From Acetivibrio cellulolyticus CD2 (GTDB lineage: Bacteria > Bacillota > Clostridia > Acetivibrionales > Acetivibrionaceae), in the NCBI RefSeq assembly GCF_000179595.2, contig NZ_JH556657.1, positions 416,946-480,945 on the forward strand: a stretch of 64,000 nt of DNA. The letters run 5' to 3'. The stretch's first letter is position 1. Each line of letters begins with the position of its first letter. Positions 1 through 64,000 of this stretch are shown here, one piece after another. The position numbers and the translations under genes were made by a program. The notes beneath the pieces were generated by a model. It saw only the letters and a list, made by a program, of their open reading frames with translations. It ran no database searches and was not told where the DNA came from.

Positions 1-181
1 ATTTATATTCGAGATTTTCTTGGCCATGCTTCTGTTGTTACGACAGAAATTTACGCAAAAATCGAACCCCGAAATCAAACGTAAAGCTATTGAGGCAGTT
101 AGCCCAAATGTACTTCCTACTGAAAAATATTCTGAAAGACAGAAGAAAGAAATGATGGAATGGCTTAAATCTATCATTTAG
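1..181 (+). pseudogene. Tyrosine recombinase (phage-integrase family) C-terminal remnant, frameshifted
   Basis: The window opens inside a gene. Frame 1 reads a typical tyrosine recombinase end: FLGHASVVTTEIYAKIEP, with the box-II histidine in LGHAS and the nucleophilic tyrosine in EIYAKI. At a run of four C residues (67-70) the frame breaks. The rest (EIKRKAIEAVSPNVLPTEKY and onward) continues one base later and stops at 179-181. One extra C explains the break. The family cuts and rejoins DNA for integration or transposition. The upstream part lies outside the window, so the whole gene's state is unknown. Recognition is good; inactivation is inferred from the frameshift. Confidence 0.8.
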
Positions 182-186
182 CTTAA

Positions 187-260
187 TATATTATGCAAAG
201 TTCAGAGAAAGCTTTCATATGATTTATTAGGGGTTTTACTCTCAACTTTGCATAATATTA
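187..260. repeat. Inverted repeat just downstream of the recombinase remnant
   Basis: ATTATGCAAAGTT at 190-202 is repeated in inverted form as AACTTTGCATAAT at 244-256, and pairing extends partly on both sides (TATA/TATT outside, CAGAG/CTC inside). The arms are separated by about 40 bases. The position immediately after the recombinase stop suggests the end of that mobile element or a transcription-blocking hairpin. The function is inferred. Confidence 0.6.
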
Positions 261-272
261 TACTTCTCATAA

Positions 273-509
273 GACGAACTTGGGTACCTTACACTAGATC
301 AGCGTAGCTCAAATCTGCTTTTTCAGGTACTTGCCGCCAGATACGAGGTAAGAAGCACTATCGTTACAAGTAATCTGGAATTCTCCAAATGGCCTGATTT
401 TATTGGAGACTCAATAATGGCAACCGCCTTAGTGGATAGACTGGTACATAGATCGACCATTCTAAATATGAATGGAGAAGGATATCGAATAAAAGATGGC
501 AGAAAATGA
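273..509 (+). pseudogene. istB: IS21-family istB (transposition helper ATPase) 3' remnant
   Basis: An open stretch of 78 codons reads DELGYLTLDQRSSNLLFQVL, then TIVTSNLEFSKWPDFIGD and ALVDRLVHRSTILNMNGEGY before a TGA. This is the C-terminal third of the IS21 helper ATPase IstB, including the sensor-I-like ITTN/VTSN segment and the DRLxHR region. The Walker A half and the istA transposase are missing, and no start codon precedes it, so it is a decayed fragment. A matching but different istB tail lies at 13,245-13,432 on the far side of the CRISPR island. Confidence 0.8.
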
Positions 510-516
510 AGGGATT

Positions 517-546
517 AACCGGCTCAAATGCGAGTCGGTTTTTTGT
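517..546 (+). terminator. Rho-independent terminator after the istB remnant
   Basis: AACCGGCTC and GAGTCGGTT pair around a short AAATGC loop and run into TTTTTTG. It sits 8 bases after the istB stop and is probably the old terminator of the insertion sequence. Confidence 0.7.
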
Positions 547-1357
547 TTGTAGATAAGTATTCTTTCTTTTCATGAGAAAAGAAAAGTGGCCCTCAAAAAT
601 ACCTTTCAATTTAGTACCTTGATATTTAAAAAAATATTTATTGTGAATTGAAAGCTGTGATTGTATAATGTTCACAATACATTAGTTAACTGCTGAACGT
701 CAATGAATAAAGGCATTAGTGGTGGTGTCATTTTATGCAGCATTATTAAGCTGTAAAGGTGCACCAGAGTGGAGCACTTTTACGATAGCGATTCCAATAT
801 AGGGAATTGAAACTTGTGAATAAACAAAGGAAGCATACTAATACCGAGTTATGACCGGATAATAGGGAATTGAAACAGCATTACAGGAATAGTTGCTTTT
901 GGGTCTGTACCAGTTATGACCTGACAATAGGGATTTAAACTGGAATTTTTAAGATCAGACTATTGGCCAAGAAAGCATGATCTCACAGGCATTAATTTAG
1001 GATTTTGTAGGATAACATAATTGAATGTGAAAATGGCAGAGCAAAACTGGTGCATGGGATATTATGGTATAGTAGCAAGATTTAAATATCCTTGATTGAA
1101 ATGTTATGAAAAAGGTAAAGTACAAAAGTATTTTGCTAAATTACTACAGAATATGCTTTTAGGTGAAGTAAATCCGACAAATTACTGGAGGAATTTTGTA
1201 GAAATATTTACAAAAGGTAAATGTTATAGTAAACTATATACAATATAAGTTAAAGCTGTCAATTGAATATGACAGCTTTCATAATGTTTTAAAGAAGAAA
1301 TATTATACTATCTATATCAGTCTTATTTTACCTTACAGCTACTTGAGGGGGATTTAC
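547..1357. other. Gene-poor stretch between IS remnant and cas operon
   Basis: No supported coding region. It holds a small hairpin (TTCTTTTC/GAAAAGAA near 560-580), perhaps the decayed IS right end, and the decayed CRISPR repeats at 788-940 (listed separately). A perfect 10-bp hairpin AAAGCTGTCA/TGACAGCTTT lies at 1252-1279 without a long T tail. The cas promoter must lie between that hairpin and 1358; TATACT near 1305 is the only candidate -10 I see, and it is weak. Confidence 0.5.
788..940 (+). CRISPR. Decayed three-repeat CRISPR remnant upstream of cas10
   Basis: Three imperfect copies of a repeat related to the main arrays occur at about 788-813, 848-876 and 913-940. Copies 1 and 2 end in AATAGGGAATTGAAAC or TATAGGGAATTGAAAC, and copy 3 ends AATAGGGATTTAAAC. 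Copies 2 and 3 start GTTATGACC. The intervals are 34 and 36 bases, a normal spacer length. The central AATAGGG differs from the ATAAGG of the active arrays, and the decayed repeat at 11,288-11,312 shares the TATAGGGAATTGAA variant. This suggests an older array type. Confidence 0.7.
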
Positions 1358-3319
1358 ATGAGAATGTTTCATTGGAAAGCCTTTATCGAAAATAACATTA
1401 ACTATATTCAGCATGAATTACCTGATGACAGAATTGAATGGGTTGATAAAATAACAGGTACCAAGTTCTATTTAACACATCAAGAATATAATGAATATCT
1501 TTCACTAATTCAAAAAAAAGTTGACTTAAAAAATGCAGATATGATTGTTGAATATCTTAATACAGAAGGAGTTCAAAATTTACTTCCGTATTATGATGGA
1601 AGAACTGAGCCGAAGATTACTTTGAGAGATGCGGCATGGCTTTTTGTTTTATTTTCTTATCTCTACAATGGAAATGGCAATGCCGATATTTACTCCTTAA
1701 GAGAAGAAAGTTACAAAGCATTCTTTGGTGGTACCAGGGATAAGTTCCCTGAAGCATGGAAAGCACTTGAAATTGTAACACAATGTAGTGACTGCCTTGA
1801 TAAATCGGTTTATATAAAAATATTAAAGGGTGGTCCATATAAAATAAAAAAATATTATCTTGAAAATAATGATTTGAAAGATATTAGAGGAGCCAGTACA
1901 CTTCTAACCTATGTTGGAGAGGAAAAGATACCTGAGATAATTGGAAAACGTTTTATAGAGGAATGCCTTATTTATTCCGGTGGTGGGAATGTATTTGCTG
2001 TTTTACCAAGTTGGGCTGACGAAAACATTTATCTTGAACTTGAAAGAACTTTTCATCAGTATACAATGGGTGCTCAAAATGCATTTTATTTAAGTGAAGA
2101 AATAAAACTGGAAGATTTACTTATTAATTATAAAAGCACAATGTATGAGATTGAAGAAAGGCTTTTAGAAAGGGAAAAACATAAAATTTATATTACAATT
2201 CGCCCCAAAAGTGAGTTTTTTAATGACGGATTTTTTTATGTTGAAGATGAAAAGATTGAATTTGAAAATGTTAGTATATCACCAGGAGGAAAATGCAAAC
2301 TTTGTGCAGTGAGAGAGGCAGAGTACTTAATAAAATCATTTGAAGGCATAACTGCTTGTGGAAGCTGTATGCACAAGCATCTTACTGGTGCGATAATGAA
2401 AAAGGGGATTTTAAAGAAATATAAACAGATTACAGGTAAAGATATAAAATGGGCTCAAAAATCCATTGATGATTTAAAGGATAATAAAGGTTACGTATCG
2501 GTAATATATGCCGATGGTAACAATATGGGGGCTATTGTCAGGGATATTGAAAATTTGGCAGATATGATGTTCTTTAGTAGAAGGACTTCTCAGATTGCAC
2601 AAAAAGCATTATTTAAATCGTTATATGAATTCTACCCAGATAAATTTGAGGTTGTTGCTATTGGAGGGGACGATATTTTTGTAATAGTTCCTGGAAAAGA
2701 TTCTATCGAATTTACGGCGAGAATGATCCAAACTTTCAACAATGAGTTTAAAAACTTATCGTCAGAGGAAAATGAGCAGAGGTATTCAGCAACCCTATCT
2801 GCTGGTATTTGTATTGGAAAATACAAGACTCCAATTCGATTAATGGTGGAGCAAGCTGAAGAAAAAATGAAGAATGCCAAAAATCTTGTAAGAACTGATA
2901 AAGCCTGCTGTAACGGAAGTCTTGATTTTGTGGTCATTAACGATATAGGACAGACAGCAAATCAGGATATGTCTGACAAGGGCAATTGTGGCGAAGTAAA
3001 ATATTCCTTACTACCATATAACTTGGAGCGGGCTATGGATATGGTTAATCTAGTAAAGGAACTAAAAAATAAAAGAGTTAAAAGTAGTTTGAATGGCCTT
3101 TTACGGGCATTTGAGAAAGCCGAGTCAAAGTTGGAGATGCAGCTCTTTTATAGCTACAATCAAGTAAGAAACAAAAACAATATCAATAATAATATAAAGT
3201 CAATAACTGGACTTAAGTTTGAAAATGGCATATTAGTATCTTCTTTAGAAGATGGCAGATCATTTTCTCCATGGAGGGATATTCTTGAAATGTGGGACTT
3301 TTGTGGGGGTGAAAATTAA
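1358..3319 (+). CDS. cas10: Cas10, type III CRISPR large subunit (HD-less, GGDD intact)
   Basis: 653 residues from ATG 1358, chosen because GAGGGGG lies 7 bases upstream; a TTG at 1343 is possible but has no ribosome site. Palm 1 carries DIRGAS near residue 175 and YADGNNMG around D386. A CxxC pair of treble-clef type is at C313/C316 and C334/C337. The GGDD cyclase motif is at 436-439 in palm 2. No N-terminal HD nuclease motif is visible, so single-strand DNase activity is not expected. The family binds crRNA-guided Cas7/Cas5 subunits and makes cyclic oligoadenylate when target RNA is bound. Its stop overlaps the next start by one base. Subtype assignment (III-D-like) rests on the neighbours. 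Confidence 0.9.
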   Translation: MRMFHWKAFIENNINYIQHELPDDRIEWVDKITGTKFYLTHQEYNEYLSLIQKKVDLKNADMIVEYLNTEGVQNLLPYYDGRTEPKITLRDAAWLFVLFSYLYNGNGNADIYSLREESYKAFFGGTRDKFPEAWKALEIVTQCSDCLDKSVYIKILKGGPYKIKKYYLENNDLKDIRGASTLLTYVGEEKIPEIIGKRFIEECLIYSGGGNVFAVLPSWADENIYLELERTFHQYTMGAQNAFYLSEEIKLEDLLINYKSTMYEIEERLLEREKHKIYITIRPKSEFFNDGFFYVEDEKIEFENVSISPGGKCKLCAVREAEYLIKSFEGITACGSCMHKHLTGAIMKKGILKKYKQITGKDIKWAQKSIDDLKDNKGYVSVIYADGNNMGAIVRDIENLADMMFFSRRTSQIAQKALFKSLYEFYPDKFEVVAIGGDDIFVIVPGKDSIEFTARMIQTFNNEFKNLSSEENEQRYSATLSAGICIGKYKTPIRLMVEQAEEKMKNAKNLVRTDKACCNGSLDFVVINDIGQTANQDMSDKGNCGEVKYSLLPYNLERAMDMVNLVKELKNKRVKSSLNGLLRAFEKAESKLEMQLFYSYNQVRNKNNINNNIKSITGLKFENGILVSSLEDGRSFSPWRDILEMWDFCGGEN

Positions 3320-3882
3320 TGACGAATCCAATAAGCAAGATTTACAAAGTAAGGTTTAAACTTAGATCACCTTTACATATAAGCTCAGGTAATAACGGTG
3401 ATGGAATAACGAAGTCTGCCAAGGTAGGGATTGAACCGTTCATTCCTGCATCAACTATAAAAGGTAAAATAAGAAGCAATTTTAAAAGCTTATTGCCGGA
3501 TAAGTGCTGTAACAATGAACAATCTGGCACTAGCTGGTGTGAATGCCCTGTGTGTTCGATATTTGGAAAAGCTGGATATCAACCATCCAGAATATATATA
3601 CAAAATTTAAAGTATAACGGAGAGAAGGATCTGGATACTTTCGGTATCAGGTCTACTGTGGCAATAGATAGGTTCAGAAGAGTTGCCAGGGATGGTTCTC
3701 TGGCATTTACCGAAGTTATTGATAATGGATCATTTGAAGGTGATTTGGAAGTTTACTATTCTGGAGATTCTATCAATTATGAAAAACAGTTAATAGCTGC
3801 TATTAAGATGATTGAATCAATTGGAAAAGGTAAAAGCCGAGGATGGGGCTTTGTTGATGTGGAGGTGACGATTCTTGAGTAA
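3319..3882 (+). CDS. Short Cas7-like RAMP protein (Csm3/Csm5 group)
   Basis: 187 residues, starting at an ATG that overlaps the cas10 stop. The N-terminal RAMP strand is followed by FIPASTIKGKIR (41-52), the IPGSSLKG-type loop of Cas7 proteins. A CxCxxC cluster (C74, C76, C79) before IFGK is the usual zinc site, and a glycine-rich GKGKSRGWGF segment closes the fold. The loop that carries the target-RNA-cleaving Asp in Csm3 reads TKSAKVGIEP here, so no catalytic Asp is seen. It probably forms a non-cutting backbone or capping subunit. A glycine-rich C-terminal end is complete despite the short length. Confidence 0.8.
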   Translation: MTNPISKIYKVRFKLRSPLHISSGNNGDGITKSAKVGIEPFIPASTIKGKIRSNFKSLLPDKCCNNEQSGTSWCECPVCSIFGKAGYQPSRIYIQNLKYNGEKDLDTFGIRSTVAIDRFRRVARDGSLAFTEVIDNGSFEGDLEVYYSGDSINYEKQLIAAIKMIESIGKGKSRGWGFVDVEVTILE

Positions 3883-5047
3883 AGTTAGTATCAGGCTTGA
3901 AGAGCCCCTTATGGTTGGTGGAAAGAGATTAGCCGACAATGTGCTTGAATCTCTTGATTATATACCTGGAAATGTAATGAGAGCGGCTTTGGCGAAGTAC
4001 ATACTTTTAAGCTGTCCTCTGTACGATCACAGAAAGCCAGATGAGCTAGGCAGATATAACTATGTTTATGTCAGGGATGAAACCAGTTGCAGTAGATGCA
4101 AATTCAATAACGCCTGCAGGGAATTTTCAAACATTCGTATTTCATTTTTTTATCCAGAAGGCTATGATATTATTCCATTAACTTCAAAGAAGTGTAAAAC
4201 ATATATGGATCATGGTTTTAAAGATATTCTTACAGGAGTTGAAACATCAGAATGTGAAGAATGCATGAAAATAAACCGACAGGGTTCCGGAACAGCTTTT
4301 TTAGGGAGGATGGAGTTTGCAAATGGGTTCAGACATGGAAAAGAAAAGTGTACTCCTGGGAGATATAGTTTTACGCGGACTTCTCTTGATGAATATACAT
4401 TGACTGCACTTGATGCCAGTCTTCACTCAATCAATGTTGTTGAAGGTGGAATTATTTATGAAGGTGAAATAAAAGGTTTCGAAAGCTTAAATTTAAATCC
4501 TGGTAAAATGCTCTATGTTGGCAAGTATACATCAATTGGATTTGGACATGTGAAGATTATGGGTGTCAAGGACAAACCGGAAAGAAAAAATCTTATTGAA
4601 TTACTAGGAGAGTTTAATAAAAATATAAGAACAAAATTACCTCGAGATGCAGAAAAGTCGTACATACCCATACTTTTTAGGAGTGATGCAAAGCTTGGAA
4701 TTGAAGAGCTTTGTACAGATACACCATTAAGCGACAGGGAATACAAGCAAATATGGGAACGACTGGTGTTAGGTGATAATCCTTGTGGATTCCAGATTGA
4801 GCAGGTTTTTTCTGAACAAGATATTTATAAGGGGTACGATACATCAAAAGAATTGGAAAAATGGGAAAGAAAACCTTGTGTTTTTACTAAGAAAGGCACG
4901 TCCGTTTTGATGTCTACTAAAAAAAGGCTGGAAGATATAGTAGAAACTCTTATTTCGATGGAAACGAAAGGAATAGGGAAGGATACCTATGATGGCTTTG
5001 GTGAGATAGAAATATGCAACGAATTGCATGTTAAGGGGGGGATATAG
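3875..5047 (+). CDS. Csx10-like RAMP protein (Cas5-group subunit)
   Basis: 390 residues. The TTG start at 3875 is supported by GGAGGTG 7 bases upstream, and it overlaps the previous gene by 8 bases. The N-terminus (RLEEPLMVGG, then YIPGNVMRAALAKYIL) follows the Csx10 pattern of a RAMP strand plus an IPG..RGALA loop. Two cysteine clusters follow (C72/C75/C81 and the CEEC pair near residue 128), each probably binding zinc. A second RAMP half ends in a KGIGKDTYDGFGEI glycine-rich loop. Csx10 is the Cas5-type subunit of type III-D, holding the crRNA 5' tag at the foot of the complex. The Csx10 name is by resemblance, not a search result. Confidence 0.7.
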   Translation: MSKVSIRLEEPLMVGGKRLADNVLESLDYIPGNVMRAALAKYILLSCPLYDHRKPDELGRYNYVYVRDETSCSRCKFNNACREFSNIRISFFYPEGYDIIPLTSKKCKTYMDHGFKDILTGVETSECEECMKINRQGSGTAFLGRMEFANGFRHGKEKCTPGRYSFTRTSLDEYTLTALDASLHSINVVEGGIIYEGEIKGFESLNLNPGKMLYVGKYTSIGFGHVKIMGVKDKPERKNLIELLGEFNKNIRTKLPRDAEKSYIPILFRSDAKLGIEELCTDTPLSDREYKQIWERLVLGDNPCGFQIEQVFSEQDIYKGYDTSKELEKWERKPCVFTKKGTSVLMSTKKRLEDIVETLISMETKGIGKDTYDGFGEIEICNELHVKGGI

Positions 5048-5518
5048 ATGGATAAGAAGACTCTGATTCAATATGTAGAAGAACTGGCATCAAAAACGGA
5101 TATAAAAGATTGCATTTCAGATAATGACGGAAAAGATAGTCTTGGAAAGTCACAATTTAGGTCTATCGCAGAATTGTGTGCCAAAGCAGATTTCTATGAG
5201 GAAATAAAGCTTTTAATAGAGTATAAGGAATCTAAAGGAAACGGATGGGATAAAAACATTGCAAAACCAGGCATGGCATTGAGTCTAGACCCAGAAGGAT
5301 ATTATTTCTGGGATAAAAACATTGCAAAATCAGGCTTCATAACTTGTGGCGAAGTAATCGTTAGATACATGGAAAACATAAAGAAGCAGTCCTCGGAAGT
5401 GGATGTTTTGAAAAACCTTGAACTCTTTTTCGGATATATGCACTGGAAAGCTAATGTACTATGTAAAGAGAATAAGAAGGGCAACGAAAAGAGTAAAGGA
5501 AAGGGGGAGTATAGGTAA
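5048..5518 (+). CDS. Small helical type III subunit, Csm2/Cas11-like, with an internal duplication
   Basis: 156 residues, mostly predicted helix, starting directly after the Csx10-like stop with GGGGGG upstream. The stretch SQFRSIAELCAKADFYEEI resembles the SQLR helix of Csm2/Cas11 small subunits, which line the belly of type III complexes. Residues WDKNIAKPG and WDKNIAKSG are 21 residues apart. At DNA level, about 27 bases are repeated almost exactly 63 bases apart (5246 and 5309), so an in-frame tandem duplication has occurred. The C-terminus is Lys/Glu-rich. It could instead be a Csx19-type accessory; the Cas11 role is inferred. Confidence 0.55.
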   Translation: MDKKTLIQYVEELASKTDIKDCISDNDGKDSLGKSQFRSIAELCAKADFYEEIKLLIEYKESKGNGWDKNIAKPGMALSLDPEGYYFWDKNIAKSGFITCGEVIVRYMENIKKQSSEVDVLKNLELFFGYMHWKANVLCKENKKGNEKSKGKGEYR

Positions 5519-6282
5519 TGCTTTTTGATGTTTTTAAATCAAGAGAAGTGATAAAGGGTAATATAGTTGCGTTGAAGCCTATTCATATCGGAGTAGGTGA
5601 GGATAGTATTGACCCTGTACAGGTTGATTCACCTGTCCTGAAGGACTCAAGGGGGCTTCCTGTAATACCCGGTTCTTCTCTTAAAGGTGTGCTGAGAAGC
5701 AGACTTGAGGCTATACTTGCAAACCCGGCTTTTGAAGGCAAATGGAGAAGCTGCAATATACTGGATGACAGTAGAAACTGTTATGAGAAGATTTCAAAGG
5801 ATGGTAATGTAAAAGCTATAAAGGAAGAGATAAGAAAATCCGGTGACAACACACAGAAAAGGTACCGGGACTATGCAGAAAAAATATATTCAATGAGCTG
5901 TGACGTGTGTAAATTATTTGGAAACGGTCATATTGCGGCGAAGTTACAAATAAAGGACATGCTTTGCGTGGATACGGAAGTGAACTATGAACGGCGTGAT
6001 GGCGTGGGTATGGACCGGGATACCGGTACAGCCAGTAGGGGTGCAAAGTACGGATTTCAGATTGTTCCAGCAGGTATAAGGTTTGAGTTTTATATGATTG
6101 CAGAAAACCTTGAAGATGAACAGAAAAAATTAGTAGAACTTTTAATCAAAATACTTGAAGAAGGTGACATATCTATAGGAGGAATGACTTCAAGAGGACT
6201 TGGACAGATAAAATTAATAGATACTGACAGAAAAAATATAGACGCGGGTACAATTTTTAAGCATTATAACTTAGAATGCTAG
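5518..6282 (+). CDS. csm3: Csm3-like Cas7 RAMP with candidate catalytic aspartate
   Basis: 254 residues; its start overlaps the previous stop (TAATG). The N-terminus reads LKPIHIGVGEDSIDP, then VDSPVLKD and LPVIPGSSLKGVLRS. D37 in VDSPV sits where Csm3 carries the aspartate that cuts bound target RNA every six nucleotides. A C128/C131 CxxCKLFGNG zinc motif, MDRDTGTASRGA and a GGMTSRGLGQI glycine loop complete the Cas7 signature. Among the four Cas7-like proteins in this operon it is the only one with an aspartate in this place, so it is the likely slicer subunit. The gene symbol is by family resemblance. Confidence 0.85.
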   Translation: MLFDVFKSREVIKGNIVALKPIHIGVGEDSIDPVQVDSPVLKDSRGLPVIPGSSLKGVLRSRLEAILANPAFEGKWRSCNILDDSRNCYEKISKDGNVKAIKEEIRKSGDNTQKRYRDYAEKIYSMSCDVCKLFGNGHIAAKLQIKDMLCVDTEVNYERRDGVGMDRDTGTASRGAKYGFQIVPAGIRFEFYMIAENLEDEQKKLVELLIKILEEGDISIGGMTSRGLGQIKLIDTDRKNIDAGTIFKHYNLEC

Positions 6283-6292
6283 GAGGTATACA

Positions 6293-7099
6293 ATGTTTAG
6301 GGAACTGGTAAATGAGTGTAAAATCAAATTTGTATTAAAAGCCGAAGGACCTGTCTTGATAAGATCTGGAGAGAATATGGATCTTGACCCTATGCTTCCT
6401 AGTGTTAAGTTTGTAAGAAGTTTTCATAATAATGATTATAACGTTGTCATACCTGGAAGCAGTATAAAAGGTGTATTCCGGAGCAGAGTGGAAAAGCTTC
6501 TGAACGGTAGTTGTAAAATTGTCTCGAAAAATTATTACGACAGTTGTTCATCCAAAATTGGTAATTTAGATAGAAACAATAAATATACAATGAAGGTCGA
6601 GGATAAATACAAAGAAAGTTGTAACGCATGCAAGCTGTTCGGAAACATGTCCATTAAGAGCAGGATCGAATTTAAGGATGCCTACCCGGAAAAAGATACT
6701 GTCAAACTTGCAAATAGATATAATGTAGGAATAGACAGGGTTACAGGAGCAGCAAAGGATAGTGCTTTGTTTGAACCTGAGGTTTTGGAGGCAGGTACAT
6801 TTGAAGCAGAAATAATTATTAAGAATTTTTTCCTCTGGCAGTTAAAAGTTTTAATTCAGGTATTTGAGGACATTAATGAAGGATATGTAACATTTGGTGG
6901 AGTAACTTCAAGAGGTTTTGGAAGGATGTCCGCTAACAGTATAACTTTTTCTGTTAGGGAATACGGGGCTGCCGAACCAGGGCAATTCTATAAAGAAAAG
7001 ATAATGAGCAAAGACGAAATAGAGGAGAAGTTAAAAAGTGTTACATTTTCTGAAAATGAAACAGGAAAGGTGAAGTTTAACAATGAGCATATTTTATGA
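6293..7099 (+). CDS. Cas7-like RAMP protein, second copy
   Basis: 268 residues with AGGAGG about 7 bases before the ATG. It shares the layout of its upstream neighbour: GPVLIRSGENMDLDP, VVIPGSSIKGVFRSRVEKLL, CNACKLFGNM, GIDRVTGAA and GGVTSRGFGRM. These mark it as a paralogue arising by duplication. The catalytic position (VDSPV in the upstream copy) reads MLPSVKF, so an Asp is not obvious; D30 and D32 are close but appear out of register. A backbone subunit of the crRNA complex is the most likely role. It overlaps the next gene by 17 bases, which implies translational coupling. Confidence 0.8.
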   Translation: MFRELVNECKIKFVLKAEGPVLIRSGENMDLDPMLPSVKFVRSFHNNDYNVVIPGSSIKGVFRSRVEKLLNGSCKIVSKNYYDSCSSKIGNLDRNNKYTMKVEDKYKESCNACKLFGNMSIKSRIEFKDAYPEKDTVKLANRYNVGIDRVTGAAKDSALFEPEVLEAGTFEAEIIIKNFFLWQLKVLIQVFEDINEGYVTFGGVTSRGFGRMSANSITFSVREYGAAEPGQFYKEKIMSKDEIEEKLKSVTFSENETGKVKFNNEHIL

Positions 7100-7934
7100 T
7101 TTTGTAGATATACTTGGGCCTTCACCATTTGATACAGAAAAAACTGAAAGAGAATATACTGGTAAGCTAGTTCTTGAGATGGAAACCCTTTCACCGGTGT
7201 TTGTCGGGTCCGGTTTTGAAAAGTCGGAGAATGAAATTTTATATAAAAGTTTTATTCGTTTTTTAGATAAACCAGTTATTCCCGGCAGCTCGATAAAAGG
7301 TATGCTCAGAACTATATGCCAGGCTGTCTCGTACAGTTGTATAGATGTGGGTAAAAGAATAAAAAAAGATTTACCGTATAAATCCGATAACTGCAATTGT
7401 ATTGTATGCAATACCTTCGGGAAAATGAAACTTAGAAGTCGAGTGAACATTGGTGATTTTGTACTTGAAAAAGGAGAGCAGGACATAATAAGGATACCTA
7501 TTCAAATGAATCCACATATAGAAAATAAGGATATCTATTACTCTCAAGATGGAAAGCTGAGAGGTATCAAGTTTTACAGACATGGAGATTACAGAATACT
7601 TGAAAATACTAAAATAGCTGTTGAGACCGTAACCAAAGGCGGAGTATTTACAGGAGAGATAATATTTCATGGCCTTCTAAAACAGCAGCTTGAGCTTTTA
7701 TGTTATGCACTTGGGTTGGATGAAAGTTTTCAGCCAAAGGTAGGAGGCAATAAATCAGGCTTTTTCGGAAGCTGCGTTTTTAAAGTCAAGAGGGCTGTAT
7801 TGGACAGTGAAGATTTTGATCCTTCAATGTATGCAAAGAGTTATGGAGCTAGTGATACAAGGATAGAACAAAATAAGAAAAAGCTTTGTGAAATACTTAG
7901 CTTTGATAATAGGATATTATCATTATGGGGTTGA
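7083..7934 (+). CDS. Cas7-like RAMP protein, third copy
   Basis: 283 residues. Motifs in order: LVLEMETLSPVFVGSG, KPVIPGSSIKGMLRTI, CNCIVCNTFGKMKLRSR (zinc motif and FGK), ETVTKGGVFTGEI and VGGNKSGFFGSC (glycine-rich loop). No aspartate stands at the Csm3 catalytic site (ILYKSFIRFL). The longer C-terminus and position near the end of the RAMP series fit a Csm5-like cap at the crRNA 3' side, but this is inference. The start codon lies inside the preceding gene, with no strong ribosome site of its own. Confidence 0.75.
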   Translation: MSIFYDFVDILGPSPFDTEKTEREYTGKLVLEMETLSPVFVGSGFEKSENEILYKSFIRFLDKPVIPGSSIKGMLRTICQAVSYSCIDVGKRIKKDLPYKSDNCNCIVCNTFGKMKLRSRVNIGDFVLEKGEQDIIRIPIQMNPHIENKDIYYSQDGKLRGIKFYRHGDYRILENTKIAVETVTKGGVFTGEIIFHGLLKQQLELLCYALGLDESFQPKVGGNKSGFFGSCVFKVKRAVLDSEDFDPSMYAKSYGASDTRIEQNKKKLCEILSFDNRILSLWG

Positions 7935-7938
7935 TAAG

Positions 7939-8460
7939 ATGAATAAAACAAGGGGACTTCTTGAAACTGCATTAAGGTTTTCCGAATTTGGTGATCAGGG
8001 AACAATAAGAAAAGTTGCTAATATAGCCCAAAGATTAAGCGGCAATGAGGATACCAGTGAGTTTGTAAAACTGATGATACTCTACCTGGATAATTTAGAT
8101 ATTTTGGGCGGTGGAAATAACGATAAGACAGCGGCTAAGGCAAGATTTAAGGAATTTGTTAGCCAGTGGCTGAAAATAAAACAGATAAATGGGGAGATTA
8201 AATGGGAAAATGCTGAATTAAGGGAATTAGACCCGGAAGAACTGGCTTATGTCCTTGGGTGGGCAGGAAGAATAGCTAGAAAGTATAGCAAAAAAGTATC
8301 ATCTAATACTGCTTATTCTTGTGGGTTGAAAGCAGAGATAAAGAAGAGACCGGAAGATGATACAACAAGGTACACTAATAAGGCTGAGGAAGAACCTGCT
8401 AAAGATTATGATATGGATAAAATGCTTAATTTATTGCAGAAGAAATTTCAAAAAAATTAG
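7939..8460 (+). CDS. CRISPR type III-associated helical protein of unknown function
   Basis: 173 residues from ATG 7939 with GGGG 8 bases upstream. A GTG at 7888 inside the previous gene would add 17 residues but lacks a ribosome site. I do not recognise the family with confidence. The first 120 residues look all-helical (ETALRFSEFGDQGTIRK, FKEFVSQWLKI, ELAYVLGWAGRIARKYS). The charged tail is low in complexity and ends in DMDKMLNLLQKKF, a possible short docking helix. Helical content and position between RAMP genes and effector suggest a small-subunit-like (Cas11/Csm2-type) or regulator role. There are no catalytic motifs. Confidence 0.5.
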   Translation: MNKTRGLLETALRFSEFGDQGTIRKVANIAQRLSGNEDTSEFVKLMILYLDNLDILGGGNNDKTAAKARFKEFVSQWLKIKQINGEIKWENAELRELDPEELAYVLGWAGRIARKYSKKVSSNTAYSCGLKAEIKKRPEDDTTRYTNKAEEEPAKDYDMDKMLNLLQKKFQKN

Positions 8461-8488
8461 AGTTATTTAAATCCGGGGGTTTAACAAT

Positions 8489-9004
8489 ATGGATATATGG
8501 AAAAACATTGGTAATATTGCTTCGATTGCATCTATTATTTCTGTAATACCGGTTACCTTGTCATTATTCATTCTTGTAACCGAAAAAAGGAATAGGCAAA
8601 AAAACTTAGAGAATATAAGAAGATCCAACCCAAGGGAAAAATCATGCGTAGTGATTATTGATGTTGGTGATAAAGATGTATCAATGCGTGAAAGCGTTGA
8701 ATCTTGGATGTATGATCAGCCTGAATTCAAGAGCTATCCGAAGGAGAACATATTTCATGTTTCCTACATAAAGATAGTAACTGAAAGTGATATAGATGAC
8801 CTGCTAAAAAAAATAAGGGCAGTTCAAAAAAAGGTTATGTCTAAAGGCACACGGCATATTCATCTTTTCGCTAGAGGACCGCTTGCCTTATCTGCTATGC
8901 TTGGAGTAGAATTTAAGAATTGCTGTCCTGTTATATTTTATCAAAGGGATACTACAACGAATAAGGACTATATAAATTGGGGCCCGATTCAAAGGCCAAA
9001 TTGA
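8489..9004 (+). CDS. Membrane-anchored SAVED/CARF-like protein, candidate cyclic-oligonucleotide effector
   Basis: 171 residues with GGGGG about 10 bases before the ATG. Residues 8-31 form one hydrophobic membrane span, followed by a basic stop (EKRNRQKN), placing the rest in the cytoplasm. The soluble part starts with a strand CVVIIDVGD and has a helix DDLLKKIRAVQKKV. It then reads HIHLFARGPLALSAMLG and CCPVIFYQ, which resembles the ligand-binding half of SAVED domains (a CARF-like Rossmann fold). At about 120 residues it is only one half of a usual SAVED domain, so it would need to dimerise. No nuclease, protease or TIR motif is present. Its position, with a GGDD-intact Cas10 upstream, suggests it senses cyclic oligoadenylate and acts at the membrane. 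Confidence 0.6.
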   Translation: MDIWKNIGNIASIASIISVIPVTLSLFILVTEKRNRQKNLENIRRSNPREKSCVVIIDVGDKDVSMRESVESWMYDQPEFKSYPKENIFHVSYIKIVTESDIDDLLKKIRAVQKKVMSKGTRHIHLFARGPLALSAMLGVEFKNCCPVIFYQRDTTTNKDYINWGPIQRPN

Positions 9005-9017
9005 AAGGTGATTAAAG

Positions 9018-9971
9018 GTGCTATCTAAAGAAGAAATAAAGCTGAATAAGCTTGAATACATAAAATTAAAAGTAACTCTGAAATGTATGGAGGACTGTAT
9101 TTTGCCCGCTTATTTAGGCTCTACCCTGAGGGGAGCCATAGGCAGGGAGTTAAAAAAGCTTTCTTGTATGTCTCCTAAACAGGCCGATTGCAGGAAATGT
9201 GCAAACACACATCTATGCTGCTACACAAAAGTGTTTTCAAGTGTTACAAATGAACACGATGGGTGGGGAAAAGCGACAAATGCCCTTCCAAACCCTTTCA
9301 TAATTGAGCCGCCTATGGATTGCAAAAGAGATTATTATGCTGGGGAAAATCTATGCTTCAATCTGATTTTTATAGGAGATGGTATTTCATATTTACCGTA
9401 TTTTATTTTTGCAGTAAATGGGATGGCTGTTAATGGCCTTGGAGTCAGTAGGAAAAAGTTTGCACTTGAAGGGGTTGAAAGGTTTGATACTGGTGAAAGC
9501 ATTTTTATAAACGGAGTATTTGATCATACTGCTGTGAAGTTAACAAAATGGGAAGACAAAACATATGAAGGTAAGGTGGATGAGGTATCTGTGAAATTCC
9601 TTACTCCATTTAGGTTCAGACTTGATGGAAAGATGTATGATAGTCTAAACTTTGAAATATTTTTAAGAAATATTTTAAGAAGGATGTCCATGCTTGCTTC
9701 CTGTTACTGCGGTGGTGAATGGCAAATTAACTATAAGGATTTGTTGGAAAAGTCAAGAACTATTGCAGTTAAGAGGTTAAATACAGAATGGCACGATTGG
9801 GAAAGGTATTCAAGCCGTATTCAAGGGAAAGTTAAAATGGGTGGAATTGTAGGCGAAGTAGTATTTAAGGGAAAGTTATCACCTTTTTTGCCTTATATAA
9901 ATATTGGGAGTGCACTACATATAGGTAAGGGATGCACTATGGGGCTTGGAAAATATGAGTACAAGACATAG
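9018..9971 (+). CDS. cas6: Cas6 crRNA-processing endoribonuclease
   Basis: 317 residues from GTG 9018, with AAAGGTG ahead. The N-terminal RAMP half reads LPAYLGSTLRGAIG and has a four-cysteine CRKC..CC cluster near residue 60. The C-terminal half reads WERYSSRIQGKVKMGGIVG, then LPYINIGSALHIGKGCTMGLGKYEY, the glycine-rich signature of long Cas6 proteins. It cuts the array transcript within each repeat. The gene directly precedes the leader and array 1. Its last 50 codons are repeated in degraded form at 12,263-12,402. Confidence 0.9.
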   Translation: MLSKEEIKLNKLEYIKLKVTLKCMEDCILPAYLGSTLRGAIGRELKKLSCMSPKQADCRKCANTHLCCYTKVFSSVTNEHDGWGKATNALPNPFIIEPPMDCKRDYYAGENLCFNLIFIGDGISYLPYFIFAVNGMAVNGLGVSRKKFALEGVERFDTGESIFINGVFDHTAVKLTKWEDKTYEGKVDEVSVKFLTPFRFRLDGKMYDSLNFEIFLRNILRRMSMLASCYCGGEWQINYKDLLEKSRTIAVKRLNTEWHDWERYSSRIQGKVKMGGIVGEVVFKGKLSPFLPYINIGSALHIGKGCTMGLGKYEYKT

Positions 9972-10167
9972 AATAGTAAAAGTATAGTCTGCTAATTTTC
10001 CAACCTTGATTTTAGTATATATTGCTATGGACCTTGAAAATAGAATATTGTACAGATCCTTATAGTAAAATTATAATAGTATGATGTTGGCTGGAATAAA
10101 GTCTTGAAATGCCTACAAAAAAAGACTTCCAGGTAATGTTGATTTTTGAAATGCAGTTTTGATATTG
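9972..10167 (+). promoter_or_regulatory. Leader of CRISPR array 1
   Basis: An AT-rich 196-base stretch between the cas6 stop and the first repeat. It contains a hairpin (AAGTCTT/AAGACTT, about 10,100-10,131) that is kept in the leader of array 2. Repeats next to it are perfect and those at the far end are decayed, so this is the leader side. Confidence 0.75.
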
Positions 10168-11376
10168 GTTATGACCTAACATATAAGGAATTGAAACCCG
10201 TTTGCATTGTTAACAAATTCTGAATTTGTTCTTTTGTTATGACCTAACATATAAGGAATTGAAACCCTATTGCATTACTTGGCTTATTTGGTAGCTTTGT
10301 CTGTTATGACCTAACATATAAGGAATTGAAACTTATTTTTATTTAAACATAATATAAATGATGTTCGAGTTATGACCTAACATATAAGGAATTGAAACTC
10401 AGTCAAATACAGCTTATATCTTCGAACATCATTTGTTATGACCTAACATATAAGGAATTGAAACGCACTTTCCATTAATGGTCTTATGTATTTTGTATCA
10501 AAGTTATGACCTAACATATAAGGAATTGAAACACGACTATCCCACAGGTGGTAATTCCACAATAGGAGTTATGACCTAACATATAAGGAATTGAAACGTT
10601 AATGATAATTCAAATTGATAATAATTTAAAGAGTTATGACCTAACATATAAGGAATTGAAACATTGCATTTTGGAGCTCTATGCTCATAATTCCCCACTG
10701 TTATGACCTAACATATAAGGAATTGAAACCAAGGAATCTTTACCTAATAGGTATTCCTTGCGAGTTATGACCTAACATATAAGGAATTGAAACCTGTCTG
10801 CTTCTTGTCTGTTCTTGATAGGGTCATCGTTATGACCTAACATATAAGGAATTGAAACTCTAAAACAGTACAACGATATCCAGACCAATCATCCTGTTAT
10901 GACCTAACATATAAGGAATTGAAACTTCATGCAAAGCTCAATGTTCCAGGTATAGTAATTGTTATGACCTAACATATAAGGAATTGAAACTATTGCTATT
11001 TTGGTTATTACATCAGCTTTATTAAAGTTATGACCTAACATATAAGGAATTGAAACATTCTAGATTTATATTTTGACCAAAGCTCTATTGGGTTATGACC
11101 TAACATATAAGGAATTGAAACTTGAAGTTTAGGCCTTCTGTAACTGTATCTTCCAGAGTTATGACCTAACGTATAAGGAATTTAAACTATACAGATTGTG
11201 TAACAGTCTGATAAGGTTCTCCGTTATGACCTAAAATATAAGGAATTATAACATCCAAAGAAGTACTGTTATAGAAGTCTTTAAGAGGTATCCTAATATA
11301 GGGAATTGAAGCATAACATTAACTTTCTTATATGCCTTAATAAAACATTATGACCTATCATATAAGGAACTGAAGT
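10168..11376 (+). CRISPR. CRISPR array 1, 19 repeats (15 perfect)
   Basis: The 30-base repeat begins GTTATGACCTAAC and ends GGAATTGAAAC. Copies start at 10168, 10236, 10303, 10369, 10435, 10503, 10568, 10633, 10700, 10764, 10829, 10896, 10961, 11027 and 11092 (all identical). Four mutated copies follow at 11158, 11223, about 11286 and about 11347. Spacers are 34-38 bases. The GAAAC 3' end is typical of type III-associated repeats handled by Cas6. Decay at the far end is expected of the oldest units and fixes the polarity. Spacers 3 and 4 share 13 bases in opposite orientation, and spacers 1 and 9 are palindromic (see findings). Confidence 0.97.
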
Positions 11377-11419
11377 AACTTAAAAATTATCAAATATTTT
11401 TAGAAGAGAGTGATTTAGT

Positions 11420-12151
11420 GTGGATAAGATTGATTTAAAAAAACACTTTTTAGGATTGCAGAAACAAATGACTTCAAGGTTAATGGCTAATAGGGAGTCT
11501 ATCATTCATCCAGGAACAAAAGGAGATGCTTCAGAGTTAAATTGGATTGAATGGTTAAAAGCATATTTGCCAAAGAGATATAATGTGGGAAAAGCTTTTA
11601 TAATAGACTGTAAAGGGAATATTAGTGATCAGATTGATGTCGTTATATACGATCAACAATATTCACCTTTTGTATTTAACCAAGATGGTGCTATCTATAT
11701 TCCTGCTGAAAGTGTTTATGCAATATTCGAAGTAAAACAGGAACTTAATAAAGACTATATTAAGTATGCTGGAGAAAAAGCAGAAAGTGTTAGATCATTA
11801 CATAGAACATCGACAAATATATATCATGCAGGAGGTAAATATGAGCCTAAACAGCCATTGAAAATATTATCTGGCATACTTACATTGACAAGTTCATGGA
11901 ATCCGCCATTAGGGGATAGCTTTGAAAGTGTAATAATGGGTTTGGAACCTAGTCAGTCGCTTGATATTGGGTGCGCCCTTAAAGATGGTGCGTTTAAGGT
12001 AATATATGATAAGAGTATATCAATTCAAAAGAGCAACAACGAAGAATCTTTAATTTTTTTCTTTTTAAATCTTTTGATGGAATTACAAAAGGTAGGTACA
12101 ACTCCAGCTATTGATATAATGTGTTATGCTGAATCACTAGATTCAATATAA
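11420..12151 (+). CDS. DUF6602-like protein, putative PD-(D/E)XK nuclease
   Basis: 243 residues; GTG start with AGAAGAGAG upstream. The middle reads GDASELNWIEWLKAYLP, then ISDQIDVVIYDQQYSPFVF and IPAESVYAIFEVKQEL. This is the E...D...ExK order of the restriction-endonuclease-like fold as seen in DUF6602: E34 in the first helix, D71 in QIDVVIYD and E103/K105 in FEVK. Such proteins are often found in defence islands; the activity is not established. The gene lies between the decayed end of array 1 and the duplicated cas6 tail of array 2, so it probably arrived with that rearrangement. The C-terminus (FFFLNLLMELQKVGTTPAIDI) matches the family's closing helix. Confidence 0.65.
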   Translation: MDKIDLKKHFLGLQKQMTSRLMANRESIIHPGTKGDASELNWIEWLKAYLPKRYNVGKAFIIDCKGNISDQIDVVIYDQQYSPFVFNQDGAIYIPAESVYAIFEVKQELNKDYIKYAGEKAESVRSLHRTSTNIYHAGGKYEPKQPLKILSGILTLTSSWNPPLGDSFESVIMGLEPSQSLDIGCALKDGAFKVIYDKSISIQKSNNEESLIFFFLNLLMELQKVGTTPAIDIMCYAESLDSI

Positions 12152-12262
12152 CACATTATTAATTAGATGAGTAGATAGTTTATTGAGCAAAAACATGATT
12201 ATAGGAATATTGTAGATTTGTTAAGAATCATACCTTAATACTGGTGTTATCAGCAATAAGTT

Positions 12263-12402
12263 GTTCAAGCAGAAATAAAAGGTGCGGAATTATGGGCGAA
12301 GTAGTATTTAAGGATTTTTTGACGTATATAGATATTCGAAGTATACTATATATAGTTAAGGGATACTCTATGGGGCTTGGAAAATATGAGTACAAGACAT
12401 AG
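12263..12402 (+). pseudogene. Duplicated 3' fragment of cas6
   Basis: From TTCAAG near 12,263 to the TAG at 12,400-12,402, the DNA matches the last about 150 bases of cas6 (9820-9971). TATGGGGCTTGGAAAATATG and the stop are identical. A deletion of about 12 bases and several substitutions have removed the coding sense. It has no start and no function as a gene, and it marks the left edge of a duplicated block that carries the array 2 leader. Confidence 0.85.
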
Positions 12403-12597
12403 AATAATATAAGTATAGTCTGGTAAATTTCCAACCTTAATTTTAGTATATATGGCTATGGACCTTGAAAATAGAATATTGTACAGTTTCTTATAGTAAA
12501 ATTGGAATAGGATGACATTGGTTGGAAAAAAGTCTTGAAATGTCTAGAAAAAAGACTTCCAGATAATATTGACTTTTGAAATGTAGTTTTGATATTG
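12403..12597 (+). promoter_or_regulatory. Leader of CRISPR array 2, diverged copy of the array 1 leader
   Basis: Collinear with 9972-10167 throughout, including GCTATGGACCTTGAAAATAG and the AAGTCTT/AAGACTT hairpin. Scattered substitutions suggest an old duplication. It ends at the first array 2 repeat in exactly the same register. Confidence 0.8.
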
Positions 12598-13191
12598 GTT
12601 GTGACCTAACAAATAAGGAATTGAAACATCCAAAGTGTTCACATTTACAGATGATTTTGACAGTTGTGACCTAACAAATAAGGAATTGAAACCACGGAAA
12701 ATACATTTTATGGTTACTATAATCTAAAGTTGTGACCTAACAAATAAGGAATTGAAACTGAATCTTATTCCAGATATAACGAATAGTTAGTAGTGTTGTG
12801 ACCTAACAAATAAGGAATTGAAACTCCATTCTTGATAATACATCTTCTGCTTCTCCCCGGTTGTGACCTAACAAATAAGGAATTGAAACACGTATTCTGG
12901 GTTATTTGTCATAAGGTAATTATTGTTGTGACCTAACAAATAAGGAATTGAAACTTCGCAAGTTGAAAGGCTTTTATTGCGCTTATTACGGTTGTGACCT
13001 AACAAATAAGGAATTGAAACATAGTGCCACCATTACCATACGAGCCTATAACCCCGTTGTGACCTAACAAATAAGGAATTGAAACTATACACCAAGAATT
13101 AAAGCCATAAGCGGCGCCTCCTATAGTTGTGACCTAACAAATAAGGAATTGAAACATTTTGCTTTCTTTTTGCTGCCTGTTGTGACCTAAC
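12598..13191 (+). CRISPR. CRISPR array 2, 9 full repeats plus a truncated one
   Basis: The 30-base repeat begins GTTGTGACCTAACAAATAAG and ends GAATTGAAAC. It differs from the array 1 repeat at two positions (A to G at 4, T to A at 15). Copies start at 12598, 12663, 12729, 12795, 12860, 12925, 12991, 13056 and 13126, all identical. A tenth copy at 13179 stops after GTTGTGACCTAAC, where IS21-derived sequence begins. The last spacer is only 23 bases (13156-13178); the others are 35-40. All full copies share the two substitutions, so the variant was fixed before the array grew or spread by recombination. The old end was lost to the insertion sequence. Confidence 0.97.
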
Positions 13192-13244
13192 TGTATATAA
13201 AAAAGTTGCGCTCCCTGCGGGCGTGTAGAAGTGAAGCCAATATG

Positions 13245-13432
13245 CTGTTTGGGGTGGTAAACCAATATACCAGCAAACATCAATCATCTTGACATCAAAT
13301 AAGGTTGTCTCTGAATGGGGAGAATTTATGGGTGATCCAGTGATAACTACAATGTTAGACAGGTTGGTGCACAAATGTGAGATATTTGCTATGGACGGTG
13401 ACAGTTACAGGCTTGCTCATCGGGAATCATGG
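13245..13432 (+). pseudogene. istB: Second istB (IS21) 3' remnant, frameshifted
   Basis: LFGVVNQ in one frame is followed after a shift near 13,262 by [20 protein letters not shown], then [20 protein letters not shown] and HRESW. This is the C-terminal part of an IS21 helper ATPase. The open frame runs on to 13,513 through unrelated sequence. It differs from the istB tail at 273-509, so two separate IS21 elements left debris at the two ends of the CRISPR island. Confidence 0.75.
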
Positions 13433-13513
13433 CTCAATAATAACTGGTCTTTTCTGACATCTTCGGTTATCATTGTTTTTTTGATAGCGTCTTATCAAAA
13501 ATATTATTGCTAA

Positions 13514-14123
13514 ATGCGATTCAAATATGACTCGATTTGGTGGAGGGCATCCAGGGCGGCATAGATTGAGAAACATTATAACTTGCGGCCATGCCAATAT
13601 CAGTTACTACCTTTTTAAATTTACTTCTCAGTTTTGTCCAATCTTTATCTGGATAAAGACTTTTTATGGCTAAATATGGAGAACAATTAAACTCTTTATA
13701 TAGTAGAAAACTCAATAAGCATATTCCATCCTACCATCAGCAACAGCGTTTTCCATCATATTAGACCTGATTTTCTCCCACGACTTTACCTTTTGCATTT
13801 CATTTCATCCCATCAAACGATGAAAACAAATATTTATTGGGAAGGCTATCTTTTCATTTCACATAATTCTGGTAATTTGGTGGTAATGGACAACTTTCGA
13901 TATGTTCAAATTTTTCAACTATCGGTTCACTGCCATACTTTATCGTTATCTTAATGGTCACGACCCACGCTAGCGTGTGTTCCTTCATAGCAATAGCTAA
14001 TACTCCGATGAATCCAGAAAATTCATATCATGATCATAAGAAAAACAATAGTAGGGTTATATAGTTTAAATAATTAGTTATAATAAAATGTATATAAAAA
14101 GTATTTATAAAGGTGGTTCATAG
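13514..14123. other. Gene-poor stretch, probably degraded mobile DNA
   Basis: I see no supported gene. A 64-codon minus-strand frame at 13,521-13,715 has no start signal or recognised family. A perfect palindrome CACGCTAGCGTG lies near 13,968-13,979. The last about 100 bases, before the ribosome site GGTGG of the next gene, are AT-rich and presumably hold its promoter. Confidence 0.4.
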
Positions 14124-15299
14124 ATGAACACATACTACGTTGATCTACATGCCCATATTGGACGATCTTCAAAAGGTAAAGAAATAAAAAAGGCTACAGC
14201 AAATAATTTAACTTTTGAGAATATTGTATATGAATCATATAGAAAGGGTATAGACATTATAGGAGTCGTTGACTGCATAAATCCCTACGTTTTAGAGGAT
14301 ATTGATGACTTGATTTATAGAGCTGAACTAGTTGAAAAGGATGAGGGGGGCATGGCGTACAGAGGAAAACAGACCATTATACTAGGCGCTGAGATTGAAA
14401 CGCATGAGAAACATGGTTGTAGCGCACACTCTTTATGTTTTTTTTCGACATTAAAGCAAATAAAGGAATTTTCAAATGAGATGAGCGAGCATGTAAAAAA
14501 TTTAAGGGTTTCTAGTTTAATGAGTAGGTTAACTGGACAGGATCTATTCAACATTGTAGACCAACTAGAAGGTATATATATCCCGGCACATGCTTTTACA
14601 CCACATAAGGGCTTCTATGGCAACTGTTGTGATTCGTTGCATGATATATTCAATGCTCAATCTTTCGAAAAAATGCCGGCTATAGAACTTGGGATTAGTG
14701 CAGATTCTATGATGGCAAGCCAGCTAAGTGAATTAGATGGAAAATCATTTATAAGTAATTCTGATGCCCACTCCTTGTCGAAGATTGGAAGGGAATATAA
14801 TATATTTGAAATGGAAAACTCAACATTTGAGGAGCTTATTAAAGCTTTAAGGAGTAAAAACGGAAGAAGAGTAAAAGCAAATTACGGACTAGACCCTAAG
14901 CTGGGGAAATATCATAGGTCATACTGTCAAACTTGTGATGTAGTTATTGAGGGTAAGCCTCCTGTGATTAAATGTCCTATTTCAGATAAGCATCAAGTAG
15001 TAATAGGAGTGAAAGACCGACTCGAAATGATAAAGGATCGTTATAATCCTAAAATGGATGGTAGAGCGATGTATAACTATCAGATACCATTAGAGTTTAT
15101 ACCTAAGGTCGGACCAAAGACTATTGACAAGCTAGTGAACCATTTCGGAAGTGAAATGAAAGTGCTTCACGATGCAAGTTATGATGATCTTTCAAAAGTA
15201 GTGAATGATGAGATAGCAAAAAATATTGTACTTGGAAGAGAGGGTAAACTTGGTATTGAAGTTGGGGGCGGAGGAATTTACGGAAGGATAGAACGTTGA
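14124..15299 (+). CDS. Endonuclease Q-like PHP-domain protein
   Basis: 391 residues with AAAGGTGG 10 bases before the ATG. The PHP metal sites are visible: DLHAHIG (7-13), an AEIETHE histidine, the H in IPAHAFTPHKG, and SNSDAHS near 220. A cysteine-rich zinc motif follows (YCQTCD, then IKCP), and then a helix-hairpin-helix-like GPKTIDKLVNHFG. This is the EndoQ order, an enzyme that nicks DNA 5' of deaminated bases and abasic sites. Many database entries still call it TIGR00375. A second, truncated copy sits beyond the IS66 element. EndoQ assignment is by domain order. Confidence 0.75.
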   Translation: MNTYYVDLHAHIGRSSKGKEIKKATANNLTFENIVYESYRKGIDIIGVVDCINPYVLEDIDDLIYRAELVEKDEGGMAYRGKQTIILGAEIETHEKHGCSAHSLCFFSTLKQIKEFSNEMSEHVKNLRVSSLMSRLTGQDLFNIVDQLEGIYIPAHAFTPHKGFYGNCCDSLHDIFNAQSFEKMPAIELGISADSMMASQLSELDGKSFISNSDAHSLSKIGREYNIFEMENSTFEELIKALRSKNGRRVKANYGLDPKLGKYHRSYCQTCDVVIEGKPPVIKCPISDKHQVVIGVKDRLEMIKDRYNPKMDGRAMYNYQIPLEFIPKVGPKTIDKLVNHFGSEMKVLHDASYDDLSKVVNDEIAKNIVLGREGKLGIEVGGGGIYGRIER

Positions 15300-15344
15300 T
15301 AACTAAATCAATCGATCTATAATGGATTAAGAACTTTACAAACA

Positions 15345-15368
15345 TAAAAGTGCGTAAGTGCTTCAAAA
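15345..15368. repeat. IS66 left end: direct repeat plus terminal inverted repeat
   Basis: TAAAAGTGC (15345-15353) is followed by GTAAGTGCTTCAAAA (15354-15368). The same TAAAAGTGC follows the right end at 17,960. IS66 elements make 8-base target duplications, so one base of the nine is probably chance. Confidence 0.85.
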
Positions 15369-15413
15369 GATGACGTCTAGCTATATCACGATCATTGCGA
15401 TAAGCTAATGGTG

Positions 15414-17039
15414 TCATTTTTTGAAGCACTTTTTATGTTTATGATTCAGCCTGCATTCTTCCGGTAAATCCTTTGACCAAGGCAGGTACTTGTCCAGAAG
15501 TTCTGGGTGGTTTTTAAAATCTGTATTAGGCATTGCTTCAAGGATATATTTTAGATACTCATACACATCCAAAATATTTGCTTTAGCAGATTCCACCAAT
15601 GTATAAAGGATCGCATTAGCAGTTGCTCCCTTTGGAGTGTCAGCAAAAAGCCAGGCTCTTCTTGCTACGGCATATGGTTTGATATTTGCCTCGCAAAGAT
15701 TGTTGGAGATGGGAAGCCTTCCGTCTTCTAGAAATGTTTCAAGATACTTTTTTTGATTCTTAGCATAATTTAGAGCTTTTGTCAGGTTCTCATTTGTAGT
15801 AGAAATTGCAGAGGTCTCTTCAACCCATGACCAAAAGGCATCAAGAATGGCACGTGACGCCTCCTGACGCTTCTCTTTCTTTTCGTCATATGACAGTTCC
15901 TTTATCTCATCTTCCAGTTTGAAGAGAAGATTGATGAATTCCCTTCCTTCAGCTCCTTTGGAACCCGAGATCTCTTTTCCTTTATTGTCCAGCGGAATAC
16001 TTTCTATGAAATAGCGTCGACAATGAGCCCAACAAAGATTTCTTTTAATGTTCTCCGCTTTCTCATAAGCACTATACGCATCCGTGGTTAGATATCCATG
16101 AAACCCTTGTAATAGTTGCTTTGCAACATCACCGCTTCGGCTTCTGGAATAGTGGAAGAAAGCTGCCTTGATCTCTTCACAAGCTGCACTTCGCATGACC
16201 CACATGAAAGAATCACTGCTAGCTTGTTTGCCTTCTTCCTTATTACACTGGATTCTTGTTTCATCCATGTGAAGGACTTCGCATTTTAAAAGCTCCTCAT
16301 GAATCCGGTTGTAAATCGGAGCCAGCCATTCTTCACTACACCGAATCGTCCAGTTTGCCATATTAGATCTTGGTAGCACCATACCTATACGGTACCAATC
16401 GTTCTCTTGACGGTTGAAAGGAATCCCCATTGCAAACTTCTGATACATGACTTGTGCCACAAGGGATGCAGTTGCTATGGAGTGTGGCAGAACTGAAGTT
16501 GGAACCGCAGCTTTCTGGAAATGGTCTTTGGGATTTTCGCTACCTTCATTTCCACAGTTGGTACACTTAGCAACTTCCTGGAGAACCTGTACTACTTTCA
16601 GTTTTGACGGAATAAATTCCACTTCTGTGCGTACAAGCTTTTTACCAATGACTTTCAGTTCTGCTCCGCACTCGGAACAGTTTTCTTCCGGAGGAATGAT
16701 ATATTCCTCCACCTCTTTCGGAATATTTACAAGCATTTCAACTCTGACACCAGGCTGTCTGGCAGTTCTTTGGTGGCTTGGAACGGTTATTTTTTTCTGT
16801 TCCTTAAATAATTCCGCTGCCAGTTCCTGCGTTGTTTCAAACAGATTTATTTGTTCGCCTGTCTGTCTGGTAATCTCAGAAGGGCTACCAAATAGTTTCT
16901 TGCGAGCGTGCAGGAGAGCCTGAATCATGTTCTCAAGCTGGATATTTTGTTTTTGAATGATCTTATCTTTTGCTTCAAGTTCCTGCTTTTGTTTTTCAAC
17001 TAAAGCCCGAAGCATTTCCAGTTCTTCATGTTCTGTCAA
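15414..17039 (-). CDS. tnpC: IS66 family transposase TnpC
   Basis: 541 residues from a TTG at 17,039 with AAAAGGACG upstream. The N-terminal coiled coil is followed by KKLFGSPSE, then the IS66 zinc finger (CSECGAEL and CTNCG). The DDE core has D in HMDETRI, D in YLTTDAYSAYE and E in NNLCEANIKPY. It is the DNA-cutting transposase of the element. The 3' end of the gene runs into the IS left-end hairpin. Confidence 0.95.
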   Translation of the reverse strand: MTEHEELEMLRALVEKQKQELEAKDKIIQKQNIQLENMIQALLHARKKLFGSPSEITRQTGEQINLFETTQELAAELFKEQKKITVPSHQRTARQPGVRVEMLVNIPKEVEEYIIPPEENCSECGAELKVIGKKLVRTEVEFIPSKLKVVQVLQEVAKCTNCGNEGSENPKDHFQKAAVPTSVLPHSIATASLVAQVMYQKFAMGIPFNRQENDWYRIGMVLPRSNMANWTIRCSEEWLAPIYNRIHEELLKCEVLHMDETRIQCNKEEGKQASSDSFMWVMRSAACEEIKAAFFHYSRSRSGDVAKQLLQGFHGYLTTDAYSAYEKAENIKRNLCWAHCRRYFIESIPLDNKGKEISGSKGAEGREFINLLFKLEDEIKELSYDEKKEKRQEASRAILDAFWSWVEETSAISTTNENLTKALNYAKNQKKYLETFLEDGRLPISNNLCEANIKPYAVARRAWLFADTPKGATANAILYTLVESAKANILDVYEYLKYILEAMPNTDFKNHPELLDKYLPWSKDLPEECRLNHKHKKCFKK

Positions 17040-17178
17040 TGGTATACACGTCCTTTTTTATCTGGTTTAAGTATACCACTTTTTAATGCCTTTTTCTATA
17101 TTTTAGGAGATATTAATGGGCAAAAAAATGCTGATTTTATGCGGGTTTTTAGCCGTTTTTTCGGCATATTCACCAACC

Positions 17179-17553
17179 CTAATAACAGGTTTTTTCGGCA
17201 CTCATTTCAACAGAATAATGTGCCTTTTTCTGTTCTATATTAAGTCCCTGAAAGAGCCATTCCATCTGCTGTAATGTAATCTCTTTTACTTCCGACGGGC
17301 TCTTGGGCCATTGAAACTTCATTCCTTCCAAAAGCTTCTTGCTGGCAAGGATAAACCCATTTTTATCATATCTCAAAACTTTAATAGCTGTTTTTCTTTT
17401 ATTGCAGAAGATGAAAGCGCAGCTGTCTGAAAATGGATCGAGTTTAAACTGTAGATTCACAATCGCCACCAATCCATCAATCTGCTTCCGAAAATCTGTG
17501 GAATTACAGGCTATGTAGATATGTTCAGCTCCCTGGGTAAATCCGCCTAACAT
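17179..17553 (-). CDS. tnpB: IS66 accessory protein TnpB
   Basis: 124 residues. The start GAEHIYIACNSTDFRKQIDG and the middle CAFIFCNKRKTAIKVLRYDKNG are diagnostic of the IS66 Orf2 family, which is needed for transposition but has no known catalytic motif. The start overlaps the end of tnpA by 7 bases, so the two are likely translated together. The 140-base gap before tnpC carries no recognised feature. Confidence 0.93.
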   Translation of the reverse strand: MLGGFTQGAEHIYIACNSTDFRKQIDGLVAIVNLQFKLDPFSDSCAFIFCNKRKTAIKVLRYDKNGFILASKKLLEGMKFQWPKSPSEVKEITLQQMEWLFQGLNIEQKKAHYSVEMSAEKTCY

Positions 17554-17867
17554 ATTGAACGCAGTGCTTTTAACACTGTTGCTAGCAACTGAAGATCAGT
17601 CTTTTCGTGTATATCCAATACAAAATTGTCATACCGTATTGTGATGGAAGCAGAACCCGGATGCCTTATCACTTCTTCTGGAATTTTCATTTCTGCCCAG
17701 CATATATCTGTTGCTGAGTTCTTTTGCTTATTGAGTCTTGTAAGCCAATATTTGTAGGTTGACAATTTTATATTATTTTTTTCACACCATTGCCTAGCAG
17801 ATAAGCCACTGGCTTTACAATCTAAAATTGTCTGCTTCCATATTGTCTCGGATTTTCTTTGTGCCAT
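17547..17867 (-). CDS. tnpA: IS66 accessory protein TnpA
   Basis: 106 residues. The N-terminal helix-turn-helix reads WKQTILDCKASGLSARQWCEKNN, then STYKYWLTRL, typical of IS66 Orf1, a probable DNA-binding partner. The start MAQRKSET has AGGAGG a few bases upstream. It is first in the element's three-gene operon. Confidence 0.92.
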   Translation of the reverse strand: MAQRKSETIWKQTILDCKASGLSARQWCEKNNIKLSTYKYWLTRLNKQKNSATDICWAEMKIPEEVIRHPGSASITIRYDNFVLDIHEKTDLQLLATVLKALRSIC

Positions 17868-17944
17868 TTTAAAATGCCTCCTGACTTCATGAGTTTTATA
17901 TCAGAAAGCATAACAGAAGTAGTTGTTAATTACACTACGGTATG

Positions 17945-17968
17945 TTTTGAAGCACTTACTAAAAGTGC
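17945..17968. repeat. IS66 right end: terminal inverted repeat plus direct repeat
   Basis: TTTTGAAGCACTTAC (17945-17959) is the exact complement of the left end, followed by TAAAAGTGC (17960-17968) matching 15345-15353. Confidence 0.85.
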
Positions 17969-18277
17969 AAGCTTTTAGAAATATGTATGATAGTATTTCA
18001 GTATTCTATATAGGTAAGATTAGATATGCATCTATGATAAATATGCTATTTAATTCCAATACATTACAATTTACTAAATTCGCTTAAAAGAATACAAAAG
18101 TAGTGTGTAAAAAATGTCAACATTTTATACATTTTTTTACAACCATATTCAAAAGTTGATGTTTACTTCTTCAAAAGCGTGTGTAAAACTAGGTAAGCGT
18201 AGAATACTTATTTTAATTCAGTAAAAACAATACTTTAGACAATATTACACATAAGACTAACGGAGGTTAGCGGGTGG
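17969..18277. other. Intergenic stretch between IS66 and the truncated endonuclease copy
   Basis: AT-rich, without a supported gene. TGTGTAAAAAATGTCAACA and nearby GTGTGTAAAACT hint at small repeats but not a recognised site. GGAGG at 18,262-18,266 lies before a GTG that is one base out of frame with the homology that follows. Confidence 0.4.
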
Positions 18278-19333
18278 AAAGGTATAGAGATAATCGGGGT
18301 GGTTGATGCTATATCACCTTATGTTCTTGAGGATATAGACAATCTGATTGGAAAAGGTGAACTTCGTGAAATGAAAGAAGGTGGAATGGAATACAGGGAG
18401 GGACAGACCTTGTTGCTTGGGGCTGAGATAGAAACTCATGAAGAAAAAGGATGCAGCGCACATTCTCTATGTTTCTTTCCAACATTGAAGGCAATAAAAG
18501 ATTTTTCTCGGGATATGTGCAAGCATATAAAAAATATACATTTATGTTCTTCCATGAGCAGGCTTACAGGACAGGAATTGTTTGACATTGTAGAAGATCA
18601 TGGTGGCACTTTTATACCTGCTCATGCGTTTACTCCGCATAAGGGTTTTTATGGGAACTGTTGCGACAGCTTGCTTGAAATTTTCAAACCGGATTGTTTT
18701 GAAAAGATTCCTTCAATTGAGTTAGGGCTTAGTGCAGATTCAATGATGGCCAGCCAGCTTAGCGAGCTTGATGGAAAGTCATTCATCAGCAATTCAGATG
18801 CACATTCCCTTATTAAGATGGGCAGGGAGTATAATATTTTCAGCATGGAAGCTCCGAACTTTAGTGAGGTGTTGAAAGCACTAAAAGGTATTGATGGTAG
18901 AGGAGTAAAAGCAAACTACGGACTCGATCCCAAACTGGGAAAATATCATAGAACTTATTGCCTGGTCTGTGACCGTGTTATTGGGGGTGAGCCGCCAGTA
19001 TTAAAATGCCCGGTTTCTGAAAGACATAGCGTTGTAGTAGGAGTAAAGGACAGATTAGATATTATTAGGGATAGAAGCGAACCGGAGATGGGATTAAGAG
19101 CGCCGTATAACTATCAGATACCATTAGACTTCCTGCCGGGGGTTGGACCCAAAACTATAGACAAGCTGATAAAGCATTTCGGGAGTGAAATGAAGATTAT
19201 ACATGAGGCTACTTTTGAAGAGTTGGCTCATGTTGTTAAAGAAGAGGTTGCGACTAACATAATCCGTTCAAGGGAAGGGAAATTGAATATAGAGGTTGGT
19301 GGAGGGGGAGTTTATGGGAAAATTGAGAAATGA
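18278..19333 (+). pseudogene. Endonuclease Q-like protein, second copy, 5'-truncated
   Basis: From KGIEIIGVVDAISPYVLED to KLNIEVGGGGVYGKIE, the reading matches the protein at 14,124-15,299 closely. The first about 50 residues are missing, including the DLHAHIG metal-binding motif. Homology begins at 18,278; upstream bases do not match the first copy and no ATG is in frame. The first usable in-frame start is GTG 18,299, which would give 344 residues. A GTG at 18,274 with GGAGG ahead is out of frame. Without the first PHP motif it should be inactive. It could be translated as a partial protein, but a pseudogene is more likely. Confidence 0.7.
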
Positions 19334-19420
19334 GAAAGTAACAGAAACTTTAAGTTTTGCTTTTTAAATCAAAAATTCAGGGTTGTTTAGCCATGATTGA
19401 TTTCAATAATTCTTAAAATG

Positions 19421-19451
19421 AAAACAGCTGCCTAATGATGACAGCTGTTTT
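19421..19451. terminator. Bidirectional terminator between endonuclease Q copy and glucan phosphorylase
   Basis: AAAACAGCTG and CAGCTGTTTT pair perfectly around an 11-base loop, with A and T tracts on both sides. It lies between two convergent genes and can serve both. Confidence 0.8.
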
Positions 19452-19519
19452 ATTTAAGAAATATAAGCAGCAATATTATAAAATTGATTAGAGTTAAATG
19501 CTGCTAAAAATTTTATTGC

Positions 19520-22087
19520 CTATTGAACAATCCATCTGACTAACCCCATATCAAACGGGTTAAGCAGATCCGGATGATATGGTATTACCCTAAAGGTATA
19601 ACCATATTCTCCACCTTCAAACAGTTTAACACTTGCAGCGTAACTGTAAGTACCGTCGCTATTCTTTTCCTCAAGGCTCATATCGACAATTTCAGGGTTT
19701 TCAATACTGTTATTCTTACCTATACCTCCATAATATACCTGAACTTTGACACTTGAAGGATCTAGAGTGCCCAGATAAACAGAGGCATTGATCTTGATAT
19801 TTTCACCTGATATAAAGTTCTTTTCCCTAAGTTGCTGGGATGACTTATCAGCCAGTATCTGAATCTGGGGCCAGAACTTCTCAACCTGTGATTTCCAATC
19901 CGATAGATCAACAGAAGACTTGTATTTACTGGATACAATTTTGTTAACCCTATCCATCGAAGTGACATAATACTTCGTGGTGTAATCCTGAACCATTCTG
20001 TGTGTGCTGAATAAACTGCTGTTTGTCTTTATTGATTCTTTCATAACAGCAACCCATTTTTCAGGAACTCCATTTTCATTTCTGTCATAGAACAGAGGCA
20101 GAATATGTTTTTCAAGAGTGTTATAAATAGATTCACTGTCAGCGTTATCCTGATAATGTTCGTTATCATAGAAGGTGTCGTCACCTATGGACCAACCATT
20201 CTTGCCATTATATCCTTCACACCACCAGCCATCTAAAACGCTGAAGTTGATAATACCGTTTATACAAACTTTCTGGCCGCTTGTTCCACTTGCTTCAAGA
20301 GGTCTTCTCGGATTGTTGAGCCAGATATCAACTCCCTGCACCATGTTTCTTGCAAGAGTCATATTATAGTTCTCAACGAGTATAACTTTTCCTACAAACC
20401 CTTGCTGCCTTGCGATGTCGTTAATATGCTTGATTATTTCGTGTGCAGGACCATCTGCAGGGTGTGCCTTACCCGCAAAAATAATCTGCATTGGTTTGTT
20501 TGGATCATTAAGTATCCTTTGAATACGTGCCAAATCTCTGAATATGAGATTGGCCCTTTTATAAGTTGCAAACCTTCGTGCAAAACCTATAGTTAAAGCA
20601 TTAGAATCAAGTAAGCTATCTACCTGCCTGATGCTTTCAATAGATTCACCATTGGCGGCTCTTTGCTGTTTTAATTTTTCCCTTATAAACCCTATCATTT
20701 TTGTTTTTAAAACACAATGGGTTTTCCATAGCTCTTCATCCGGGATTTTATCAACGCTATCCCAAACTTTTCTGTCATAAAGATTATCCTTCCAGTCTTT
20801 ATCCATATATTTGTCATATAGGAATTTGATACTTGGGGATAACCACGTAAGAGTATGGATACCGTTTGTAATGTGTCCGATAGGCACTTCATCTTCAGGT
20901 ATTCCAGGCCAAACATTTTTAAAGATGTTCCTTGATACTGCTCCGTGAAGCTCACTAACTCCATTTTTCTGACCTGCAAGTGTTAATGCTAAAACAGTCA
21001 TATTGAAGTTCTGGTGGTCACCGATTTTTAGACCGAGGTCTAAAAATTCATGTCTGCTTATTCCAAGAGAAGGCCAATAGTTACCAAAATATCTGTCTAT
21101 CATCTCAAGAGGGAATACGTCATTTCCCGCAGGAACAGGCGTATGCGTCGTAAAAATGAGAGATGAGGACACTACTTCCTTTGCATGGTTAAAGGGCAGT
21201 TTTTTATCCTGAACGAGCCTTCTTATAAGTTCCAAGCCTAAAAATGAAGAGTGGCCTTCGTTCATATGGAAAACTGTTGCTTTAATATTCAGTGCATCGA
21301 GTACTCTTGCGCCTCCAATTCCAAGGAAGATTTCCTGCTGTATTCTTGTTTCCTGATCGCCGCCGTACAGCCTCGCTGTGAGAACTCTATCTTGTGGGCT
21401 GTTTTGTTCAACGTCAGTATCAATTAAGTACAGATTCACACGTCCGATTTTAACCTGCCATATTTTGGCGTAGACGACTCTTCCTGGCAATTCGACACTA
21501 ATTTGAACTTGCTCGCCTTTTTGATTCAAAGCTGGTTTTACCGGAAGGTTAGAAATATTCAAATCATTAAATATGGTTTCTTGCCATCCCTCGCTGTTTA
21601 TATGCTGGCTGAAGTAACCCTGCTTATAGAATAAGCCAATGGCAGTAAATGGTATACCAAGATCGCTGGCTGATTTACAGTGATCTCCGGATAACACACC
21701 AAGACCTCCGGAGTATACTGGCAAAACTTCATTAAGGCCATACTCAGCGGAAAAATATGCTACCATATGATCTTTTTTATCCGGGTAAGTTCTATTGAAC
21801 CATGTATTAGTGTCATCCATATATGAATTATAGCTCTTAACAACGTTTTGATACCTTTCCATGTAATCCTTGTCATGAACTTTGTCTTCTAGTTTTTTCT
21901 GGCTTACTTCCTTCAAAAACCTGACAGGGTTTTTGTCCAGTTTTTCCCAAAGGGCAAGGTCAATTTCTCTATATAAGTCGATTGCATCAGAATTCCAAGA
22001 CCACCATAGATTATACGCAATGTCCCTTAATTTAGATAATTCCTCTGGTATTACTGCTGTTACGGTTATTTTTCCAAATAGATACAT
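19520..22087 (-). CDS. glgP: Alpha-glucan (glycogen/maltodextrin) phosphorylase
   Basis: 855 residues. It cleaves alpha-1,4-glucans with phosphate, releasing glucose 1-phosphate. The N-terminus (LSKLRDIAYNLWWSWN) and VAYFSAEYGL, VYSGGLGVLSGDH and FTTHTPVPAGNDVF mark the divergent, Thermotoga-type branch of the family (TIGR02094). The PLP lysine is K606 in EASGTSGQK. The last about 100 residues (KINASVYLGTLDPSSVKVQVYYG) look like an added beta-sandwich domain, DUF3417-type enzymes being variable there. Transcribed alone, leftward. The likely role is glycogen or intracellular dextrin use. Confidence 0.93.
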   Translation of the reverse strand: MYLFGKITVTAVIPEELSKLRDIAYNLWWSWNSDAIDLYREIDLALWEKLDKNPVRFLKEVSQKKLEDKVHDKDYMERYQNVVKSYNSYMDDTNTWFNRTYPDKKDHMVAYFSAEYGLNEVLPVYSGGLGVLSGDHCKSASDLGIPFTAIGLFYKQGYFSQHINSEGWQETIFNDLNISNLPVKPALNQKGEQVQISVELPGRVVYAKIWQVKIGRVNLYLIDTDVEQNSPQDRVLTARLYGGDQETRIQQEIFLGIGGARVLDALNIKATVFHMNEGHSSFLGLELIRRLVQDKKLPFNHAKEVVSSSLIFTTHTPVPAGNDVFPLEMIDRYFGNYWPSLGISRHEFLDLGLKIGDHQNFNMTVLALTLAGQKNGVSELHGAVSRNIFKNVWPGIPEDEVPIGHITNGIHTLTWLSPSIKFLYDKYMDKDWKDNLYDRKVWDSVDKIPDEELWKTHCVLKTKMIGFIREKLKQQRAANGESIESIRQVDSLLDSNALTIGFARRFATYKRANLIFRDLARIQRILNDPNKPMQIIFAGKAHPADGPAHEIIKHINDIARQQGFVGKVILVENYNMTLARNMVQGVDIWLNNPRRPLEASGTSGQKVCINGIINFSVLDGWWCEGYNGKNGWSIGDDTFYDNEHYQDNADSESIYNTLEKHILPLFYDRNENGVPEKWVAVMKESIKTNSSLFSTHRMVQDYTTKYYVTSMDRVNKIVSSKYKSSVDLSDWKSQVEKFWPQIQILADKSSQQLREKNFISGENIKINASVYLGTLDPSSVKVQVYYGGIGKNNSIENPEIVDMSLEEKNSDGTYSYAASVKLFEGGEYGYTFRVIPYHPDLLNPFDMGLVRWIVQ

Positions 22088-22355
22088 AGGATCCCTCCAT
22101 TTGATTATATGCTATATTATTATCCGAATTTCAATAATAAATAACATAAATATTTTATTACGTTCTTACTGAAAAAATAGCAATAATTTTATTACATGAA
22201 CATGAACTACAAAAAAAGTATGTGAAACATATAGACTTTAATTAATTTTGGATAAGATTACCTAGATTCTTACCAAAAATAATATCACAAATTTTACTCT
22301 TTTGGTAGAGGTTTTTTAAAAAAAAATTAAATTATTATTATTTTCTTGTTTTATA

Positions 22356-22916
22356 TTATGATGAACTTTGTGTATTTGCCTTATAGAGGCTAAATCCATT
22401 TTTTTCATCTTTTACTCTGCAAGCCCTTCCTTTAAATAGTATATAGGTTAGCAGCAGAATATCACCAATAGATCCGGCAACATTAATTAGTATGGCTAAT
22501 AAAAATAAAAACAATCTCTGCTGTAATATATTGGCAACAATTATTGTGATCGCTGTAAGGCTAACTAGGGGAAATAACATAATTATTGTCATTTGCTGCA
22601 ATGTAAATAGAGTTCCTGATATATCGGTAAGATATATACTAAAATGTTTGTACCCAAATTTTAATTTTGCGCCAAATATTTTATATGCAGCAGCATGCAT
22701 TAGTTCATGGGCTAATACAACGGCAAAGGGGACTAGAAACACAAAGAAGATATTATTATTTTCCGTTAAGTATTCAATTTTCATTAACCCGCTGGATTCA
22801 GTTGGGATAATATCTGCAATAGCAAACCCTATAATAAAAATTATGAGGGAGAGCATATTAAATATAAAAGAGTTTTTTTTGTTTAGTCTAAATTCTGCTA
22901 CTTTAGTCATAATCAC
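22356..22916 (-). CDS. DUF3267-type membrane metalloprotease
   Basis: 186 residues with about four membrane spans. HELMH at 70-74 is the HExxH zinc site, set in a hydrophobic segment (VVLAHELMHAAAYKIFGA) as in DUF3267 proteins. The order of spans (SFIFNMLSLIIFIIGFAI, FFVFLVPFAVVLAH, MTIIMLFPLVSLTAI, LFLFLLAILINVAGSIGD) fits that family. The GTG start at 22,916 has AAGGAA just upstream; the ATG at 22,910 is also possible. The substrate is unknown. It stands alone between glgP and a small gene of opposite strand. Confidence 0.75.
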   Translation of the reverse strand: MIMTKVAEFRLNKKNSFIFNMLSLIIFIIGFAIADIIPTESSGLMKIEYLTENNNIFFVFLVPFAVVLAHELMHAAAYKIFGAKLKFGYKHFSIYLTDISGTLFTLQQMTIIMLFPLVSLTAITIIVANILQQRLFLFLLAILINVAGSIGDILLLTYILFKGRACRVKDEKNGFSLYKANTQSSS

Positions 22917-23129
22917 ATCGTTCCTTATATCTATAAAATACAGTACCTATAGTTGGCAATTAACTTGAAACTTATACATTTAACATAAGAAAATTTTCTT
23001 TGAGTTATTTTTTTAAGTGTGATTTATCTTTTACTTTTTTAAATTTGGATATACTAAAGGATGAATTGGCTTAAGAGTGCCTTTAGACACAAAGTATTGA
23101 TATTAAAGGAAAAGTAATAGGAGGTGAAT

Positions 23130-23264
23130 ATGATGAAGGATAACAAAAAGAAGAAAGAACCTTGGGATGATAATCTTCCTAAGAATAAGGAGTATATAGA
23201 GGAGTTTTATAAAAAGAGTGAAAATGAAATAAAGAAGCAGTCAGGTGAAGGAAAAGTCAAATAA
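23130..23264 (+). CDS. Small acidic/lysine-rich hypothetical protein (44 aa)
   Basis: A short frame with an excellent ribosome site (AGGAGGTG ending 4 bases before ATGATG) reads MMKDNKKKKEPWDDNLPKNK, then EYIEEFYKKSENEIKKQ and a lysine-rich end. It is highly charged and hydrophilic with one Trp. I do not recognise the family; the length and composition recall small spore or cytosolic proteins of clostridia. The start could be either of the two adjacent ATGs. Confidence 0.6.
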   Translation: MMKDNKKKKEPWDDNLPKNKEYIEEFYKKSENEIKKQSGEGKVK

Positions 23265-23322
23265 AATATGGATTTGTTTACAACCAATTTCTATTTTATC
23301 AAATTATTTCTATACTAAAATT

Positions 23323-23748
23323 ATGTATTTTGAAAAAAATATAGCTATGATTAAAAGATTTTTTATTTATGGATTTGCCGGATGGAGCATGGAAATAGTT
23401 TGGACTGGGATGCATTCGTTAATAACAGGCGACCTGACATTGCAAGGATATACAAACCTTTGGATGCTGTTAATATATGGCTGCGCTGTGTTCTTAGAAC
23501 CCATACATGATGTGTTGAGTAGATGGAGGTGGCAGGTTCGAGGGCTATTATGGGTAGTAATTATATGGGGTATAGAGTACACAAGCGGAATAATTCTATA
23601 TAATATATTAGGTGTTTATCCTTGGTATTACTCTGGACCGTTCGCTATTGACCACCTTGTAAGAATAGATTTTGCGCCTGCATGGTTTGCAGCCGGGTTA
23701 TTATTTGAACGTATGCATAAAGCACTAGATTCTATAAAAATTGTATGA
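23323..23748 (+). CDS. PF06541-like integral membrane protein (putative ABC-transporter type IV)
   Basis: About 141 residues with four hydrophobic spans. FIYGFAGWSMEIVW, then LLIYGCAVFLEPIHD and GIEYTSGIILYNILGVYPWYY follow the pattern of the family named putative ABC-transporter type IV. The function of this family is not established. The start is uncertain: neither ATG 23,323 nor ATG 23,347 has a ribosome site, and the frame stays open upstream into the preceding gene. A strong terminator follows at 23,819. Confidence 0.6.
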   Translation: MYFEKNIAMIKRFFIYGFAGWSMEIVWTGMHSLITGDLTLQGYTNLWMLLIYGCAVFLEPIHDVLSRWRWQVRGLLWVVIIWGIEYTSGIILYNILGVYPWYYSGPFAIDHLVRIDFAPAWFAAGLLFERMHKALDSIKIV

Positions 23749-23783
23749 TAGATACTTTGTAATGGTGTATAGGGTTAAGGAAT

Positions 23784-23803
23784 GCTGAAAACATAACTTC
23801 AGC
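23784..23803 (+). repeat. Small hairpin GCTGAA-loop-TTCAGC
   Basis: GCTGAA and TTCAGC pair around AACATAAC. The same hairpin with loop AATATAAC occurs at 40,190-40,210. It belongs to a dispersed intergenic element (see findings). Confidence 0.5.
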
Positions 23804-23818
23804 TAATCTTAAGTAAAA

Positions 23819-23851
23819 TTAGCTATGGTTGGGTGATGAAGCCATAGCTAA
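23819..23851 (+). terminator. Rho-independent terminator after the membrane protein gene
   Basis: TTAGCTATGG and CCATAGCTAA pair perfectly around a 13-base loop and are followed by TCTTTTA. Confidence 0.75.
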
Positions 23852-23925
23852 TCTTTTACAAGGCTATTGTAGTTTATATGGAAAGCAGTTATAATTGTTT
23901 TATACCCATACAGAGTATAGGAGGA

Positions 23926-24231
23926 ATGATGGTGGGAAACAATTTAGCAGATAATGAGTGTTGTGAGTCTAAAGAAGATATTCTTAAGAGACTTCGAAGG
24001 ATTGAAGGTCAAATAAAGGGCATACATAAAATGATCGAAGAGGATAAGCAATGTGTAGATATCCTTACTCAGGTTGCAGCTGTGAGAGCGGCTACAAATA
24101 AGGTTGGCGGGATAATACTTCAAAGGCATTCAAAGACTTGCCTAAAGAATGCGTTAGATGGTGAAAGCAAGGAAGAGGTCCTTGACGAACTTGTAGATAC
24201 AATACAAAAATTTTTAAAGTTTGTAGATTAG
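23926..24231 (+). CDS. CsoR/FrmR-family metal-sensing repressor
   Basis: About 101 residues from ATGATG at 23,926, with AGGAGGA immediately upstream; ATG 23,929 or GTG 23,932 are close alternatives. The all-helical DUF156 fold is clear: ILKRLRRIEGQIKGIHKMIE, then CVDILTQVAAVRAATNKVGG. A cysteine, a histidine 25 residues later (RHSKTC) and a cysteine four beyond reproduce the C36-H61-C65 spacing of the copper sensor CsoR. Cu(I) sensing is therefore likely, but no copper exporter is adjacent. Thioredoxin lies downstream, so a thiol-linked role is possible. Confidence 0.85.
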   Translation: MMVGNNLADNECCESKEDILKRLRRIEGQIKGIHKMIEEDKQCVDILTQVAAVRAATNKVGGIILQRHSKTCLKNALDGESKEEVLDELVDTIQKFLKFVD

Positions 24232-24347
24232 TGTTTCCCTTATTCAAATTTGGGTAAAAATATAATAACCTTTTAATTATTAGTCTTTTTATGACTTGGT
24301 TTCGTATAAATAGCTTTGAAAATAATACTTATTTAGGAGGAAAACTT

Positions 24348-24677
24348 ATGGCAAGTGAAAATGTTACTGTCATTACGAAGGATAATTTTGAACAGGAAGT
24401 ATTGAAATCAGAAAAGGCGGTTTTAGTTGACTTTTGGGCTCCATGGTGTGGACCTTGCAGAGCAGTAGGTCCAATAGTGGATGAGCTCGCAAGTGAATAT
24501 AATGGGAAGGCAAAGATTTCAAAGTTAAATGTGCAGGACGAGAATGAACTTGCTGCTAAATTTAGAGTTATGAGTATACCAACAATTATGATATTCAAGA
24601 ATGGGGATGTAGTGGAAAAAGTTGTTGGTGCCAGATCAAAATCTGAATTATCATCACTTATTGATAAGCACATATAG
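24348..24677 (+). CDS. trxA: Thioredoxin
   Basis: 109 residues from ATG 24,348, with TAGGAGG ahead; an upstream in-frame ATG at 24,291 lacks a ribosome site. The redox site is WCGPC in VDFWAPWCGPCRAVGP, and the cis-proline is in SIPTIMIFKNG. It reduces protein disulfides using thioredoxin reductase, which is not in this window. A terminator follows within 60 bases. Confidence 0.97.
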   Translation: MASENVTVITKDNFEQEVLKSEKAVLVDFWAPWCGPCRAVGPIVDELASEYNGKAKISKLNVQDENELAAKFRVMSIPTIMIFKNGDVVEKVVGARSKSELSSLIDKHI

Positions 24678-24730
24678 TTTAATCAAAGCAGTTAGTTCAC
24701 TGAAACAATAAAAAATGAACTGTAGATAAG

Positions 24731-24758
24731 CCGCACAAAACAATTGTGTGGTTTTTTT
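24731..24758 (+). terminator. Rho-independent terminator after thioredoxin
   Basis: CCGCACAA and TTGTGTGG pair (one G-T pair) around CAACAATT-type loop bases, followed by seven T residues. Confidence 0.85.
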
Positions 24759-24759
24759 A

Positions 24760-24832
24760 TTAGGCTTCTTTCTAAGGAAGTGAAAGAGTCAAAAATACAG
24801 GGACGCGATGTCCCGGAGTTTTTATTTTTTGT
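24760..24832 (+). repeat. Two-hairpin intergenic element, copy F
   Basis: CTTC/GAAG-type hairpin, then AAAAATA, then GGGAC/GTCCC (24,800-24,814), GGAG and TTTTTATTTTTT. The layout matches five other copies in the window. It may act as a terminator. Confidence 0.5.
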
Positions 24833-24950
24833 TGAAAATATTAATATATTTTTTTATAAAAAAGGAGGATTTTGAAAAATGGTATTGAATAATATATTTG
24901 TACAATTATAAATATTAATAATGTTTTGGGATAAATAGGAGGAACCAAAA

Positions 24951-25517
24951 ATGGCAGGAGAAAAAAGATTTGGTACATCGCTTTTTGGTTTTAAGCAATC
25001 AGACGTTAATTCTTATATTGAAAAGATATTGAGGGAATTTGATGATAAACTCAAAGAGAAAGAAAATGAAATAGCAGGGTTGAAAAATCAATGCAGAGAG
25101 TTAAGAATCAAATATGAGGATATAGCCAGGAAGACTGATCAAGTAGGTGAAGACAGAGCTAAAATTGCTGAGGTTCTGATCAAAGCTCAGGAAAAAGCTG
25201 AGACAATATTAGAGGAAGCAAGGAATCAATCAATTGAGGAGAGAAAGAAGCTTTCCGATTTGACAGAAAAGGAAAAGGAAAAGCTTGTAGATATAAAACA
25301 GGAAATCAAGACATTAAAACAGGATGTTTCTAGGGTTTTGAAGAAATATGAGGAAGAACTCAATAAGGTGTTTGAGTCTGCAGGAGAGACATATAGTTCT
25401 TTTGATACTGAGACAAAGTCTGAAAAGGCAGAAACTAATGACAACTCTGCAGATATCCTTGATGAAATAATGGAAGAGTTTGCTAACAAAGCAGCTTCTA
25501 CTTCAGAAGAGAAATAG
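24951..25517 (+). CDS. DivIVA-like coiled-coil protein
   Basis: 188 residues with AGGAGG before the ATG. The N-terminal FGTSLFGFKQSDVNSYIEKI matches the lipid-binding DivIVA start, which has a conserved FGY/FGF turn. A long coiled coil (about 30-145) follows, rich in Lys and Glu, and the tail is acidic (DILDEIMEEFANKAAS). DivIVA proteins gather at the poles and septum through membrane curvature and recruit partners. Whether this is the true DivIVA or a GpsB-like cousin cannot be told here. Its short intergenic region upstream carries copy F of the hairpin element. Confidence 0.75.
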   Translation: MAGEKRFGTSLFGFKQSDVNSYIEKILREFDDKLKEKENEIAGLKNQCRELRIKYEDIARKTDQVGEDRAKIAEVLIKAQEKAETILEEARNQSIEERKKLSDLTEKEKEKLVDIKQEIKTLKQDVSRVLKKYEEELNKVFESAGETYSSFDTETKSEKAETNDNSADILDEIMEEFANKAASTSEEK

Positions 25518-25607
25518 AGCAAAAAACAAATGTAGAAAGTTCAAAAATAATATATTGTAAAAAAATATTTTATTTAGTATAATTATTTCTAATAATTTAA
25601 TATTTAA

Positions 25608-25913
25608 AAGACGATGACAGGGAAGAGTACATATTTGAATTTTCAAAGAGAGCCGGTGTCAGGTGAAAGATCGGCAAATGATTATATGGAAGGCAGCCCT
25701 TTAGTTTCACCTTGAGAAATGATGACCACTTATACAAGGTCTAATAATAGAGGATGACGTTTCCTTACGTTATAAAGGGTCAGTATTAAAATTGCATTTG
25801 TTAAGTTTAATGCATAATTTGATATTGAATGGAGAGAACACCATTATGGTGTTAATTAGGGTGGTAACGCGGATTACTTCTTCGTCCCTTTCAAGGGGTG
25901 GGGGAGTTTTTTT
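25608..25913 (+). promoter_or_regulatory. T-box leader (tRNA-sensing) upstream of Lrp/aminotransferase
   Basis: The diagnostic T-box AGGGTGGTAACGCGG lies at 25,858-25,872, followed by a terminator hairpin (TCCCTTT/GGGG region at 25,885-25,905) ending in TTTTTTT. Stem I features are visible near 25,624-25,735: AGGGAAGAGTA, AGAGAGCCGG and GGCAGCC. Uncharged tRNA stabilises the antiterminator and lets transcription proceed into 26,035. I cannot fix the specifier codon by eye; ATGATGACCACT on the 3' side of stem I is the place to look. Confidence 0.9.
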
Positions 25914-26034
25914 AATGCCTCAGAAAGTGCAGATGATCTAAATTTGTTTAGAAATACAAATATGGCAAGTTGGGCATAATTTAGTAGATACATAGTATTT
26001 ATAATATTAAAGTTAATCGAGGAGGGTATTTATT

Positions 26035-26514
26035 ATGGAAGAGATTTTGGAGATATTAGAGAAGAACAGTAAAGCGACTGATGAGCAAATAGCGGTAATG
26101 CTAAATAAAAGTGTTGAAGAAGTTAGAGCTGCAATCAAAAAATATGAGGAAGACAATGTAATTCTGGGTTATACTTCAATGATCAACTGGGAAAAGACCT
26201 CTAAAGAAAGTGTAATAGCTTTGATAGAAGTAAAGGTTACACCTCAAAGAGGCCAGGGGTTTGATAAGGTTGCGGAGCGCATTTACAAGTTTCCTGAGGT
26301 AAAAGCATGTTACCTTATGTCGGGTGGATTTGATCTGACTGTAATTGTAGAAGGTAAAACAATGAAGCAAGTAGCACTGTTTGTTGCAGAAAAATTATCT
26401 CCTTTAGATTCAGTGCTCAGTACTGCTACTCATTTCGTATTGAAAAAATATAAGGATAAGGGCGTTATTTTTGAGGAGGACTATAAGGACGACAGGGAGG
26501 CAGTGATATTATGA
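26035..26514 (+). CDS. Lrp/AsnC-family transcriptional regulator
   Basis: 159 residues with GAGGAGGG ahead of the ATG. An N-terminal winged helix (ILEKNSKATDEQIAVMLNKS, then VEEVRAAIKKYEEDNVILGY) is followed by a RAM ligand-binding domain (ALIEVKVTPQRGQGFDKVAER and CYLMSGGFDLTVIVEG). Lrp-type proteins form octamers that respond to amino acids. It overlaps the aminotransferase start by 4 bases and shares the T-box leader, so it likely tunes the metabolism served by that enzyme. The pair resembles alaR-alaT arrangements in Bacillus; the effector here is unknown. Confidence 0.9.
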   Translation: MEEILEILEKNSKATDEQIAVMLNKSVEEVRAAIKKYEEDNVILGYTSMINWEKTSKESVIALIEVKVTPQRGQGFDKVAERIYKFPEVKACYLMSGGFDLTVIVEGKTMKQVALFVAEKLSPLDSVLSTATHFVLKKYKDKGVIFEEDYKDDREAVIL

Positions 26515-27677
26515 ATGTGAGGGATATGTTATTGCCGACTGTGCGGGATCTGCCGCCCTCCGGTATAAGAAAATTCTTTGATCTGGTTAATGAAATGAAA
26601 GATGCTATATCTTTGAGTATAGGAGAGCCTGACTTTGTTACTCCATGGTGTGTTAGGGAAGCAGGTATATATTCACTTGAAAAAGGTCATACTCACTACT
26701 CGCCTAATTCTGGCTTTATGGAGCTTCGGGAAGAAATATGCAACTACTTGAAGAGAAGATACGGTTTAGTGTATGATCCTAAAACTCAAGTGATTGCGAC
26801 TGTTGGAGGAAGTGAAGCTATTGACCTTGCATTGAGATCACTTGTTGGTCCGGGTGACGAAGTAATACTTCCAGAGCCTAGCTTTGTAGCTTATAAGGCT
26901 TGTACGGTTTTGACGGGAGCAACACCTGTCTTGATCAATTTGCGTGCTGAAGACCAGTTCAGGCTGACTCCTGAACTTCTTGAAAAGGCAATAACTTCAA
27001 GGACAAAAGTTCTTATATTGCCATTTCCTAATAATCCTACGGGTGCAGTGATGACAAAGAAAGATCTTGATAAGATTGTCGAAATTTTAAAAGACAAAAA
27101 TATAATTGTACTCTCAGACGAAATATATTCAGAGCTTACTTATGAATGCGAACATGTATCGATTGCAAGCTATCCAGAGATGAAGGAAAAAACTATTTAT
27201 ATAAATGGATTTTCAAAAGCATATGCAATGACAGGTTGGAGACTTGGATATGCCTGTGGACATCCTGATCTCATTTCTGCCATGTATAAGATCCATCAAT
27301 ATGCAATAATGTGTTCTCCAACAACTGCACAATATGCAGCTATAGAAGCTCTCAGAAAGGGAGACGAAGATGTTCAGGCTATGAGGCGTGAGTATAACAG
27401 GAGAAGAAGAGTAATGCTCGATGGTTTTAGAAATGCAGGACTTGACTGTTTTGAGCCTTTTGGAGCATTTTACATGTTCCCGTGCGTAAAGTCTACAGGA
27501 ATGAGTTCGAACGAATTTTGTGAGACCTTGCTAAAGGAAGAAAAGGTTGCTGTTGTACCAGGTTCAGCGTTTGGCGACAGTGGGGAAGGATTCGTCAGGG
27601 TTTGCTATTCAAACTCAATGGAAAATATAGTTGAGGCATTAAAAAGAATAAATAGGTTTGTTGAAAAAAGTAGATAA
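26511..27677 (+). CDS. Class I/II pyridoxal-phosphate aminotransferase
   Basis: 388 residues, starting at an ATG overlapping the regulator stop. It begins LPPSGIRKFFDLVNEMKDAISLSIGEPDF. PLP-binding signatures are GGSEAIDLALRSLV, PFPNNPTGAVM and the Schiff-base lysine in NGFSKAYAMTGWRLGY. It is an aspartate/alanine-type aminotransferase of subgroup I. Substrates cannot be read from the sequence. Control by a T-box and coupling to an Lrp-type gene point to amino-acid biosynthesis. Confidence 0.93.
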   Translation: MNVRDMLLPTVRDLPPSGIRKFFDLVNEMKDAISLSIGEPDFVTPWCVREAGIYSLEKGHTHYSPNSGFMELREEICNYLKRRYGLVYDPKTQVIATVGGSEAIDLALRSLVGPGDEVILPEPSFVAYKACTVLTGATPVLINLRAEDQFRLTPELLEKAITSRTKVLILPFPNNPTGAVMTKKDLDKIVEILKDKNIIVLSDEIYSELTYECEHVSIASYPEMKEKTIYINGFSKAYAMTGWRLGYACGHPDLISAMYKIHQYAIMCSPTTAQYAAIEALRKGDEDVQAMRREYNRRRRVMLDGFRNAGLDCFEPFGAFYMFPCVKSTGMSSNEFCETLLKEEKVAVVPGSAFGDSGEGFVRVCYSNSMENIVEALKRINRFVEKSR

Positions 27678-27689
27678 GGATTAGATTAA

Positions 27690-28508
27690 ATGTACAAGAT
27701 GATAGCCATAGACCTTGATGGGACTTTGCTTAATTCCAACAAGGAAATTTCAAAAGAAAATGAGAAATGTATTAAGTTAGCAATTGAAAAGGGTATAAAG
27801 GTTGTTATTTGCTCCGGTAGAATTTATCCCGGAGCAAAAATATATGCGGAACAGGTATCTTTAGTAGAGCCGTTGATAGTATGCAATGGTGCTGTTATTA
27901 GGGACCTTAAAACAGATGAAGTATATTATGCCAACCTGTTATCCAAGGAAGATTGTAATAGGGTCATTGATATATTGCACAGTGAAGGAATTTATTTTCA
28001 TACCTACATTGATGACGTTATGTATGCGGAAAAACTTGATTATTCAGCATTGTATTATATGATTAAGAGCAAGGACTTAAGAAGGGATTTCCGCATTGAT
28101 GTTAAAGTAGTTGAATCTGTTAAGGACATAATTGCCCAAAGCTGTGCAAGTCCAGCTAAAATTGTTGTAATGTCTTCTGAATCAGAGGCCTTGATGAGAG
28201 CTAGACAACTTGTAGATAATATTAAGACTGTTGAAGTGGTGAGCTCTAATTATGATAATTTTGAGGTTTTAAATTATGGTGTAGGTAAAGGTAAAGCTTT
28301 GGAAATTATTTCCCAAAAGTTATCTGTAAAAAGAGAAGAAATAATTGCAATAGGCGACAATGAGAACGATTACTCGATGCTTAAATATGCAGGTCTCAGC
28401 ATAGCTATGGGTAATGCAGAGGATAGTATAAAGAAAATTTGTGATTTCGTAACGCTTTCGAACAATGAAAATGGTGTTGCCTATGGAATAAAAAAATTCG
28501 TACTATAG
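27690..28508 (+). CDS. Cof-type HAD phosphatase
   Basis: 272 residues. HAD motif I is IDLDGTLLNSN (8-18). VICSGRIYPGAKIY is motif II, K in VGKGKALEII is motif III, and GDNENDYSML is motif IV. The cap is of the Cof (C2b) type. Such enzymes dephosphorylate sugar phosphates or FMN-like compounds with low specificity. It starts 12 bases after the aminotransferase, so it probably belongs to that operon, though its ribosome site is weak (AAGGAT). Confidence 0.88.
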   Translation: MYKMIAIDLDGTLLNSNKEISKENEKCIKLAIEKGIKVVICSGRIYPGAKIYAEQVSLVEPLIVCNGAVIRDLKTDEVYYANLLSKEDCNRVIDILHSEGIYFHTYIDDVMYAEKLDYSALYYMIKSKDLRRDFRIDVKVVESVKDIIAQSCASPAKIVVMSSESEALMRARQLVDNIKTVEVVSSNYDNFEVLNYGVGKGKALEIISQKLSVKREEIIAIGDNENDYSMLKYAGLSIAMGNAEDSIKKICDFVTLSNNENGVAYGIKKFVL

Positions 28509-28594
28509 TTCATAGTACGAATTTCAAGTGTATATATAAAATTGTGCAGGATTAACTAATAATTTGTAGCGCTACATTTTATTTTCTAACATAC

Positions 28595-28747
28595 TTAAAT
28601 GACGTAATTGCTTCGGGTACTCAACTGAAGCTTCATGTATAGGACAATCAACGTATCAAGTTCCTGGCTGGTTGCTAATATTTCGCAATCGTCGCCGCAG
28701 TCCATAACATTATGCAACTGTTCTCTCAGATTTTCAATTCTACTCAA
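28595..28747 (-). CDS. Spo0E-like sporulation regulatory phosphatase (50 aa)
   Basis: 50 residues from a TTG at 28,747, with GGAGG 8 bases upstream. The frame stays open far upstream without a better start. It reads SRIENLREQLHNVMD, then ATSQELDTLIVLYMKLQ. SQELD with the following helix is the signature of Spo0E-family aspartyl-phosphate phosphatases, which remove phosphate from Spo0A and delay sporulation. The size is normal for this family. It is divergent from an XRE regulator, with a palindrome between them. Confidence 0.82.
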   Translation of the reverse strand: MSRIENLREQLHNVMDCGDDCEILATSQELDTLIVLYMKLQLSTRSNYVI

Positions 28748-28893
28748 GGCATCGACCTCCAAAAACAAAAATGATTTATTAAGCATGGCCATGCTTTTTT
28801 TAATATATTTAAAACAAAAACTTGTATAGTAACAATCTACTGTGATAAAATAAATCTGCAAAGCATTTCCTTTGACTTTCATACATATTTTAT

Positions 28894-28910
28894 AGCAACA
28901 CTTTGTTGCT
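28894..28910. promoter_or_regulatory. Candidate operator palindrome between spo0E-like and XRE genes
   Basis: AGCAAC and GTTGCT flank 5 bases (28,894-28,910). A further GTTGCA half-site lies at 28,945-28,950. The palindrome is in the shared upstream region of two divergent genes, so autoregulation by the XRE protein is plausible but unproven. Confidence 0.4.
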
Positions 28911-29005
28911 GTCAATAAAAAATACAAAAAAATGTAATCAAATTGTTGCATTATTATAAATATACAGGTAAAATATACTAAAATTGATTCTTGGGGTGGG
29001 AAAAA

Positions 29006-29677
29006 ATGTCTTTTGCGTCGATGCTTAAACAACTTAGAGAACAAAGCCGGTTATCTCAGAAAGATATAGCCGACTATCTAGGCATTACGCGTCAGGCGGT
29101 TGCTTCCTATGAACTTGCCAAAAGAGAGCCGGATTATGAAATACTAAAAAAGCTTGCCGATTATTTCGGAGTTTCTATTGACTACATTTTAGGTAGAGCA
29201 AATTGTAGAGACTTAAACGCTCTTACAGTGGGAAATAATATTGATTTGATAAAAGGGAATTTTACATATAAGGAGCTTTCGCAGGATATCAGTATTAAAG
29301 TTGGAGCTTTGATTTTTCCTGATATGTTGGAGTTGTATGCAAAGGGAGAAAGAATGCCTTTTGTCGGTACTATCAAGATTCTTGCTAAGTATGCAAAAGT
29401 AAGAGACACATTCTTTTATAGCTATAATACTCCTGAAAGCTATGAAAAGGAAAAGGAGCTCTATCTGCTGGAAGTCAGTCAACAAAAGCAGACGGAGAAA
29501 AATGAGGACGCTCCTACTACATTGGACATATTTAGTGATGACATGAAGAACTGGATTTTAAAGGAAAGCAGCATTTCTTATATCAAGCTTGCAAAAGAGA
29601 TTCAAGAGGCAGGACTTCCGGTTGAAGTATTGAAGCCGCTATTGGAGAGTATCAAGAGTAATAAAGATACAGGTTAG
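29006..29677 (+). CDS. XRE-family helix-turn-helix regulator
   Basis: 223 residues from ATG 29,006, with GGGGTGGG about 7 bases ahead; a GTG at 28,991 is less likely. The N-terminal Cro/CI helix-turn-helix (LRQLREQSRLSQKDIADYLG is one reading; KQLREQSRLSQKDIADYL, then TRQAVASYELAKREPDY) is followed by a linker region. A second helix-rich half contains a further TYKELSQDISIKVG helix-turn-helix-like segment. A glutamine/glutamate-rich hinge (VSQQKQTEKNEDAP) leads to a C-terminal helical part. Like SinR/Xre regulators, it could control development, given the divergent Spo0E-like gene. The target is unknown. Confidence 0.85.
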   Translation: MSFASMLKQLREQSRLSQKDIADYLGITRQAVASYELAKREPDYEILKKLADYFGVSIDYILGRANCRDLNALTVGNNIDLIKGNFTYKELSQDISIKVGALIFPDMLELYAKGERMPFVGTIKILAKYAKVRDTFFYSYNTPESYEKEKELYLLEVSQQKQTEKNEDAPTTLDIFSDDMKNWILKESSISYIKLAKEIQEAGLPVEVLKPLLESIKSNKDTG

Positions 29678-29829
29678 CTACGTGAAAAATCAGAATCAAT
29701 ATTTCAGCTATTTCTTAATGCTAAATAGCCGTGCAAAAAAGTGGAAGTGTTATTTTACTCATTATATTAGAATATGTGGACAATAAACTGTTAATGTTAT
29801 AAAATTAGAAATATTTTATTTGAGGAATT

Positions 29830-29884
29830 TGCGGAGCAAATCTCCTAAAATAGAGCGGGACTAAATATACCCGAGTTTTTTTAT
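29830..29884 (+). repeat. Two-hairpin intergenic element, copy A
   Basis: GGAG/CTCC hairpin, TAAAATA linker, then CGGG/CCCG hairpin (29,856-29,873) with loop containing CTAAAT, GAG and seven T residues. It lies 38 bases before prfB and may terminate or attenuate transcription into it. Confidence 0.55.
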
Positions 29885-29921
29885 GTTATGATATCAAAAA
29901 TTATTCAAGGAGTTGGTAAAG

Positions 29922-31032
29922 TTGTTGGAGCTCGAACAGTTAAGATTGGAAATTGATGGATTTGAGAATACTTTAAAAGAAATGGGGGCTTCTCTTTGAC
30001 ATCGCTAGAATGAGTAACGATATTGAGGAGTTGGAACAGAAAGCATCCGAGCCGGATTTTTGGAATGATATTGAAAACTCACAAAAGGTTTTACAAAAAA
30101 TAAAAACAATGAAAGAGAAGCTGGAAAGGTATAATAGGCTTACTCAGGAATGGGAAGATGCTAAGACGCTATGTGAGCTTGGATTGGAAGAGGATGACGA
30201 GAGTGTATTTACTGAAGTAGAAGATAGCTTTAAAAAGTTTAAAAAGGACTTTGAGGAACTGAGACTGGAAACTTTGTTGATTGGTCCTTACGATAAGAAT
30301 AATGCGATATTAACACTTCATGCGGGGGCAGGGGGAACTGAGGCTCAGGATTGGGTTCAGATGCTTCTTAGAATGTTTACGCGATGGGGTGAAAGTAAAG
30401 GTTTTACAGTAAGAATTCTTGATTATCTAGATGGGGAAGAGGCTGGAATCAAGAGTGTGACTATAAATGTTATTGGTGAGAATGCTTATGGTTATCTAAA
30501 GTCTGAGAAAGGTGTACACAGACTTGTACGAATTTCTCCGTTTGATGCTTCTGGAAGAAGACATACGTCATTTGCATCTTGCGATGTTATGCCAGAGCTT
30601 AGCGATGATGTTGAAGTTAATATAAACCCTGATGATTTAAGAATTGACACTTACCGGGCAAGTGGTGCGGGAGGTCAGCATATTAATAAAACTGAATCGG
30701 CTATAAGGATAACCCATATTCCTACGGGAGTAGTTGTGGCCTGCCAGACTGAAAGGTCACAGTTCCAAAATAAGGATACAGCAATGAGAATGTTAAAATC
30801 AAAACTTCTCGAGATTAAGGAACGTGAGCAGAAAGAAAAGATAGAGGATTTAAAGGGAATTCAAATGGATATAGCATGGGGAAGTCAGATAAGATCATAT
30901 GTGTTCTGTCCATACACGCTTGTTAAAGATCACAGGACTAATTATGAGCAAATAAATGTTGACAATGTAATGGATGGAGATTTAGATGGCTTTATAAACT
31001 CATACCTTGTATTTTCTAACTCAGAATCTTAA
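29922..31032 (+). CDS. prfB: Peptide chain release factor 2, with programmed +1 frameshift
   Basis: The first segment starts at TTG 29,922 (AAGGAG 9 bases upstream). It reads MLELEQLRLEIDGFENTLKE, then MGASL, and stops at TGA 29,997-29,999. A +1 shift at CTT TGA C continues as DIARMSNDIEELEQKASEPD and on to 31,032, giving about 369 residues. The GGQ motif (GAGGQHINKTESA) that enters the peptidyl-transferase centre and an SPFDASGRRHTS segment are clear. RF2 reads UGA and UAA stops; its own UGA and the frameshift give the usual autoregulation. An ATG at 30,010 would give only the second part and is unlikely to be the true start. Confidence 0.95.
29984..30000 (+). promoter_or_regulatory. prfB +1 frameshift site
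   Basis: A Shine-Dalgarno-like GGGGG (29,984-29,988) precedes CTT TGA C (29,994-30,000). This is the classic RF2 recoding signal: low RF2 makes the ribosome slip into the full-length frame. Confidence 0.93.
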
Positions 31033-31081
31033 TGCTTATCTAAGTGTGATGAAGTTTATACTTCTACTTGGCGGATTCATC

Positions 31082-31112
31082 AAAAAAGGAAGTTTTTTAA
31101 CTTCCTTTTTTT
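31082..31112. terminator. Bidirectional terminator between prfB and stalk-domain gene
   Basis: AAAAAAGGAAGTT and AACTTCCTTTTTT pair around a T-rich loop. It serves prfB and, on the other strand, the convergent gene whose stop lies in its edge. Confidence 0.85.
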
Positions 31113-34107
31113 ACTCTATAAGAATTCCGGAGAAATACAGATCTTGTGGGGAGCAGGTTAAGTCTTGATTTTTCTCATCAAAGGAAATATAGATTGTTTG
31201 GTTTGAACGTTTGCCAGTTTTAGAACTGGTTGATACATTAAAACAAAATTTATCACCGCTTTGAGTTGAATAATCCAAAACTTCAATATCAGGATCAGAG
31301 TCAGTCATGAAATAATAATCTTCGATCTTTTGTATTAGGTCGTTAGTTGAAATATATTTCAATATTCTGGTACAATCGGTTACCGGGTCAACCTCTAGGT
31401 AGAAATAACCTGATTGTCCATCAGATTCTGCATAAATGGGAATTAAGATCTTTTCGTAATAATACTTGTTCCAATTTTCGTTCAAGTAATTAAAACTTTT
31501 AGGGAAATATACTTGAACATCATTCAAAAGATAATTTTCAAGAAAGTTCTGGCATTCTTCCTTTATACTTTCAGTATTAAACTTTCTAACAAAATCGATA
31601 CTAAAATCCTTTTTAGATGGTGTTACCTGAAGGTAATAAACTTTGGTTGTTGGTTCAGAAATCAATGTGTCTGAGTACTTAATTGATATAGTCATATCGT
31701 TGAAATTTACTGATATATCTTGTATATACTTTCCTTTAAAGATATTTCGAAGCTTTTCTTCAGCAGACTTTGCTATTTCAGGGTTTAGAACACGGCTGGC
31801 GACTTCAATTTTCTTGTTGGTGTAATCAAAAACAAGCCTGTAAGCACCAGCTTCGTCGCTATTGTTTATATAAATAAGCACATCTTTTTCAGAGGTTAGG
31901 TTTTTAGCGAAAGTAACAACTGTGGATTTGCCTAAAGCATCCTTGAAGAAGTTTTCAATAAATATTATTTTATTATTGCGCTTGTCACTCGAATGCAAGC
32001 TTTTATTGTATTCCTTAGTATCCTCGATACAGAAGCTTTTACTCATAAAATCCAAAATATAATTTAAATCCCTATCGGCTAAAACACCATCCTGAAAAAG
32101 ATACTCGCTAGCGGAAATATACAATGAGTTAATCTTATTGTCCCTGACAATATCAATGGAATAACACATTTTGTATCTGTCACCTTCATCAAGATAATTT
32201 ACCAGTTTATATATCATAGTAAAGTCATTATATGCATCGATACTGCTTTTTAATACCTTAAAAGTCTTACCTGTGTAAGGTGCTATGTAGTTTTTAAAAT
32301 ATTTATCCAGACTGCTGGAATCATAGCCGGTCGTATACCTTAGTAACTCTGCAGCAGTGAGGTTTGATGTGTATTCTGATTCATTTATAACTATATCTAA
32401 AGGTCCTGAAAAGTTTGGATTGGTAATTTCAAAGCTGTCATAATTTATATCTTGCGAGTTATCCTGAATACTCCAGTCGTCAGGATAGAATATTGAATAT
32501 CCTTTGCGATCATTTGAGAACTTCACAAATGAGATATTACTATTGGTGTTATTGCTATTTTCTTGTGTTGTAAACTCAAAAGACGATACTATTTTAAGAA
32601 ACTCATTTGAAATGCTTTCTGATGGCTTTTGTATCAGGCTGTTAAGTTCTATCGTATAAAACCGGAGTCCATTGGCTATAAAGTAATCAGTTATATATTC
32701 TTTTCTATTGTTGTTATCAGTTTCGTAGTTAAGAACAATAAATTCCTTGCCATTTATATTTTGATTATTAATGTTGTTGACTTTTATTTTATCATTATAA
32801 TAAGACTTGAGAGCATTAATTTTTTTTAAAATTCTATTTGGATTTGCGGGTGAATGTTCTACTGATATTGAAATAAAGTTATTGTGGTCGATTTTAAAAC
32901 TTCTATAGCTATTGTTATCAATAAAATTGTTTTGCAAATAAGGTACGAAATTGGATGGATATTTGATCTTATAAAGGTTTAAGGGATCTTCCAAAACAGT
33001 ATACTTGATTTCAGATGCTGATAAGGAAGGGTATATACCGCTGTTTGCAGCACTAATTGCAGTGTTGTCATGAAGAACTTCAGGAACACTCTGCTGTGTA
33101 GGAAGATTTGTGATAGATAGCCCTTTTATTAATTGGAGTATATTATTAATGTTGCTATCATTAAGAGCACCCTTTTCCATTGTGAAGGTCAGTGAATATA
33201 TTGACTTATTAATATAAGCTGGTATTGTTATAATTATGTTAACATCCTCTATACTTGAAAATTTGCTGGAAGTTATCGTATTAAACAAAATAATATTTGA
33301 ATCTTGTCCAAACAAGTTCTCTGTGTATTGCTTAATAATTTTAATATTTGATTCACTGAGAGTACTATCCAGATTGCCGAAAAGAAATTCATTTTTGTAT
33401 GAATCCAAAAGGGAGCGAAAATAACTTTGCTTATACTCTACAATGCTGTCAAACATCTCACTATCTGAAGAAGTATAATCAGATAAAAGGAATCGCATGT
33501 TCTCTAGTGAGGATTTGTTCACAACATCACAGATAATTGAAGCAGAAAAAGTATTGTCATTGTTTATCACAGAAACAGAACTAGCATCAAAATTATCATA
33601 GGAATCATCAAGATTAAAGTAAAGATTATCTGGTATATTCAAAGTATAATTGCATTTTTTGTTCGTGAAAGTATCTAATTTACCGTTTTCTGGAAAGAAA
33701 TAAAGAATATTTGCTTTTTGGTCATATTTTATGTTAACGTTATATTCCTTCGTTATAAAACTGAAAGGAAAGTATACTTTATCACAAATTAGTTCCGGTA
33801 GATTGTGAGTAATAGAGGTCGGTTCTATTAAAGAGTAGTCATATTTTTTTATTTCAAAATTCTTTACTAAATTGTTATTTTCTAAGGTCAGAGCCGTATT
33901 CGAGGGGTCAATTTTGCAAGCTGTGCCAATTACAGCAGTAAGCTCTTCTGCATTAATAAAGAACTCATTGCCTCGAACAATAATTTCCTGGCTCAAGTCG
34001 AAGAAATTTTCATTGTAGAATAACTTTAATGAATTTCCAGCATATGTATTTATTGCAGATACTACAGTTAGCAACATAATAAGAATAACAAAAACTACCT
34101 TTTTCAT
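31111..34107 (-). CDS. Large secreted stalk-domain protein with repeated beta-rich modules
   Basis: 998 residues from ATG 34,107; GAGG lies upstream at long spacing, and an ATG at 34,140 is less likely. The signal peptide is MKKVVFVILIMLLTVVSA. The first domain (LKLFYNENFFDLSQEIIVRG, then YNVNIKYDQKANILYF) is a copper-amine-oxidase-N/stalk domain, a cell-surface module. Beyond it are three similar segments, each starting with a Tyr-x-Ile-x-Pro pattern (YTLNIPDNLYF, YKIKYPSNFVPY, YSIFYPDDWSI), like PsbP/DUF1795-type repeats. No catalytic motif or anchor is seen. Probably extracellular; role unknown. Confidence 0.65.
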   Translation of the reverse strand: MKKVVFVILIMLLTVVSAINTYAGNSLKLFYNENFFDLSQEIIVRGNEFFINAEELTAVIGTACKIDPSNTALTLENNNLVKNFEIKKYDYSLIEPTSITHNLPELICDKVYFPFSFITKEYNVNIKYDQKANILYFFPENGKLDTFTNKKCNYTLNIPDNLYFNLDDSYDNFDASSVSVINNDNTFSASIICDVVNKSSLENMRFLLSDYTSSDSEMFDSIVEYKQSYFRSLLDSYKNEFLFGNLDSTLSESNIKIIKQYTENLFGQDSNIILFNTITSSKFSSIEDVNIIITIPAYINKSIYSLTFTMEKGALNDSNINNILQLIKGLSITNLPTQQSVPEVLHDNTAISAANSGIYPSLSASEIKYTVLEDPLNLYKIKYPSNFVPYLQNNFIDNNSYRSFKIDHNNFISISVEHSPANPNRILKKINALKSYYNDKIKVNNINNQNINGKEFIVLNYETDNNNRKEYITDYFIANGLRFYTIELNSLIQKPSESISNEFLKIVSSFEFTTQENSNNTNSNISFVKFSNDRKGYSIFYPDDWSIQDNSQDINYDSFEITNPNFSGPLDIVINESEYTSNLTAAELLRYTTGYDSSSLDKYFKNYIAPYTGKTFKVLKSSIDAYNDFTMIYKLVNYLDEGDRYKMCYSIDIVRDNKINSLYISASEYLFQDGVLADRDLNYILDFMSKSFCIEDTKEYNKSLHSSDKRNNKIIFIENFFKDALGKSTVVTFAKNLTSEKDVLIYINNSDEAGAYRLVFDYTNKKIEVASRVLNPEIAKSAEEKLRNIFKGKYIQDISVNFNDMTISIKYSDTLISEPTTKVYYLQVTPSKKDFSIDFVRKFNTESIKEECQNFLENYLLNDVQVYFPKSFNYLNENWNKYYYEKILIPIYAESDGQSGYFYLEVDPVTDCTRILKYISTNDLIQKIEDYYFMTDSDPDIEVLDYSTQSGDKFCFNVSTSSKTGKRSNQTIYISFDEKNQDLTCSPQDLYFSGILIE

Positions 34108-34482
34108 AATAACACAACCTCGATATGTATGATTATACATGTATTTTTATTTAAGAATTATTTTGGATGTCGAATTTAAAATAAACTTTATATATTTTAG
34201 CCAAAGCTGTATTTTCAGCATTCCCAAATTAACATTTTATATATGTATCATATCAGAAGTTTGGGTACTAGACAATAAGCGTAAACTGATTGTAAAATAA
34301 GTGAAATAAATGCTTAAGACAACTTTAGTGTTAGGTTGGTGTTATATCCATAAAAGTGTAAATATGGAGTGTTAATATAATAAATTATGGCAATAAAGTT
34401 TTAAGACGAACCTGTATATATATTTTGGTTTGTGGTATTATTAAAAAAGTAATTGGCTTAGCTTGTGAGGGGGTTTTTGAAA
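34108..34482. other. Intergenic region between divergent genes
   Basis: About 375 AT-rich bases without a gene. No riboswitch or repeat is evident. It must hold promoters for the stalk-domain gene and the DUF2520 gene; I see no clear -35/-10 pair. GAGGGGG at 34,467-34,473 is the ribosome site for the latter. Confidence 0.4.
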
Positions 34483-35358
34483 ATGAATGCGGGAATAATT
34501 GGTGCAGGAAAGCTTGGCAGCGCTTTAGCTATAGCGTTAAGTAAAGCTGGATTTTGTATTTGCGGAATTTACAGTAAAAGTGAAGAATCATGTCAATTAC
34601 TTTGCAGGAAACTAAATATAGATGTAGCAAACAACTTGGGTACAGTTGTCCGAAAGTCTGATGTTATTTTTGTTTGTCTTCCGGACAATGATATAGAGAA
34701 TATGGCTTTAAGAATTGCATCGCATTTTGAGCCGGAATTGATTCGAAGTAAAGTTTTCTTTCATGTTAGTGGCGCTTTGACTACGGAGGTGTTAAAGCCT
34801 TTAGAGAATTTAGGAGCATTTACTGGTTCTTTTCATCCTATACAGACTTTTGCAGATAGGGAAAATGGCTGGGAAAAGCTTTATGACTGTTTTTTCGGAT
34901 TTGAAGGATGCAATGAGGCGGGGGAATGTGCGGAAACGATTGTTGGCAGATTAAATGGCAGATTAATCTTTATAAGCAAAGAACATAAACCTTTATACCA
35001 TGCTGCTGCATGTATCATATCAAATTACACAGTTACACTTTTTCACATTATGTTTAAAATGCTTATTAGGACAGGCATGAATGAAGATGCAGCAGTTAAT
35101 GCTTTTATGCCTCTTTTGAAGAATACAGTGGATAATATTGAAGGGCTTGGATATATTAGTGCTCTGACAGGGCCAATTTCTAGAGGAGACCATAAGGTTG
35201 TTGAGCAGCACCTTAAGTCACTTTCATATGAAATTCCAGAGGTTGAGGATATATACAGGTTGCTTGGAAGAGAAACTGTTGATATAGCTCTAAAAAAAGG
35301 TAATCTTAATGAAGAAGATGTGCTCAGGTTAAATGGGGTGCTTGGAAATAAGGGATAG
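34483..35358 (+). CDS. DUF2520 Rossmann-fold oxidoreductase-like protein
   Basis: 291 residues from ATG 34,483, with GAGGGGG 9 bases ahead; the GTG at 34,465 is too close to that site. The N-terminal NAD(P) motif reads GIIGAGKLGSALAIALSKAG, and FVCLPDNDIENMA and SFHPIQTFAD follow. The C-terminal half is helical, as in ProC/6-phosphogluconate-dehydrogenase-like folds (DUF2520). Members of this family are often linked to pantothenate or cofactor synthesis genes. Here it heads an apparent operon with larB and larC (18 and 20 bases apart). Substrate unknown. Confidence 0.85.
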   Translation: MNAGIIGAGKLGSALAIALSKAGFCICGIYSKSEESCQLLCRKLNIDVANNLGTVVRKSDVIFVCLPDNDIENMALRIASHFEPELIRSKVFFHVSGALTTEVLKPLENLGAFTGSFHPIQTFADRENGWEKLYDCFFGFEGCNEAGECAETIVGRLNGRLIFISKEHKPLYHAAACIISNYTVTLFHIMFKMLIRTGMNEDAAVNAFMPLLKNTVDNIEGLGYISALTGPISRGDHKVVEQHLKSLSYEIPEVEDIYRLLGRETVDIALKKGNLNEEDVLRLNGVLGNKG

Positions 35359-35376
35359 CGAAAGGGGAAAGATAAA

Positions 35377-36123
35377 ATGGATGCAGAATCGTTGAAAAAG
35401 ATGCTTGAAGATGTTAAAAATGGACAGCTAAGTGTAGAAGAGGCTTTTAATGACCTCAAAAAGCTGCCATTTGAAGATCTGGGCTTTGCAAAGGTTGACC
35501 ATCACAGAAATCTACGGAATGGCTATCCTGAGGTTATTTACTGCCAGGGCAAGACTCTTGAGCAAATTAAGATGATTGTAGAAAAACTAATGCAAAAGAA
35601 CAATAATATTATGGCTACAAGAGCATCACGGGAAGTTTTTGAAAGTATACGTCAGATAACAGAGGATGCTGTTTATTATAAGGATGCGAGAATTGTTGTT
35701 GTTAAAAAGAGGGATATACCAAAATCCCAAAGGATGATTGCTGTAGTTACGGCTGGAACATCTGATATACCTGTTGCAGAGGAAGCAGCAATCACATGTG
35801 AAACTATGGGACAGTGGGTTGAAAGGATATATGATGTTGGTGTCGCTGGTATTCACAGGTTGTTTGCCAGAACAGATATTATTATGAAAGCCAATGTTGT
35901 TATTGTGGTAGCAGGAATGGAAGGGGCGCTTGCAAGTGTTGTCAGCGGCTTGGTTGATAAGCCTGTGATAGCAGTTCCAACCAGTGTTGGGTATGGGGCA
36001 AATTTTGGAGGTTTGTCTGCGTTGCTCACGATGCTTAATAGTTGTGCAACCGGTATTGGAGTAGTGAATATTGATAATGGATTTGGAGCAGGCTTTCTGG
36101 CGGCAATGATTAATAAACTCTAG
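35377..36123 (+). CDS. larB: Nickel-pincer cofactor biosynthesis carboxylase LarB
   Basis: 248 residues with AAAGGGG ahead. It carboxylates and hydrolyses the pyridinium ring of nicotinic acid adenine dinucleotide, the first step to the nickel-pincer cofactor of lactate racemase. The C-terminal half is PurE-like ([20 protein letters not shown], then [26 protein letters not shown] and [10 protein letters not shown]). The N-terminal half ([19 protein letters not shown]) is helical, as usual in LarB. Length is normal. Confidence 0.93.
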
Positions 36124-36143
36124 AAGGGATTGGACTTTTTAAT

Positions 36144-37457
36144 ATGAGAGTATTATATTTTGACTGCTTTTCTGGTATTAGTGGAGACATGGTGCTGGGG
36201 GCGCTTCTGGACCTTGGTGTTAACGCACAGGATTTTAGAAGGGAATTAGGCAAGTTAAACCTTTCAGGATATGACATTGTTATAGAGAGAAAGGTTAAAA
36301 ACTCAATTACTGTAACTGATGTTGATGTTATTTTAGATGAAGATTCTCAAACAATACATAGCAAAGGAAATGAACAAGGGCACAGTGAAAACTTGAACCA
36401 CTGTAGCCATAATAATTCTGTTGGACATTTCCACAATGACCATGAGCATCAGCAGCATTGCAACCAAAAACATCAAAATCAACATGATCATGATCACAAT
36501 GCCCGAAATTTAAAGGATATTGAAATACTGATAGATGCAAGTGATCTAAAAAATACTGTAAAGGATTTTAGTAAAAAAGTCTTTAGAGAAATTGCAAGAG
36601 CGGAAGCTAAAGTGCATAACAAGGCTATTGAGGAAGTACATTTTCATGAAGTGGGAGCTGTTGATTCAATTGTAGATATAGTAGGCACGGCTATATGCCT
36701 TGATTTGCTTGGAGTAGATAAAGTTTATTCTTCTCCTCTTCATGATGGGACAGGCTTTATTGAATGTCGTCATGGGAGACTTCCTGTTCCTGTACCTGCT
36801 GTTATGGAAATGCTTACCGATGGTAATATTCCTTATATTGCAGAGGATATAAATACCGAACTTGTTACGCCTACGGGGATTGGAATTATAAAGTGCCTTA
36901 CAGAGGACTTTGGAAGTATGCCTGCACTCATGGTAAACAAGGTTGGCTATGGAGGAGGAAAGCGGGATACAGGACGGCTGAATGCACTGAGATGTATTCT
37001 GGGAACTATGGCTGAAATGACTGACACCAGAGAGGAGATAATTGTCCTTGAAACAAATATTGATGATATGAGCCCGGAAGTGCTTGGGTTTGTGATGGAT
37101 AAACTTTTTGAACAGGGGGCATTGGATGTATTCTATACTCCGGTTTATATGAAGAAAAACCGCCCTGCTGTTGTACTTACGGCATTGTGCAAAAAGGATT
37201 CGGAACAGGTTATTGTGGATACAATTCTTAAGGAAACTTCATCTTTAGGGATAAGAAAAACTATCTCAGAGAGGTATACAATGGACAGGGAGATAGTTAA
37301 GGTGAATACGGAGTTTGGTGAAGTTGGGGTGAAGGTTTCTAGTTTTGGAGACTTTAAGAAGTTTGCGCCGGAATATGAGGATTGCAGGAAAATTGCCATA
37401 AGTAATGATATACCGCTCTGGAAGGTTTATAATGCTGTATATAAAAAAGGTATTTAG
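36144..37457 (+). CDS. larC: Nickel-pincer cofactor biosynthesis protein LarC
   Basis: 437 residues in one continuous frame; in some lactobacilli LarC is made by frameshifting of two frames, which is not needed here. It inserts nickel into the pincer ligand using CTP. It starts YFDCFSGISGDMVLGALLDL. A histidine-rich stretch at about 73-117 (many His in HNDHEHQQHCNQKHQ and DHDHN) probably holds nickel. The C-terminal half has EVHFHEVGAVDSIVDI and ETNIDDMSPEVLGF, the nickel-cyclometallase signatures. larE and larA are not in the window. Confidence 0.95.
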   Translation: MRVLYFDCFSGISGDMVLGALLDLGVNAQDFRRELGKLNLSGYDIVIERKVKNSITVTDVDVILDEDSQTIHSKGNEQGHSENLNHCSHNNSVGHFHNDHEHQQHCNQKHQNQHDHDHNARNLKDIEILIDASDLKNTVKDFSKKVFREIARAEAKVHNKAIEEVHFHEVGAVDSIVDIVGTAICLDLLGVDKVYSSPLHDGTGFIECRHGRLPVPVPAVMEMLTDGNIPYIAEDINTELVTPTGIGIIKCLTEDFGSMPALMVNKVGYGGGKRDTGRLNALRCILGTMAEMTDTREEIIVLETNIDDMSPEVLGFVMDKLFEQGALDVFYTPVYMKKNRPAVVLTALCKKDSEQVIVDTILKETSSLGIRKTISERYTMDREIVKVNTEFGEVGVKVSSFGDFKKFAPEYEDCRKIAISNDIPLWKVYNAVYKKGI

Positions 37458-37474
37458 GAGATAAAGGAATTATA

Positions 37475-38410
37475 ATGCTGTATAATAAGTTTTCAGATTT
37501 TTTAAAGAATAAGTATGGGACGAAAGTTTACAAGCTTCCGCTAAATTTGCCTGTTACATGCCCTAACAGGGATGGCAGAATAAGTTCTAAGGGTTGTGCT
37601 TTCTGTGGAGAAGAGGGAGCCGGGTTTGAAAACCTGCCAAGTTTCTTGAGTGTGAGCGAGCAGCTCGGCAAGAATTCAAAATATATTGGCGAAAATTATA
37701 AATCGGAAAAGTTTATTGCGTACTTTCAGAATTATTCAAATACCTACCTTCCGTTAGATGATTTTAAGAAATATATACTGGAGGCTTGCCAAGATAATAT
37801 TGTCGCTATATATATATCGACGCGTCCTGACTGCGTGCCGGAGAGTTATTTGGATTTCCTTAGTGAAATTAGAATTAAGAAAGGTATGGATATTGTCATT
37901 GAACTGGGGCTTCAAACTGTTAATTATCACGCTTTGAAGGAACTAAACAGAGGCCACCTTCTGGCGGAATTTATTGATGCAGTATTATCTATCAGAAATT
38001 ATGGACTTGAAACTTGTGCTCATTACATTTTAGATCTTCCCATGGACTCAATGGACGATACAATTGAGGGTGCAAGAATACTTTCGGCACTTAAGGTAAA
38101 TCAGGTCAAGTGTCATTCACTGTATATACTCAAAGGCACTGAATTAGGAGATAGGTATATTAGAGGAGAGATTGTTCCGGTGACATTCGAGGAATATATA
38201 GATAGGACAATAGCATTCCTGGAATATCTCGATCCATCAATAATAGTTCAGAGACTTATTGGGCGAGCACCTGAGGAGCGGAGTCTATTTTGCAACTGGG
38301 GGATGAGCTGGTGGAAATTGCATGACATGATTGAGAAGAAAATGATGGATGAGAACAGATATCAAGGAAGAAAATTTAATTATCTGAATGGAAAAACATG
38401 TCTTTTTTAA
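37475..38410 (+). CDS. TIGR01212-family radical SAM protein (YhcC-like)
   Basis: 311 residues with TTAGGAG ahead of the ATG. The radical SAM cluster ligands lie in CPNRDGRISSKGCAFCG, with the first Cys at about residue 29 and the last two as CxxC. The family signatures YFQNYSNTYLPL, STRPDCVPE and VIELGLQTVNYHALKELNRGH follow. The family is widespread and its substrate is not established. It starts 18 bases after larC, so it may be co-transcribed with the lar genes. Confidence 0.9.
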   Translation: MLYNKFSDFLKNKYGTKVYKLPLNLPVTCPNRDGRISSKGCAFCGEEGAGFENLPSFLSVSEQLGKNSKYIGENYKSEKFIAYFQNYSNTYLPLDDFKKYILEACQDNIVAIYISTRPDCVPESYLDFLSEIRIKKGMDIVIELGLQTVNYHALKELNRGHLLAEFIDAVLSIRNYGLETCAHYILDLPMDSMDDTIEGARILSALKVNQVKCHSLYILKGTELGDRYIRGEIVPVTFEEYIDRTIAFLEYLDPSIIVQRLIGRAPEERSLFCNWGMSWWKLHDMIEKKMMDENRYQGRKFNYLNGKTCLF

Positions 38411-38518
38411 TAATATTCTAATGGGAATTTTGATTATATGACAATACAATATTTGTTTTGCATTGGATATTAAATTTAGATATAATTAGACATCATATTT
38501 ATTGAAGGAGTTGTTATC

Positions 38519-40054
38519 TTGAATAATGAGTTAGTTTTGGTTGTTGATTTTGGAGGACAGTATAATCAGCTAATAGCAAGAAGAGTTAGAGAGGCAAACG
38601 TTTATTGTGAAGTAATTCCTTATAACGCTTCTATAGATAGAATAAAGTCAATGAATCCTAAAGGAATAATTTTTACCGGAGGTCCAGCATCTGTTCTTGA
38701 CCCTAATGCGCCTATATGCGAGAAAGAGATATTTTCTTTAGGCATTCCGGTTTTGGGTATATGCTATGGTATGCAGCTCATGAGCTATGTACTTGGCGGT
38801 GAGGTTAAAAAAGCAGATTCCCGCGAATATGGAAAAATAGACATTAGCTTTGATCTATCTAGCCCACTGTTTAAAGGTATAGACAAGGATTCTACCTGTT
38901 GGATGAGTCACACCTATTTTGTTGAAAAAATGCCTGAAGGATTTGTAAAGACTGCATATTCTGCTAATTGTCCAACCGGGGCGATGGAAAATGCACAAAA
39001 AAAGCTCTATGGAGTACAATTTCATCCTGAAGTTCTTCATACTCCAAGAGGCAGAGATATCTTAAATAATTTCCTTTTCAATGTCTGCGGATGTTCCGGT
39101 GACTGGAAGATGTCATCCTTTGTTGAACAGTCTATAAAAGCAATAAAGGAAAAGGTTGGAGATAAAAAGGTTTTATGTGCATTGTCTGGAGGAGTTGATT
39201 CTTCCGTTGCGGCAGTTTTAATAAATAAAGCAATCGGTAAGCAGCTTACCTGTATTTTTGTTGACCATGGTCTTCTTAGAAAGTATGAGGGAGATCAGGT
39301 TGAAGAAGTGTTCAGAAATCAATACGACATAAACCTCATAAGAGCTAATGTGGAAGATAGATTTATGGACAGGCTGGCTGGAGTAACTGATCCTGAAACA
39401 AAGAGAAAGATCATTGGTGAAGAATTTATAAGAGTGTTCGAAGTAGAGGCAAAGAAAATCGGAGCAGTAGATTTCCTTGTTCAGGGAACTATATATCCCG
39501 ATGTAATTGAGAGCGGATTGGGTAATGCGGCTGTTATAAAAAGTCACCACAATGTTGGGGGACTTCCTGACTATGTTGACTTTAAGGAAATAATCGAGCC
39601 ATTGAGAAACCTATTCAAGGACGAAGTAAGAAGAGTAGGTACAGAGCTTGGAATTCCTGACGAAATTGTTATGAGACAGCCATTCCCAGGACCGGGATTA
39701 GCTATAAGAATAATTGGCGATATAACCAAGGAAAAGCTTGAAATTTTAAGAGATTCTGATCATATATTCAGAGAGGAAATCGCAAAGGCTGGTCTTGATA
39801 AAGAGATCAATCAATACTTTACAGTTCTTACAGGTATGAGAAGTGTTGGTGTAATGGGAGATGAAAGAACTTATGATTATACACTTGCGCTTCGTGCAGT
39901 GACTACCACTGACTTCATGACTGCTGATTGGGCTCGTATTCCTTATGATTTATTGGAGAAGATATCAAATAGAATAGTAAATGAAGTAAAACATATTAAC
40001 AGGATAGTGTATGACGTTACAAGTAAGCCACCTGCAACTATTGAGTGGGAGTAG
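38519..40054 (+). CDS. guaA: GMP synthase (glutamine-hydrolysing)
   Basis: 511 residues from TTG 38,519, with AAGGAG ahead. It makes GMP from XMP, ATP and glutamine. The class I amidotransferase domain has GICYGMQLM (catalytic Cys) and the His/Glu in [10 protein letters not shown]. The ATP-pyrophosphatase domain has [10 protein letters not shown], and the dimerisation domain ends in [11 protein letters not shown]. No guanine riboswitch is visible in the 108-base leader. Confidence 0.97.
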
Positions 40055-40129
40055 TTTACTGTATATCACAATGTAAATTAAGCTTCAGGCTTAAAAGTAT
40101 AATATTTTTAGATTTTACTTTAATAAATT

Positions 40130-40184
40130 GGGAATTAAAGATCCTAAAATCGTATGGGGCTAAATGCCCCTGAGATTTTTATTT
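40130..40184 (+). repeat. Two-hairpin intergenic element, copy B
   Basis: GGGAATTAAAGATCC hairpin, TAAAAT linker, then GGGGC/GCCCC (40,156-40,170) with loop TAAAT, TGAGATTTTTATTT. ATGGGGCTAAATGCCC is shared base for base with copy C. Could terminate guaA transcription. Confidence 0.6.
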
Positions 40185-40288
40185 AGGAAGGCTGAAAATA
40201 TAACTTCGGCTATAATTTCACTCCACGCCCTGTTTGACCTAAATAGGCCCTGAGAAAAATTCGAAGTAATATTTCAGCTATTCCCTAA
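40183..40288. repeat. MITE-like inverted-repeat element
   Basis: The left arm (40,183-40,207, TTAGGAAGGCTGAAAATATA then ACTTC) is nearly complementary to the right arm (40,263-40,288, GAAGTAATATTTCAGCTATT then CCCTAA). The span is about 106 bases and holds no gene. AATATTTCAGCTATT recurs at 29,698-29,712. Confidence 0.5.
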
Positions 40289-40312
40289 TAAATCCAATGG
40301 GGAGCAGTAACA

Positions 40313-41308
40313 ATGAAAGAAGTAATGATAATAGTATACCAGATATCCATATTGACTTTGTTGGGGTTAATAGGGTTTATCGCTGGAAAAACAAAATACC
40401 TTGCAGAAAATGCAGGTACGGTCATATCTAAAGTAGTTATAAAATTAACAGCACCTCTCCTGATTTTTATCACTTTGGCGGGACGTGAACTTGATATTAA
40501 AAAAATATCTAACATTGGTTGGGTATATCTGCTTGGAATTATATTTTTGCTGATTGCATTTGTTTTTGGGGGTCTTATAAGCAGAGTTATGAGGCTTGAA
40601 GAGGCTACATCAAATATTTATAAAATGCACTCAATGTTTGGCAATGTTATCTATCTTGCATTTCCGTTGCTGAGTTCTTTATATGGAGATGACGGACTTT
40701 TTTATGCAGTTATCTTTGGTATTGTAAATGATACTCTTTTATGGACTCTTGGCATATTTCTGGTTAATAAACACGAGAAGTCCAGTTTGAAGGAAAACCT
40801 CAAACGGATGATTAACGGTAACACAATAGCTTTGTCTTTAGGATTGATTGTTTTAATTATCAAGACAATTCTAGGAGAATCAGTAAATAACATACCATAT
40901 TTATCTAATGTAAGCGGTTTTATTTACGATACTTTCCATATGCTGGGGTCGACTACTTTCCCGCTGTCTATGCTTTTTATAGGTTTGATATTATCGGAGA
41001 CTAAAATTGAAAAAGTATCGGACTTGCTTAAAAGGGCGCACATTTTTGTTTTATCTTTGTTCAGACTGATTATTCTGCCGGTTTTGGCAATGTTCATATT
41101 AGCGGTTTTTGGTAAGTCGATTGACCCTATTGCCAGGTATGTTATAATACTGGAACTCGCGATGCCTTGTGGAACAATAGTTCCTGCACTGGCGGCTGAG
41201 TACGGATCAGACTACAGATCAGCAACTGAAAATGTATTTATTACGACAATATTAGGAATATTTACTATGCCTCTGATTGTATATTGGATGCAAAGCTTAA
41301 TAAAATAG
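40313..41308 (+). CDS. AEC (auxin efflux carrier)-family transporter
   Basis: 331 residues with GGGGAG ahead of the ATG; about 10 hydrophobic spans. The N-terminal VYQISILTLLGLIGFIAGKT, then AGTVISKVVIKLTAPLLIF is typical of AEC permeases, and the C-terminal half ends with AMPCGTIVPALAAEYGSDY, the family's second conserved loop. Such carriers move malonate, malate or other organic acids in bacteria. The substrate here is unknown. It is followed by a strong terminator at 41,312. Confidence 0.88.
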   Translation: MKEVMIIVYQISILTLLGLIGFIAGKTKYLAENAGTVISKVVIKLTAPLLIFITLAGRELDIKKISNIGWVYLLGIIFLLIAFVFGGLISRVMRLEEATSNIYKMHSMFGNVIYLAFPLLSSLYGDDGLFYAVIFGIVNDTLLWTLGIFLVNKHEKSSLKENLKRMINGNTIALSLGLIVLIIKTILGESVNNIPYLSNVSGFIYDTFHMLGSTTFPLSMLFIGLILSETKIEKVSDLLKRAHIFVLSLFRLIILPVLAMFILAVFGKSIDPIARYVIILELAMPCGTIVPALAAEYGSDYRSATENVFITTILGIFTMPLIVYWMQSLIK

Positions 41309-41311
41309 TGA

Positions 41312-41346
41312 TAAGGCGAAATACGAATATTATTCGTGTTTCGCCT
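41312..41346 (+). terminator. Strong terminator after AEC transporter
   Basis: AAGGCGAAA-ACGAATA and TTCGTG-TTTCGCCTT form a near-perfect long stem with a tiny loop. The T tract after it is short. Confidence 0.8.
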
Positions 41347-41538
41347 TGATAATGTTCGGAATTTTTCGCCGTTCTCATTGACAAGATTCATACATGTTTG
41401 GTAGTATTATTTGTGTAGATTTCAAATTTTGCCGAAAGCTGTTTTACTTGATTGTTTTTTTCATTATTCCGGTTTTTTTGTGAAATAATAAAGGTGGAAT
41501 TAAATAAATATTTATTAATTTACAGGAGGTAATTGTAT

Positions 41539-42936
41539 ATGGAAAAGCTATTCAAGCTTAAAGATCACGGTACAACTGTTAAAATGGAATTTGTTGCCGG
41601 ACTTACAACTTTTGTCACAATGGCTTATGTTATCTTTGTAAACCCATCAGTATTGGGTGGTACAGGTATGGACACTGGTGCTGTATTTGTAGCTACAATT
41701 TTAGCTGCGGTAATAGGAACCCTCGTTATGGGATTGTATGCTAATGTACCATATGCACAAGCGCCGGGTATGGGGCTAAATGCTTTCTTTACATATACCG
41801 TATGTGGTGCATTGGGATTTAATTGGCGACAGGCTTTGGCAATTGTATTTATTTGCGGTGTCATAAATATCATTATAACTGCAACACGAATAAGAAAGAT
41901 GCTAATAGATGCCATACCGGAAACGCTTCAATATGCTATAAGCGGAGGTATTGGCCTTTTTATTGCCTATATTGGAATTAAGCAGGCACATTTTTTGAAT
42001 TTTACTTCAGAGAGTCAGAATATAACTGCTACATTACCTGGCGGTAGTGTCGTTGCAAAAGATGTTGTTCCTGCAATTGTTAATTTTACAGATCCGGTTT
42101 CTCAGTTGGCACTTATTGGGCTTGTTATAACTGTAGTATTAATGCTGAAAAATGTAAAAGGTGCGATTTTGCTGGGGATAATTTCAACAACAGTTCTTGG
42201 TCTGTTTATCGGAAATGTGACACCTAGACCTGATTTAAGTCTGGCGAATTTTATTCCTCCATCAATAACACCAACTTTATTTAAGCTTGATTTAGTAGGG
42301 TTGTTTAGCGATCCATCGAAGATTTTTATTGTTTTGAGTACGGTGCTTGCTTTCAGTTTATCAGACACATTTGATACTATCGGTACATTCCTCGGAACAG
42401 GAAGGAAAACAGGAATTTTTGATGAGAAGGATGAAGCAGAGCTTCATAAGAGTAAGGGAATAAAATCAAAAATGGATAAGGCATTGTTTGCAGATGCTAT
42501 TGCAACATCACTAGGGTCTTTACTTGGAACCAGCAATACAACTACTTATGTTGAAAGTGCGGCCGGAATAAGTGCTGGTGGAAGAACCGGGTTGACCTCG
42601 GTATTTACAGCAATGTTCTTTTTACTGGCTTTGGTTCTTGCTCCATTTGCAGGAATGGTAACTTCTGCAGCAACTGCTCCTGCTTTAATTGTAGTGGGTG
42701 TATTGATGATGGAGTCAATTACCAAGGTAAAATGGGAAGAATTTGAAGAGGCTGCAGCGGCTTTCTTTACAGCGGTTATTATGCCATTTACATACAGTAT
42801 TTCAAATGGCGTAGCTGCAGGGTTTTTGTTTTATATAATTTCAAAAGTTGCACGTGGAAAGGCTAAAGAAGTGCATCCTTTATTATATATAGTTACATTA
42901 CTTTTTGTAGCTGACTTTGTTTTTAGAGCATTTTAA
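41539..42936 (+). CDS. NCS2-family purine permease (AzgA/PbuG type)
   Basis: 465 residues from ATG 41,539 (AGGAGG 9 bases ahead); the TTG at 41,533 is too close to the site. Twelve or more spans. Signatures of the AzgA-like branch are VEFVAGLTTFVTMAYVIFVN-type N-terminus, QAPGMGLNAFFTYTVCG, TSNTTTYVESAAGISAGGRTG and SDTFDTIGTFLG. It imports adenine, guanine or hypoxanthine with protons. The location between guaA and purE fits purine salvage. No purine riboswitch aptamer is recognised upstream. Confidence 0.92.
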   Translation: MEKLFKLKDHGTTVKMEFVAGLTTFVTMAYVIFVNPSVLGGTGMDTGAVFVATILAAVIGTLVMGLYANVPYAQAPGMGLNAFFTYTVCGALGFNWRQALAIVFICGVINIIITATRIRKMLIDAIPETLQYAISGGIGLFIAYIGIKQAHFLNFTSESQNITATLPGGSVVAKDVVPAIVNFTDPVSQLALIGLVITVVLMLKNVKGAILLGIISTTVLGLFIGNVTPRPDLSLANFIPPSITPTLFKLDLVGLFSDPSKIFIVLSTVLAFSLSDTFDTIGTFLGTGRKTGIFDEKDEAELHKSKGIKSKMDKALFADAIATSLGSLLGTSNTTTYVESAAGISAGGRTGLTSVFTAMFFLLALVLAPFAGMVTSAATAPALIVVGVLMMESITKVKWEEFEEAAAAFFTAVIMPFTYSISNGVAAGFLFYIISKVARGKAKEVHPLLYIVTLLFVADFVFRAF

Positions 42937-42976
42937 ATGTTTTAATTTATAAATTTTAGGGCTGGAGGTTTTTATA

Positions 42977-43492
42977 ATGACTAGAACAAAAAATAATCCA
43001 AAGGTTGCTGTTATCATGGGAAGTGATTCGGACTTTTCAGTTTTAAAGGACTGTATTAAGCTTCTGAAACAGTTTGAAGTTGAGGTTGAAGCAATGGTGT
43101 GTTCAGCACACAGAACACCAGACAAAGCAGCAGAATTTGCAAAGAGTGCAGAAGAAAATGGCTTTGGAGTAATTATTGCCGGAGCTGGAAAAGCTGCTCA
43201 TTTGCCAGGTGTACTTGCTGCATTTACACCGCTTCCAGTAATAGGAGTACCTATAAAATCCTCTACAATGGATGGCTTGGATTCCTTACTGTCAATAGTC
43301 CAGATGCCAAGCGGCATACCTGTTGCAACAGTTGCAATAGATGGTGCTGATAATGCAGCACTGCTTGCAGTACAGATTTTATCAATCGGCAATGCTGAAC
43401 TTAGGGAAAAGATGAAAGAATATAAGAAGAAACTTGCTAAAAAGGTCGAAGATAAGAACGAAGCGCTTCAGCAGAAGATTAAAGAGTTATAG
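42977..43492 (+). CDS. purE: N5-carboxyaminoimidazole ribonucleotide mutase (class I PurE)
   Basis: 171 residues with GGAGG ahead. [20 protein letters not shown] and [20 protein letters not shown] are the class I PurE substrate motifs, and the rest reads [20 protein letters not shown]. It makes CAIR in de novo purine synthesis. purK, its usual partner, is not adjacent. It opens the purE-F-M-N-H-D cluster. Confidence 0.96.
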
Positions 43493-43529
43493 GAGAATTG
43501 CCGTGAGTTGCTATGATGAGGGTAAACAA

Positions 43530-44972
43530 ATGAATAGTATATGCTGCGAGATCTTTGATGACAAGGATTTCAGGCTTGATAAGCTTAATGAGGAGTGCGG
43601 CGTTTTTGGAGTATTTGGAAGAGATAATTTAGATAGTGCCCGATTAACTTATTATGCTTTGTATGCATTGCAGCACAGAGGCCAGGAAAGCGCAGGTATT
43701 GCAGTTAATAATAATGGTGAATTTGCGTATCATAAGGATATGGGACTTGTACCCGAAATTTTCAATGAAGAAACAATAAAGAGCTTAAAAGGGCAGAGTG
43801 CCATTGGACATGTACGTTATTCAACTACGGGAGCAAGTCTTAGAGATAATGCTCAGCCTATGGTTATCAAATATAAGAATGGGCACATGGGACTTGCACA
43901 CAATGGAAATCTTGTCAATGCATCGGAGGTTAGGGAAAAGCTTGAGGGAGATGGAGTAATCTTTCAATCCAGCAATGACTCGGAAGTAATACTTAATCTT
44001 ATTTCAAGATGCAGGCTTAAAACCTCGGGAATTGAAGATGCTATTGTTAAAATGATGGATGAAATCAAAGGTTCATATGCACTGGTTATATTGACTCCCC
44101 AAAAACTTATCGGAGTCAGAGATCCTTTTGGTATAAGGCCGCTTTGTATTGGACAGTTGGAAGAATCCTATGTTTTAGCTTCAGAGACTTGTGCCTTAGA
44201 TGCGGTTGGGGCCAGTTATGTAAGAGATGTAAATCCTGGTGAGATTGTATTAATTGATAAGAATGGTTTAACCTCTGTTCAGACAAAAGCTCCAGAAGAA
44301 TCAAAGCTTTGCATATTTGAACATATCTATTTTGCAAGACCAGACAGTTATATAGATGGTGCAAGTGTTTACAGATCAAGGCTGGAGGCAGGGAAAAGAC
44401 TTGCAAAGGATTATCCTGTTGATGCCGATCTGGTAATAGGAGTTCCCGATTCGGGATTGACAGCGGCTATGGGGTATTCAAGGGAATCGGGAATACCATA
44501 TGGTGTTGGACTTATAAAGAACAGATATATTGGTAGAACATTTATACAACCTGATCAGGATAAAAGAGAAAAGGGCGTAAAAATTAAGCTCAATGCCTTA
44601 AAGGATGCAATAGACGGAAAAAGAGTAATAATGATAGATGACTCGATAGTTAGAGGTACCACTAGTAGAAGAATTGTACAGCTTTTAAGGGATGCAGGAG
44701 CAAAGGAAGTTCATATGAGGATAAGTTCTCCTCCGCTAAAATTCCCATGTTACTTTGGTATAGATATTTCTTCAAAAGAACAGCTGGTTGCGGCCAAGCA
44801 TAATATTGAAGAAATAAGGGATTTGATTGGAGCAGACAGCTTGGGGTATCTTAGCGTTGAAGGTGTATTACAGACTCCTATTGGTTCAAAATGTAGTTTT
44901 TGTACCGCATGCTTCAGGGGAGATTATCCGATGGAAGTACCGGAAGAGGGAACCAAGTTTTCTTGTGGATGA
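43530..44972 (+). CDS. purF: Amidophosphoribosyltransferase
   Basis: 480 residues from ATG 43,530 with GAGGG ahead; GTG 43,503 (after TAGGAG) is the alternative and would add 9 residues. First committed step of purine synthesis, from PRPP and glutamine. The mature N-terminal nucleophile is the Cys in NEECGVFGVFG after a short propeptide. The PRPP motif is VIMIDDSIVRGTT. Cysteines in FPCYFGID and CSFCTACF match the iron-sulfur ligands of the Bacillus enzyme. The gene begins 38 bases after purE. Confidence 0.95.
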   Translation: MNSICCEIFDDKDFRLDKLNEECGVFGVFGRDNLDSARLTYYALYALQHRGQESAGIAVNNNGEFAYHKDMGLVPEIFNEETIKSLKGQSAIGHVRYSTTGASLRDNAQPMVIKYKNGHMGLAHNGNLVNASEVREKLEGDGVIFQSSNDSEVILNLISRCRLKTSGIEDAIVKMMDEIKGSYALVILTPQKLIGVRDPFGIRPLCIGQLEESYVLASETCALDAVGASYVRDVNPGEIVLIDKNGLTSVQTKAPEESKLCIFEHIYFARPDSYIDGASVYRSRLEAGKRLAKDYPVDADLVIGVPDSGLTAAMGYSRESGIPYGVGLIKNRYIGRTFIQPDQDKREKGVKIKLNALKDAIDGKRVIMIDDSIVRGTTSRRIVQLLRDAGAKEVHMRISSPPLKFPCYFGIDISSKEQLVAAKHNIEEIRDLIGADSLGYLSVEGVLQTPIGSKCSFCTACFRGDYPMEVPEEGTKFSCG

Positions 44973-44984
44973 TAATACTAGCAA

Positions 44985-45037
44985 ATAGGTGAAGCAAACT
45001 TGCTAATATCGATGGGGCTAAATGCCCTTGGGTTTTT
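44985..45037 (+). repeat. Two-hairpin intergenic element, copy C, between purF and purM
   Basis: AGCAAA/TTGCT hairpin, AATATCG linker, then GGGC/GCCC (45,015-45,027) with loop TAAAT and TTTTTG tail. It shares ATGGGGCTAAATGCCC with copy B. As it lies inside the pur operon it could attenuate purM onward. Confidence 0.6.
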
Positions 45038-45067
45038 GATAAAATTATAAATTTTGGGGGTAGGGTA

Positions 45068-46090
45068 ATGAGTAGTTATAAAGATGCCGGCGTTGATGTT
45101 GAAGCTGGATATGAAGGCGTTAAACTGATGAAGAAAGATGTTCAAAGGACGTTCAGACCTGAGGTGCTCACTGATATAGGTGGCTTTGGGGGTCTTTTTG
45201 CACTAAATAAGGACAAGTATCAGGAACCGGTTTTAGTATCGGGAACAGATGGTGTTGGTACAAAACTAAAAATTGCATTTATGATGGATAAGCACGATAC
45301 AATTGGAATTGACTGCGTTGCTATGTGTGTAAACGATATTGCTTGCAGCGGAGCCGAACCGTTATTTTTCCTGGACTATATTGCTCTTGGCAAGAACAAG
45401 CCTGAAAAGGTAGCTGAGATTGTAAAGGGTGTAGCTGACGGATGTGTTATGGCAGGTTGTTCACTAATTGGAGGGGAAACAGCGGAAATGCCGGGCTTCT
45501 ACCCTGATGAAGATTATGATGTAGCAGGATTTGCAGTAGGTATAGTTGATAAAAGCAAGGTAATTAACGGAAAAAGAATTAAAGCAGGAGATAAACTTAT
45601 AGGTATTTCGTCTTCAGGAATACACAGCAACGGCTATTCTCTTGTAAGAAAGGTTTTAGCTCCAAGCAAGGAAAAATTATCACAAGAGGTTAAAGCATTA
45701 GGAACTACACTTGGGGAAGAGCTTATAAAGCCAACAAAGATATATGTAAAGACTATATTGGACTTGAAAGATAAATTTGATATAAAAGGAATATGTCACA
45801 TCACAGGCGGGGGCTTCTATGAAAATATGCCTAGAATGCTTCCTGAAGGATTGGGAATTAAGATATTCAAAGGAAGCTGGCCTATCCTTCCTATATTCAA
45901 TTTGCTACAGAGTCTTGGGAATGTAAGCGATAAGGATATGTTCAATACATTTAACATGGGTGTAGGTCTTGCTATGGCTGTAGACAGCCAAATTGCAAAC
46001 GAAGTAGTAAACTACTTGAACAGAGAAAAAGAAGAAGCCTATATAATCGGAGAGATAGTAAGCGGAAAGTCTGAGGTAGAAATATGCTGA
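45068..46090 (+). CDS. purM: Phosphoribosylformylglycinamidine cyclo-ligase (AIR synthetase)
   Basis: 340 residues with GGGGGTAGGG ahead. [44 protein letters not shown] and [15 protein letters not shown] are standard PurM motifs. It closes the imidazole ring to give AIR, using ATP. It overlaps purN by 7 bases. Confidence 0.97.
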
Positions 46091-46710
46091 AAATAGGCGT
46101 ACTCGTATCGGGTGGGGGCACAAACCTCCAGGCAATTATTGATAAGTTGGAAAACGGCTATTTGAGCAATTGCTCCATTGTTACGGTGGTATCCAGCAAA
46201 CCTGATACTTACGCACTGGAAAGGGCACGTAAGCACGATATTGAAGGAGTGTGCATAGCAAGAAAGAGTTTCCCTTCGATAGAGGAATATGACCTTGCCT
46301 TAATTTCTCACCTTGAGAGCCATGGTGTAGAGCTTGTAGTAATGGCAGGATTCCTTTCCATACTTGGTGAAACGTTTATAAAGAGGTATGAGGGCAGGAT
46401 AATCAATGTGCATCCTGCACTCATACCATCGTTTTGCGGTAAAGGGTATTATGGATTGACACCTCATGTTAAAGCACTTGAGTATGGTGTAAAGGTGACA
46501 GGTGCAACAGTACATTTTGTGGAACTTGAGGCTGATGCAGGACCAATTATCCTGCAGAAAGCAGTTTGTATAAAAGAGGATGATACCCCAGAAACTCTAC
46601 AGAAAAGAGTGATGGAGGAAGCAGAGTGGGACATACTTCCAAAGGCTATAAAGCTGATTTCTGAAAACAAGGTATTTATTGAAGGCAGAAGAGTCAAAAT
46701 TTTAGATTAA
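46084..46710 (+). CDS. purN: Phosphoribosylglycinamide formyltransferase
   Basis: 208 residues. [16 protein letters not shown] at the N-terminus, [33 protein letters not shown] (catalytic Asn-His pair in NVHPAL) and [10 protein letters not shown] are PurN signatures. It adds a formyl group from 10-formyltetrahydrofolate to GAR. The start lies inside the end of purM, so translation is coupled. Confidence 0.96.
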
Positions 46711-46729
46711 AAATATTAGGAGTGATAAT

Positions 46730-48274
46730 ATGATTAAGCGTGCGTTGATAAGTGTATCTGACAAAACCGGAATTGTTGATCTTGCAAAAGAACTTTCAAG
46801 TATAGGAGTGGAGATTATATCCACTGGTGGAACCCATAAAGCATTGAGCGATGCAGGTATAAATGTTATAAACATCTCTGATGTTACGGGTTTCCCTGAG
46901 TGCCTTGATGGAAGAGTAAAGACTCTCCACCCAAAGGTTCATGGCGGACTTCTTGCAATGAGAAGTAATCCTGAACATATGAAACAGATAAAAGAGCTTG
47001 GAATAGACCCTATAGATATGGTTATTATAAACCTTTATCCATTTAAACAAACTATTCTAAAAGGACATGTTGAATTGGAAGAAGCTATCGAAAATATCGA
47101 TATAGGTGGACCTACAATGCTTCGTGCAGCAGCAAAGAACTATCAGGATGTAGTTGTAATTGTTGATCCTCAAGATTACCAGATGGTTATAGATGAACTT
47201 AAGTCATCAAAAGAGATTTCTGTAAAGACTAAATTCAAGCTTGCATCAAAGGTATTCGAGCACACAAGCCACTATGATACATTGATTGCAAAGTACTTGA
47301 GGGATAAGGTTGGAGAAGAGGAATTCCCACAAACTTTATCACTTACTTTTGAAAAGGTTCAGGATATGAGATATGGAGAAAATCCTCATCAGAAGGCTGT
47401 TTTCTACAAAGAAATAGGTGCAAATATCGGATGTATATCTTCAGCAAAACAGCTTCATGGTAAAGAAATGTCCTATAATAATATCAATGATGCCAATGGA
47501 GCTCTTGACCTTTTGAAGGAATTTGACGAGCCCTCAGTTGTAGCAGTTAAGCACGCAAATCCATGCGGAGTTGCAAGTGCCGATAATATTTATGACGCTT
47601 ATGTAAAAACTTATGAAGCGGATCCCGTATCAATATTTGGTGGAATCATTGCTGCAAACAGAGAAATTGATGAAAAAACAGCACAGGAAATCAACAAGAT
47701 ATTCGTTGAAATTGTTATTGCGCCTTCTTATACAGAAGAAGCGCTGAAGATTCTTACTCAGAAGAAGAACATCAGAGTACTGCAGTTAGACAATATTTCA
47801 GCAAAACTCCCAGCCGGTACATACGATATGAAAAAGGTTGCAGGCGGTTTGTTGGTTCAAAGCTATAATAACGAGCTTTTGAATGTTGATGAGCTACAAT
47901 TTGTTACTGATAAGAAGCCTACGAAGGAAGAGTTGGAAAGCCTTATTTTTGCGATGAAGGTAGTAAAACATACCAAGTCCAATGGCATAACTCTTGCAAA
48001 AGGCAAACAGTCTTTAGGAGTTGGCCCTGGCCAAACTAACAGAATAATGGCTGCAAAGATTGCAATCGAATATGCTGGAGAGCGTGCTAAAGGTGCTGTT
48101 ATGGCTTCCGACGCATTTTTCCCATTCCCTGATTGTGTAGAAGCAGCTGCAGCAGCAGGCATTACTGCAATAATTCATCCAGGCGGATCTGTGAATGACC
48201 AGCAATCTATAGATGCCTGCAATAAGTATGGTATAGCTATGGTAATGTCAGGAAAGAGACACTTTAAGCACTAA
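46730..48274 (+). CDS. purH: Bifunctional AICAR transformylase / IMP cyclohydrolase
   Basis: 514 residues with AGGAGTG ahead. The N-terminal MGS-like cyclohydrolase domain ([16 protein letters not shown], then [12 protein letters not shown] and [16 protein letters not shown]) is followed by the transformylase ([38 protein letters not shown]). It performs the last two steps to IMP. Full length and standard order. Confidence 0.97.
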
Positions 48275-48394
48275 TTTAATATGCTATTTACTGCTACAGG
48301 GGATAGCTTTTTATAAGCTTATCCCCTGATAGGTTTGCACCATATTGTGCAAAGAAAGTTGCGAAGAATCTTTAGTTCTTGGGAAAATTGGTGT

Positions 48395-48440
48395 ACTTAT
48401 GGAATAGGCATCTAGGTTTAAACACCTTTGAGATTTTATT
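48395..48440 (+). repeat. Two-hairpin intergenic element, copy D, before purD
   Basis: AGGT/ACCT hairpin around 48,413-48,427 followed by TTGAGATTTTATTTAAGG, the same tail as copies B and E. The upstream hairpin is weak. It directly precedes the purD ribosome site. Confidence 0.4.
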
Positions 48441-48454
48441 TAAGGAGTGGTATG

Positions 48455-49714
48455 ATGAAGGTTTTGGTTGTAGGCAGCGGTGGACGTGAACATACGCTTG
48501 TATGGAAAATAGCTCAGAACAAGCAGGTAAAGGAACTTTATTGTGCACCTGGAAATGGTGGAATATCAGCTATTGCAAATTGTGTGCCTGTAAAGGCTAT
48601 GGATATAGATGGAATGGTAAGCTTTGCAAAGGAAAAGAGTATAGATATGGTTGTTGTTGCACCCGATGATCCGCTTGCAGCAGGTATGGTGGATGCCCTT
48701 GAAAAAGAGGGAATCAGGGCATTTGGACCAAGGAAAAATGCTGCCATAATAGAAGGCAGCAAAGCTTTTGCTAAAGATCTTATGAAGAAATATAACATTC
48801 CTACAGCAAAGTATGAAGTCTTTGATAAAAGCAGTGATGCATTGGAATACTTGAAAACTCAGAAATTCCCTACAGTTATAAAAGCGGATGGATTAGCTTT
48901 GGGTAAAGGTGTTATAATTGCTCAGAATATTGAAGAAGCGAATGAAGCAGTTGTTAATATCATGGAGGATAAGGCATTTGGAGAAGCAGGAAACAAGGTT
49001 GTAATAGAGGAATTCATGGTAGGACCTGAAGTTTCTGTACTTGCTTTTACTGATGGTAAAACGGTTAAGCCAATGGTGAGTTCACAGGATCACAAGAGGG
49101 CACTAGATAATGACCAGGGTCTTAATACCGGAGGTATGGGTACTTTCTCGCCAAGCAGAATCTATACCAAAGAAATGGCAGATTACTGTATGGAGAAAAT
49201 ATTCAAACCGACAGTGGATGCAATGAATAAAGAGGACAGAAAGTTTAAGGGAATATTGTATTTCGGAATTATGGTAACCAGTGAAGGACCGAAGGTTCTT
49301 GAGTACAATGCAAGATTTGGAGATCCTGAAACTCAGGTTGTAATTCCAAGGCTAAAGACTGACCTAATCGAAATTTTCAATGCCATAATAGATGAAAAGC
49401 TTGATGAAGTTAATATAGAGTGGGAAGATAATGCTGCTGTGTGTGTTATTATGGCATCGGGCGGATACCCTCAGAAGTATCAGACAGGCTATGAAATAAC
49501 AGGCCTTGATGAAGCACAAAAAGATTCAAGCACAGTTGTATTCCATGCCGGCACAAAATTTGAGGATGGAAAGTACTATACTGCAGGCGGCAGAGTTTTA
49601 GGAGTTACCGCTGTAGAGAGCAACCTTGATCTGGCAATCAAAAAGGCTTATGAAGGTGTTGCAAAGGTAAGTTTTAAAGATATGCACTACAGAAAAGATA
49701 TAGGCATTAAGTAA
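48455..49714 (+). CDS. purD: Phosphoribosylamine--glycine ligase
   Basis: 419 residues from ATG 48,455 (AAGGAG 8 bases ahead); the ATG 3 bases earlier is possible. MKVLVVGSGGREHTLVWKIA, the ATP-grasp segment FPTVIKADGLALGKGVIIAQ, DHKRALDNDQGLNTGGMG and YNARFGDPETQVV are all typical of GAR synthetase. It is the last gene of the cluster; a terminator follows. purC, purL, purQ, purS, purB and purK are not in this window. Confidence 0.96.
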   Translation: MKVLVVGSGGREHTLVWKIAQNKQVKELYCAPGNGGISAIANCVPVKAMDIDGMVSFAKEKSIDMVVVAPDDPLAAGMVDALEKEGIRAFGPRKNAAIIEGSKAFAKDLMKKYNIPTAKYEVFDKSSDALEYLKTQKFPTVIKADGLALGKGVIIAQNIEEANEAVVNIMEDKAFGEAGNKVVIEEFMVGPEVSVLAFTDGKTVKPMVSSQDHKRALDNDQGLNTGGMGTFSPSRIYTKEMADYCMEKIFKPTVDAMNKEDRKFKGILYFGIMVTSEGPKVLEYNARFGDPETQVVIPRLKTDLIEIFNAIIDEKLDEVNIEWEDNAAVCVIMASGGYPQKYQTGYEITGLDEAQKDSSTVVFHAGTKFEDGKYYTAGGRVLGVTAVESNLDLAIKKAYEGVAKVSFKDMHYRKDIGIK

Positions 49715-49727
49715 AAGGAAAACATAT

Positions 49728-49770
49728 AAGTGCTTTGGTAGATTGGATGATCTGCCGGAGCACTTTTTTT
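49728..49770 (+). terminator. Terminator after purD
   Basis: AAGTGCT and AGCACTT pair, with seven or more T residues after the stem. Confidence 0.85.
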
Positions 49771-49977
49771 GTATGAAGTCAAAGAAATATTAAGGGATAA
49801 TACTGAATTTTTATATCGTAAATAAGCAGGAATAGTAATTGCAGATAAAGAAAAGAATAATATGGAAGTTCAGAGTACTGACGAGATGAGATTGATAAAT
49901 TTAGTCTTGTAATGCTTTTCGGTTTAAAGGAAACAAGGTAGCGTTTCTTTGTTCACTATGCGATTAGGAGGAAGGGT

Positions 49978-52254
49978 ATGGATAAGAGTATTAAGGAAAT
50001 TATTAGCAAAATGACTGTTGAAGAAAAAGCCAGTTTATGTTCCGGGTTGGATTTTTGGAATACTAAGGCTGTAAAAAGGCTCGGAATACCTTCAATTATG
50101 ATGACTGATGGCCCTCATGGATTAAGGAAGCAAGATGAGAGTGTAGAAGAGTTATTTGACATTAATAATAGTATTCCGGCCACATGCTTTCCTACTGCGT
50201 CTGGATTAGCCTGTTCATGGGACAGAAAACTTGTAGAAAGGGTTGGAATAGCATTAGGGGAAGAGTGCCAGGCGGAAGGTGTTTATATACTTCTAGGACC
50301 CGGGGCTAATATAAAGCGTTCACCCCTATGCGGAAGAAATTTTGAGTACTTTTCTGAAGACCCTTACCTTTCAACTGAAATAGCTGCCAGCCACATCAGG
50401 GGAGTGCAAAGCCAGGGGGTTGGTGCATCATTAAAGCATTTCTGTGCCAATAATCAGGAGCATAGAAGAATGACTATTGATGTGGTTATTGATGAAAGGA
50501 CACTGCGGGAGATTTATTTTGCAAGCTTCGAAGGTGCTGTAAAGCAGTCAAAGCCGTGGACTGTTATGTGTTCTTATAACAGGATCAACGGCGAATTTGG
50601 CTCTCAAAATAAGTATACGCTTACCGATGTTTTGAGAAATGAATGGGGGCATGATGGTTTTGTAGTATCGGATTGGGGAGCAGTTAATGATAGGGTAGCT
50701 GGACTTGAAGCCGGTCTGGAGTTGGAGATGCCTTCAAGTGGTGGAGAGAGAGATAAGGAAATAGTAGATGCTGTTAAAAACGGCAGATTGTCCGAAGAAA
50801 TTCTTGATAAGGCGGTAGAAAGATTATTGGGAATAACCTTCAGGGCTGTTGATAATAAAAAGGCAAATGCCACTTTTGATAAGAAAATTCATCACGAATT
50901 GGCAAGGGAAGCTGCAAGAGAGTCTATGGTTCTGTTGAAAAATGAAAATAGCATTTTACCTATAAAAAGAGAAGGTACTATAGCGTTGATTGGAGCTTTT
51001 GCAAAGGAGCCAAGGTATCAGGGTAGTGGCAGCTCTCATGTCAGACCGATTATGCTCGAAAGTGCATATGACGGAATAATAAAGTCAGTGGGGCAAAAGG
51101 CCGAAATAAACTACTCACAGGGATATGAATCAGAAAATGACGTTGTAGATGAAAAGTTGATAAACGAGGCAAAGGAAGTTGCTATAAAATCAGATGTAGC
51201 CGTTGTATTTGTAGGATTGACTGAAGAATATGAATCAGAGGGATATGACAGGACACATTTGAGAATACCTGAAAATCATATTAAACTTATTGAGGCAGTT
51301 GCAGAAGTGCAAAGCAAGACAATTGTAGTACTAAGTAATGGTTCACCAATAGAAATGCCGTGGATAAACAAGGTAAAAGCTGTATTGGAAACTTACCTTA
51401 GCGGTCAGGCGACAGGTGATGCTGTAGCGGATGTGCTATTCGGTGATTTCAGCCCTTGTGGAAAATTAGCTGAAACTTTTCCTGTGGAGCTTAGTCATAA
51501 TCCTTCATATCTAAATTTTCCGGGAGAGGGAGATCGGGTTGAATACAGGGAAGGGCTATTTGTAGGATACAGGTATTATGACGCAAAAAATATAAAACCT
51601 CTATTTCCGTTTGGCTTTGGACTTAGCTATACAAATTTCGAGTACACCGATATAAAGTTGAGTAAAAATGAGATTTTCGATACTGATGTACTAAATGTAA
51701 GTGTAAGGGTTAAGAATACCGGAAAAGTACGTGGGAAAGAAATCGTTCAGCTATATGTAAGAGATGTTGAAAAAAGTGTTGTAAGACCTGACAAGGAGCT
51801 AAAAGGTTTTGAGAAGGTTGAACTTGATGCAGGTGAAGAGAAGACAGTAACTTTTGCTCTGAACAAAAGAGCGTTTGCCTATTATAATACTGAAATCAAG
51901 GATTGGTATGTAGAAACGGGAGATTTTGAGATACTTATTGGAAAGTCCTCACAGGAAATTGTACTAAAAGGTCTTGTCAGGGTTAATTCTACAATAAAGA
52001 TAAATAGGAAATATGATATAAATTCAACAGTTGGAGATATAATTGGGGATCCTGACGGATTAATTAAAGCAAATGGAGTTATGTATGAATATTTGAAAAA
52101 GTTCGGAATGGAAAAAGGGTTGAAAGAGACTAAGAAAAGTACTGTAACAGAGATGGTAAAATATACACCTTTAAGAGCATTACCTGGCTTCAGTAGAGGG
52201 GAAATAACCAAAGATATGGTGGATGAACTTATAAAAGTGCTGGGGAATAGCTGA
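49978..52254 (+). CDS. Glycoside hydrolase family 3 beta-glucosidase
   Basis: 758 residues with AGGAGGAAGGG ahead and no signal peptide, so it works inside the cell. GH3 N-terminal barrel: [45 protein letters not shown], and the nucleophile D232 in [11 protein letters not shown]. The C-terminal GH3 domain carries [12 protein letters not shown], and a fibronectin-III-like domain ([19 protein letters not shown]) follows. Members remove glucose from cellobiose or cellodextrins, or xylose from xylo-oligomers. Downstream glucokinase fits cellodextrin use. A hairpin (AAAGGAAAC/GTTTCTTT, 49,926-49,950) lies in its leader. Confidence 0.93.
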
Positions 52255-52337
52255 AGTATTTCTTGAAGATTGGTTAAATTTTATGTACAATCATATTTAT
52301 ATAGCTTGCTGATTATTCGAAGGATGGAGTTGATCAA

Positions 52338-53300
52338 ATGGGCAAGAAACATATTTGTCTTGATATTGGCGGTACAAAGGTGCTTGGAGCCATTTTAGAC
52401 GAAAAGGACAATATAACATTCAAAGTAAAGAAAAAAACAAAGGTAGATAAGGGATTAGAAAAGGTTGAGGAAAGAATAATTGATGTAGTTGATGAGCTTA
52501 TAAAAGAATCGGGAACAGATAAGAATGAGATAGCGGCAATAGGAGCAGGAGCGCCAGGCGTTATAAATGAAGAAACGGGTGAGATAATATATGCCCCAAA
52601 CCTTCCGTGGAAAAACTATGATATAAAGAAAGTAATGGAAAAAAGGTTTGGTATTCCCTTTTATATTGGAAATGATGCCAATATGGGAATGCTTGGTGAG
52701 TGGAAATACGGAATGGCAGTTAAAAAGGAAAACGTTGTGGGTATATTTGTAGGCACTGGGGTTGGTGGTGGCCTTATAATAAATAATAAACTTTTTACTG
52801 GAAAAAGACATGATGCCGGAGAGCTTGGGCATATGAGCTTAAATACAGAAGGACCATATTGTAACTGTGGTCAGAGGGGTTGTCTTGAAGCTTATGCGAG
52901 TAAAATTTCGATAACCCGGGAAATTAAGGTGCAGATTGAAAGAGGAAGAAAAACAATACTAAAAGACTTGCTGGGAGAAGATTCTATAATCAAAAGTAAA
53001 GATTTAAAAGAAGCTATAGATGCAAAAGACAGTCTTGCATTGGAAGTTATGGATAGGGCTGTTTACTATCTTGCAGCAGGTACAGGTAATCTGATAAATA
53101 TTTTTGGCCCTGATATGGTAGTGCTTGGAGGCGGGGTTTTGGAATCTCTTGGTGATTTTATAATGCCTAGAGTAAAGGACTATGTAAAAAGATTTACATT
53201 GCCTGAGATCCTCAATGGTACGGAAATTGTCCGGAGTGCACTTGGAGATGATGCCATTATTTACGGTTCTTTAGCCATTATTAAAGGGAAAAAAGGGTAG
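52338..53300 (+). CDS. ROK-family glucokinase
   Basis: 320 residues with AAGGATGGAG ahead. [17 protein letters not shown] is the phosphate-binding loop, [14 protein letters not shown] the second, and [10 protein letters not shown] with [13 protein letters not shown] the ROK zinc and catalytic region. It phosphorylates glucose released by the upstream GH3 enzyme. Other ROK sugars (fructose, N-acetylmannosamine) cannot be ruled out. Confidence 0.88.
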
Positions 53301-53307
53301 TGATCAA

Positions 53308-53928
53308 GTGGAGGACAATGCAAAAAAGATAGGCATTTCAGGAGGTACTTTCAATCCTATACACTATGGTCATTTGATTGTTGCTGAGATGGTGAGAGAT
53401 AGGTTTGGACTTGAAAAGGTGCTTTTTATTCCTTCCGGCATGCCGCCGCATAAGAATTTGAGTAATGTTGCCAGTGCGGAACACAGGTTTAATATGGTTC
53501 AGCAGGCTGTAAAGGATAACCCTTATTTTGTTGAGTCCAGGATTGAGGTTGAACGTGGGGGCTATACTTATACCATCGATACTCTGAAAAATTTAAGTGA
53601 AATCTATGGAAAGAGTGCAAGGTTATATTATATAATTGGAGCAGATGTATTGAATGATTTGCTTACATGGAGAAACTATCAGGACGTGTTTAATATATGT
53701 GAGTTCATTGCTGTTTTGAGGCCTGGAAACGATTCTGAAGGCTTTAACAAGCAAATGGAATACCTTAGAGATACTTTCTCGGCCAGAATTCATTTTATAG
53801 ATACTCCTCTTATAGAGATATCTTCTACTGAAATCCGAAACAGGATAAAAGGAGGAAGGTCAATAAAATACCTTGTTCCTGACACCGTAGAAGCTTATAT
53901 TAAAGAAAATAAGTTATATATTGATTAG
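53308..53928 (+). CDS. nadD: Nicotinate-nucleotide adenylyltransferase
   Basis: 206 residues from GTG 53,308, seven bases after the glucokinase stop. [20 protein letters not shown] holds the HxGH nucleotidyltransferase motif, PSGMPPHKN follows, and [12 protein letters not shown] is the second conserved motif. It makes deamido-NAD from nicotinate mononucleotide. nadD-yqeK-lytR_C-rsfS is the common Firmicutes order. Confidence 0.95.
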
Positions 53929-53983
53929 AAGAGTCAGGTTTAGCTTGAAGGTTTGCATTAGTTTTTAAAAGAGGTATTGATTG

Positions 53984-54550
53984 ATGACAATAGATGAAAT
54001 TAGAGACAAGCTTCAGAAGGTTTTATCACCTAAAAGGTTTAAACATTCATTGGGTGTTATGGAGACAGCCGTTAAACTAGCATCAAAATTTGGAGTTGAT
54101 GTGAAAAAGGCAGAGTTGGCAGGTATCCTTCATGATTGTGCCAGGGAAATAAAAAAGGAAGAAGTTTTAAGACTGTGTAAGGAGCATAATATTGAGGTAG
54201 ATGATATATGTGCTTTGGAGCCTAAGTTGCTCCATGGACCTGTTGGTGCAGTAGTAGCAAGGGCGGAGTATGGAGTAGAGGATGAGGAAATTCTTGGAGC
54301 TATCAACTGCCATACTACAGGCCGCAAGAATATGAACACTTTAGATAAAATAATTTTTCTGGCAGATTATATTGAGCCTGGAAGGGATTTCCCTGGTGTT
54401 GAAAAAGTTAGGGAGGTTGTTTTTGCTGACCTTGACCAGGGAATGGTTATTTCTCTGAGGAGTATTATAAAACATCTGGTTAAAAAAAGAGAACTTATTC
54501 AGATAGATACAATAGACACATGGAATTACGTTATGAAGAATATAGAATAA
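53984..54550 (+). CDS. yqeK: HD-domain phosphohydrolase YqeK (Ap4A hydrolase)
   Basis: 188 residues from ATG 53,984 (AGAGG ahead); TTG 53,981 less likely. RFKHSLGVMETAVKLA, then AGILHDCAREIKKEE, HGPVGAVVARAEYG, ILGAINCHTTGRKNM and ADYIEPGR provide the HD metal ligands. Family members split diadenosine tetraphosphate symmetrically. It sits between nadD and the LytR_C gene. Confidence 0.92.
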   Translation: MTIDEIRDKLQKVLSPKRFKHSLGVMETAVKLASKFGVDVKKAELAGILHDCAREIKKEEVLRLCKEHNIEVDDICALEPKLLHGPVGAVVARAEYGVEDEEILGAINCHTTGRKNMNTLDKIIFLADYIEPGRDFPGVEKVREVVFADLDQGMVISLRSIIKHLVKKRELIQIDTIDTWNYVMKNIE

Positions 54551-54574
54551 ACTGTTGAGTTTTTCATTTTAGGT

Positions 54575-54631
54575 ATTTGCAAAGCAAATGTTTCAAAAAT
54601 TGGATGGTCTCAAAACATATGAGATTTTGCT
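54575..54631 (+). repeat. Two-hairpin intergenic element, copy E
   Basis: TTTGCAAAGCAAA hairpin, CAAAAAT linker, then TCTC/GAGA hairpin with loop AAAACATAT (54,608-54,623) and ATTTTGC tail. It lies 30 bases before the next start. Confidence 0.45.
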
Positions 54632-54660
54632 TGGTGGAACTTGTGGAGGTTTGCTGCAAT

Positions 54661-55230
54661 ATGGTAGCTAAGGGAAAAGGACTTGGAAAGGTTAGAGTAA
54701 AAAGCGTTAAGCGGATTATATTGTCTGCAGGTGTGCTAATTGCAGCTGTAATAGCAGCATTAGTCATATTTAATAATGTCTTTTCAAGTAAGTCCAAGGA
54801 AGTTAGTGTAGAGCCTGTTCCTACACCTACCGCTTCGGAAAAGAATGTTGATAGCAAAGCCGACATAAAAGAGGAAAATTTTAAGATAGCAAATGTTGAG
54901 ACGACAGATTCTTCCGATAAGGAAGCAATGAAAGCAGTTGGCGAGGCAATAATAAAAAATAAAGATATAAGTGTAAAGGTTATAAATTACACTAGAATAT
55001 CAGGACTTGCAGAAAAGGTAAGAGTAGCACTTGAATTAAACGGATTTGTTGTAAGCGCTGGAAATGATAACTCTCTAAAAAGTATAAGTTCGGTTGTAAT
55101 AGAGAAAAAAGAAAATGTTTCAGGGGAATGGATTAAGAATTTGCTGGACATTAAAAAGGTCAGGAAGGAACTTGATCCTCAGTCAAGGTTTGATATTTTA
55201 GTAATATTAGGTGATGATTATAAATCTTAA
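54661..55230 (+). CDS. Membrane-anchored LytR_C-domain protein
   Basis: 189 residues from ATG 54,661 (GGAGG 11 bases ahead); upstream ATGs lack a site. One span IILSAGVLIAAVIAALVIF at about 18-38 anchors it, with the bulk outside. A Thr/Pro linker (VPTPTASEK) leads to the LytR_C fold (SVKVINYTRISGLAEKVRVALELNG, then RFDILVILGDDY). The domain accompanies LytR-CpsA-Psr proteins; no LCP catalytic domain is present, so the role is unknown. Confidence 0.75.
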   Translation: MVAKGKGLGKVRVKSVKRIILSAGVLIAAVIAALVIFNNVFSSKSKEVSVEPVPTPTASEKNVDSKADIKEENFKIANVETTDSSDKEAMKAVGEAIIKNKDISVKVINYTRISGLAEKVRVALELNGFVVSAGNDNSLKSISSVVIEKKENVSGEWIKNLLDIKKVRKELDPQSRFDILVILGDDYKS

Positions 55231-55276
55231 ATAAATGGATTTAAAGTCTAAAGATAATTTTGAAAGGGTGGAGTTA

Positions 55277-55612
55277 GTGGATTCAAATATAATAGCACAA
55301 AAGATTGCCGAGATTTTGACAGATAAAAAGGCAAAGGATGTAAGAAGTATAGACATAAGCGAGGTTACAGTTATTGCAGATTATTTTGTAATTTGCAGCG
55401 GTACTTCAACAACGCATATTAAGGCTCTTGCTGATGAAGTAGAGCAAAAAATGAAGGAACAGAATGTCGAAATTCTTAGAAAAGAAGGATATAACAGTGC
55501 AAGGTGGATTCTGCTTGACTTTAATTTCGTAGTTGTTCATATTTTCCATGAAGAGGATAGAGCGTTCTATAATCTTGAAAGATTGTGGTCTGACGGCGTT
55601 ATGCGTAGATAG
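55277..55612 (+). CDS. rsfS: Ribosome silencing factor RsfS
   Basis: 111 residues from GTG 55,277, chosen because MDSNIIAQKIAEILTDKKAK is the usual RsfS start and AAAGGGTGGAG lies just upstream. An ATG at 55,235 has no ribosome site. VTVIADYFVICSGTSTTHI, EGYNSARWILLDF and VVVHIFHEEDRAFYNLERLW are family motifs. It binds ribosomal protein L14 and blocks subunit joining in starvation. Confidence 0.95.
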   Translation: MDSNIIAQKIAEILTDKKAKDVRSIDISEVTVIADYFVICSGTSTTHIKALADEVEQKMKEQNVEILRKEGYNSARWILLDFNFVVVHIFHEEDRAFYNLERLWSDGVMRR

Positions 55613-55718
55613 AGCAATTTTAAACTTACAAATTTGTAGGTATTTATAATATTAACATTGTACTTCATCTGTTTGTTCATGCATATTTTTTTTGCTATCC
55701 AGTATAATTCGAAAATTA

Positions 55719-55766
55719 AAAACAGGTTTATCCCAAAAGTAAGCTTTTCACGGGTAAACCTGTTTT
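55719..55766. terminator. Bidirectional terminator between rsfS and acyl-CoA ligase
   Basis: AAAACAGGTTTATCCC and GGGTAAACCTGTTTT form a nearly perfect 15-bp stem with flanking A and T tracts between convergent genes. Confidence 0.9.
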
Positions 55767-55784
55767 GTTTTATGAAAGGCATAT

Positions 55785-57518
55785 TTATTCTGTAAAGAAG
55801 GGTTGCTTTTCCAGATAACGTTTTATTTTCTTTGTTGTAGTCTTGGCAAATTCGTTTTCGCGTATAGTAAAATCTTGAACCCTCTTGTAAAGCGGCATGT
55901 TATGGTTTGCATGATTAATTTCCGATTTGATAAGTTTGTATATTTCTTCCTCTGAGGGAGTATCTGTGCCAAGCTTTTCCTTTATGATATCTAAGTCAAT
56001 TACAATTTGTGCTGTAACTATAGTTTCTCCATTTGCATCTATATTTTTGCCGGTTACAAGGGATTCCTTGATATATGGACTCTTATTAATATAAGATTCA
56101 ACTTCCTCTGGAAAGACGTTTTTTCCGTTCTTTGTAACGATAACATTTTTCTTTCTTCCGGTTAAATAGATAAATCCGTGACTATCTATACGACCCAGGT
56201 CTCCAGTATAGAGCCAGCCATCTTTCAATACTTTTTGAGTAGCGGCTTCATTTTGGTAGTAGCCTAGCATAATATTGCCACCCTTTACTATTATCTCACC
56301 AATTCCATCTTTATCAGGATTAACTATTTTTACCTCTATGCCTGGAAGTGGGAGACCTATTGAATCATCTCTATAGAGATTTTCTCTGTTAACTGAAATA
56401 ATAGGGGATGCTTCTGTAAGGCCATATCCCTGCAATATAGTGATGCCAAAGCTTCTAAAACCTTTTGATACTACAGGATCTATTCCGGCTGCACCAGCAA
56501 TAATAAGCCGTACTCTTCCGCCTAGATTATCAATTATTTGCTTAAATAGCTTTTTGCGGATATCAATTTTAAAATTGTTATAAAGAAAGTTACTTATTGA
56601 AAGTCCAAGTTTGAGTTTGAATTTTAGCTTCTTATCTTTTGAGGCTTGAGCCCACACTTTTTGATACATGTTCTCTATTATAAGAGGCACCAAAATAAGT
56701 ATTGTTGGAGAGGTTTCTTTTAAATTCCTGCTAATATGTTTCAATCCTTCATTAAATGATATACACGCACCGTAGTAGGTTATAGTCAGAAAATCCACAG
56801 TACAAGCGTAAGTATGGTGAAGCGGCAATATAGATAAAACCGAATCGGTACTGTCAAAGTATATTGATGAAGTAACAGACATAAGGTCTGAACATATATT
56901 TTTGTGAGAAAGCATAACGCCTTTGGCAAGGTCTGTTGTACCTGAAGTAAAAATGAGGAAACTCATAGCTTTTTCATCAATTTTAGAGTTTATGTATCCA
57001 GAATTTCCTTTTTCTAATTGGTTTTTTCCTTCTGCAATAAGTGCTTTTAGGGAAAGAAAGCTGTCATCAGTATGATCTTCAGCGTCCATATTAATAAAAT
57101 ACTTTAGCCCGGGTAGATTAAAGGATATTTCTTTTAACAGGTTATGATATTTGTTAGAATAAACAACAGCACAGGCATTTGACCTATTTAAGAGGTTTTC
57201 AAGCTCACTATGAGGAAGTTCCTTATCAAGGGGTACTATTATTCCAACACCATTTGCAGTAGAAAGATAAGTTAAGCACCATTCATACCGATTTTCACTA
57301 ATCAGAGCGATAAATTTATCCTTAAGACCAAGATTTAGGAGTGCAGTGCCTAGAGAGTCCAAGTCATTCTTAAACTCATTGAAAGTTATTCCCTCATAGC
57401 TTTGATCATTTGATTTAACATAAAAAGCATTTTTAGTACCATAAAGGCGACTACTCTGTTCAATCATATCCTTAAGGTTTTTTATGGGTCTTACTTCAAT
57501 TTTTTTTGTTGTTTGCAT
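55785..57518 (-). CDS. AMP-forming long-chain acyl-CoA synthetase
   Basis: 577 residues. The ATP motif is FLIFTSGTTDLAKGVMLSHK, with AGAAGIDP, QGYGLTEASPIISV and LYTGDLGRID following, and the C-terminal lysine in FAKTTTKKIKRYLEK. These define the ANL superfamily, of the long-chain fatty acid ligase branch. It would activate a fatty acid (or other carboxylate) to the CoA thioester. Single gene, leftward, head-to-head with nothing close; the substrate is unverified. Confidence 0.88.
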   Translation of the reverse strand: MQTTKKIEVRPIKNLKDMIEQSSRLYGTKNAFYVKSNDQSYEGITFNEFKNDLDSLGTALLNLGLKDKFIALISENRYEWCLTYLSTANGVGIIVPLDKELPHSELENLLNRSNACAVVYSNKYHNLLKEISFNLPGLKYFINMDAEDHTDDSFLSLKALIAEGKNQLEKGNSGYINSKIDEKAMSFLIFTSGTTDLAKGVMLSHKNICSDLMSVTSSIYFDSTDSVLSILPLHHTYACTVDFLTITYYGACISFNEGLKHISRNLKETSPTILILVPLIIENMYQKVWAQASKDKKLKFKLKLGLSISNFLYNNFKIDIRKKLFKQIIDNLGGRVRLIIAGAAGIDPVVSKGFRSFGITILQGYGLTEASPIISVNRENLYRDDSIGLPLPGIEVKIVNPDKDGIGEIIVKGGNIMLGYYQNEAATQKVLKDGWLYTGDLGRIDSHGFIYLTGRKKNVIVTKNGKNVFPEEVESYINKSPYIKESLVTGKNIDANGETIVTAQIVIDLDIIKEKLGTDTPSEEEIYKLIKSEINHANHNMPLYKRVQDFTIRENEFAKTTTKKIKRYLEKQPFFTE

Positions 57519-57669
57519 TCTATAACCTCACTTTTTCCAACATAATCTAAGGGCTAAATATATAAAAGATCTTAAAAGCCAAAAATGTGGTATACATATA
57601 ATATATATATAAGTTTTTTATTATATATAACATTCAATCTTGTCAAATTATTTTTGCAAAAGTCCTCAT

Positions 57670-58959
57670 TTAAAACCTATTGAGACGTCTGTTTCTGGAG
57701 ATTTTTCTTAGAATCGTTCTTAAAGCTAAAAAGCCAATTATAACTGCAAATATAGTCAACAATACTTTTTTATAAATCGAATTACCGAAAGATGTAATAA
57801 TACGTGGAGGAGTAGGAGTAGCAAGGATCCTTTCTACATTTCTTGATGCGACTAAATTTACTTTCCCAATAGAGATACCAGCTTGCTTATATTCAATAGA
57901 GCCTAATACAGCACCTTCTTTGATAGGTGCTGTAATGTTTTTGTTTATTTTTATATCCTCAGAAATATCGGCTTGATTGGTTGGTTCATTTGGAAGTATA
58001 CACTTCAAGTCCTCGGCAGCAACAATATTGAGATTCGGATTATAACTGGCATCAGCTACGCGGACACTAGTAACGAAAGAATTGGCTGCAATGAGATTTT
58101 GCATGGAATAGTTCTTAAAACCATATTCCAGTAAATCCTTTGAACTTTGATAGATACCTTCGGAATTTGGACATCCCAATATTACCGAAATTAGCTCCAT
58201 ACCCTCTTCATTTTTAGCTGAGGATACAAGATTGAAAGAAGCTCTAACTGTATAACCAGTTTTGATACCTGTTACTTCATTATAATATTTGGAACTATAT
58301 TTTCCATAAAAAAGCTTGTTTGTTGAAGGTAAGGTGTAGGCCTCATTGTGCATATTTGTTGGAGGTATGGTGCAGCTGGTTTTCTTTACTATTTCTTTGA
58401 ATAATGGCAGGGTCATGGCATGCTTTGCCATCAATGAAAGATCCCTGGCTGTAGTAAGATGGTTTTGACTGGCTTCATCGGTATCCATTCCGCAGGGATT
58501 TACAAAATTGGTATTTGTACAGGCAAGCTCTTTTGCCCTCTGGTTCATCTTTGCAAAAAAAGCTTCAGGGGTTGGTCCGACATTTTCTGCAATAACATAT
58601 GCAGTTTCGTTGGCAGATCTAACTAGAAGCGCATTCAGTACATCTTTAAACTTGAGTTGTTCTCCAGGTAATAAGCCAATATTCATTCCACCTGGCCCTA
58701 TATTATTTATAGCATACTGGCTCACAGTCATAAGTTGTTCGGGATCGGCATTTTCAATACCGATTATTGCTGTCATAATTTTGGTTGTGCTTGCGGGATA
58801 GAGTTTTTGATCGGCATTGTATTCACTAATAACCTGACCTGTTTTCGAATCTATTAAAATATAGGCTTTAGCATCAATATTTAAAGGTTCTGCTTTTGCC
58901 GTGTTGATATTCATATTCAAAATTGTAAACATAATTATGCCAATAAAGAGTTTTTTCAT
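57670..58959 (-). CDS. D-alanyl-D-alanine carboxypeptidase (S11, DacF-like)
   Basis: 429 residues from ATG 58,959 with GGAGGG ahead; the TTG 12 bases earlier is within the site. A signal peptide (KKLFIGIIMFTILNM..AKA) precedes the penicillin-binding motifs: S57-T-T-K60, SAN in LLVRSANETAY and KTG in GIKTGYT. A C-terminal beta domain and a final span (VLLTIFAVIIGFLALRTIL) with basic tail hold it at the membrane. It trims the terminal D-Ala of peptidoglycan. DacF-type enzymes act in sporulation in some species; that role here is a guess. Confidence 0.93.
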   Translation of the reverse strand: MKKLFIGIIMFTILNMNINTAKAEPLNIDAKAYILIDSKTGQVISEYNADQKLYPASTTKIMTAIIGIENADPEQLMTVSQYAINNIGPGGMNIGLLPGEQLKFKDVLNALLVRSANETAYVIAENVGPTPEAFFAKMNQRAKELACTNTNFVNPCGMDTDEASQNHLTTARDLSLMAKHAMTLPLFKEIVKKTSCTIPPTNMHNEAYTLPSTNKLFYGKYSSKYYNEVTGIKTGYTVRASFNLVSSAKNEEGMELISVILGCPNSEGIYQSSKDLLEYGFKNYSMQNLIAANSFVTSVRVADASYNPNLNIVAAEDLKCILPNEPTNQADISEDIKINKNITAPIKEGAVLGSIEYKQAGISIGKVNLVASRNVERILATPTPPRIITSFGNSIYKKVLLTIFAVIIGFLALRTILRKISRNRRLNRF

Positions 58960-59430
58960 ACGTCCCTCCAAATTTGTATAATACTATTATGTGTAAAAAA
59001 TAGCAATTTAAGCTATTGTAAGGCTAAATAATAATAAAAACATACCAGTAACTATATTAAGACAATAGAAAGCATTTTGCAAATAAAATATTATTGATAC
59101 TGAGGGGGAATTTGGACAAAAACATCTAAAAGTGCAGAATAATTACCTTTCTATTTAGGTGTACCTATTTCAAAAGAAATATAGCCTAAATAAAAATATG
59201 AAAGTTCTATTTTAAAGCCCTAATAAAACTGACCTCAATTACAGTATATCAAAAAATAGAAAGTAGTAAATAAGAGGCCGAATAAAAATATTTAAGGTAA
59301 TTAAAGGAAAGAGGAGTATAAATATAGAATACATAATTATATATAAATCTTGTCTTATTTATGTAAATTAATAACAACAGTCTTCTTATGCTTATTTATC
59401 TTAAAGGTAAAACGTATTGGAGGGAAACTC
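58960..59430. other. Intergenic region between divergent dac and comEA-like genes
   Basis: About 470 very AT-rich bases. Frames in it are short and lack ribosome sites. GAGGGGG at 59,102 has no ATG in range. No repeat, tRNA or riboswitch is evident. It must contain the promoters of both flanking genes. Confidence 0.45.
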
Positions 59431-60201
59431 ATGTCAGAAAACATATTTAACAAAGAAATAAAATTGAAAATGGGTATATTTATTGCTTTAGTTGCTGCTC
59501 TTATCATTAGTATAGGGATAGTAGGTTTTTTAATTAGCAGGGATGGTAGTGAGATAATAGTAAGTAAATCTGAAAATGTTGAAATTAAAAATTCTACTGT
59601 AAGGAACTCACCGCTAGTTACAGATGCTGCAGAACAGACTAAGGATGAAATAATAGAAGAAATAAAGGTATATGTGGTAGGTGAGGTCAATAAACCCGGT
59701 GTTGTCACTTTAAGGAAAGGTCAGATAATTGAGGATGCTATTAAAGCTGCCGGGGGGCCTACTAATAAGGCCGATATTGAAAATATTAACCTTGCCTTTG
59801 AACTTCAAGAGAATGTTATGCTTAAAATACTTCCAAAGGTTGATACGACTGCGGTTAATGGCGGTGTAAAAAAACAGCAGACAAATTCTTCGGTGAGCTT
59901 TCCGACTCCAGCTTCGAGCAAAAATCCGGGTTTTACAGGAATAGAAATAAAAAGCGACAGCGGAGGTGTACTACTGAATGAAAAGGATGATAAGGATACT
60001 TCAAAGGGTAAGATAAATATTAACCTTGCTACAGAGGCGGAACTGGATACATTACCTGGAGTCGGACCATCAACTGCAAGTAAAATAGTTTCGTTCAGAG
60101 AGAAGTCCGGTAACTTCAAAAAGATAGAAGATATTATGAATGTTCCTGGAATAGGAGAGAGCAAATTTGAAAATATGAAGGATTTTATTACTATTAATTG
60201 A
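59431..60201 (+). CDS. ComEA-like SLBB and helix-hairpin-helix protein
   Basis: 256 residues from ATG 59,431 (TTGGAGGG ahead). One span IFIALVAALIISIGIVGFLI near the N-terminus is followed by a linker, then an SLBB domain (KVYVVGEVNKPGVVTLRKGQ). A Ser/Pro-rich linker (about 160-195) leads to two HhH motifs (INLATEAELDTLPGVGPSTA, then IEDIMNVPGIGESKFENMKD). This order is the DNA-uptake receptor ComEA. comEC is not in the window. It may instead be a general membrane DNA-binding protein. Confidence 0.9.
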   Translation: MSENIFNKEIKLKMGIFIALVAALIISIGIVGFLISRDGSEIIVSKSENVEIKNSTVRNSPLVTDAAEQTKDEIIEEIKVYVVGEVNKPGVVTLRKGQIIEDAIKAAGGPTNKADIENINLAFELQENVMLKILPKVDTTAVNGGVKKQQTNSSVSFPTPASSKNPGFTGIEIKSDSGGVLLNEKDDKDTSKGKININLATEAELDTLPGVGPSTASKIVSFREKSGNFKKIEDIMNVPGIGESKFENMKDFITIN

Positions 60202-60350
60202 TTCTTCATTGGTTATATATATACTTTTAGAAAAATATTGCAAATAGACATTTTCGCAAATCGAAAGTATAATTCTATTTAAGAGTTTAGAAAAATAGTA
60301 ATAATTATAGGGGGGGAATTTTCAGGCAGATTTTTGTCTGATAACACTTT

Positions 60351-61007
60351 ATGAGAAGGTTATTGATCGTTTTAGCTGCAGTGTCTGTTATGATTTCATT
60401 GTTTGGATGCAGTAATTTATTTGATAGTAAAAATAATAATAGCAATAACAGTAAAGTGGAAGAAACACTTAAAGTAAGCCCAACTGTAAGGATACTTGTT
60501 GAAGGTGAGGACTTAATTGGACCAAGCGGGCAACCCTATGGTGAATTAAGCAGGGTTGATCTTGATGATAGTATCTTATCTCAAAGTGCAAAAAAGGAGA
60601 CAATTACATTGTATTTTGGTGATTCAGAAGCCGAATTTGTTGTTCCTGAAAAAAGAGAGGTTGAATTGGAAGCAGGAAAAAGTATTGAGGAAGTAGTTAT
60701 GAAAGAGTTGATAAAGGGGCCTGAAAAAGCAGGTATAGATTCTGTTATACCTGAAGGTACAAGACTTATATCTGTAGAGACAAAGGATGGTATATGTAAT
60801 TTAAACCTTTCAAAAGAGTTTATTGATAACAACTATACAGGTTCTGCAGGAGAAACTATGACAGTGTATTCTGTAGTCAACTCGCTAACGGAGCTACCAG
60901 GAGTAAATAAGGTGCAGTTCCTAATTGAAGGTGAAAAAAGAGAAGTTTATTTGCATATGGCATTTGACGCACCTATAGGGAGAGACGAAAATATAATTAA
61001 AAAATAA
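60351..61007 (+). CDS. GerMN-domain lipoprotein
   Basis: 218 residues. A lipobox signal peptide (LIVLAAVSVMISLFGCS, Cys20) anchors it to the membrane. After an Asn/Ser-rich linker the GerMN domain runs ETITLYFGDSEAEFVVPEKR, IEEVVMKELIKGP, IPEGTRLISVETKDGICNLN and VYSVVNSLTELPGVNKVQFL. GerM proteins act in sporulation and germination. The ATG at 60,351 has no Shine-Dalgarno at normal distance; GGGGGG is 35 bases up, with a CAGA/TCTG hairpin between. An in-frame stop just upstream rules out earlier starts. Confidence 0.85.
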   Translation: MRRLLIVLAAVSVMISLFGCSNLFDSKNNNSNNSKVEETLKVSPTVRILVEGEDLIGPSGQPYGELSRVDLDDSILSQSAKKETITLYFGDSEAEFVVPEKREVELEAGKSIEEVVMKELIKGPEKAGIDSVIPEGTRLISVETKDGICNLNLSKEFIDNNYTGSAGETMTVYSVVNSLTELPGVNKVQFLIEGEKREVYLHMAFDAPIGRDENIIKK

Positions 61008-61035
61008 AAATTTAGAATATTTTGCTTTAATTTCT

Positions 61036-61073
61036 CAAGATAAAAAGCCGCTTAATGACGGCTTTTTATCTTG
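61036..61073. terminator. Bidirectional terminator after the GerMN gene
   Basis: CAAGATAAAAAGCCG and CGGCTTTTTATCTTG pair perfectly over 15 bases around TTAATGA. It also ends the leftward small gene that stops at 61,083. Confidence 0.9.
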
Positions 61074-61082
61074 GGAAATTAC

Positions 61083-61238
61083 TTATGGAGTGCTTGACAT
61101 ACGGGGTAGTATAAATAATGCTGTTATAATATAGCCAAGAATAATTGATGTACTTGGCAAAAACATAGCGTAAATAAATATTTTTTTGATTTGTTCATGT
61201 CTTAATTGACGAAATTTCTCAACTCTGGTATTTCTCAT
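61083..61238 (-). CDS. Small single-span membrane protein (51 aa)
   Basis: A frame with AAGGGG 9 bases before its ATG (61,238, leftward) reads MRNTRVEKFRQLRHEQIKKI, then FIYAMFLPSTSIILGYIITA and LFILPRMSSTP. A basic amphipathic start, one hydrophobic span of about 22 residues and a short outside tail. Family not recognised; small proteins of this kind occur with sporulation genes. The terminator shared with the GerMN gene supports transcription. Confidence 0.65.
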   Translation of the reverse strand: MRNTRVEKFRQLRHEQIKKIFIYAMFLPSTSIILGYIITALFILPRMSSTP

Positions 61239-61508
61239 TTGTGTGATTCCCCTTTCGAATGTTTTTACATATTATACCATGTGCAAGGGTTGGTAACATT
61301 ATTTCCAGCTGTATAATAAATTATTCAAATTAAATTAGATTATATATACGCTTAAGTGCTAGAAAAATCGGTTTGTTATATCCTGGGAAATGTAATTTAA
61401 GATGAATTGGAACCCAAGAAATATATGTCAATTAATTATTGACAAGCTAAGATTACAAGCGTAATATCTAAATTAGATAATAGTAATTTTAAGGGGATGT
61501 TTTAAAAA

Positions 61509-61883
61509 ATGAATAAGGTTCCAAACATTTCTGATTCTGAATGGTATATAATGAAGGTGATTTGGAATAGGTCGCCAATTACTGCAAATCAAGTTATTGA
61601 GGAACTTGAAGGTACTATAGGCTGGAAGCCCAAAACAATTAAAACCCTTATTTCAAGGCTTGTCAGAAAGGAAGTATTAGGATTTACTAAGGAGGGTAGA
61701 GAGTATTATTACTACAGCCTTGTTACCGAGCAGCAATGTATATTCAATGAGAACAGAACTTTCTTAGAAAGAGTATATGGAGGCGTTTTTAAGGAAATGC
61801 TTGCGGCTTTCTTAGAACATCAAAAGCTGACAAATAAAGAGATAGATGAAATCAAAGAAATTCTGGATAACAAGGTCAGATAA
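61509..61883 (+). CDS. BlaI/MecI/CopY-type transcriptional repressor
   Basis: 124 residues with AAGGGG 10 bases ahead. The winged helix reads PNISDSEWYIMKVIWNRSPI, TANQVIEELEGTIGWKPKTI and KTLISRLVRKEVLGFTKEGR; the C-terminal dimer part is EEFKEMLAAFLEH-like (FKEMLAAFLEHQKLTNKEID). These repressors usually work with a BlaR1/M56 sensor protease, which is not adjacent here. It may act on a distant regulon, or on the two downstream membrane genes. Confidence 0.9.
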   Translation: MNKVPNISDSEWYIMKVIWNRSPITANQVIEELEGTIGWKPKTIKTLISRLVRKEVLGFTKEGREYYYYSLVTEQQCIFNENRTFLERVYGGVFKEMLAAFLEHQKLTNKEIDEIKEILDNKVR

Positions 61884-62031
61884 AGTTATTGTCCAAATAA
61901 TAAACTTTATATTGGATGATATAGTTTGGATTGTTTGATTGCTTTAGTGTTTTCAAATGAAAACTGTTGAATTTGTTTTTAAGCCTTTTAAGGTTTAACA
62001 TTTTTATTATTTAATCTAGGAGGTCAAAGGG

Positions 62032-62745
62032 ATGTTTAAAAAGCTAGTAGCAGCCATATTTGTTCTATGCTTTGTGTTTTTGCAATTTGGGGCCGCTTAT
62101 GCAGAAGGAGTCAACGAGGTTTTGAATCCGGGATTTGAAGAAAGTAGTTCTGAAGCTACTTTTTGGGAAAACAGGATTTATAACACATCACCAGGTGCCG
62201 GAGAAATAAGTGTGCAAACTGCACAAGCGCATTCAGGAAACAATTGCGTCAGAATTACAAACAGTGTAGGAAACGATTCAAGGGTTGTTCAGGTTGTGCC
62301 GGTAAAGCCAAGTACACTGTATAAAATTTCAGGCTGGGTAAAGACTGAAAATGTGGGCAATGAAGGAAAGGGTGCAATCCTTTCAGTGTACATGATGATG
62401 ATTTCTACAAAAGAACTTAAAGGTACAAATGATTGGACCTATGTGGAATTCTATGGACGAACAGGACCGGACCAACAGGCTCTGGAATTTACTGCAGGAG
62501 TAGGCGGTCATAGTGGTGAGAGTACAGGAACTGCATATTTTGACGACTTATCAGTTGAGGAAACATTGAACGTTCCTGAGGGTGCAGCTATAGAGAACCT
62601 TTATACACCACAGCAAGGCAATCAGGGGACGGGCAACACAGAACAATCAGACAACAAGGGTTGGATAACTGCTTTGATAGTTGCATTGGCAGTTGCTATA
62701 GGTGCAATTATATTTTTTTGTGTTCAGAATGTCAGGAAAAGCTGA
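62032..62745 (+). CDS. Secreted CenC-like carbohydrate-binding protein with C-terminal membrane span
   Basis: 237 residues with AGGAGG ahead. The signal peptide is FKKLVAAIFVLCFVFLQFGA..YA. The beta-sandwich reads EVLNPGFEESSSEATFWENR, then AHSGNNCVRITNSVGNDSRV, YKISGWVKTENVGNEGKGAI and GTAYFDDLSVEE, the CBM4/9 (CenC) pattern. A Gln/Gly/Thr/Asn linker (QQGNQGTGNTEQSDN) leads to a span (ITALIVALAVAIGAIIFFCV). It overlaps the following mannosyltransferase start by one base, so the two are linked; it may present sugars to it. Confidence 0.8.
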   Translation: MFKKLVAAIFVLCFVFLQFGAAYAEGVNEVLNPGFEESSSEATFWENRIYNTSPGAGEISVQTAQAHSGNNCVRITNSVGNDSRVVQVVPVKPSTLYKISGWVKTENVGNEGKGAILSVYMMMISTKELKGTNDWTYVEFYGRTGPDQQALEFTAGVGGHSGESTGTAYFDDLSVEETLNVPEGAAIENLYTPQQGNQGTGNTEQSDNKGWITALIVALAVAIGAIIFFCVQNVRKS

Positions 62746-64000
62746 TGACAAGAATACTGAAGCAGCCAAATAATCAACAAAATGGTACTGACAAGAGTAA
62801 TTTTGAAGGTATTTCAAATACAAAGCCGTTTAAGATAGACAAAAAAGATATGATTATTATGTCAGTTATGACGCTTGTATATGCAGTAATTGCAATTTAT
62901 AACCTAGGCTCTACAAATGTACCGGAGACTTACTGGAAACCGTCTGCATTGGGTACTACTTTTAGTGTAAATTTTGACCGTGAATATGACATTTCAAAAA
63001 TAGCCTTCTATAATGGAGTTGCAGACCTAAATTTAAGGATCGAATATCTTAGGCCGGATGGTAATTACGAACCTGTTGCTACAATAAAGCAGGATGTGTA
63101 TAAAGCATTTATGTGGGATTCCGTAGTTACACAGTTTAAGGCTAAGACACTTAGATTTAAGGTGCAGAAAATCGGAGGCACTTTAAATGAAATAGTCTTC
63201 TTTGAGCAGGGCAGCAAAGAACCTATAAAGAATTTCACTGTGGAAACTGAAAAAGTGAGCCAGAACGATAAGGGTACAGTGCAAAACCTTTTTGATGAAC
63301 TGGATGTTGGGGATTATGAAAACAACTACATGAATTCAACCTATTTTGATGAAATATATTTTCCAAGGACAGCATTCGAGAACATAAACCGTATGGAACC
63401 ATACGAGACTACACATCCGCCTCTTGGAAAGGATATTATGGCTTTGGGCTTGCTTATTTTTGGTGTAAACCCATTTGGATGGCGTATAATGGGAACTTTG
63501 TTTGGAGTTGCTATGATTCCGCTTATGTATCTTTTTGGCAAGAAGATATTCCGCAAGAGGATATACGGATTTATCAGTGCATTCCTAATTATGTTTGAGT
63601 GTATGCATTTTGCTCAGACAAGAATTGGTACAATTGATTCATATGCAGGGTTCTTTGTAATTCTGGCGTATTATTTTATGTATGATAGCTTTATGAACAA
63701 GTCATATGAAGTGGGATTCAAAAAGAGTTTATTGCCGCTGATGCTTGCCGGAATATGCTGGGGGCTTGGCTCTGCAAGTAAATGGACTGCGGTATATGCA
63801 GGTGGCGGTCTTGCAGTTCTTTACTTCACTTCGAAGTTCCTCGAATATAAGAGTTATGAAAAGTCGTTGAGGAAAAAAGCATTATCAGGGGGTGCAAGGC
63901 AATCTAAAATACGTGAGTGGTTTTCTAATAACTTTGTGCGCACATCCTTGGCCTGTGTAATATTTTTTGTAGTGATACCGGTAATACTATACACTGCTTC
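62745..64000 (+). CDS. PMT-family protein O-mannosyltransferase (partial, runs off window)
   Basis: At least 418 residues, 3' end outside the window. The ATG overlaps the preceding TGA. The first membrane span (MIIMSVMTLVYAVIAIYNLG) is followed by a discoidin-like insert (YWKPSALGTTFSVNFDREYD to LNEIVFFEQ). The PMT core follows: STYFDEIYFPRTAF with the catalytic Asp-Glu, then MEPYETTHPPLGKDIMALGL and several spans (about 63,480-64,000). The family transfers mannose from a lipid carrier to secreted proteins. The N-terminal insert is unusual and could bind sugar. Coupled to the upstream CBM protein. Confidence 0.85.
   Translation, partial: MTRILKQPNNQQNGTDKSNFEGISNTKPFKIDKKDMIIMSVMTLVYAVIAIYNLGSTNVPETYWKPSALGTTFSVNFDREYDISKIAFYNGVADLNLRIEYLRPDGNYEPVATIKQDVYKAFMWDSVVTQFKAKTLRFKVQKIGGTLNEIVFFEQGSKEPIKNFTVETEKVSQNDKGTVQNLFDELDVGDYENNYMNSTYFDEIYFPRTAFENINRMEPYETTHPPLGKDIMALGLLIFGVNPFGWRIMGTLFGVAMIPLMYLFGKKIFRKRIYGFISAFLIMFECMHFAQTRIGTIDSYAGFFVILAYYFMYDSFMNKSYEVGFKKSLLPLMLAGICWGLGSASKWTAVYAGGGLAVLYFTSKFLEYKSYEKSLRKKALSGGARQSKIREWFSNNFVRTSLACVIFFVVIPVILYTA

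Follow-up and report, generated by a model that had tools for sequence, protein, structure and literature searches.

Type III CRISPR systems that are served by the nuclease NucC are already known, namely in Vibrio metoecus and Serratia. As reported in PMC8682760, the HD-less type III-B complex of V. metoecus responds to target RNA by producing mainly cyclic triadenylate (cA3), which activates NucC with half-maximal activation at ∼94 pM cA3. The review PMC9704534 describes the assembly of NucC trimers into hexamers that cut dsDNA, and abortive infection in Serratia. According to figures given in PMC11229360, HD is rare in type III-D Cas10s (3%), and NucC is present in 35 of 1113 type III loci, where it is ‘broadly scattered’. 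NucC effectors are named in III-A2 in a 2025 classification (PMC12669027).

Here we describe a nucC gene that lies between two CRISPR arrays in the window, by which we mean the whole stretch of 64,000 nt of Acetivibrio cellulolyticus CD2 DNA that was analysed. We consider it quite probable that a CBASS NucC has been recruited, without its cyclase, as the abortive-infection effector of the type III system at this locus, and that it depends on Cas10. The features of the locus are as follows.

1343-3319, + strand: cas10 (Pfam PF22335, E = 3e-26), with a GGDD cyclase motif
3319-7934, + strand: type III backbone genes (Pfam RAMPs)
3319-3882, + strand: RAMP/Cas7-like gene (Pfam RAMP)
3875-5047, + strand: Csx10-like gene (NCBIfam TIGR02674, below cut-off, 63 of 177 bits)
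5048-5518, + strand: small unknown gene in the cas operon
5518-6282, + strand: Csx7-like gene (NCBIfam TIGR02581, above cut-off)
6293-7099, + strand: Csx7-like gene (NCBIfam TIGR02581, above cut-off)
7083-7934, + strand: RAMP gene (Pfam RAMP)
7888-8460, + strand: Csm2/Cas11-like small subunit (PADLOC PDLC01486, Csm2 of III-D, E = 7.5e-15)
8489-9004, + strand: TM-SAVED protein of 171 aa before cas6, a second putative cyclic-oligonucleotide effector
9018-9971, + strand: cas6 (Pfam PF10040, E = 2.1e-17; PADLOC, E = 8.7e-98)
9972-10167, + strand: leader of array 1, between cas6 and the first repeat, duplicated before array 2
10168-11377, + strand: CRISPR array 1, 18 copies in register, the last ones (at the nucC end) degenerate
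11420-12151, + strand: nucC, GTG start, intact reading frame of 243 aa, predicted cA3-activated PD-(D/E)XK dsDNA endonuclease
12264-12597, + strand: duplicate of the cas6 3′ end and leader (12264-12600 is a copy of 9820-10170)
12598-13190, + strand: CRISPR array 2, 9 copies, the last repeat truncated

The sequence-only reading had called the product of 11420-12151 a DUF6602-like PD-(D/E)XK protein. The reading frame carries the two motifs it gave, ISDQIDVVIYD and AIFEVKQ, exactly as described, and Pfam DUF6602 matches the protein (E = 7e-36). However, this label is too vague, since by its sequence the protein is NucC and not merely DUF6602-like. The PADLOC NucC model PDLC00745 matched with E = 9.6e-104 and covered residues 1-242 of 243, that is, the full length with the C-terminal half included; a second NucC model, PDLC01051, matched with E = 8.4e-63. 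A search of PDB sequences at E ≤ 0.01 returned NucC chains only (five of five distinct sequences), including 6p7o (E = 6.3e-61) and 6q1h, which is named NucC. An AlphaFold2 model of the monomer, made with 24 sequences, had a pLDDT of 92.4. All 14 matches of a fold search at E ≤ 0.001 were NucC, the best being cAAA-bound E. coli NucC (6p7p; TM 0.93, rmsd 2.0, 44% identity). Among 82 other NucCs, 59 columns reach at least 95% conservation, and the window protein keeps every one of them, far beyond chance, in a count that leaves out the DUF6602 proteins of loci L100-L102. D73, E104 and K106, which we take to be the catalytic residues of NucC, are present in register with E. coli NucC; the check proposed earlier, whether the fold keeps every catalytic residue, thus gave a positive answer. 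R53, Y81 and T227 are conserved as well, and the cA3-pocket residues of E. coli NucC are presumably R53, Y81 and T226. The window NucC is predicted to be a hexameric cA3-activated dsDNA endonuclease.

The same locus provides a Cas10 with a cyclase-competent GGDD motif (residue 441, window position 2663), the one Cas10 found in this genome. The earlier statement that the type III system otherwise lacks a DNase agrees with our finding that this Cas10 has no detectable HD: Pfam gave no HD family at E ≤ 1, and no HD dipeptide occurs anywhere in the protein. With GGDD present and HD not detected, a NucC effector at this locus fits the published pattern. The backbone looks like subtype III-D, judged by its Csx7-type RAMPs, the weak Csx10 match and the III-D models for Csm2 and Cas10d, which match in PADLOC. 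The only Cas1 found lies on the same contig, ∼312 kb past the end of the window. Within the small gene at 5048-5518, an internal 27-base repeat occurs in two copies 63 apart (5246-5335). Two similar proteins, presumably PHP-type (14124-15299 and 18299-19333), stand on either side of an element at 15414-17867 that we take to be IS66-like. The first ORFs of what we likewise assume to be an IS66-like element are also found just upstream of the window (L128:11157-11785), and therefore the type III locus may sit between IS66 copies.

The nucC gene is outside the cas operon, behind array 1. As had been noted from the letters, it is bounded by the decayed end of array 1 upstream and by the duplicated cas6 tail downstream. 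Its start is ∼40 bases past the last decayed repeat and its end ∼110 bases ahead of the copy of the cas6 3′ end and leader, which is 84.7% identical to the original over 352 columns and runs into array 2. Two positions distinguish the repeats of array 1 from those of array 2, which suggests that the duplication is not recent. Between 9000 and 14200 no terminator-like site was found, compared with 2.0 in shuffled sequences, and nucC showed no clear promoter of its own, with 34 promoter-like sites versus 26.6 (sd 5.5) in the shuffles. With no terminator-like site found and a promoter-like count close to that of the shuffles, the array leader may drive read-through transcription of nucC. A phage origin of the gene was rejected: phage records gave just two weak half-length matches, and none of 38 pattern stretches in viral contigs was confirmed as a nucC relative. 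Spacers gave three weak matches to phage records (E 0.07-0.9), which are not convincing.

Gene context was counted for the best 80 of 233 genome relatives of the window NucC. Among these 80, 78 were in CBASS, one was in a type III-B locus (L084) and one, L088, which begins at a contig end, was unassigned. A CD-NTase was located within 4 kb in 74 of the 80, and TRIP13 or HORMA only in four. Two of the CD-NTase loci, L045 and L072, have repeat runs several kb away. The closest five relatives (L010-L014, among which L011 and L012 have identical NucC) are 69-73% identical to the window protein and are two-gene CD-NTase/NucC loci. The sequence-only reading had proposed a search for co-occurrence with cas10 lacking HD, and had named scattered homologues without a CRISPR link as evidence against itself. 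The closest relatives come near to that adverse pattern; a longer form of NucC was type III-linked in seven of seven genomes. CBASS-linked homologues do not refute a type III role, because NucC answers to a signal of the same kind in CBASS and in type III systems. They do make nucC look like a recruit and not a dedicated CRISPR gene.

We also examined genomes related to that of A. cellulolyticus. In a sample of its order (58 genomes including its own), PDLC01051 matched six genomes at E ≤ 1e-10: its own, G001, G013, G038, G003 and G046. G001 (same genus), G013 (same family) and G038 each have cas10 and a long-form NucC within one stretch, so this arrangement beside type III genes occurs in three of the 57 other genomes. 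G003 and G046 have other DUF6602 proteins, and no cas10 was found in the stretches fetched. In a sample of the phylum (398 genomes including its own), five genomes matched at E ≤ 1e-30, its own and four of the 397 others, all four with long-form NucC beside type III genes. Short CBASS-type NucC was found in no other genome of the order sample at E ≤ 1e-10 or of the phylum sample at E ≤ 1e-30. The Cas10 profile is narrow: Cas10-like ORFs in L084 and L121 escaped it and were recognised by Cmr4/RAMP matches, GGDD/GGED and gene order.

A NucC tree was constructed from 50 rows: the window, L002, L003, L010-L031, every fourth of L032-L088 (including L084), eight long-form proteins drawn from seven genomes, and two chains from the PDB. 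The tree did not include the DUF6602 proteins of L100-L102, the row of L121 was trimmed by 60 N-terminal residues, and that of L097 contained only the part after an internal stop. In this tree, which has long branches and a bootstrap not fully settled (correlation 0.987), the window NucC grouped with L010-L014 (support 98/85), and the eight long-form NucCs beside type III genes formed their own branch (100/100). The type III NucCs of Vibrio, Serratia and Desulfovibrio also fell on the CBASS side, the placement of Serratia being unsure because of its long branch. A single clade of all 12 type III rows, a group named by context before the tree was seen, was rejected by the AU test (p = 3e-45). 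The label type III or CBASS changes at least four times on the tree, three of the changes being forced by well-supported branches, and such counts cannot separate gain from loss. The tree and the AU test reject the long-form type III lineage as the home of the window NucC and demonstrate its CBASS-clade ancestry.

The CD-NTase that adjoins a CBASS effector was not found beside the window nucC, and no CD-NTase occurs among the ORFs of the window. When the whole genome was searched, the partner CD-NTase of L012 gave nothing (best E = 4.9), SMODS gave no match above cut-off (best E = 0.08, with four stops inside) and the PADLOC cyclase model PDLC00803 gave no match at E ≤ 10; the assembly consists of 10 contigs, and these three probes could miss a diverged CD-NTase or one in a gap. 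A tblastn search of the window with 84 CD-NTase rows produced scattered chance-level matches (best E = 0.068) and no convincing remnant. A local CBASS at nucC was consequently rejected. Because a CD-NTase was not found in the genome, Cas10 is the only candidate source of activator found, and we infer from this failure that the window NucC is activated by a Cas10 signal. Since the nearest homologues are CBASS-linked, the link between NucC and Cas10 depends on where the gene lies and on the failure to find a CD-NTase.

An alternative explanation, which we regard as unlikely, is that nucC is an orphan CBASS effector whose cyclase is lost or elsewhere, with no working type III link and an accidental place between the arrays. 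The predominance of CBASS among its closest relatives and its own place outside the cas operon would suit such an orphan. However, the CD-NTase was found neither in the genome nor as a remnant near nucC, and the reading frame is intact with every conserved column kept, unlike the adjoining decayed cas6 copy and repeats. The sequence-only reading had left the choice between an independent gene and a nuclease partner of the type III system; the partner is better supported, with the amendment that the gene appears to be a recruit.

The activator itself has also to be considered, given the TM-SAVED protein of the operon. Its SAVED domain was matched by Pfam PF18145 (E = 1e-8) and by PADLOC (SAVED4--SAVED_TM, E = 1.6e-24; PDLC01160, E = 7.2e-26), and a single hydrophobic stretch spans approximately residues 10 to 31. 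It is the probable second cOA effector of the locus. Of the 397 other genomes of the phylum sample, only G322 has a relative at E ≤ 1e-5; it is 41% identical and lies close to two CRISPR arrays. TM-SAVED effectors are presented in the review PMC9704534 as bioinformatic predictions. Effectors answering different cOA signals seldom share one locus, as stated in PMC11229360, and for this reason the TM-SAVED protein is predicted to answer to cA3. The same source gives cyclic di-, tri- and tetranucleotides as ligands of SAVED proteins, and the co-effector could point to a ring size other than cA3. NucC would then work with Cas10 but be activated by another cyclic oligonucleotide, common to NucC and the TM-SAVED protein encoded in the cas operon. 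This we find improbable, as the ligand-bound NucC structures found are bound to cA3/cAAA, and R53, Y81 and T227, to which we attribute cA3-pocket roles, are conserved. An independent restriction-like DUF6602 DNase that needs no cyclic-nucleotide signal is highly improbable and was rejected, for although non-NucC proteins also carry DUF6602 (G003 and G046, L100-L102), these match the NucC models weakly and mostly over the N-terminal half, whereas the window protein matches NucC over its full length and has the cA3-bound form as its best fold match (TM 0.93).

We therefore return to a recruited NucC that depends on Cas10, which would act as follows. A crRNA-guided type III-D-like complex would bind a foreign transcript, and the Cas10 palm (GGDD) would then produce cyclic triadenylate. 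NucC trimers would bind cA3 and pair into active hexamers, and these would cut dsDNA with no sequence preference, so that the infected cell would presumably be killed or arrested. The gene would have been taken from a two-gene CBASS (CD-NTase and NucC) with its cyclase left behind, and NucC would now be expressed and activated by cA3 made by Cas10. The NucC here is of CBASS ancestry, whereas in the same genus (G001) a long-form NucC adjoins a cas10 related to that of the window (37% identity); this suggests an exchange of effectors. It is possible, although we believe it somewhat doubtful, that the captured NucC and the TM-SAVED protein share cA3 in a two-pronged abortive response directed at DNA and membrane and built of components of the CBASS type. 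Equally tentative is the other part of this shared-cA3 reading, that relatives of the type III-D-like locus use a different, long-form NucC. A probable DNase, NucC, can be named for this HD-less type III system, and the window NucC gives a clear example of effectors passing between CBASS and CRISPR.

The long-form NucCs (L096, L097, L099, L121-L124) resemble the window NucC in family and in their link to type III systems, and are present in the same genus (G001). They differ in length (∼300 aa), in their separate branch (100/100) and in insertions in the C-terminal half; four of the eight proteins have Q at the position of E104 (QCK), while the window NucC keeps E104. The Cas10s adjoining long-form NucC include three with AGDD and one with GGED in place of GGDD. 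In L123 the long-form nucC occurs in tandem, and in L097 (G013:C126:7082-8023) the long-form nucC beside cas10 has one in-frame stop codon. The NucC of a Desulfovibrio III-B locus (L084) is short and CBASS-type like that of the window, but is on another branch and belongs to another subtype. In this Desulfovibrio MAG, the short nucC (L084:8179-8901) is between the cmr operon and an array, a second array-adjacent placement. V. metoecus NucC (6uxf) also adjoins a type III system with an HD-less Cas10 and lies on the CBASS side of the tree. In contrast to the window, however, it is on a separate branch and its system is described in PMC11014256 as III-B, prophage-borne and a hybrid with a I-F Cas6. 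The two-gene CBASS NucCs (L010-L014) are like the window NucC in full-length protein, active site, size and nearest tree branch (98/85); in those loci nucC directly follows the CD-NTase, whereas in the window it stands between CRISPR arrays with no CD-NTase found.

Follow-up and report, generated by a model that had tools for sequence, protein, structure and literature searches.

A second CRISPR array behind a diverged copy of the leader and cas6 tail in the type III locus of Acetivibrio cellulolyticus CD2

Introduction

Two CRISPR arrays stand in tandem in a type III locus of Acetivibrio cellulolyticus CD2 (genome of 6.16 Mb in 10 contigs), and the second has its own leader, a slightly different repeat, and a piece of cas6 in front of it. 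The question that this locus raises is where the second array came from. Among the ways in which multiple arrays originate, a 2026 survey lists array-fragment duplication, horizontal transfer, and splitting (PMC12814883); several arrays per locus are common. An earlier note on this DNA had proposed that array 2 was founded by copying a leader-repeat segment together with part of cas6. Here we follow up that proposal in the stretch of 64,000 nucleotides that was analysed, hereafter the window, and in comparisons with other genomes.

Layout of the locus

All elements of the locus lie on the + strand, in the order cas operon, cas6, leader 1, array 1, nucC, cas6 fragment, leader 2, array 2, and IS21 istB remnant, with an effector gene just ahead of cas6:

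1343..8460, + strand, type III (III-D-like) cas operon (Pfam, NCBIfam, PADLOC)
8489..9004, + strand, gene for a small SAVED/CARF-type membrane effector (PF18145 1e-8; PADLOC CARF 2TM 7e-26, SAVED_TM 2e-24)
9018..9971, + strand, complete cas6, the apparent source of the copied tail (PF10040 2e-17; PADLOC Cas6 9e-98)
9972..10167, + strand, leader 1, between the cas6 stop and the first repeat, 89% identical to leader 2
10168..11376, + strand, array 1, with 30-nt repeats: 15 perfect copies, followed by degenerate copies at 11158, 11223, ~11278, and 11347
11420..12151, + strand, nucC endonuclease gene (PADLOC NucC 1e-103; PDB 6p7o NucC E 6e-61)
12258..12402, + strand, decaying copy of the last ~50 cas6 codons (block alignment; codon comparison)
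12403..12597, + strand, leader 2, copy of leader 1 (174/195 aligned bases identical)
12598..13191, + strand, array 2, with nine identical variant repeats and a last repeat truncated after 13 nt
13259..13426, + strand, IS21 istB gene remnant (PF01695 E 3e-17)

The operon comprises cas10, a Csx10/Cas5-like gene, a Csm2-like gene, four RAMP Cas7-like genes, and one small ORF. By PADLOC its subtype appears closest to III-D (Cas10 4e-85, Cas5_IIId 1e-20, III-D small subunit 4e-43), and the NCBIfam Csx10 model scores 63 bits, below its cut-off of 177. The small ORF (7888-8460), for which there was no convincing family match, is kept at the same place in the relatives L107 and L111. The sole cas1 found in the genome lies 365 kb off, in a type I-like locus whose repeats are unrelated to those of arrays 1 and 2. 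That separate locus (L045, G000:C7:783000-802000) has cas1, cas2, cas4-like, and cas3-like genes and an array with ~136 copies of its repeat. Elsewhere in the window, PHP/HhH-domain paralogues (14124-15299 and 18299-19333, the second copy N-terminally shorter) flank an IS66 transposon (15414-17867).

The gene separating the two arrays, which the earlier note left unnamed, is nucC, predicted to encode an effector nuclease; residues 6-238 of its product match the solved NucC structure, so that the similarity is full-length. NucC is already known as a type III effector, for example in the III-B system of Vibrio metoecus (PMC8682760). As in the type III loci of Vibrio metoecus and Serratia (NucC structure PDB 7zgv), nucC here is found beside the cas10 operon; unlike in those loci, it is placed between two arrays. 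In another member of the class (L095, G294), a nucC relative lies directly behind cas6 and is followed by the array. Compared with DUF6602 genes on Acinetobacter plasmids, nucC has 67-71% nucleotide identity over 230-280 bases, which suggests wide transfer of the gene.

The duplicated block

The earlier note had seen the block 9820-10197 recur, diverged, at 12,263-12,627 and run on into array 2. Our alignment bears this out and moves the start slightly further upstream, to near 9808/12258: the source (~9808-10197) and the copy (~12258-12627) are identical in 322 of 379 columns (85%, E 7e-122), and the copy continues directly into array 2. A search of the whole 6.16-Mb genome returned these two copies of the block only. 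Identity within the block is 83% of aligned bases, plus gaps, for cas6 positions 9803-9930, 95% for the cas6 end (9931-9971), and 89% for the leaders, while the first repeats of arrays 1 and 2 agree at 28 of 30 positions. The counts of differences, 21/195 in the leader and 20/145 in the cas6 fragment, would not alone prove ongoing selection on leader 2; an identity profile was also tried as proof of such selection and set aside, the differences between the parts being small.

Upstream of ~9808/12258, between nucC and the fragment, no homology to cas6 was found, the nucleotide score there being equalled by 227 of 1000 shuffles. A candidate protein match that would have carried the cas6 copy upstream of 12258 (NYKDLLEKSRT against DYRNIVDLLRI) was no better than shuffles and was rejected.

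The two arrays and their repeats

The perfect repeat of array 1, GTTATGACCTAACATATAAGGAATTGAAAC, occurs in 15 copies, and that of array 2, GTTGTGACCTAACAAATAAGGAATTGAAAC, in nine copies at 12598-13155. The two forms differ by A4G and T15A, which are present in nine of the nine full array 2 repeats, in agreement with the two fixed changes (GTTGTG and AACAAAT) reported in the earlier note. Repeats are thus uniform within each array (9/9 and 15/15), degenerate far-end copies of array 1 aside. Because these older, degenerate copies keep A4/T15 wherever they can be read, the array 2 form is probably the derived state. The last 15 nt of the repeat are the same in both arrays, and its last 8 nt, ATTGAAAC, we take to be the known crRNA handle. 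We asked whether A4G and T15A strike partner bases of a stem or keep an inverted repeat, and random-mutant tests on the window pair gave no signal.

At its far end, array 2 closes with a spacer of 23 nt and a repeat broken off after 13 nt, at 13191, with the IS21 istB remnant just behind it. No spacer is common to arrays 1 and 2, although a shared one may have been lost with the truncated far end of array 2. Shared spacers are to be expected in recent whole-array copies and are not required in old or leader-only copies.

One array 1 spacer, number 10 (10794-10828), matches the gene for a phage terminase large subunit in antisense, the orientation that type III RNA targeting needs; 30 of its 35 nt are exact in two viral contigs (IMG/VR; L151 and L153) and 29 in a third (L152). 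This match argues that array 1 was fed by phage. Three array 2 spacers were searched and gave no viral match, and no exact repeat was found in the viral contigs. A pair of array 1 spacers (3 and 4) that appeared to be overlapping reverse complements proved to be at chance level against shuffles. We infer that array 1 and array 2 alike are transcribed and processed and continue to take up spacers.

Fate of the cas6 fragment

Forty codons of the fragment can be aligned to cas6, of which 11 are changed, none synonymously, and the 17 substitutions are spread 9:4:4 over the codon positions. Glycines of the conserved end are among the residues lost (GSALHIGKG to RSILYIVKG). As a control we used three intact cas6 duplicates from another genome (G721, described below), which are of broadly similar nucleotide divergence and in which 49-62% of changed codons are synonymous. 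The difference in synonymous share from the fragment is significant (Fisher P 9e-5 to 2e-3) in a test of 40 codons, the contrast being weaker when the control genes are cut to their last 41 codons, where changes are few. Because none of 11 changed codons is synonymous, against about half or more in the intact duplicates, the sequence appears to have decayed as a fragment; that is, it probably diverged free of protein constraint after being cut off, and not as a working gene. The fragment marks both the source and the direction of copying.

Recurrence in other genomes

To ask whether such copies recur, we took 110 cas6 matches (Pfam PF10040) in the source organism's phylum with their surrounding DNA and compared the cas6 end, the 450 bases after it, and the sequence flanking every array. 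A leader copy ahead of a second array was found in at least seven other genomes among these 110 loci (G003, G005, G321, G479, G541, G638, and G721), the leaders being between 69% (G003) and 97% (G321) identical. First repeats look alike in the youngest pair, that of G321, and are identical in G638. The second arrays of G541, G479, G003, and G005 carry a variant repeat that is uniform within the array except for truncated or decayed last copies, as array 2 does here. Five divergent pairs, one of them that of the window, together show 15 repeat changes, all of which lie outside the last 8 nt (P 0.017 for evenly spread changes, treated as independent in this small sample). The changes also spare the whole of the last 13 nt (P 0.0006), a cut-off picked after seeing the data. 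Such a spared 3' end fits a single Cas6 serving both arrays.

The layout in G003 (L064, 7366-9890) is as in the window: cas6, leader, short array, a Csx1 gene on the opposite strand, copied leader, and variant-repeat array, whose last repeat is also truncated, near a transposase-like gene. Copies of the cas6 tail also occur with no array in G007 and G395; those of G007 (L048, 9914-10107 and 11052-11287) are two tandem orphan copies with following sequence. Another apparent remnant, a cas6 tail in G005:C1, proved to be a frameshifted full-length gene.

The G721 locus (L161/L162, G721:C16:35000-70000) resembles the window in having copied cas6-leader-array units, a broken extra cas6, and variant repeats, and differs from it in scale, since its 35 kb contain nine arrays with homologous leaders and three intact copies of cas6. 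The broken cas6 has an internal deletion that joins the gene to a copied leader and array, and two further cas6 fragments are also present. Repeats in its pattern-matched copies vary only in their first 14 bases; as the last 23 bases were already fixed in the search pattern, this observation is illustrative only, and the locus was left out of the spared-end test.

The searches returned no near relative that shares the leader or the repeat, so that the order of events is read with no outgroup, and the cas6 query against genome contigs gave no match. A Csx7 query found relatives of the operon, the nearest of which, L107, has no related cas6 or array.

How array 2 may have arisen

The copy lies 1.2 kb downstream of array 1 in the same orientation, as local duplication predicts. 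We think, at a probability of roughly 0.75, that array 2 arose by local duplication, decay of the cas6 fragment, regrowth from the copied leader and first repeat, repeat drift, and truncation by an IS21 element; the recombination route is our inference. Under this account, the cas6 piece would have had no function in its new place and decayed, while the copied leader would have remained usable, with new spacers inserted at its first repeat. In CRISPR adaptation, new spacers copy the leader-side repeat, and uniform variants therefore need no special spreading process; each addition would have copied the first repeat with its two changes through array 2. An IS21-family element would later have removed the far end. 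Both changes leave intact the final 15 nt of the repeat, where the Cas6 cleavage site and the 8-nt crRNA handle lie; the one Cas6 is therefore probably able to cut the transcripts of both arrays and so supply a shared type III complex, which would then signal to NucC.

Another origin, that array 2 is what is left of a separate related CRISPR locus, transferred horizontally with a complete cas6 and later stripped of its cas genes, could draw on the differing repeat and leader, on a nucC of a mobile kind with matches on Acinetobacter plasmids, and on the adjoining IS remnant. An arrival from another replicon with its own complete cas6 is also what the earlier note had named as speaking against its reading. 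The cas6 tail argues otherwise, because changes that are exclusively nonsynonymous disfavour an array 2 that arrived with its own functional cas6; moreover, the array 2 repeat was not found in other genomes of the family or in viral contigs, and neither the leader nor the repeat matched a plasmid. Together with the position of the copy, these results make a horizontal origin quite unlikely. That array 2 is merely a piece of array 1 split off by an insertion, the leader never having been copied, would suit two adjacent arrays in the same orientation, but an insertion into an array cannot create a full leader and cas6 tail, and we give this idea practically no weight.

A closer competitor is that cas6, leader, and array were all duplicated as one unit and that the extra cas6 was later reduced to its tail, for example by nucC entry or a deletion; this departs from our preferred account in how much was copied at first. 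Such a stage can be seen in G721, where leader and array accompany each of three intact cas6 genes and a fourth with an internal deletion; in the window, however, no further cas6 sequence could be traced between nucC and the tail. We regard this course as possible, if rather less probable. nucC itself stands between the block copies with no second copy, so that a simple tandem duplication needs either later loss or later nucC insertion. With the far end of array 2 and whatever lay behind it gone, the copy may have been a minimal leader-repeat segment or something larger that included nucC or a complete cas6. The proposal of the earlier note thus holds as to the derivation of array 2 from a cas6-adjacent leader and repeat, given the cas6 fragment with its nonsynonymous-only changes and the cases in other species, and says more than the locus shows in limiting the copy to a leader-repeat segment, given the far end truncated at the IS21 remnant, where a copy of the full array could have lost its older spacers.

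Significance

The duplication is real and local, and is an instructive case of a known process, not a new mechanism. It belongs to the same class as the array duplications beside one cas locus in the survey cited above (PMC12814883), but, unlike in those cases, the copied leader here brought part of cas6 along and the changes in the repeat are fixed; a count of identical consensus repeats would miss the window pair for that reason. In open-access papers we found no account of a cas6 fragment carried along with a duplicated leader, although one may exist elsewhere.

A broader and distinctly doubtful conjecture is that the cas6-leader-array segment is a repeatedly duplicating module in the type III loci of the phylum, with leader pairs bracketing a slot where leader-leader recombination brings in or exchanges signalling effectors (nucC here, Csx1 in G003), which would link array duplication and effector turnover.

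The array copying seen here is an ordinary but little-documented route of CRISPR memory expansion, and the cas6 scar offers a sequence mark that gives direction to the birth of a new array. The comparison set suggests that the repeats of duplicated arrays drift everywhere but at the Cas6-cut end, which raises a testable point, namely which parts of the repeat are free to change while one Cas6 serves several arrays.
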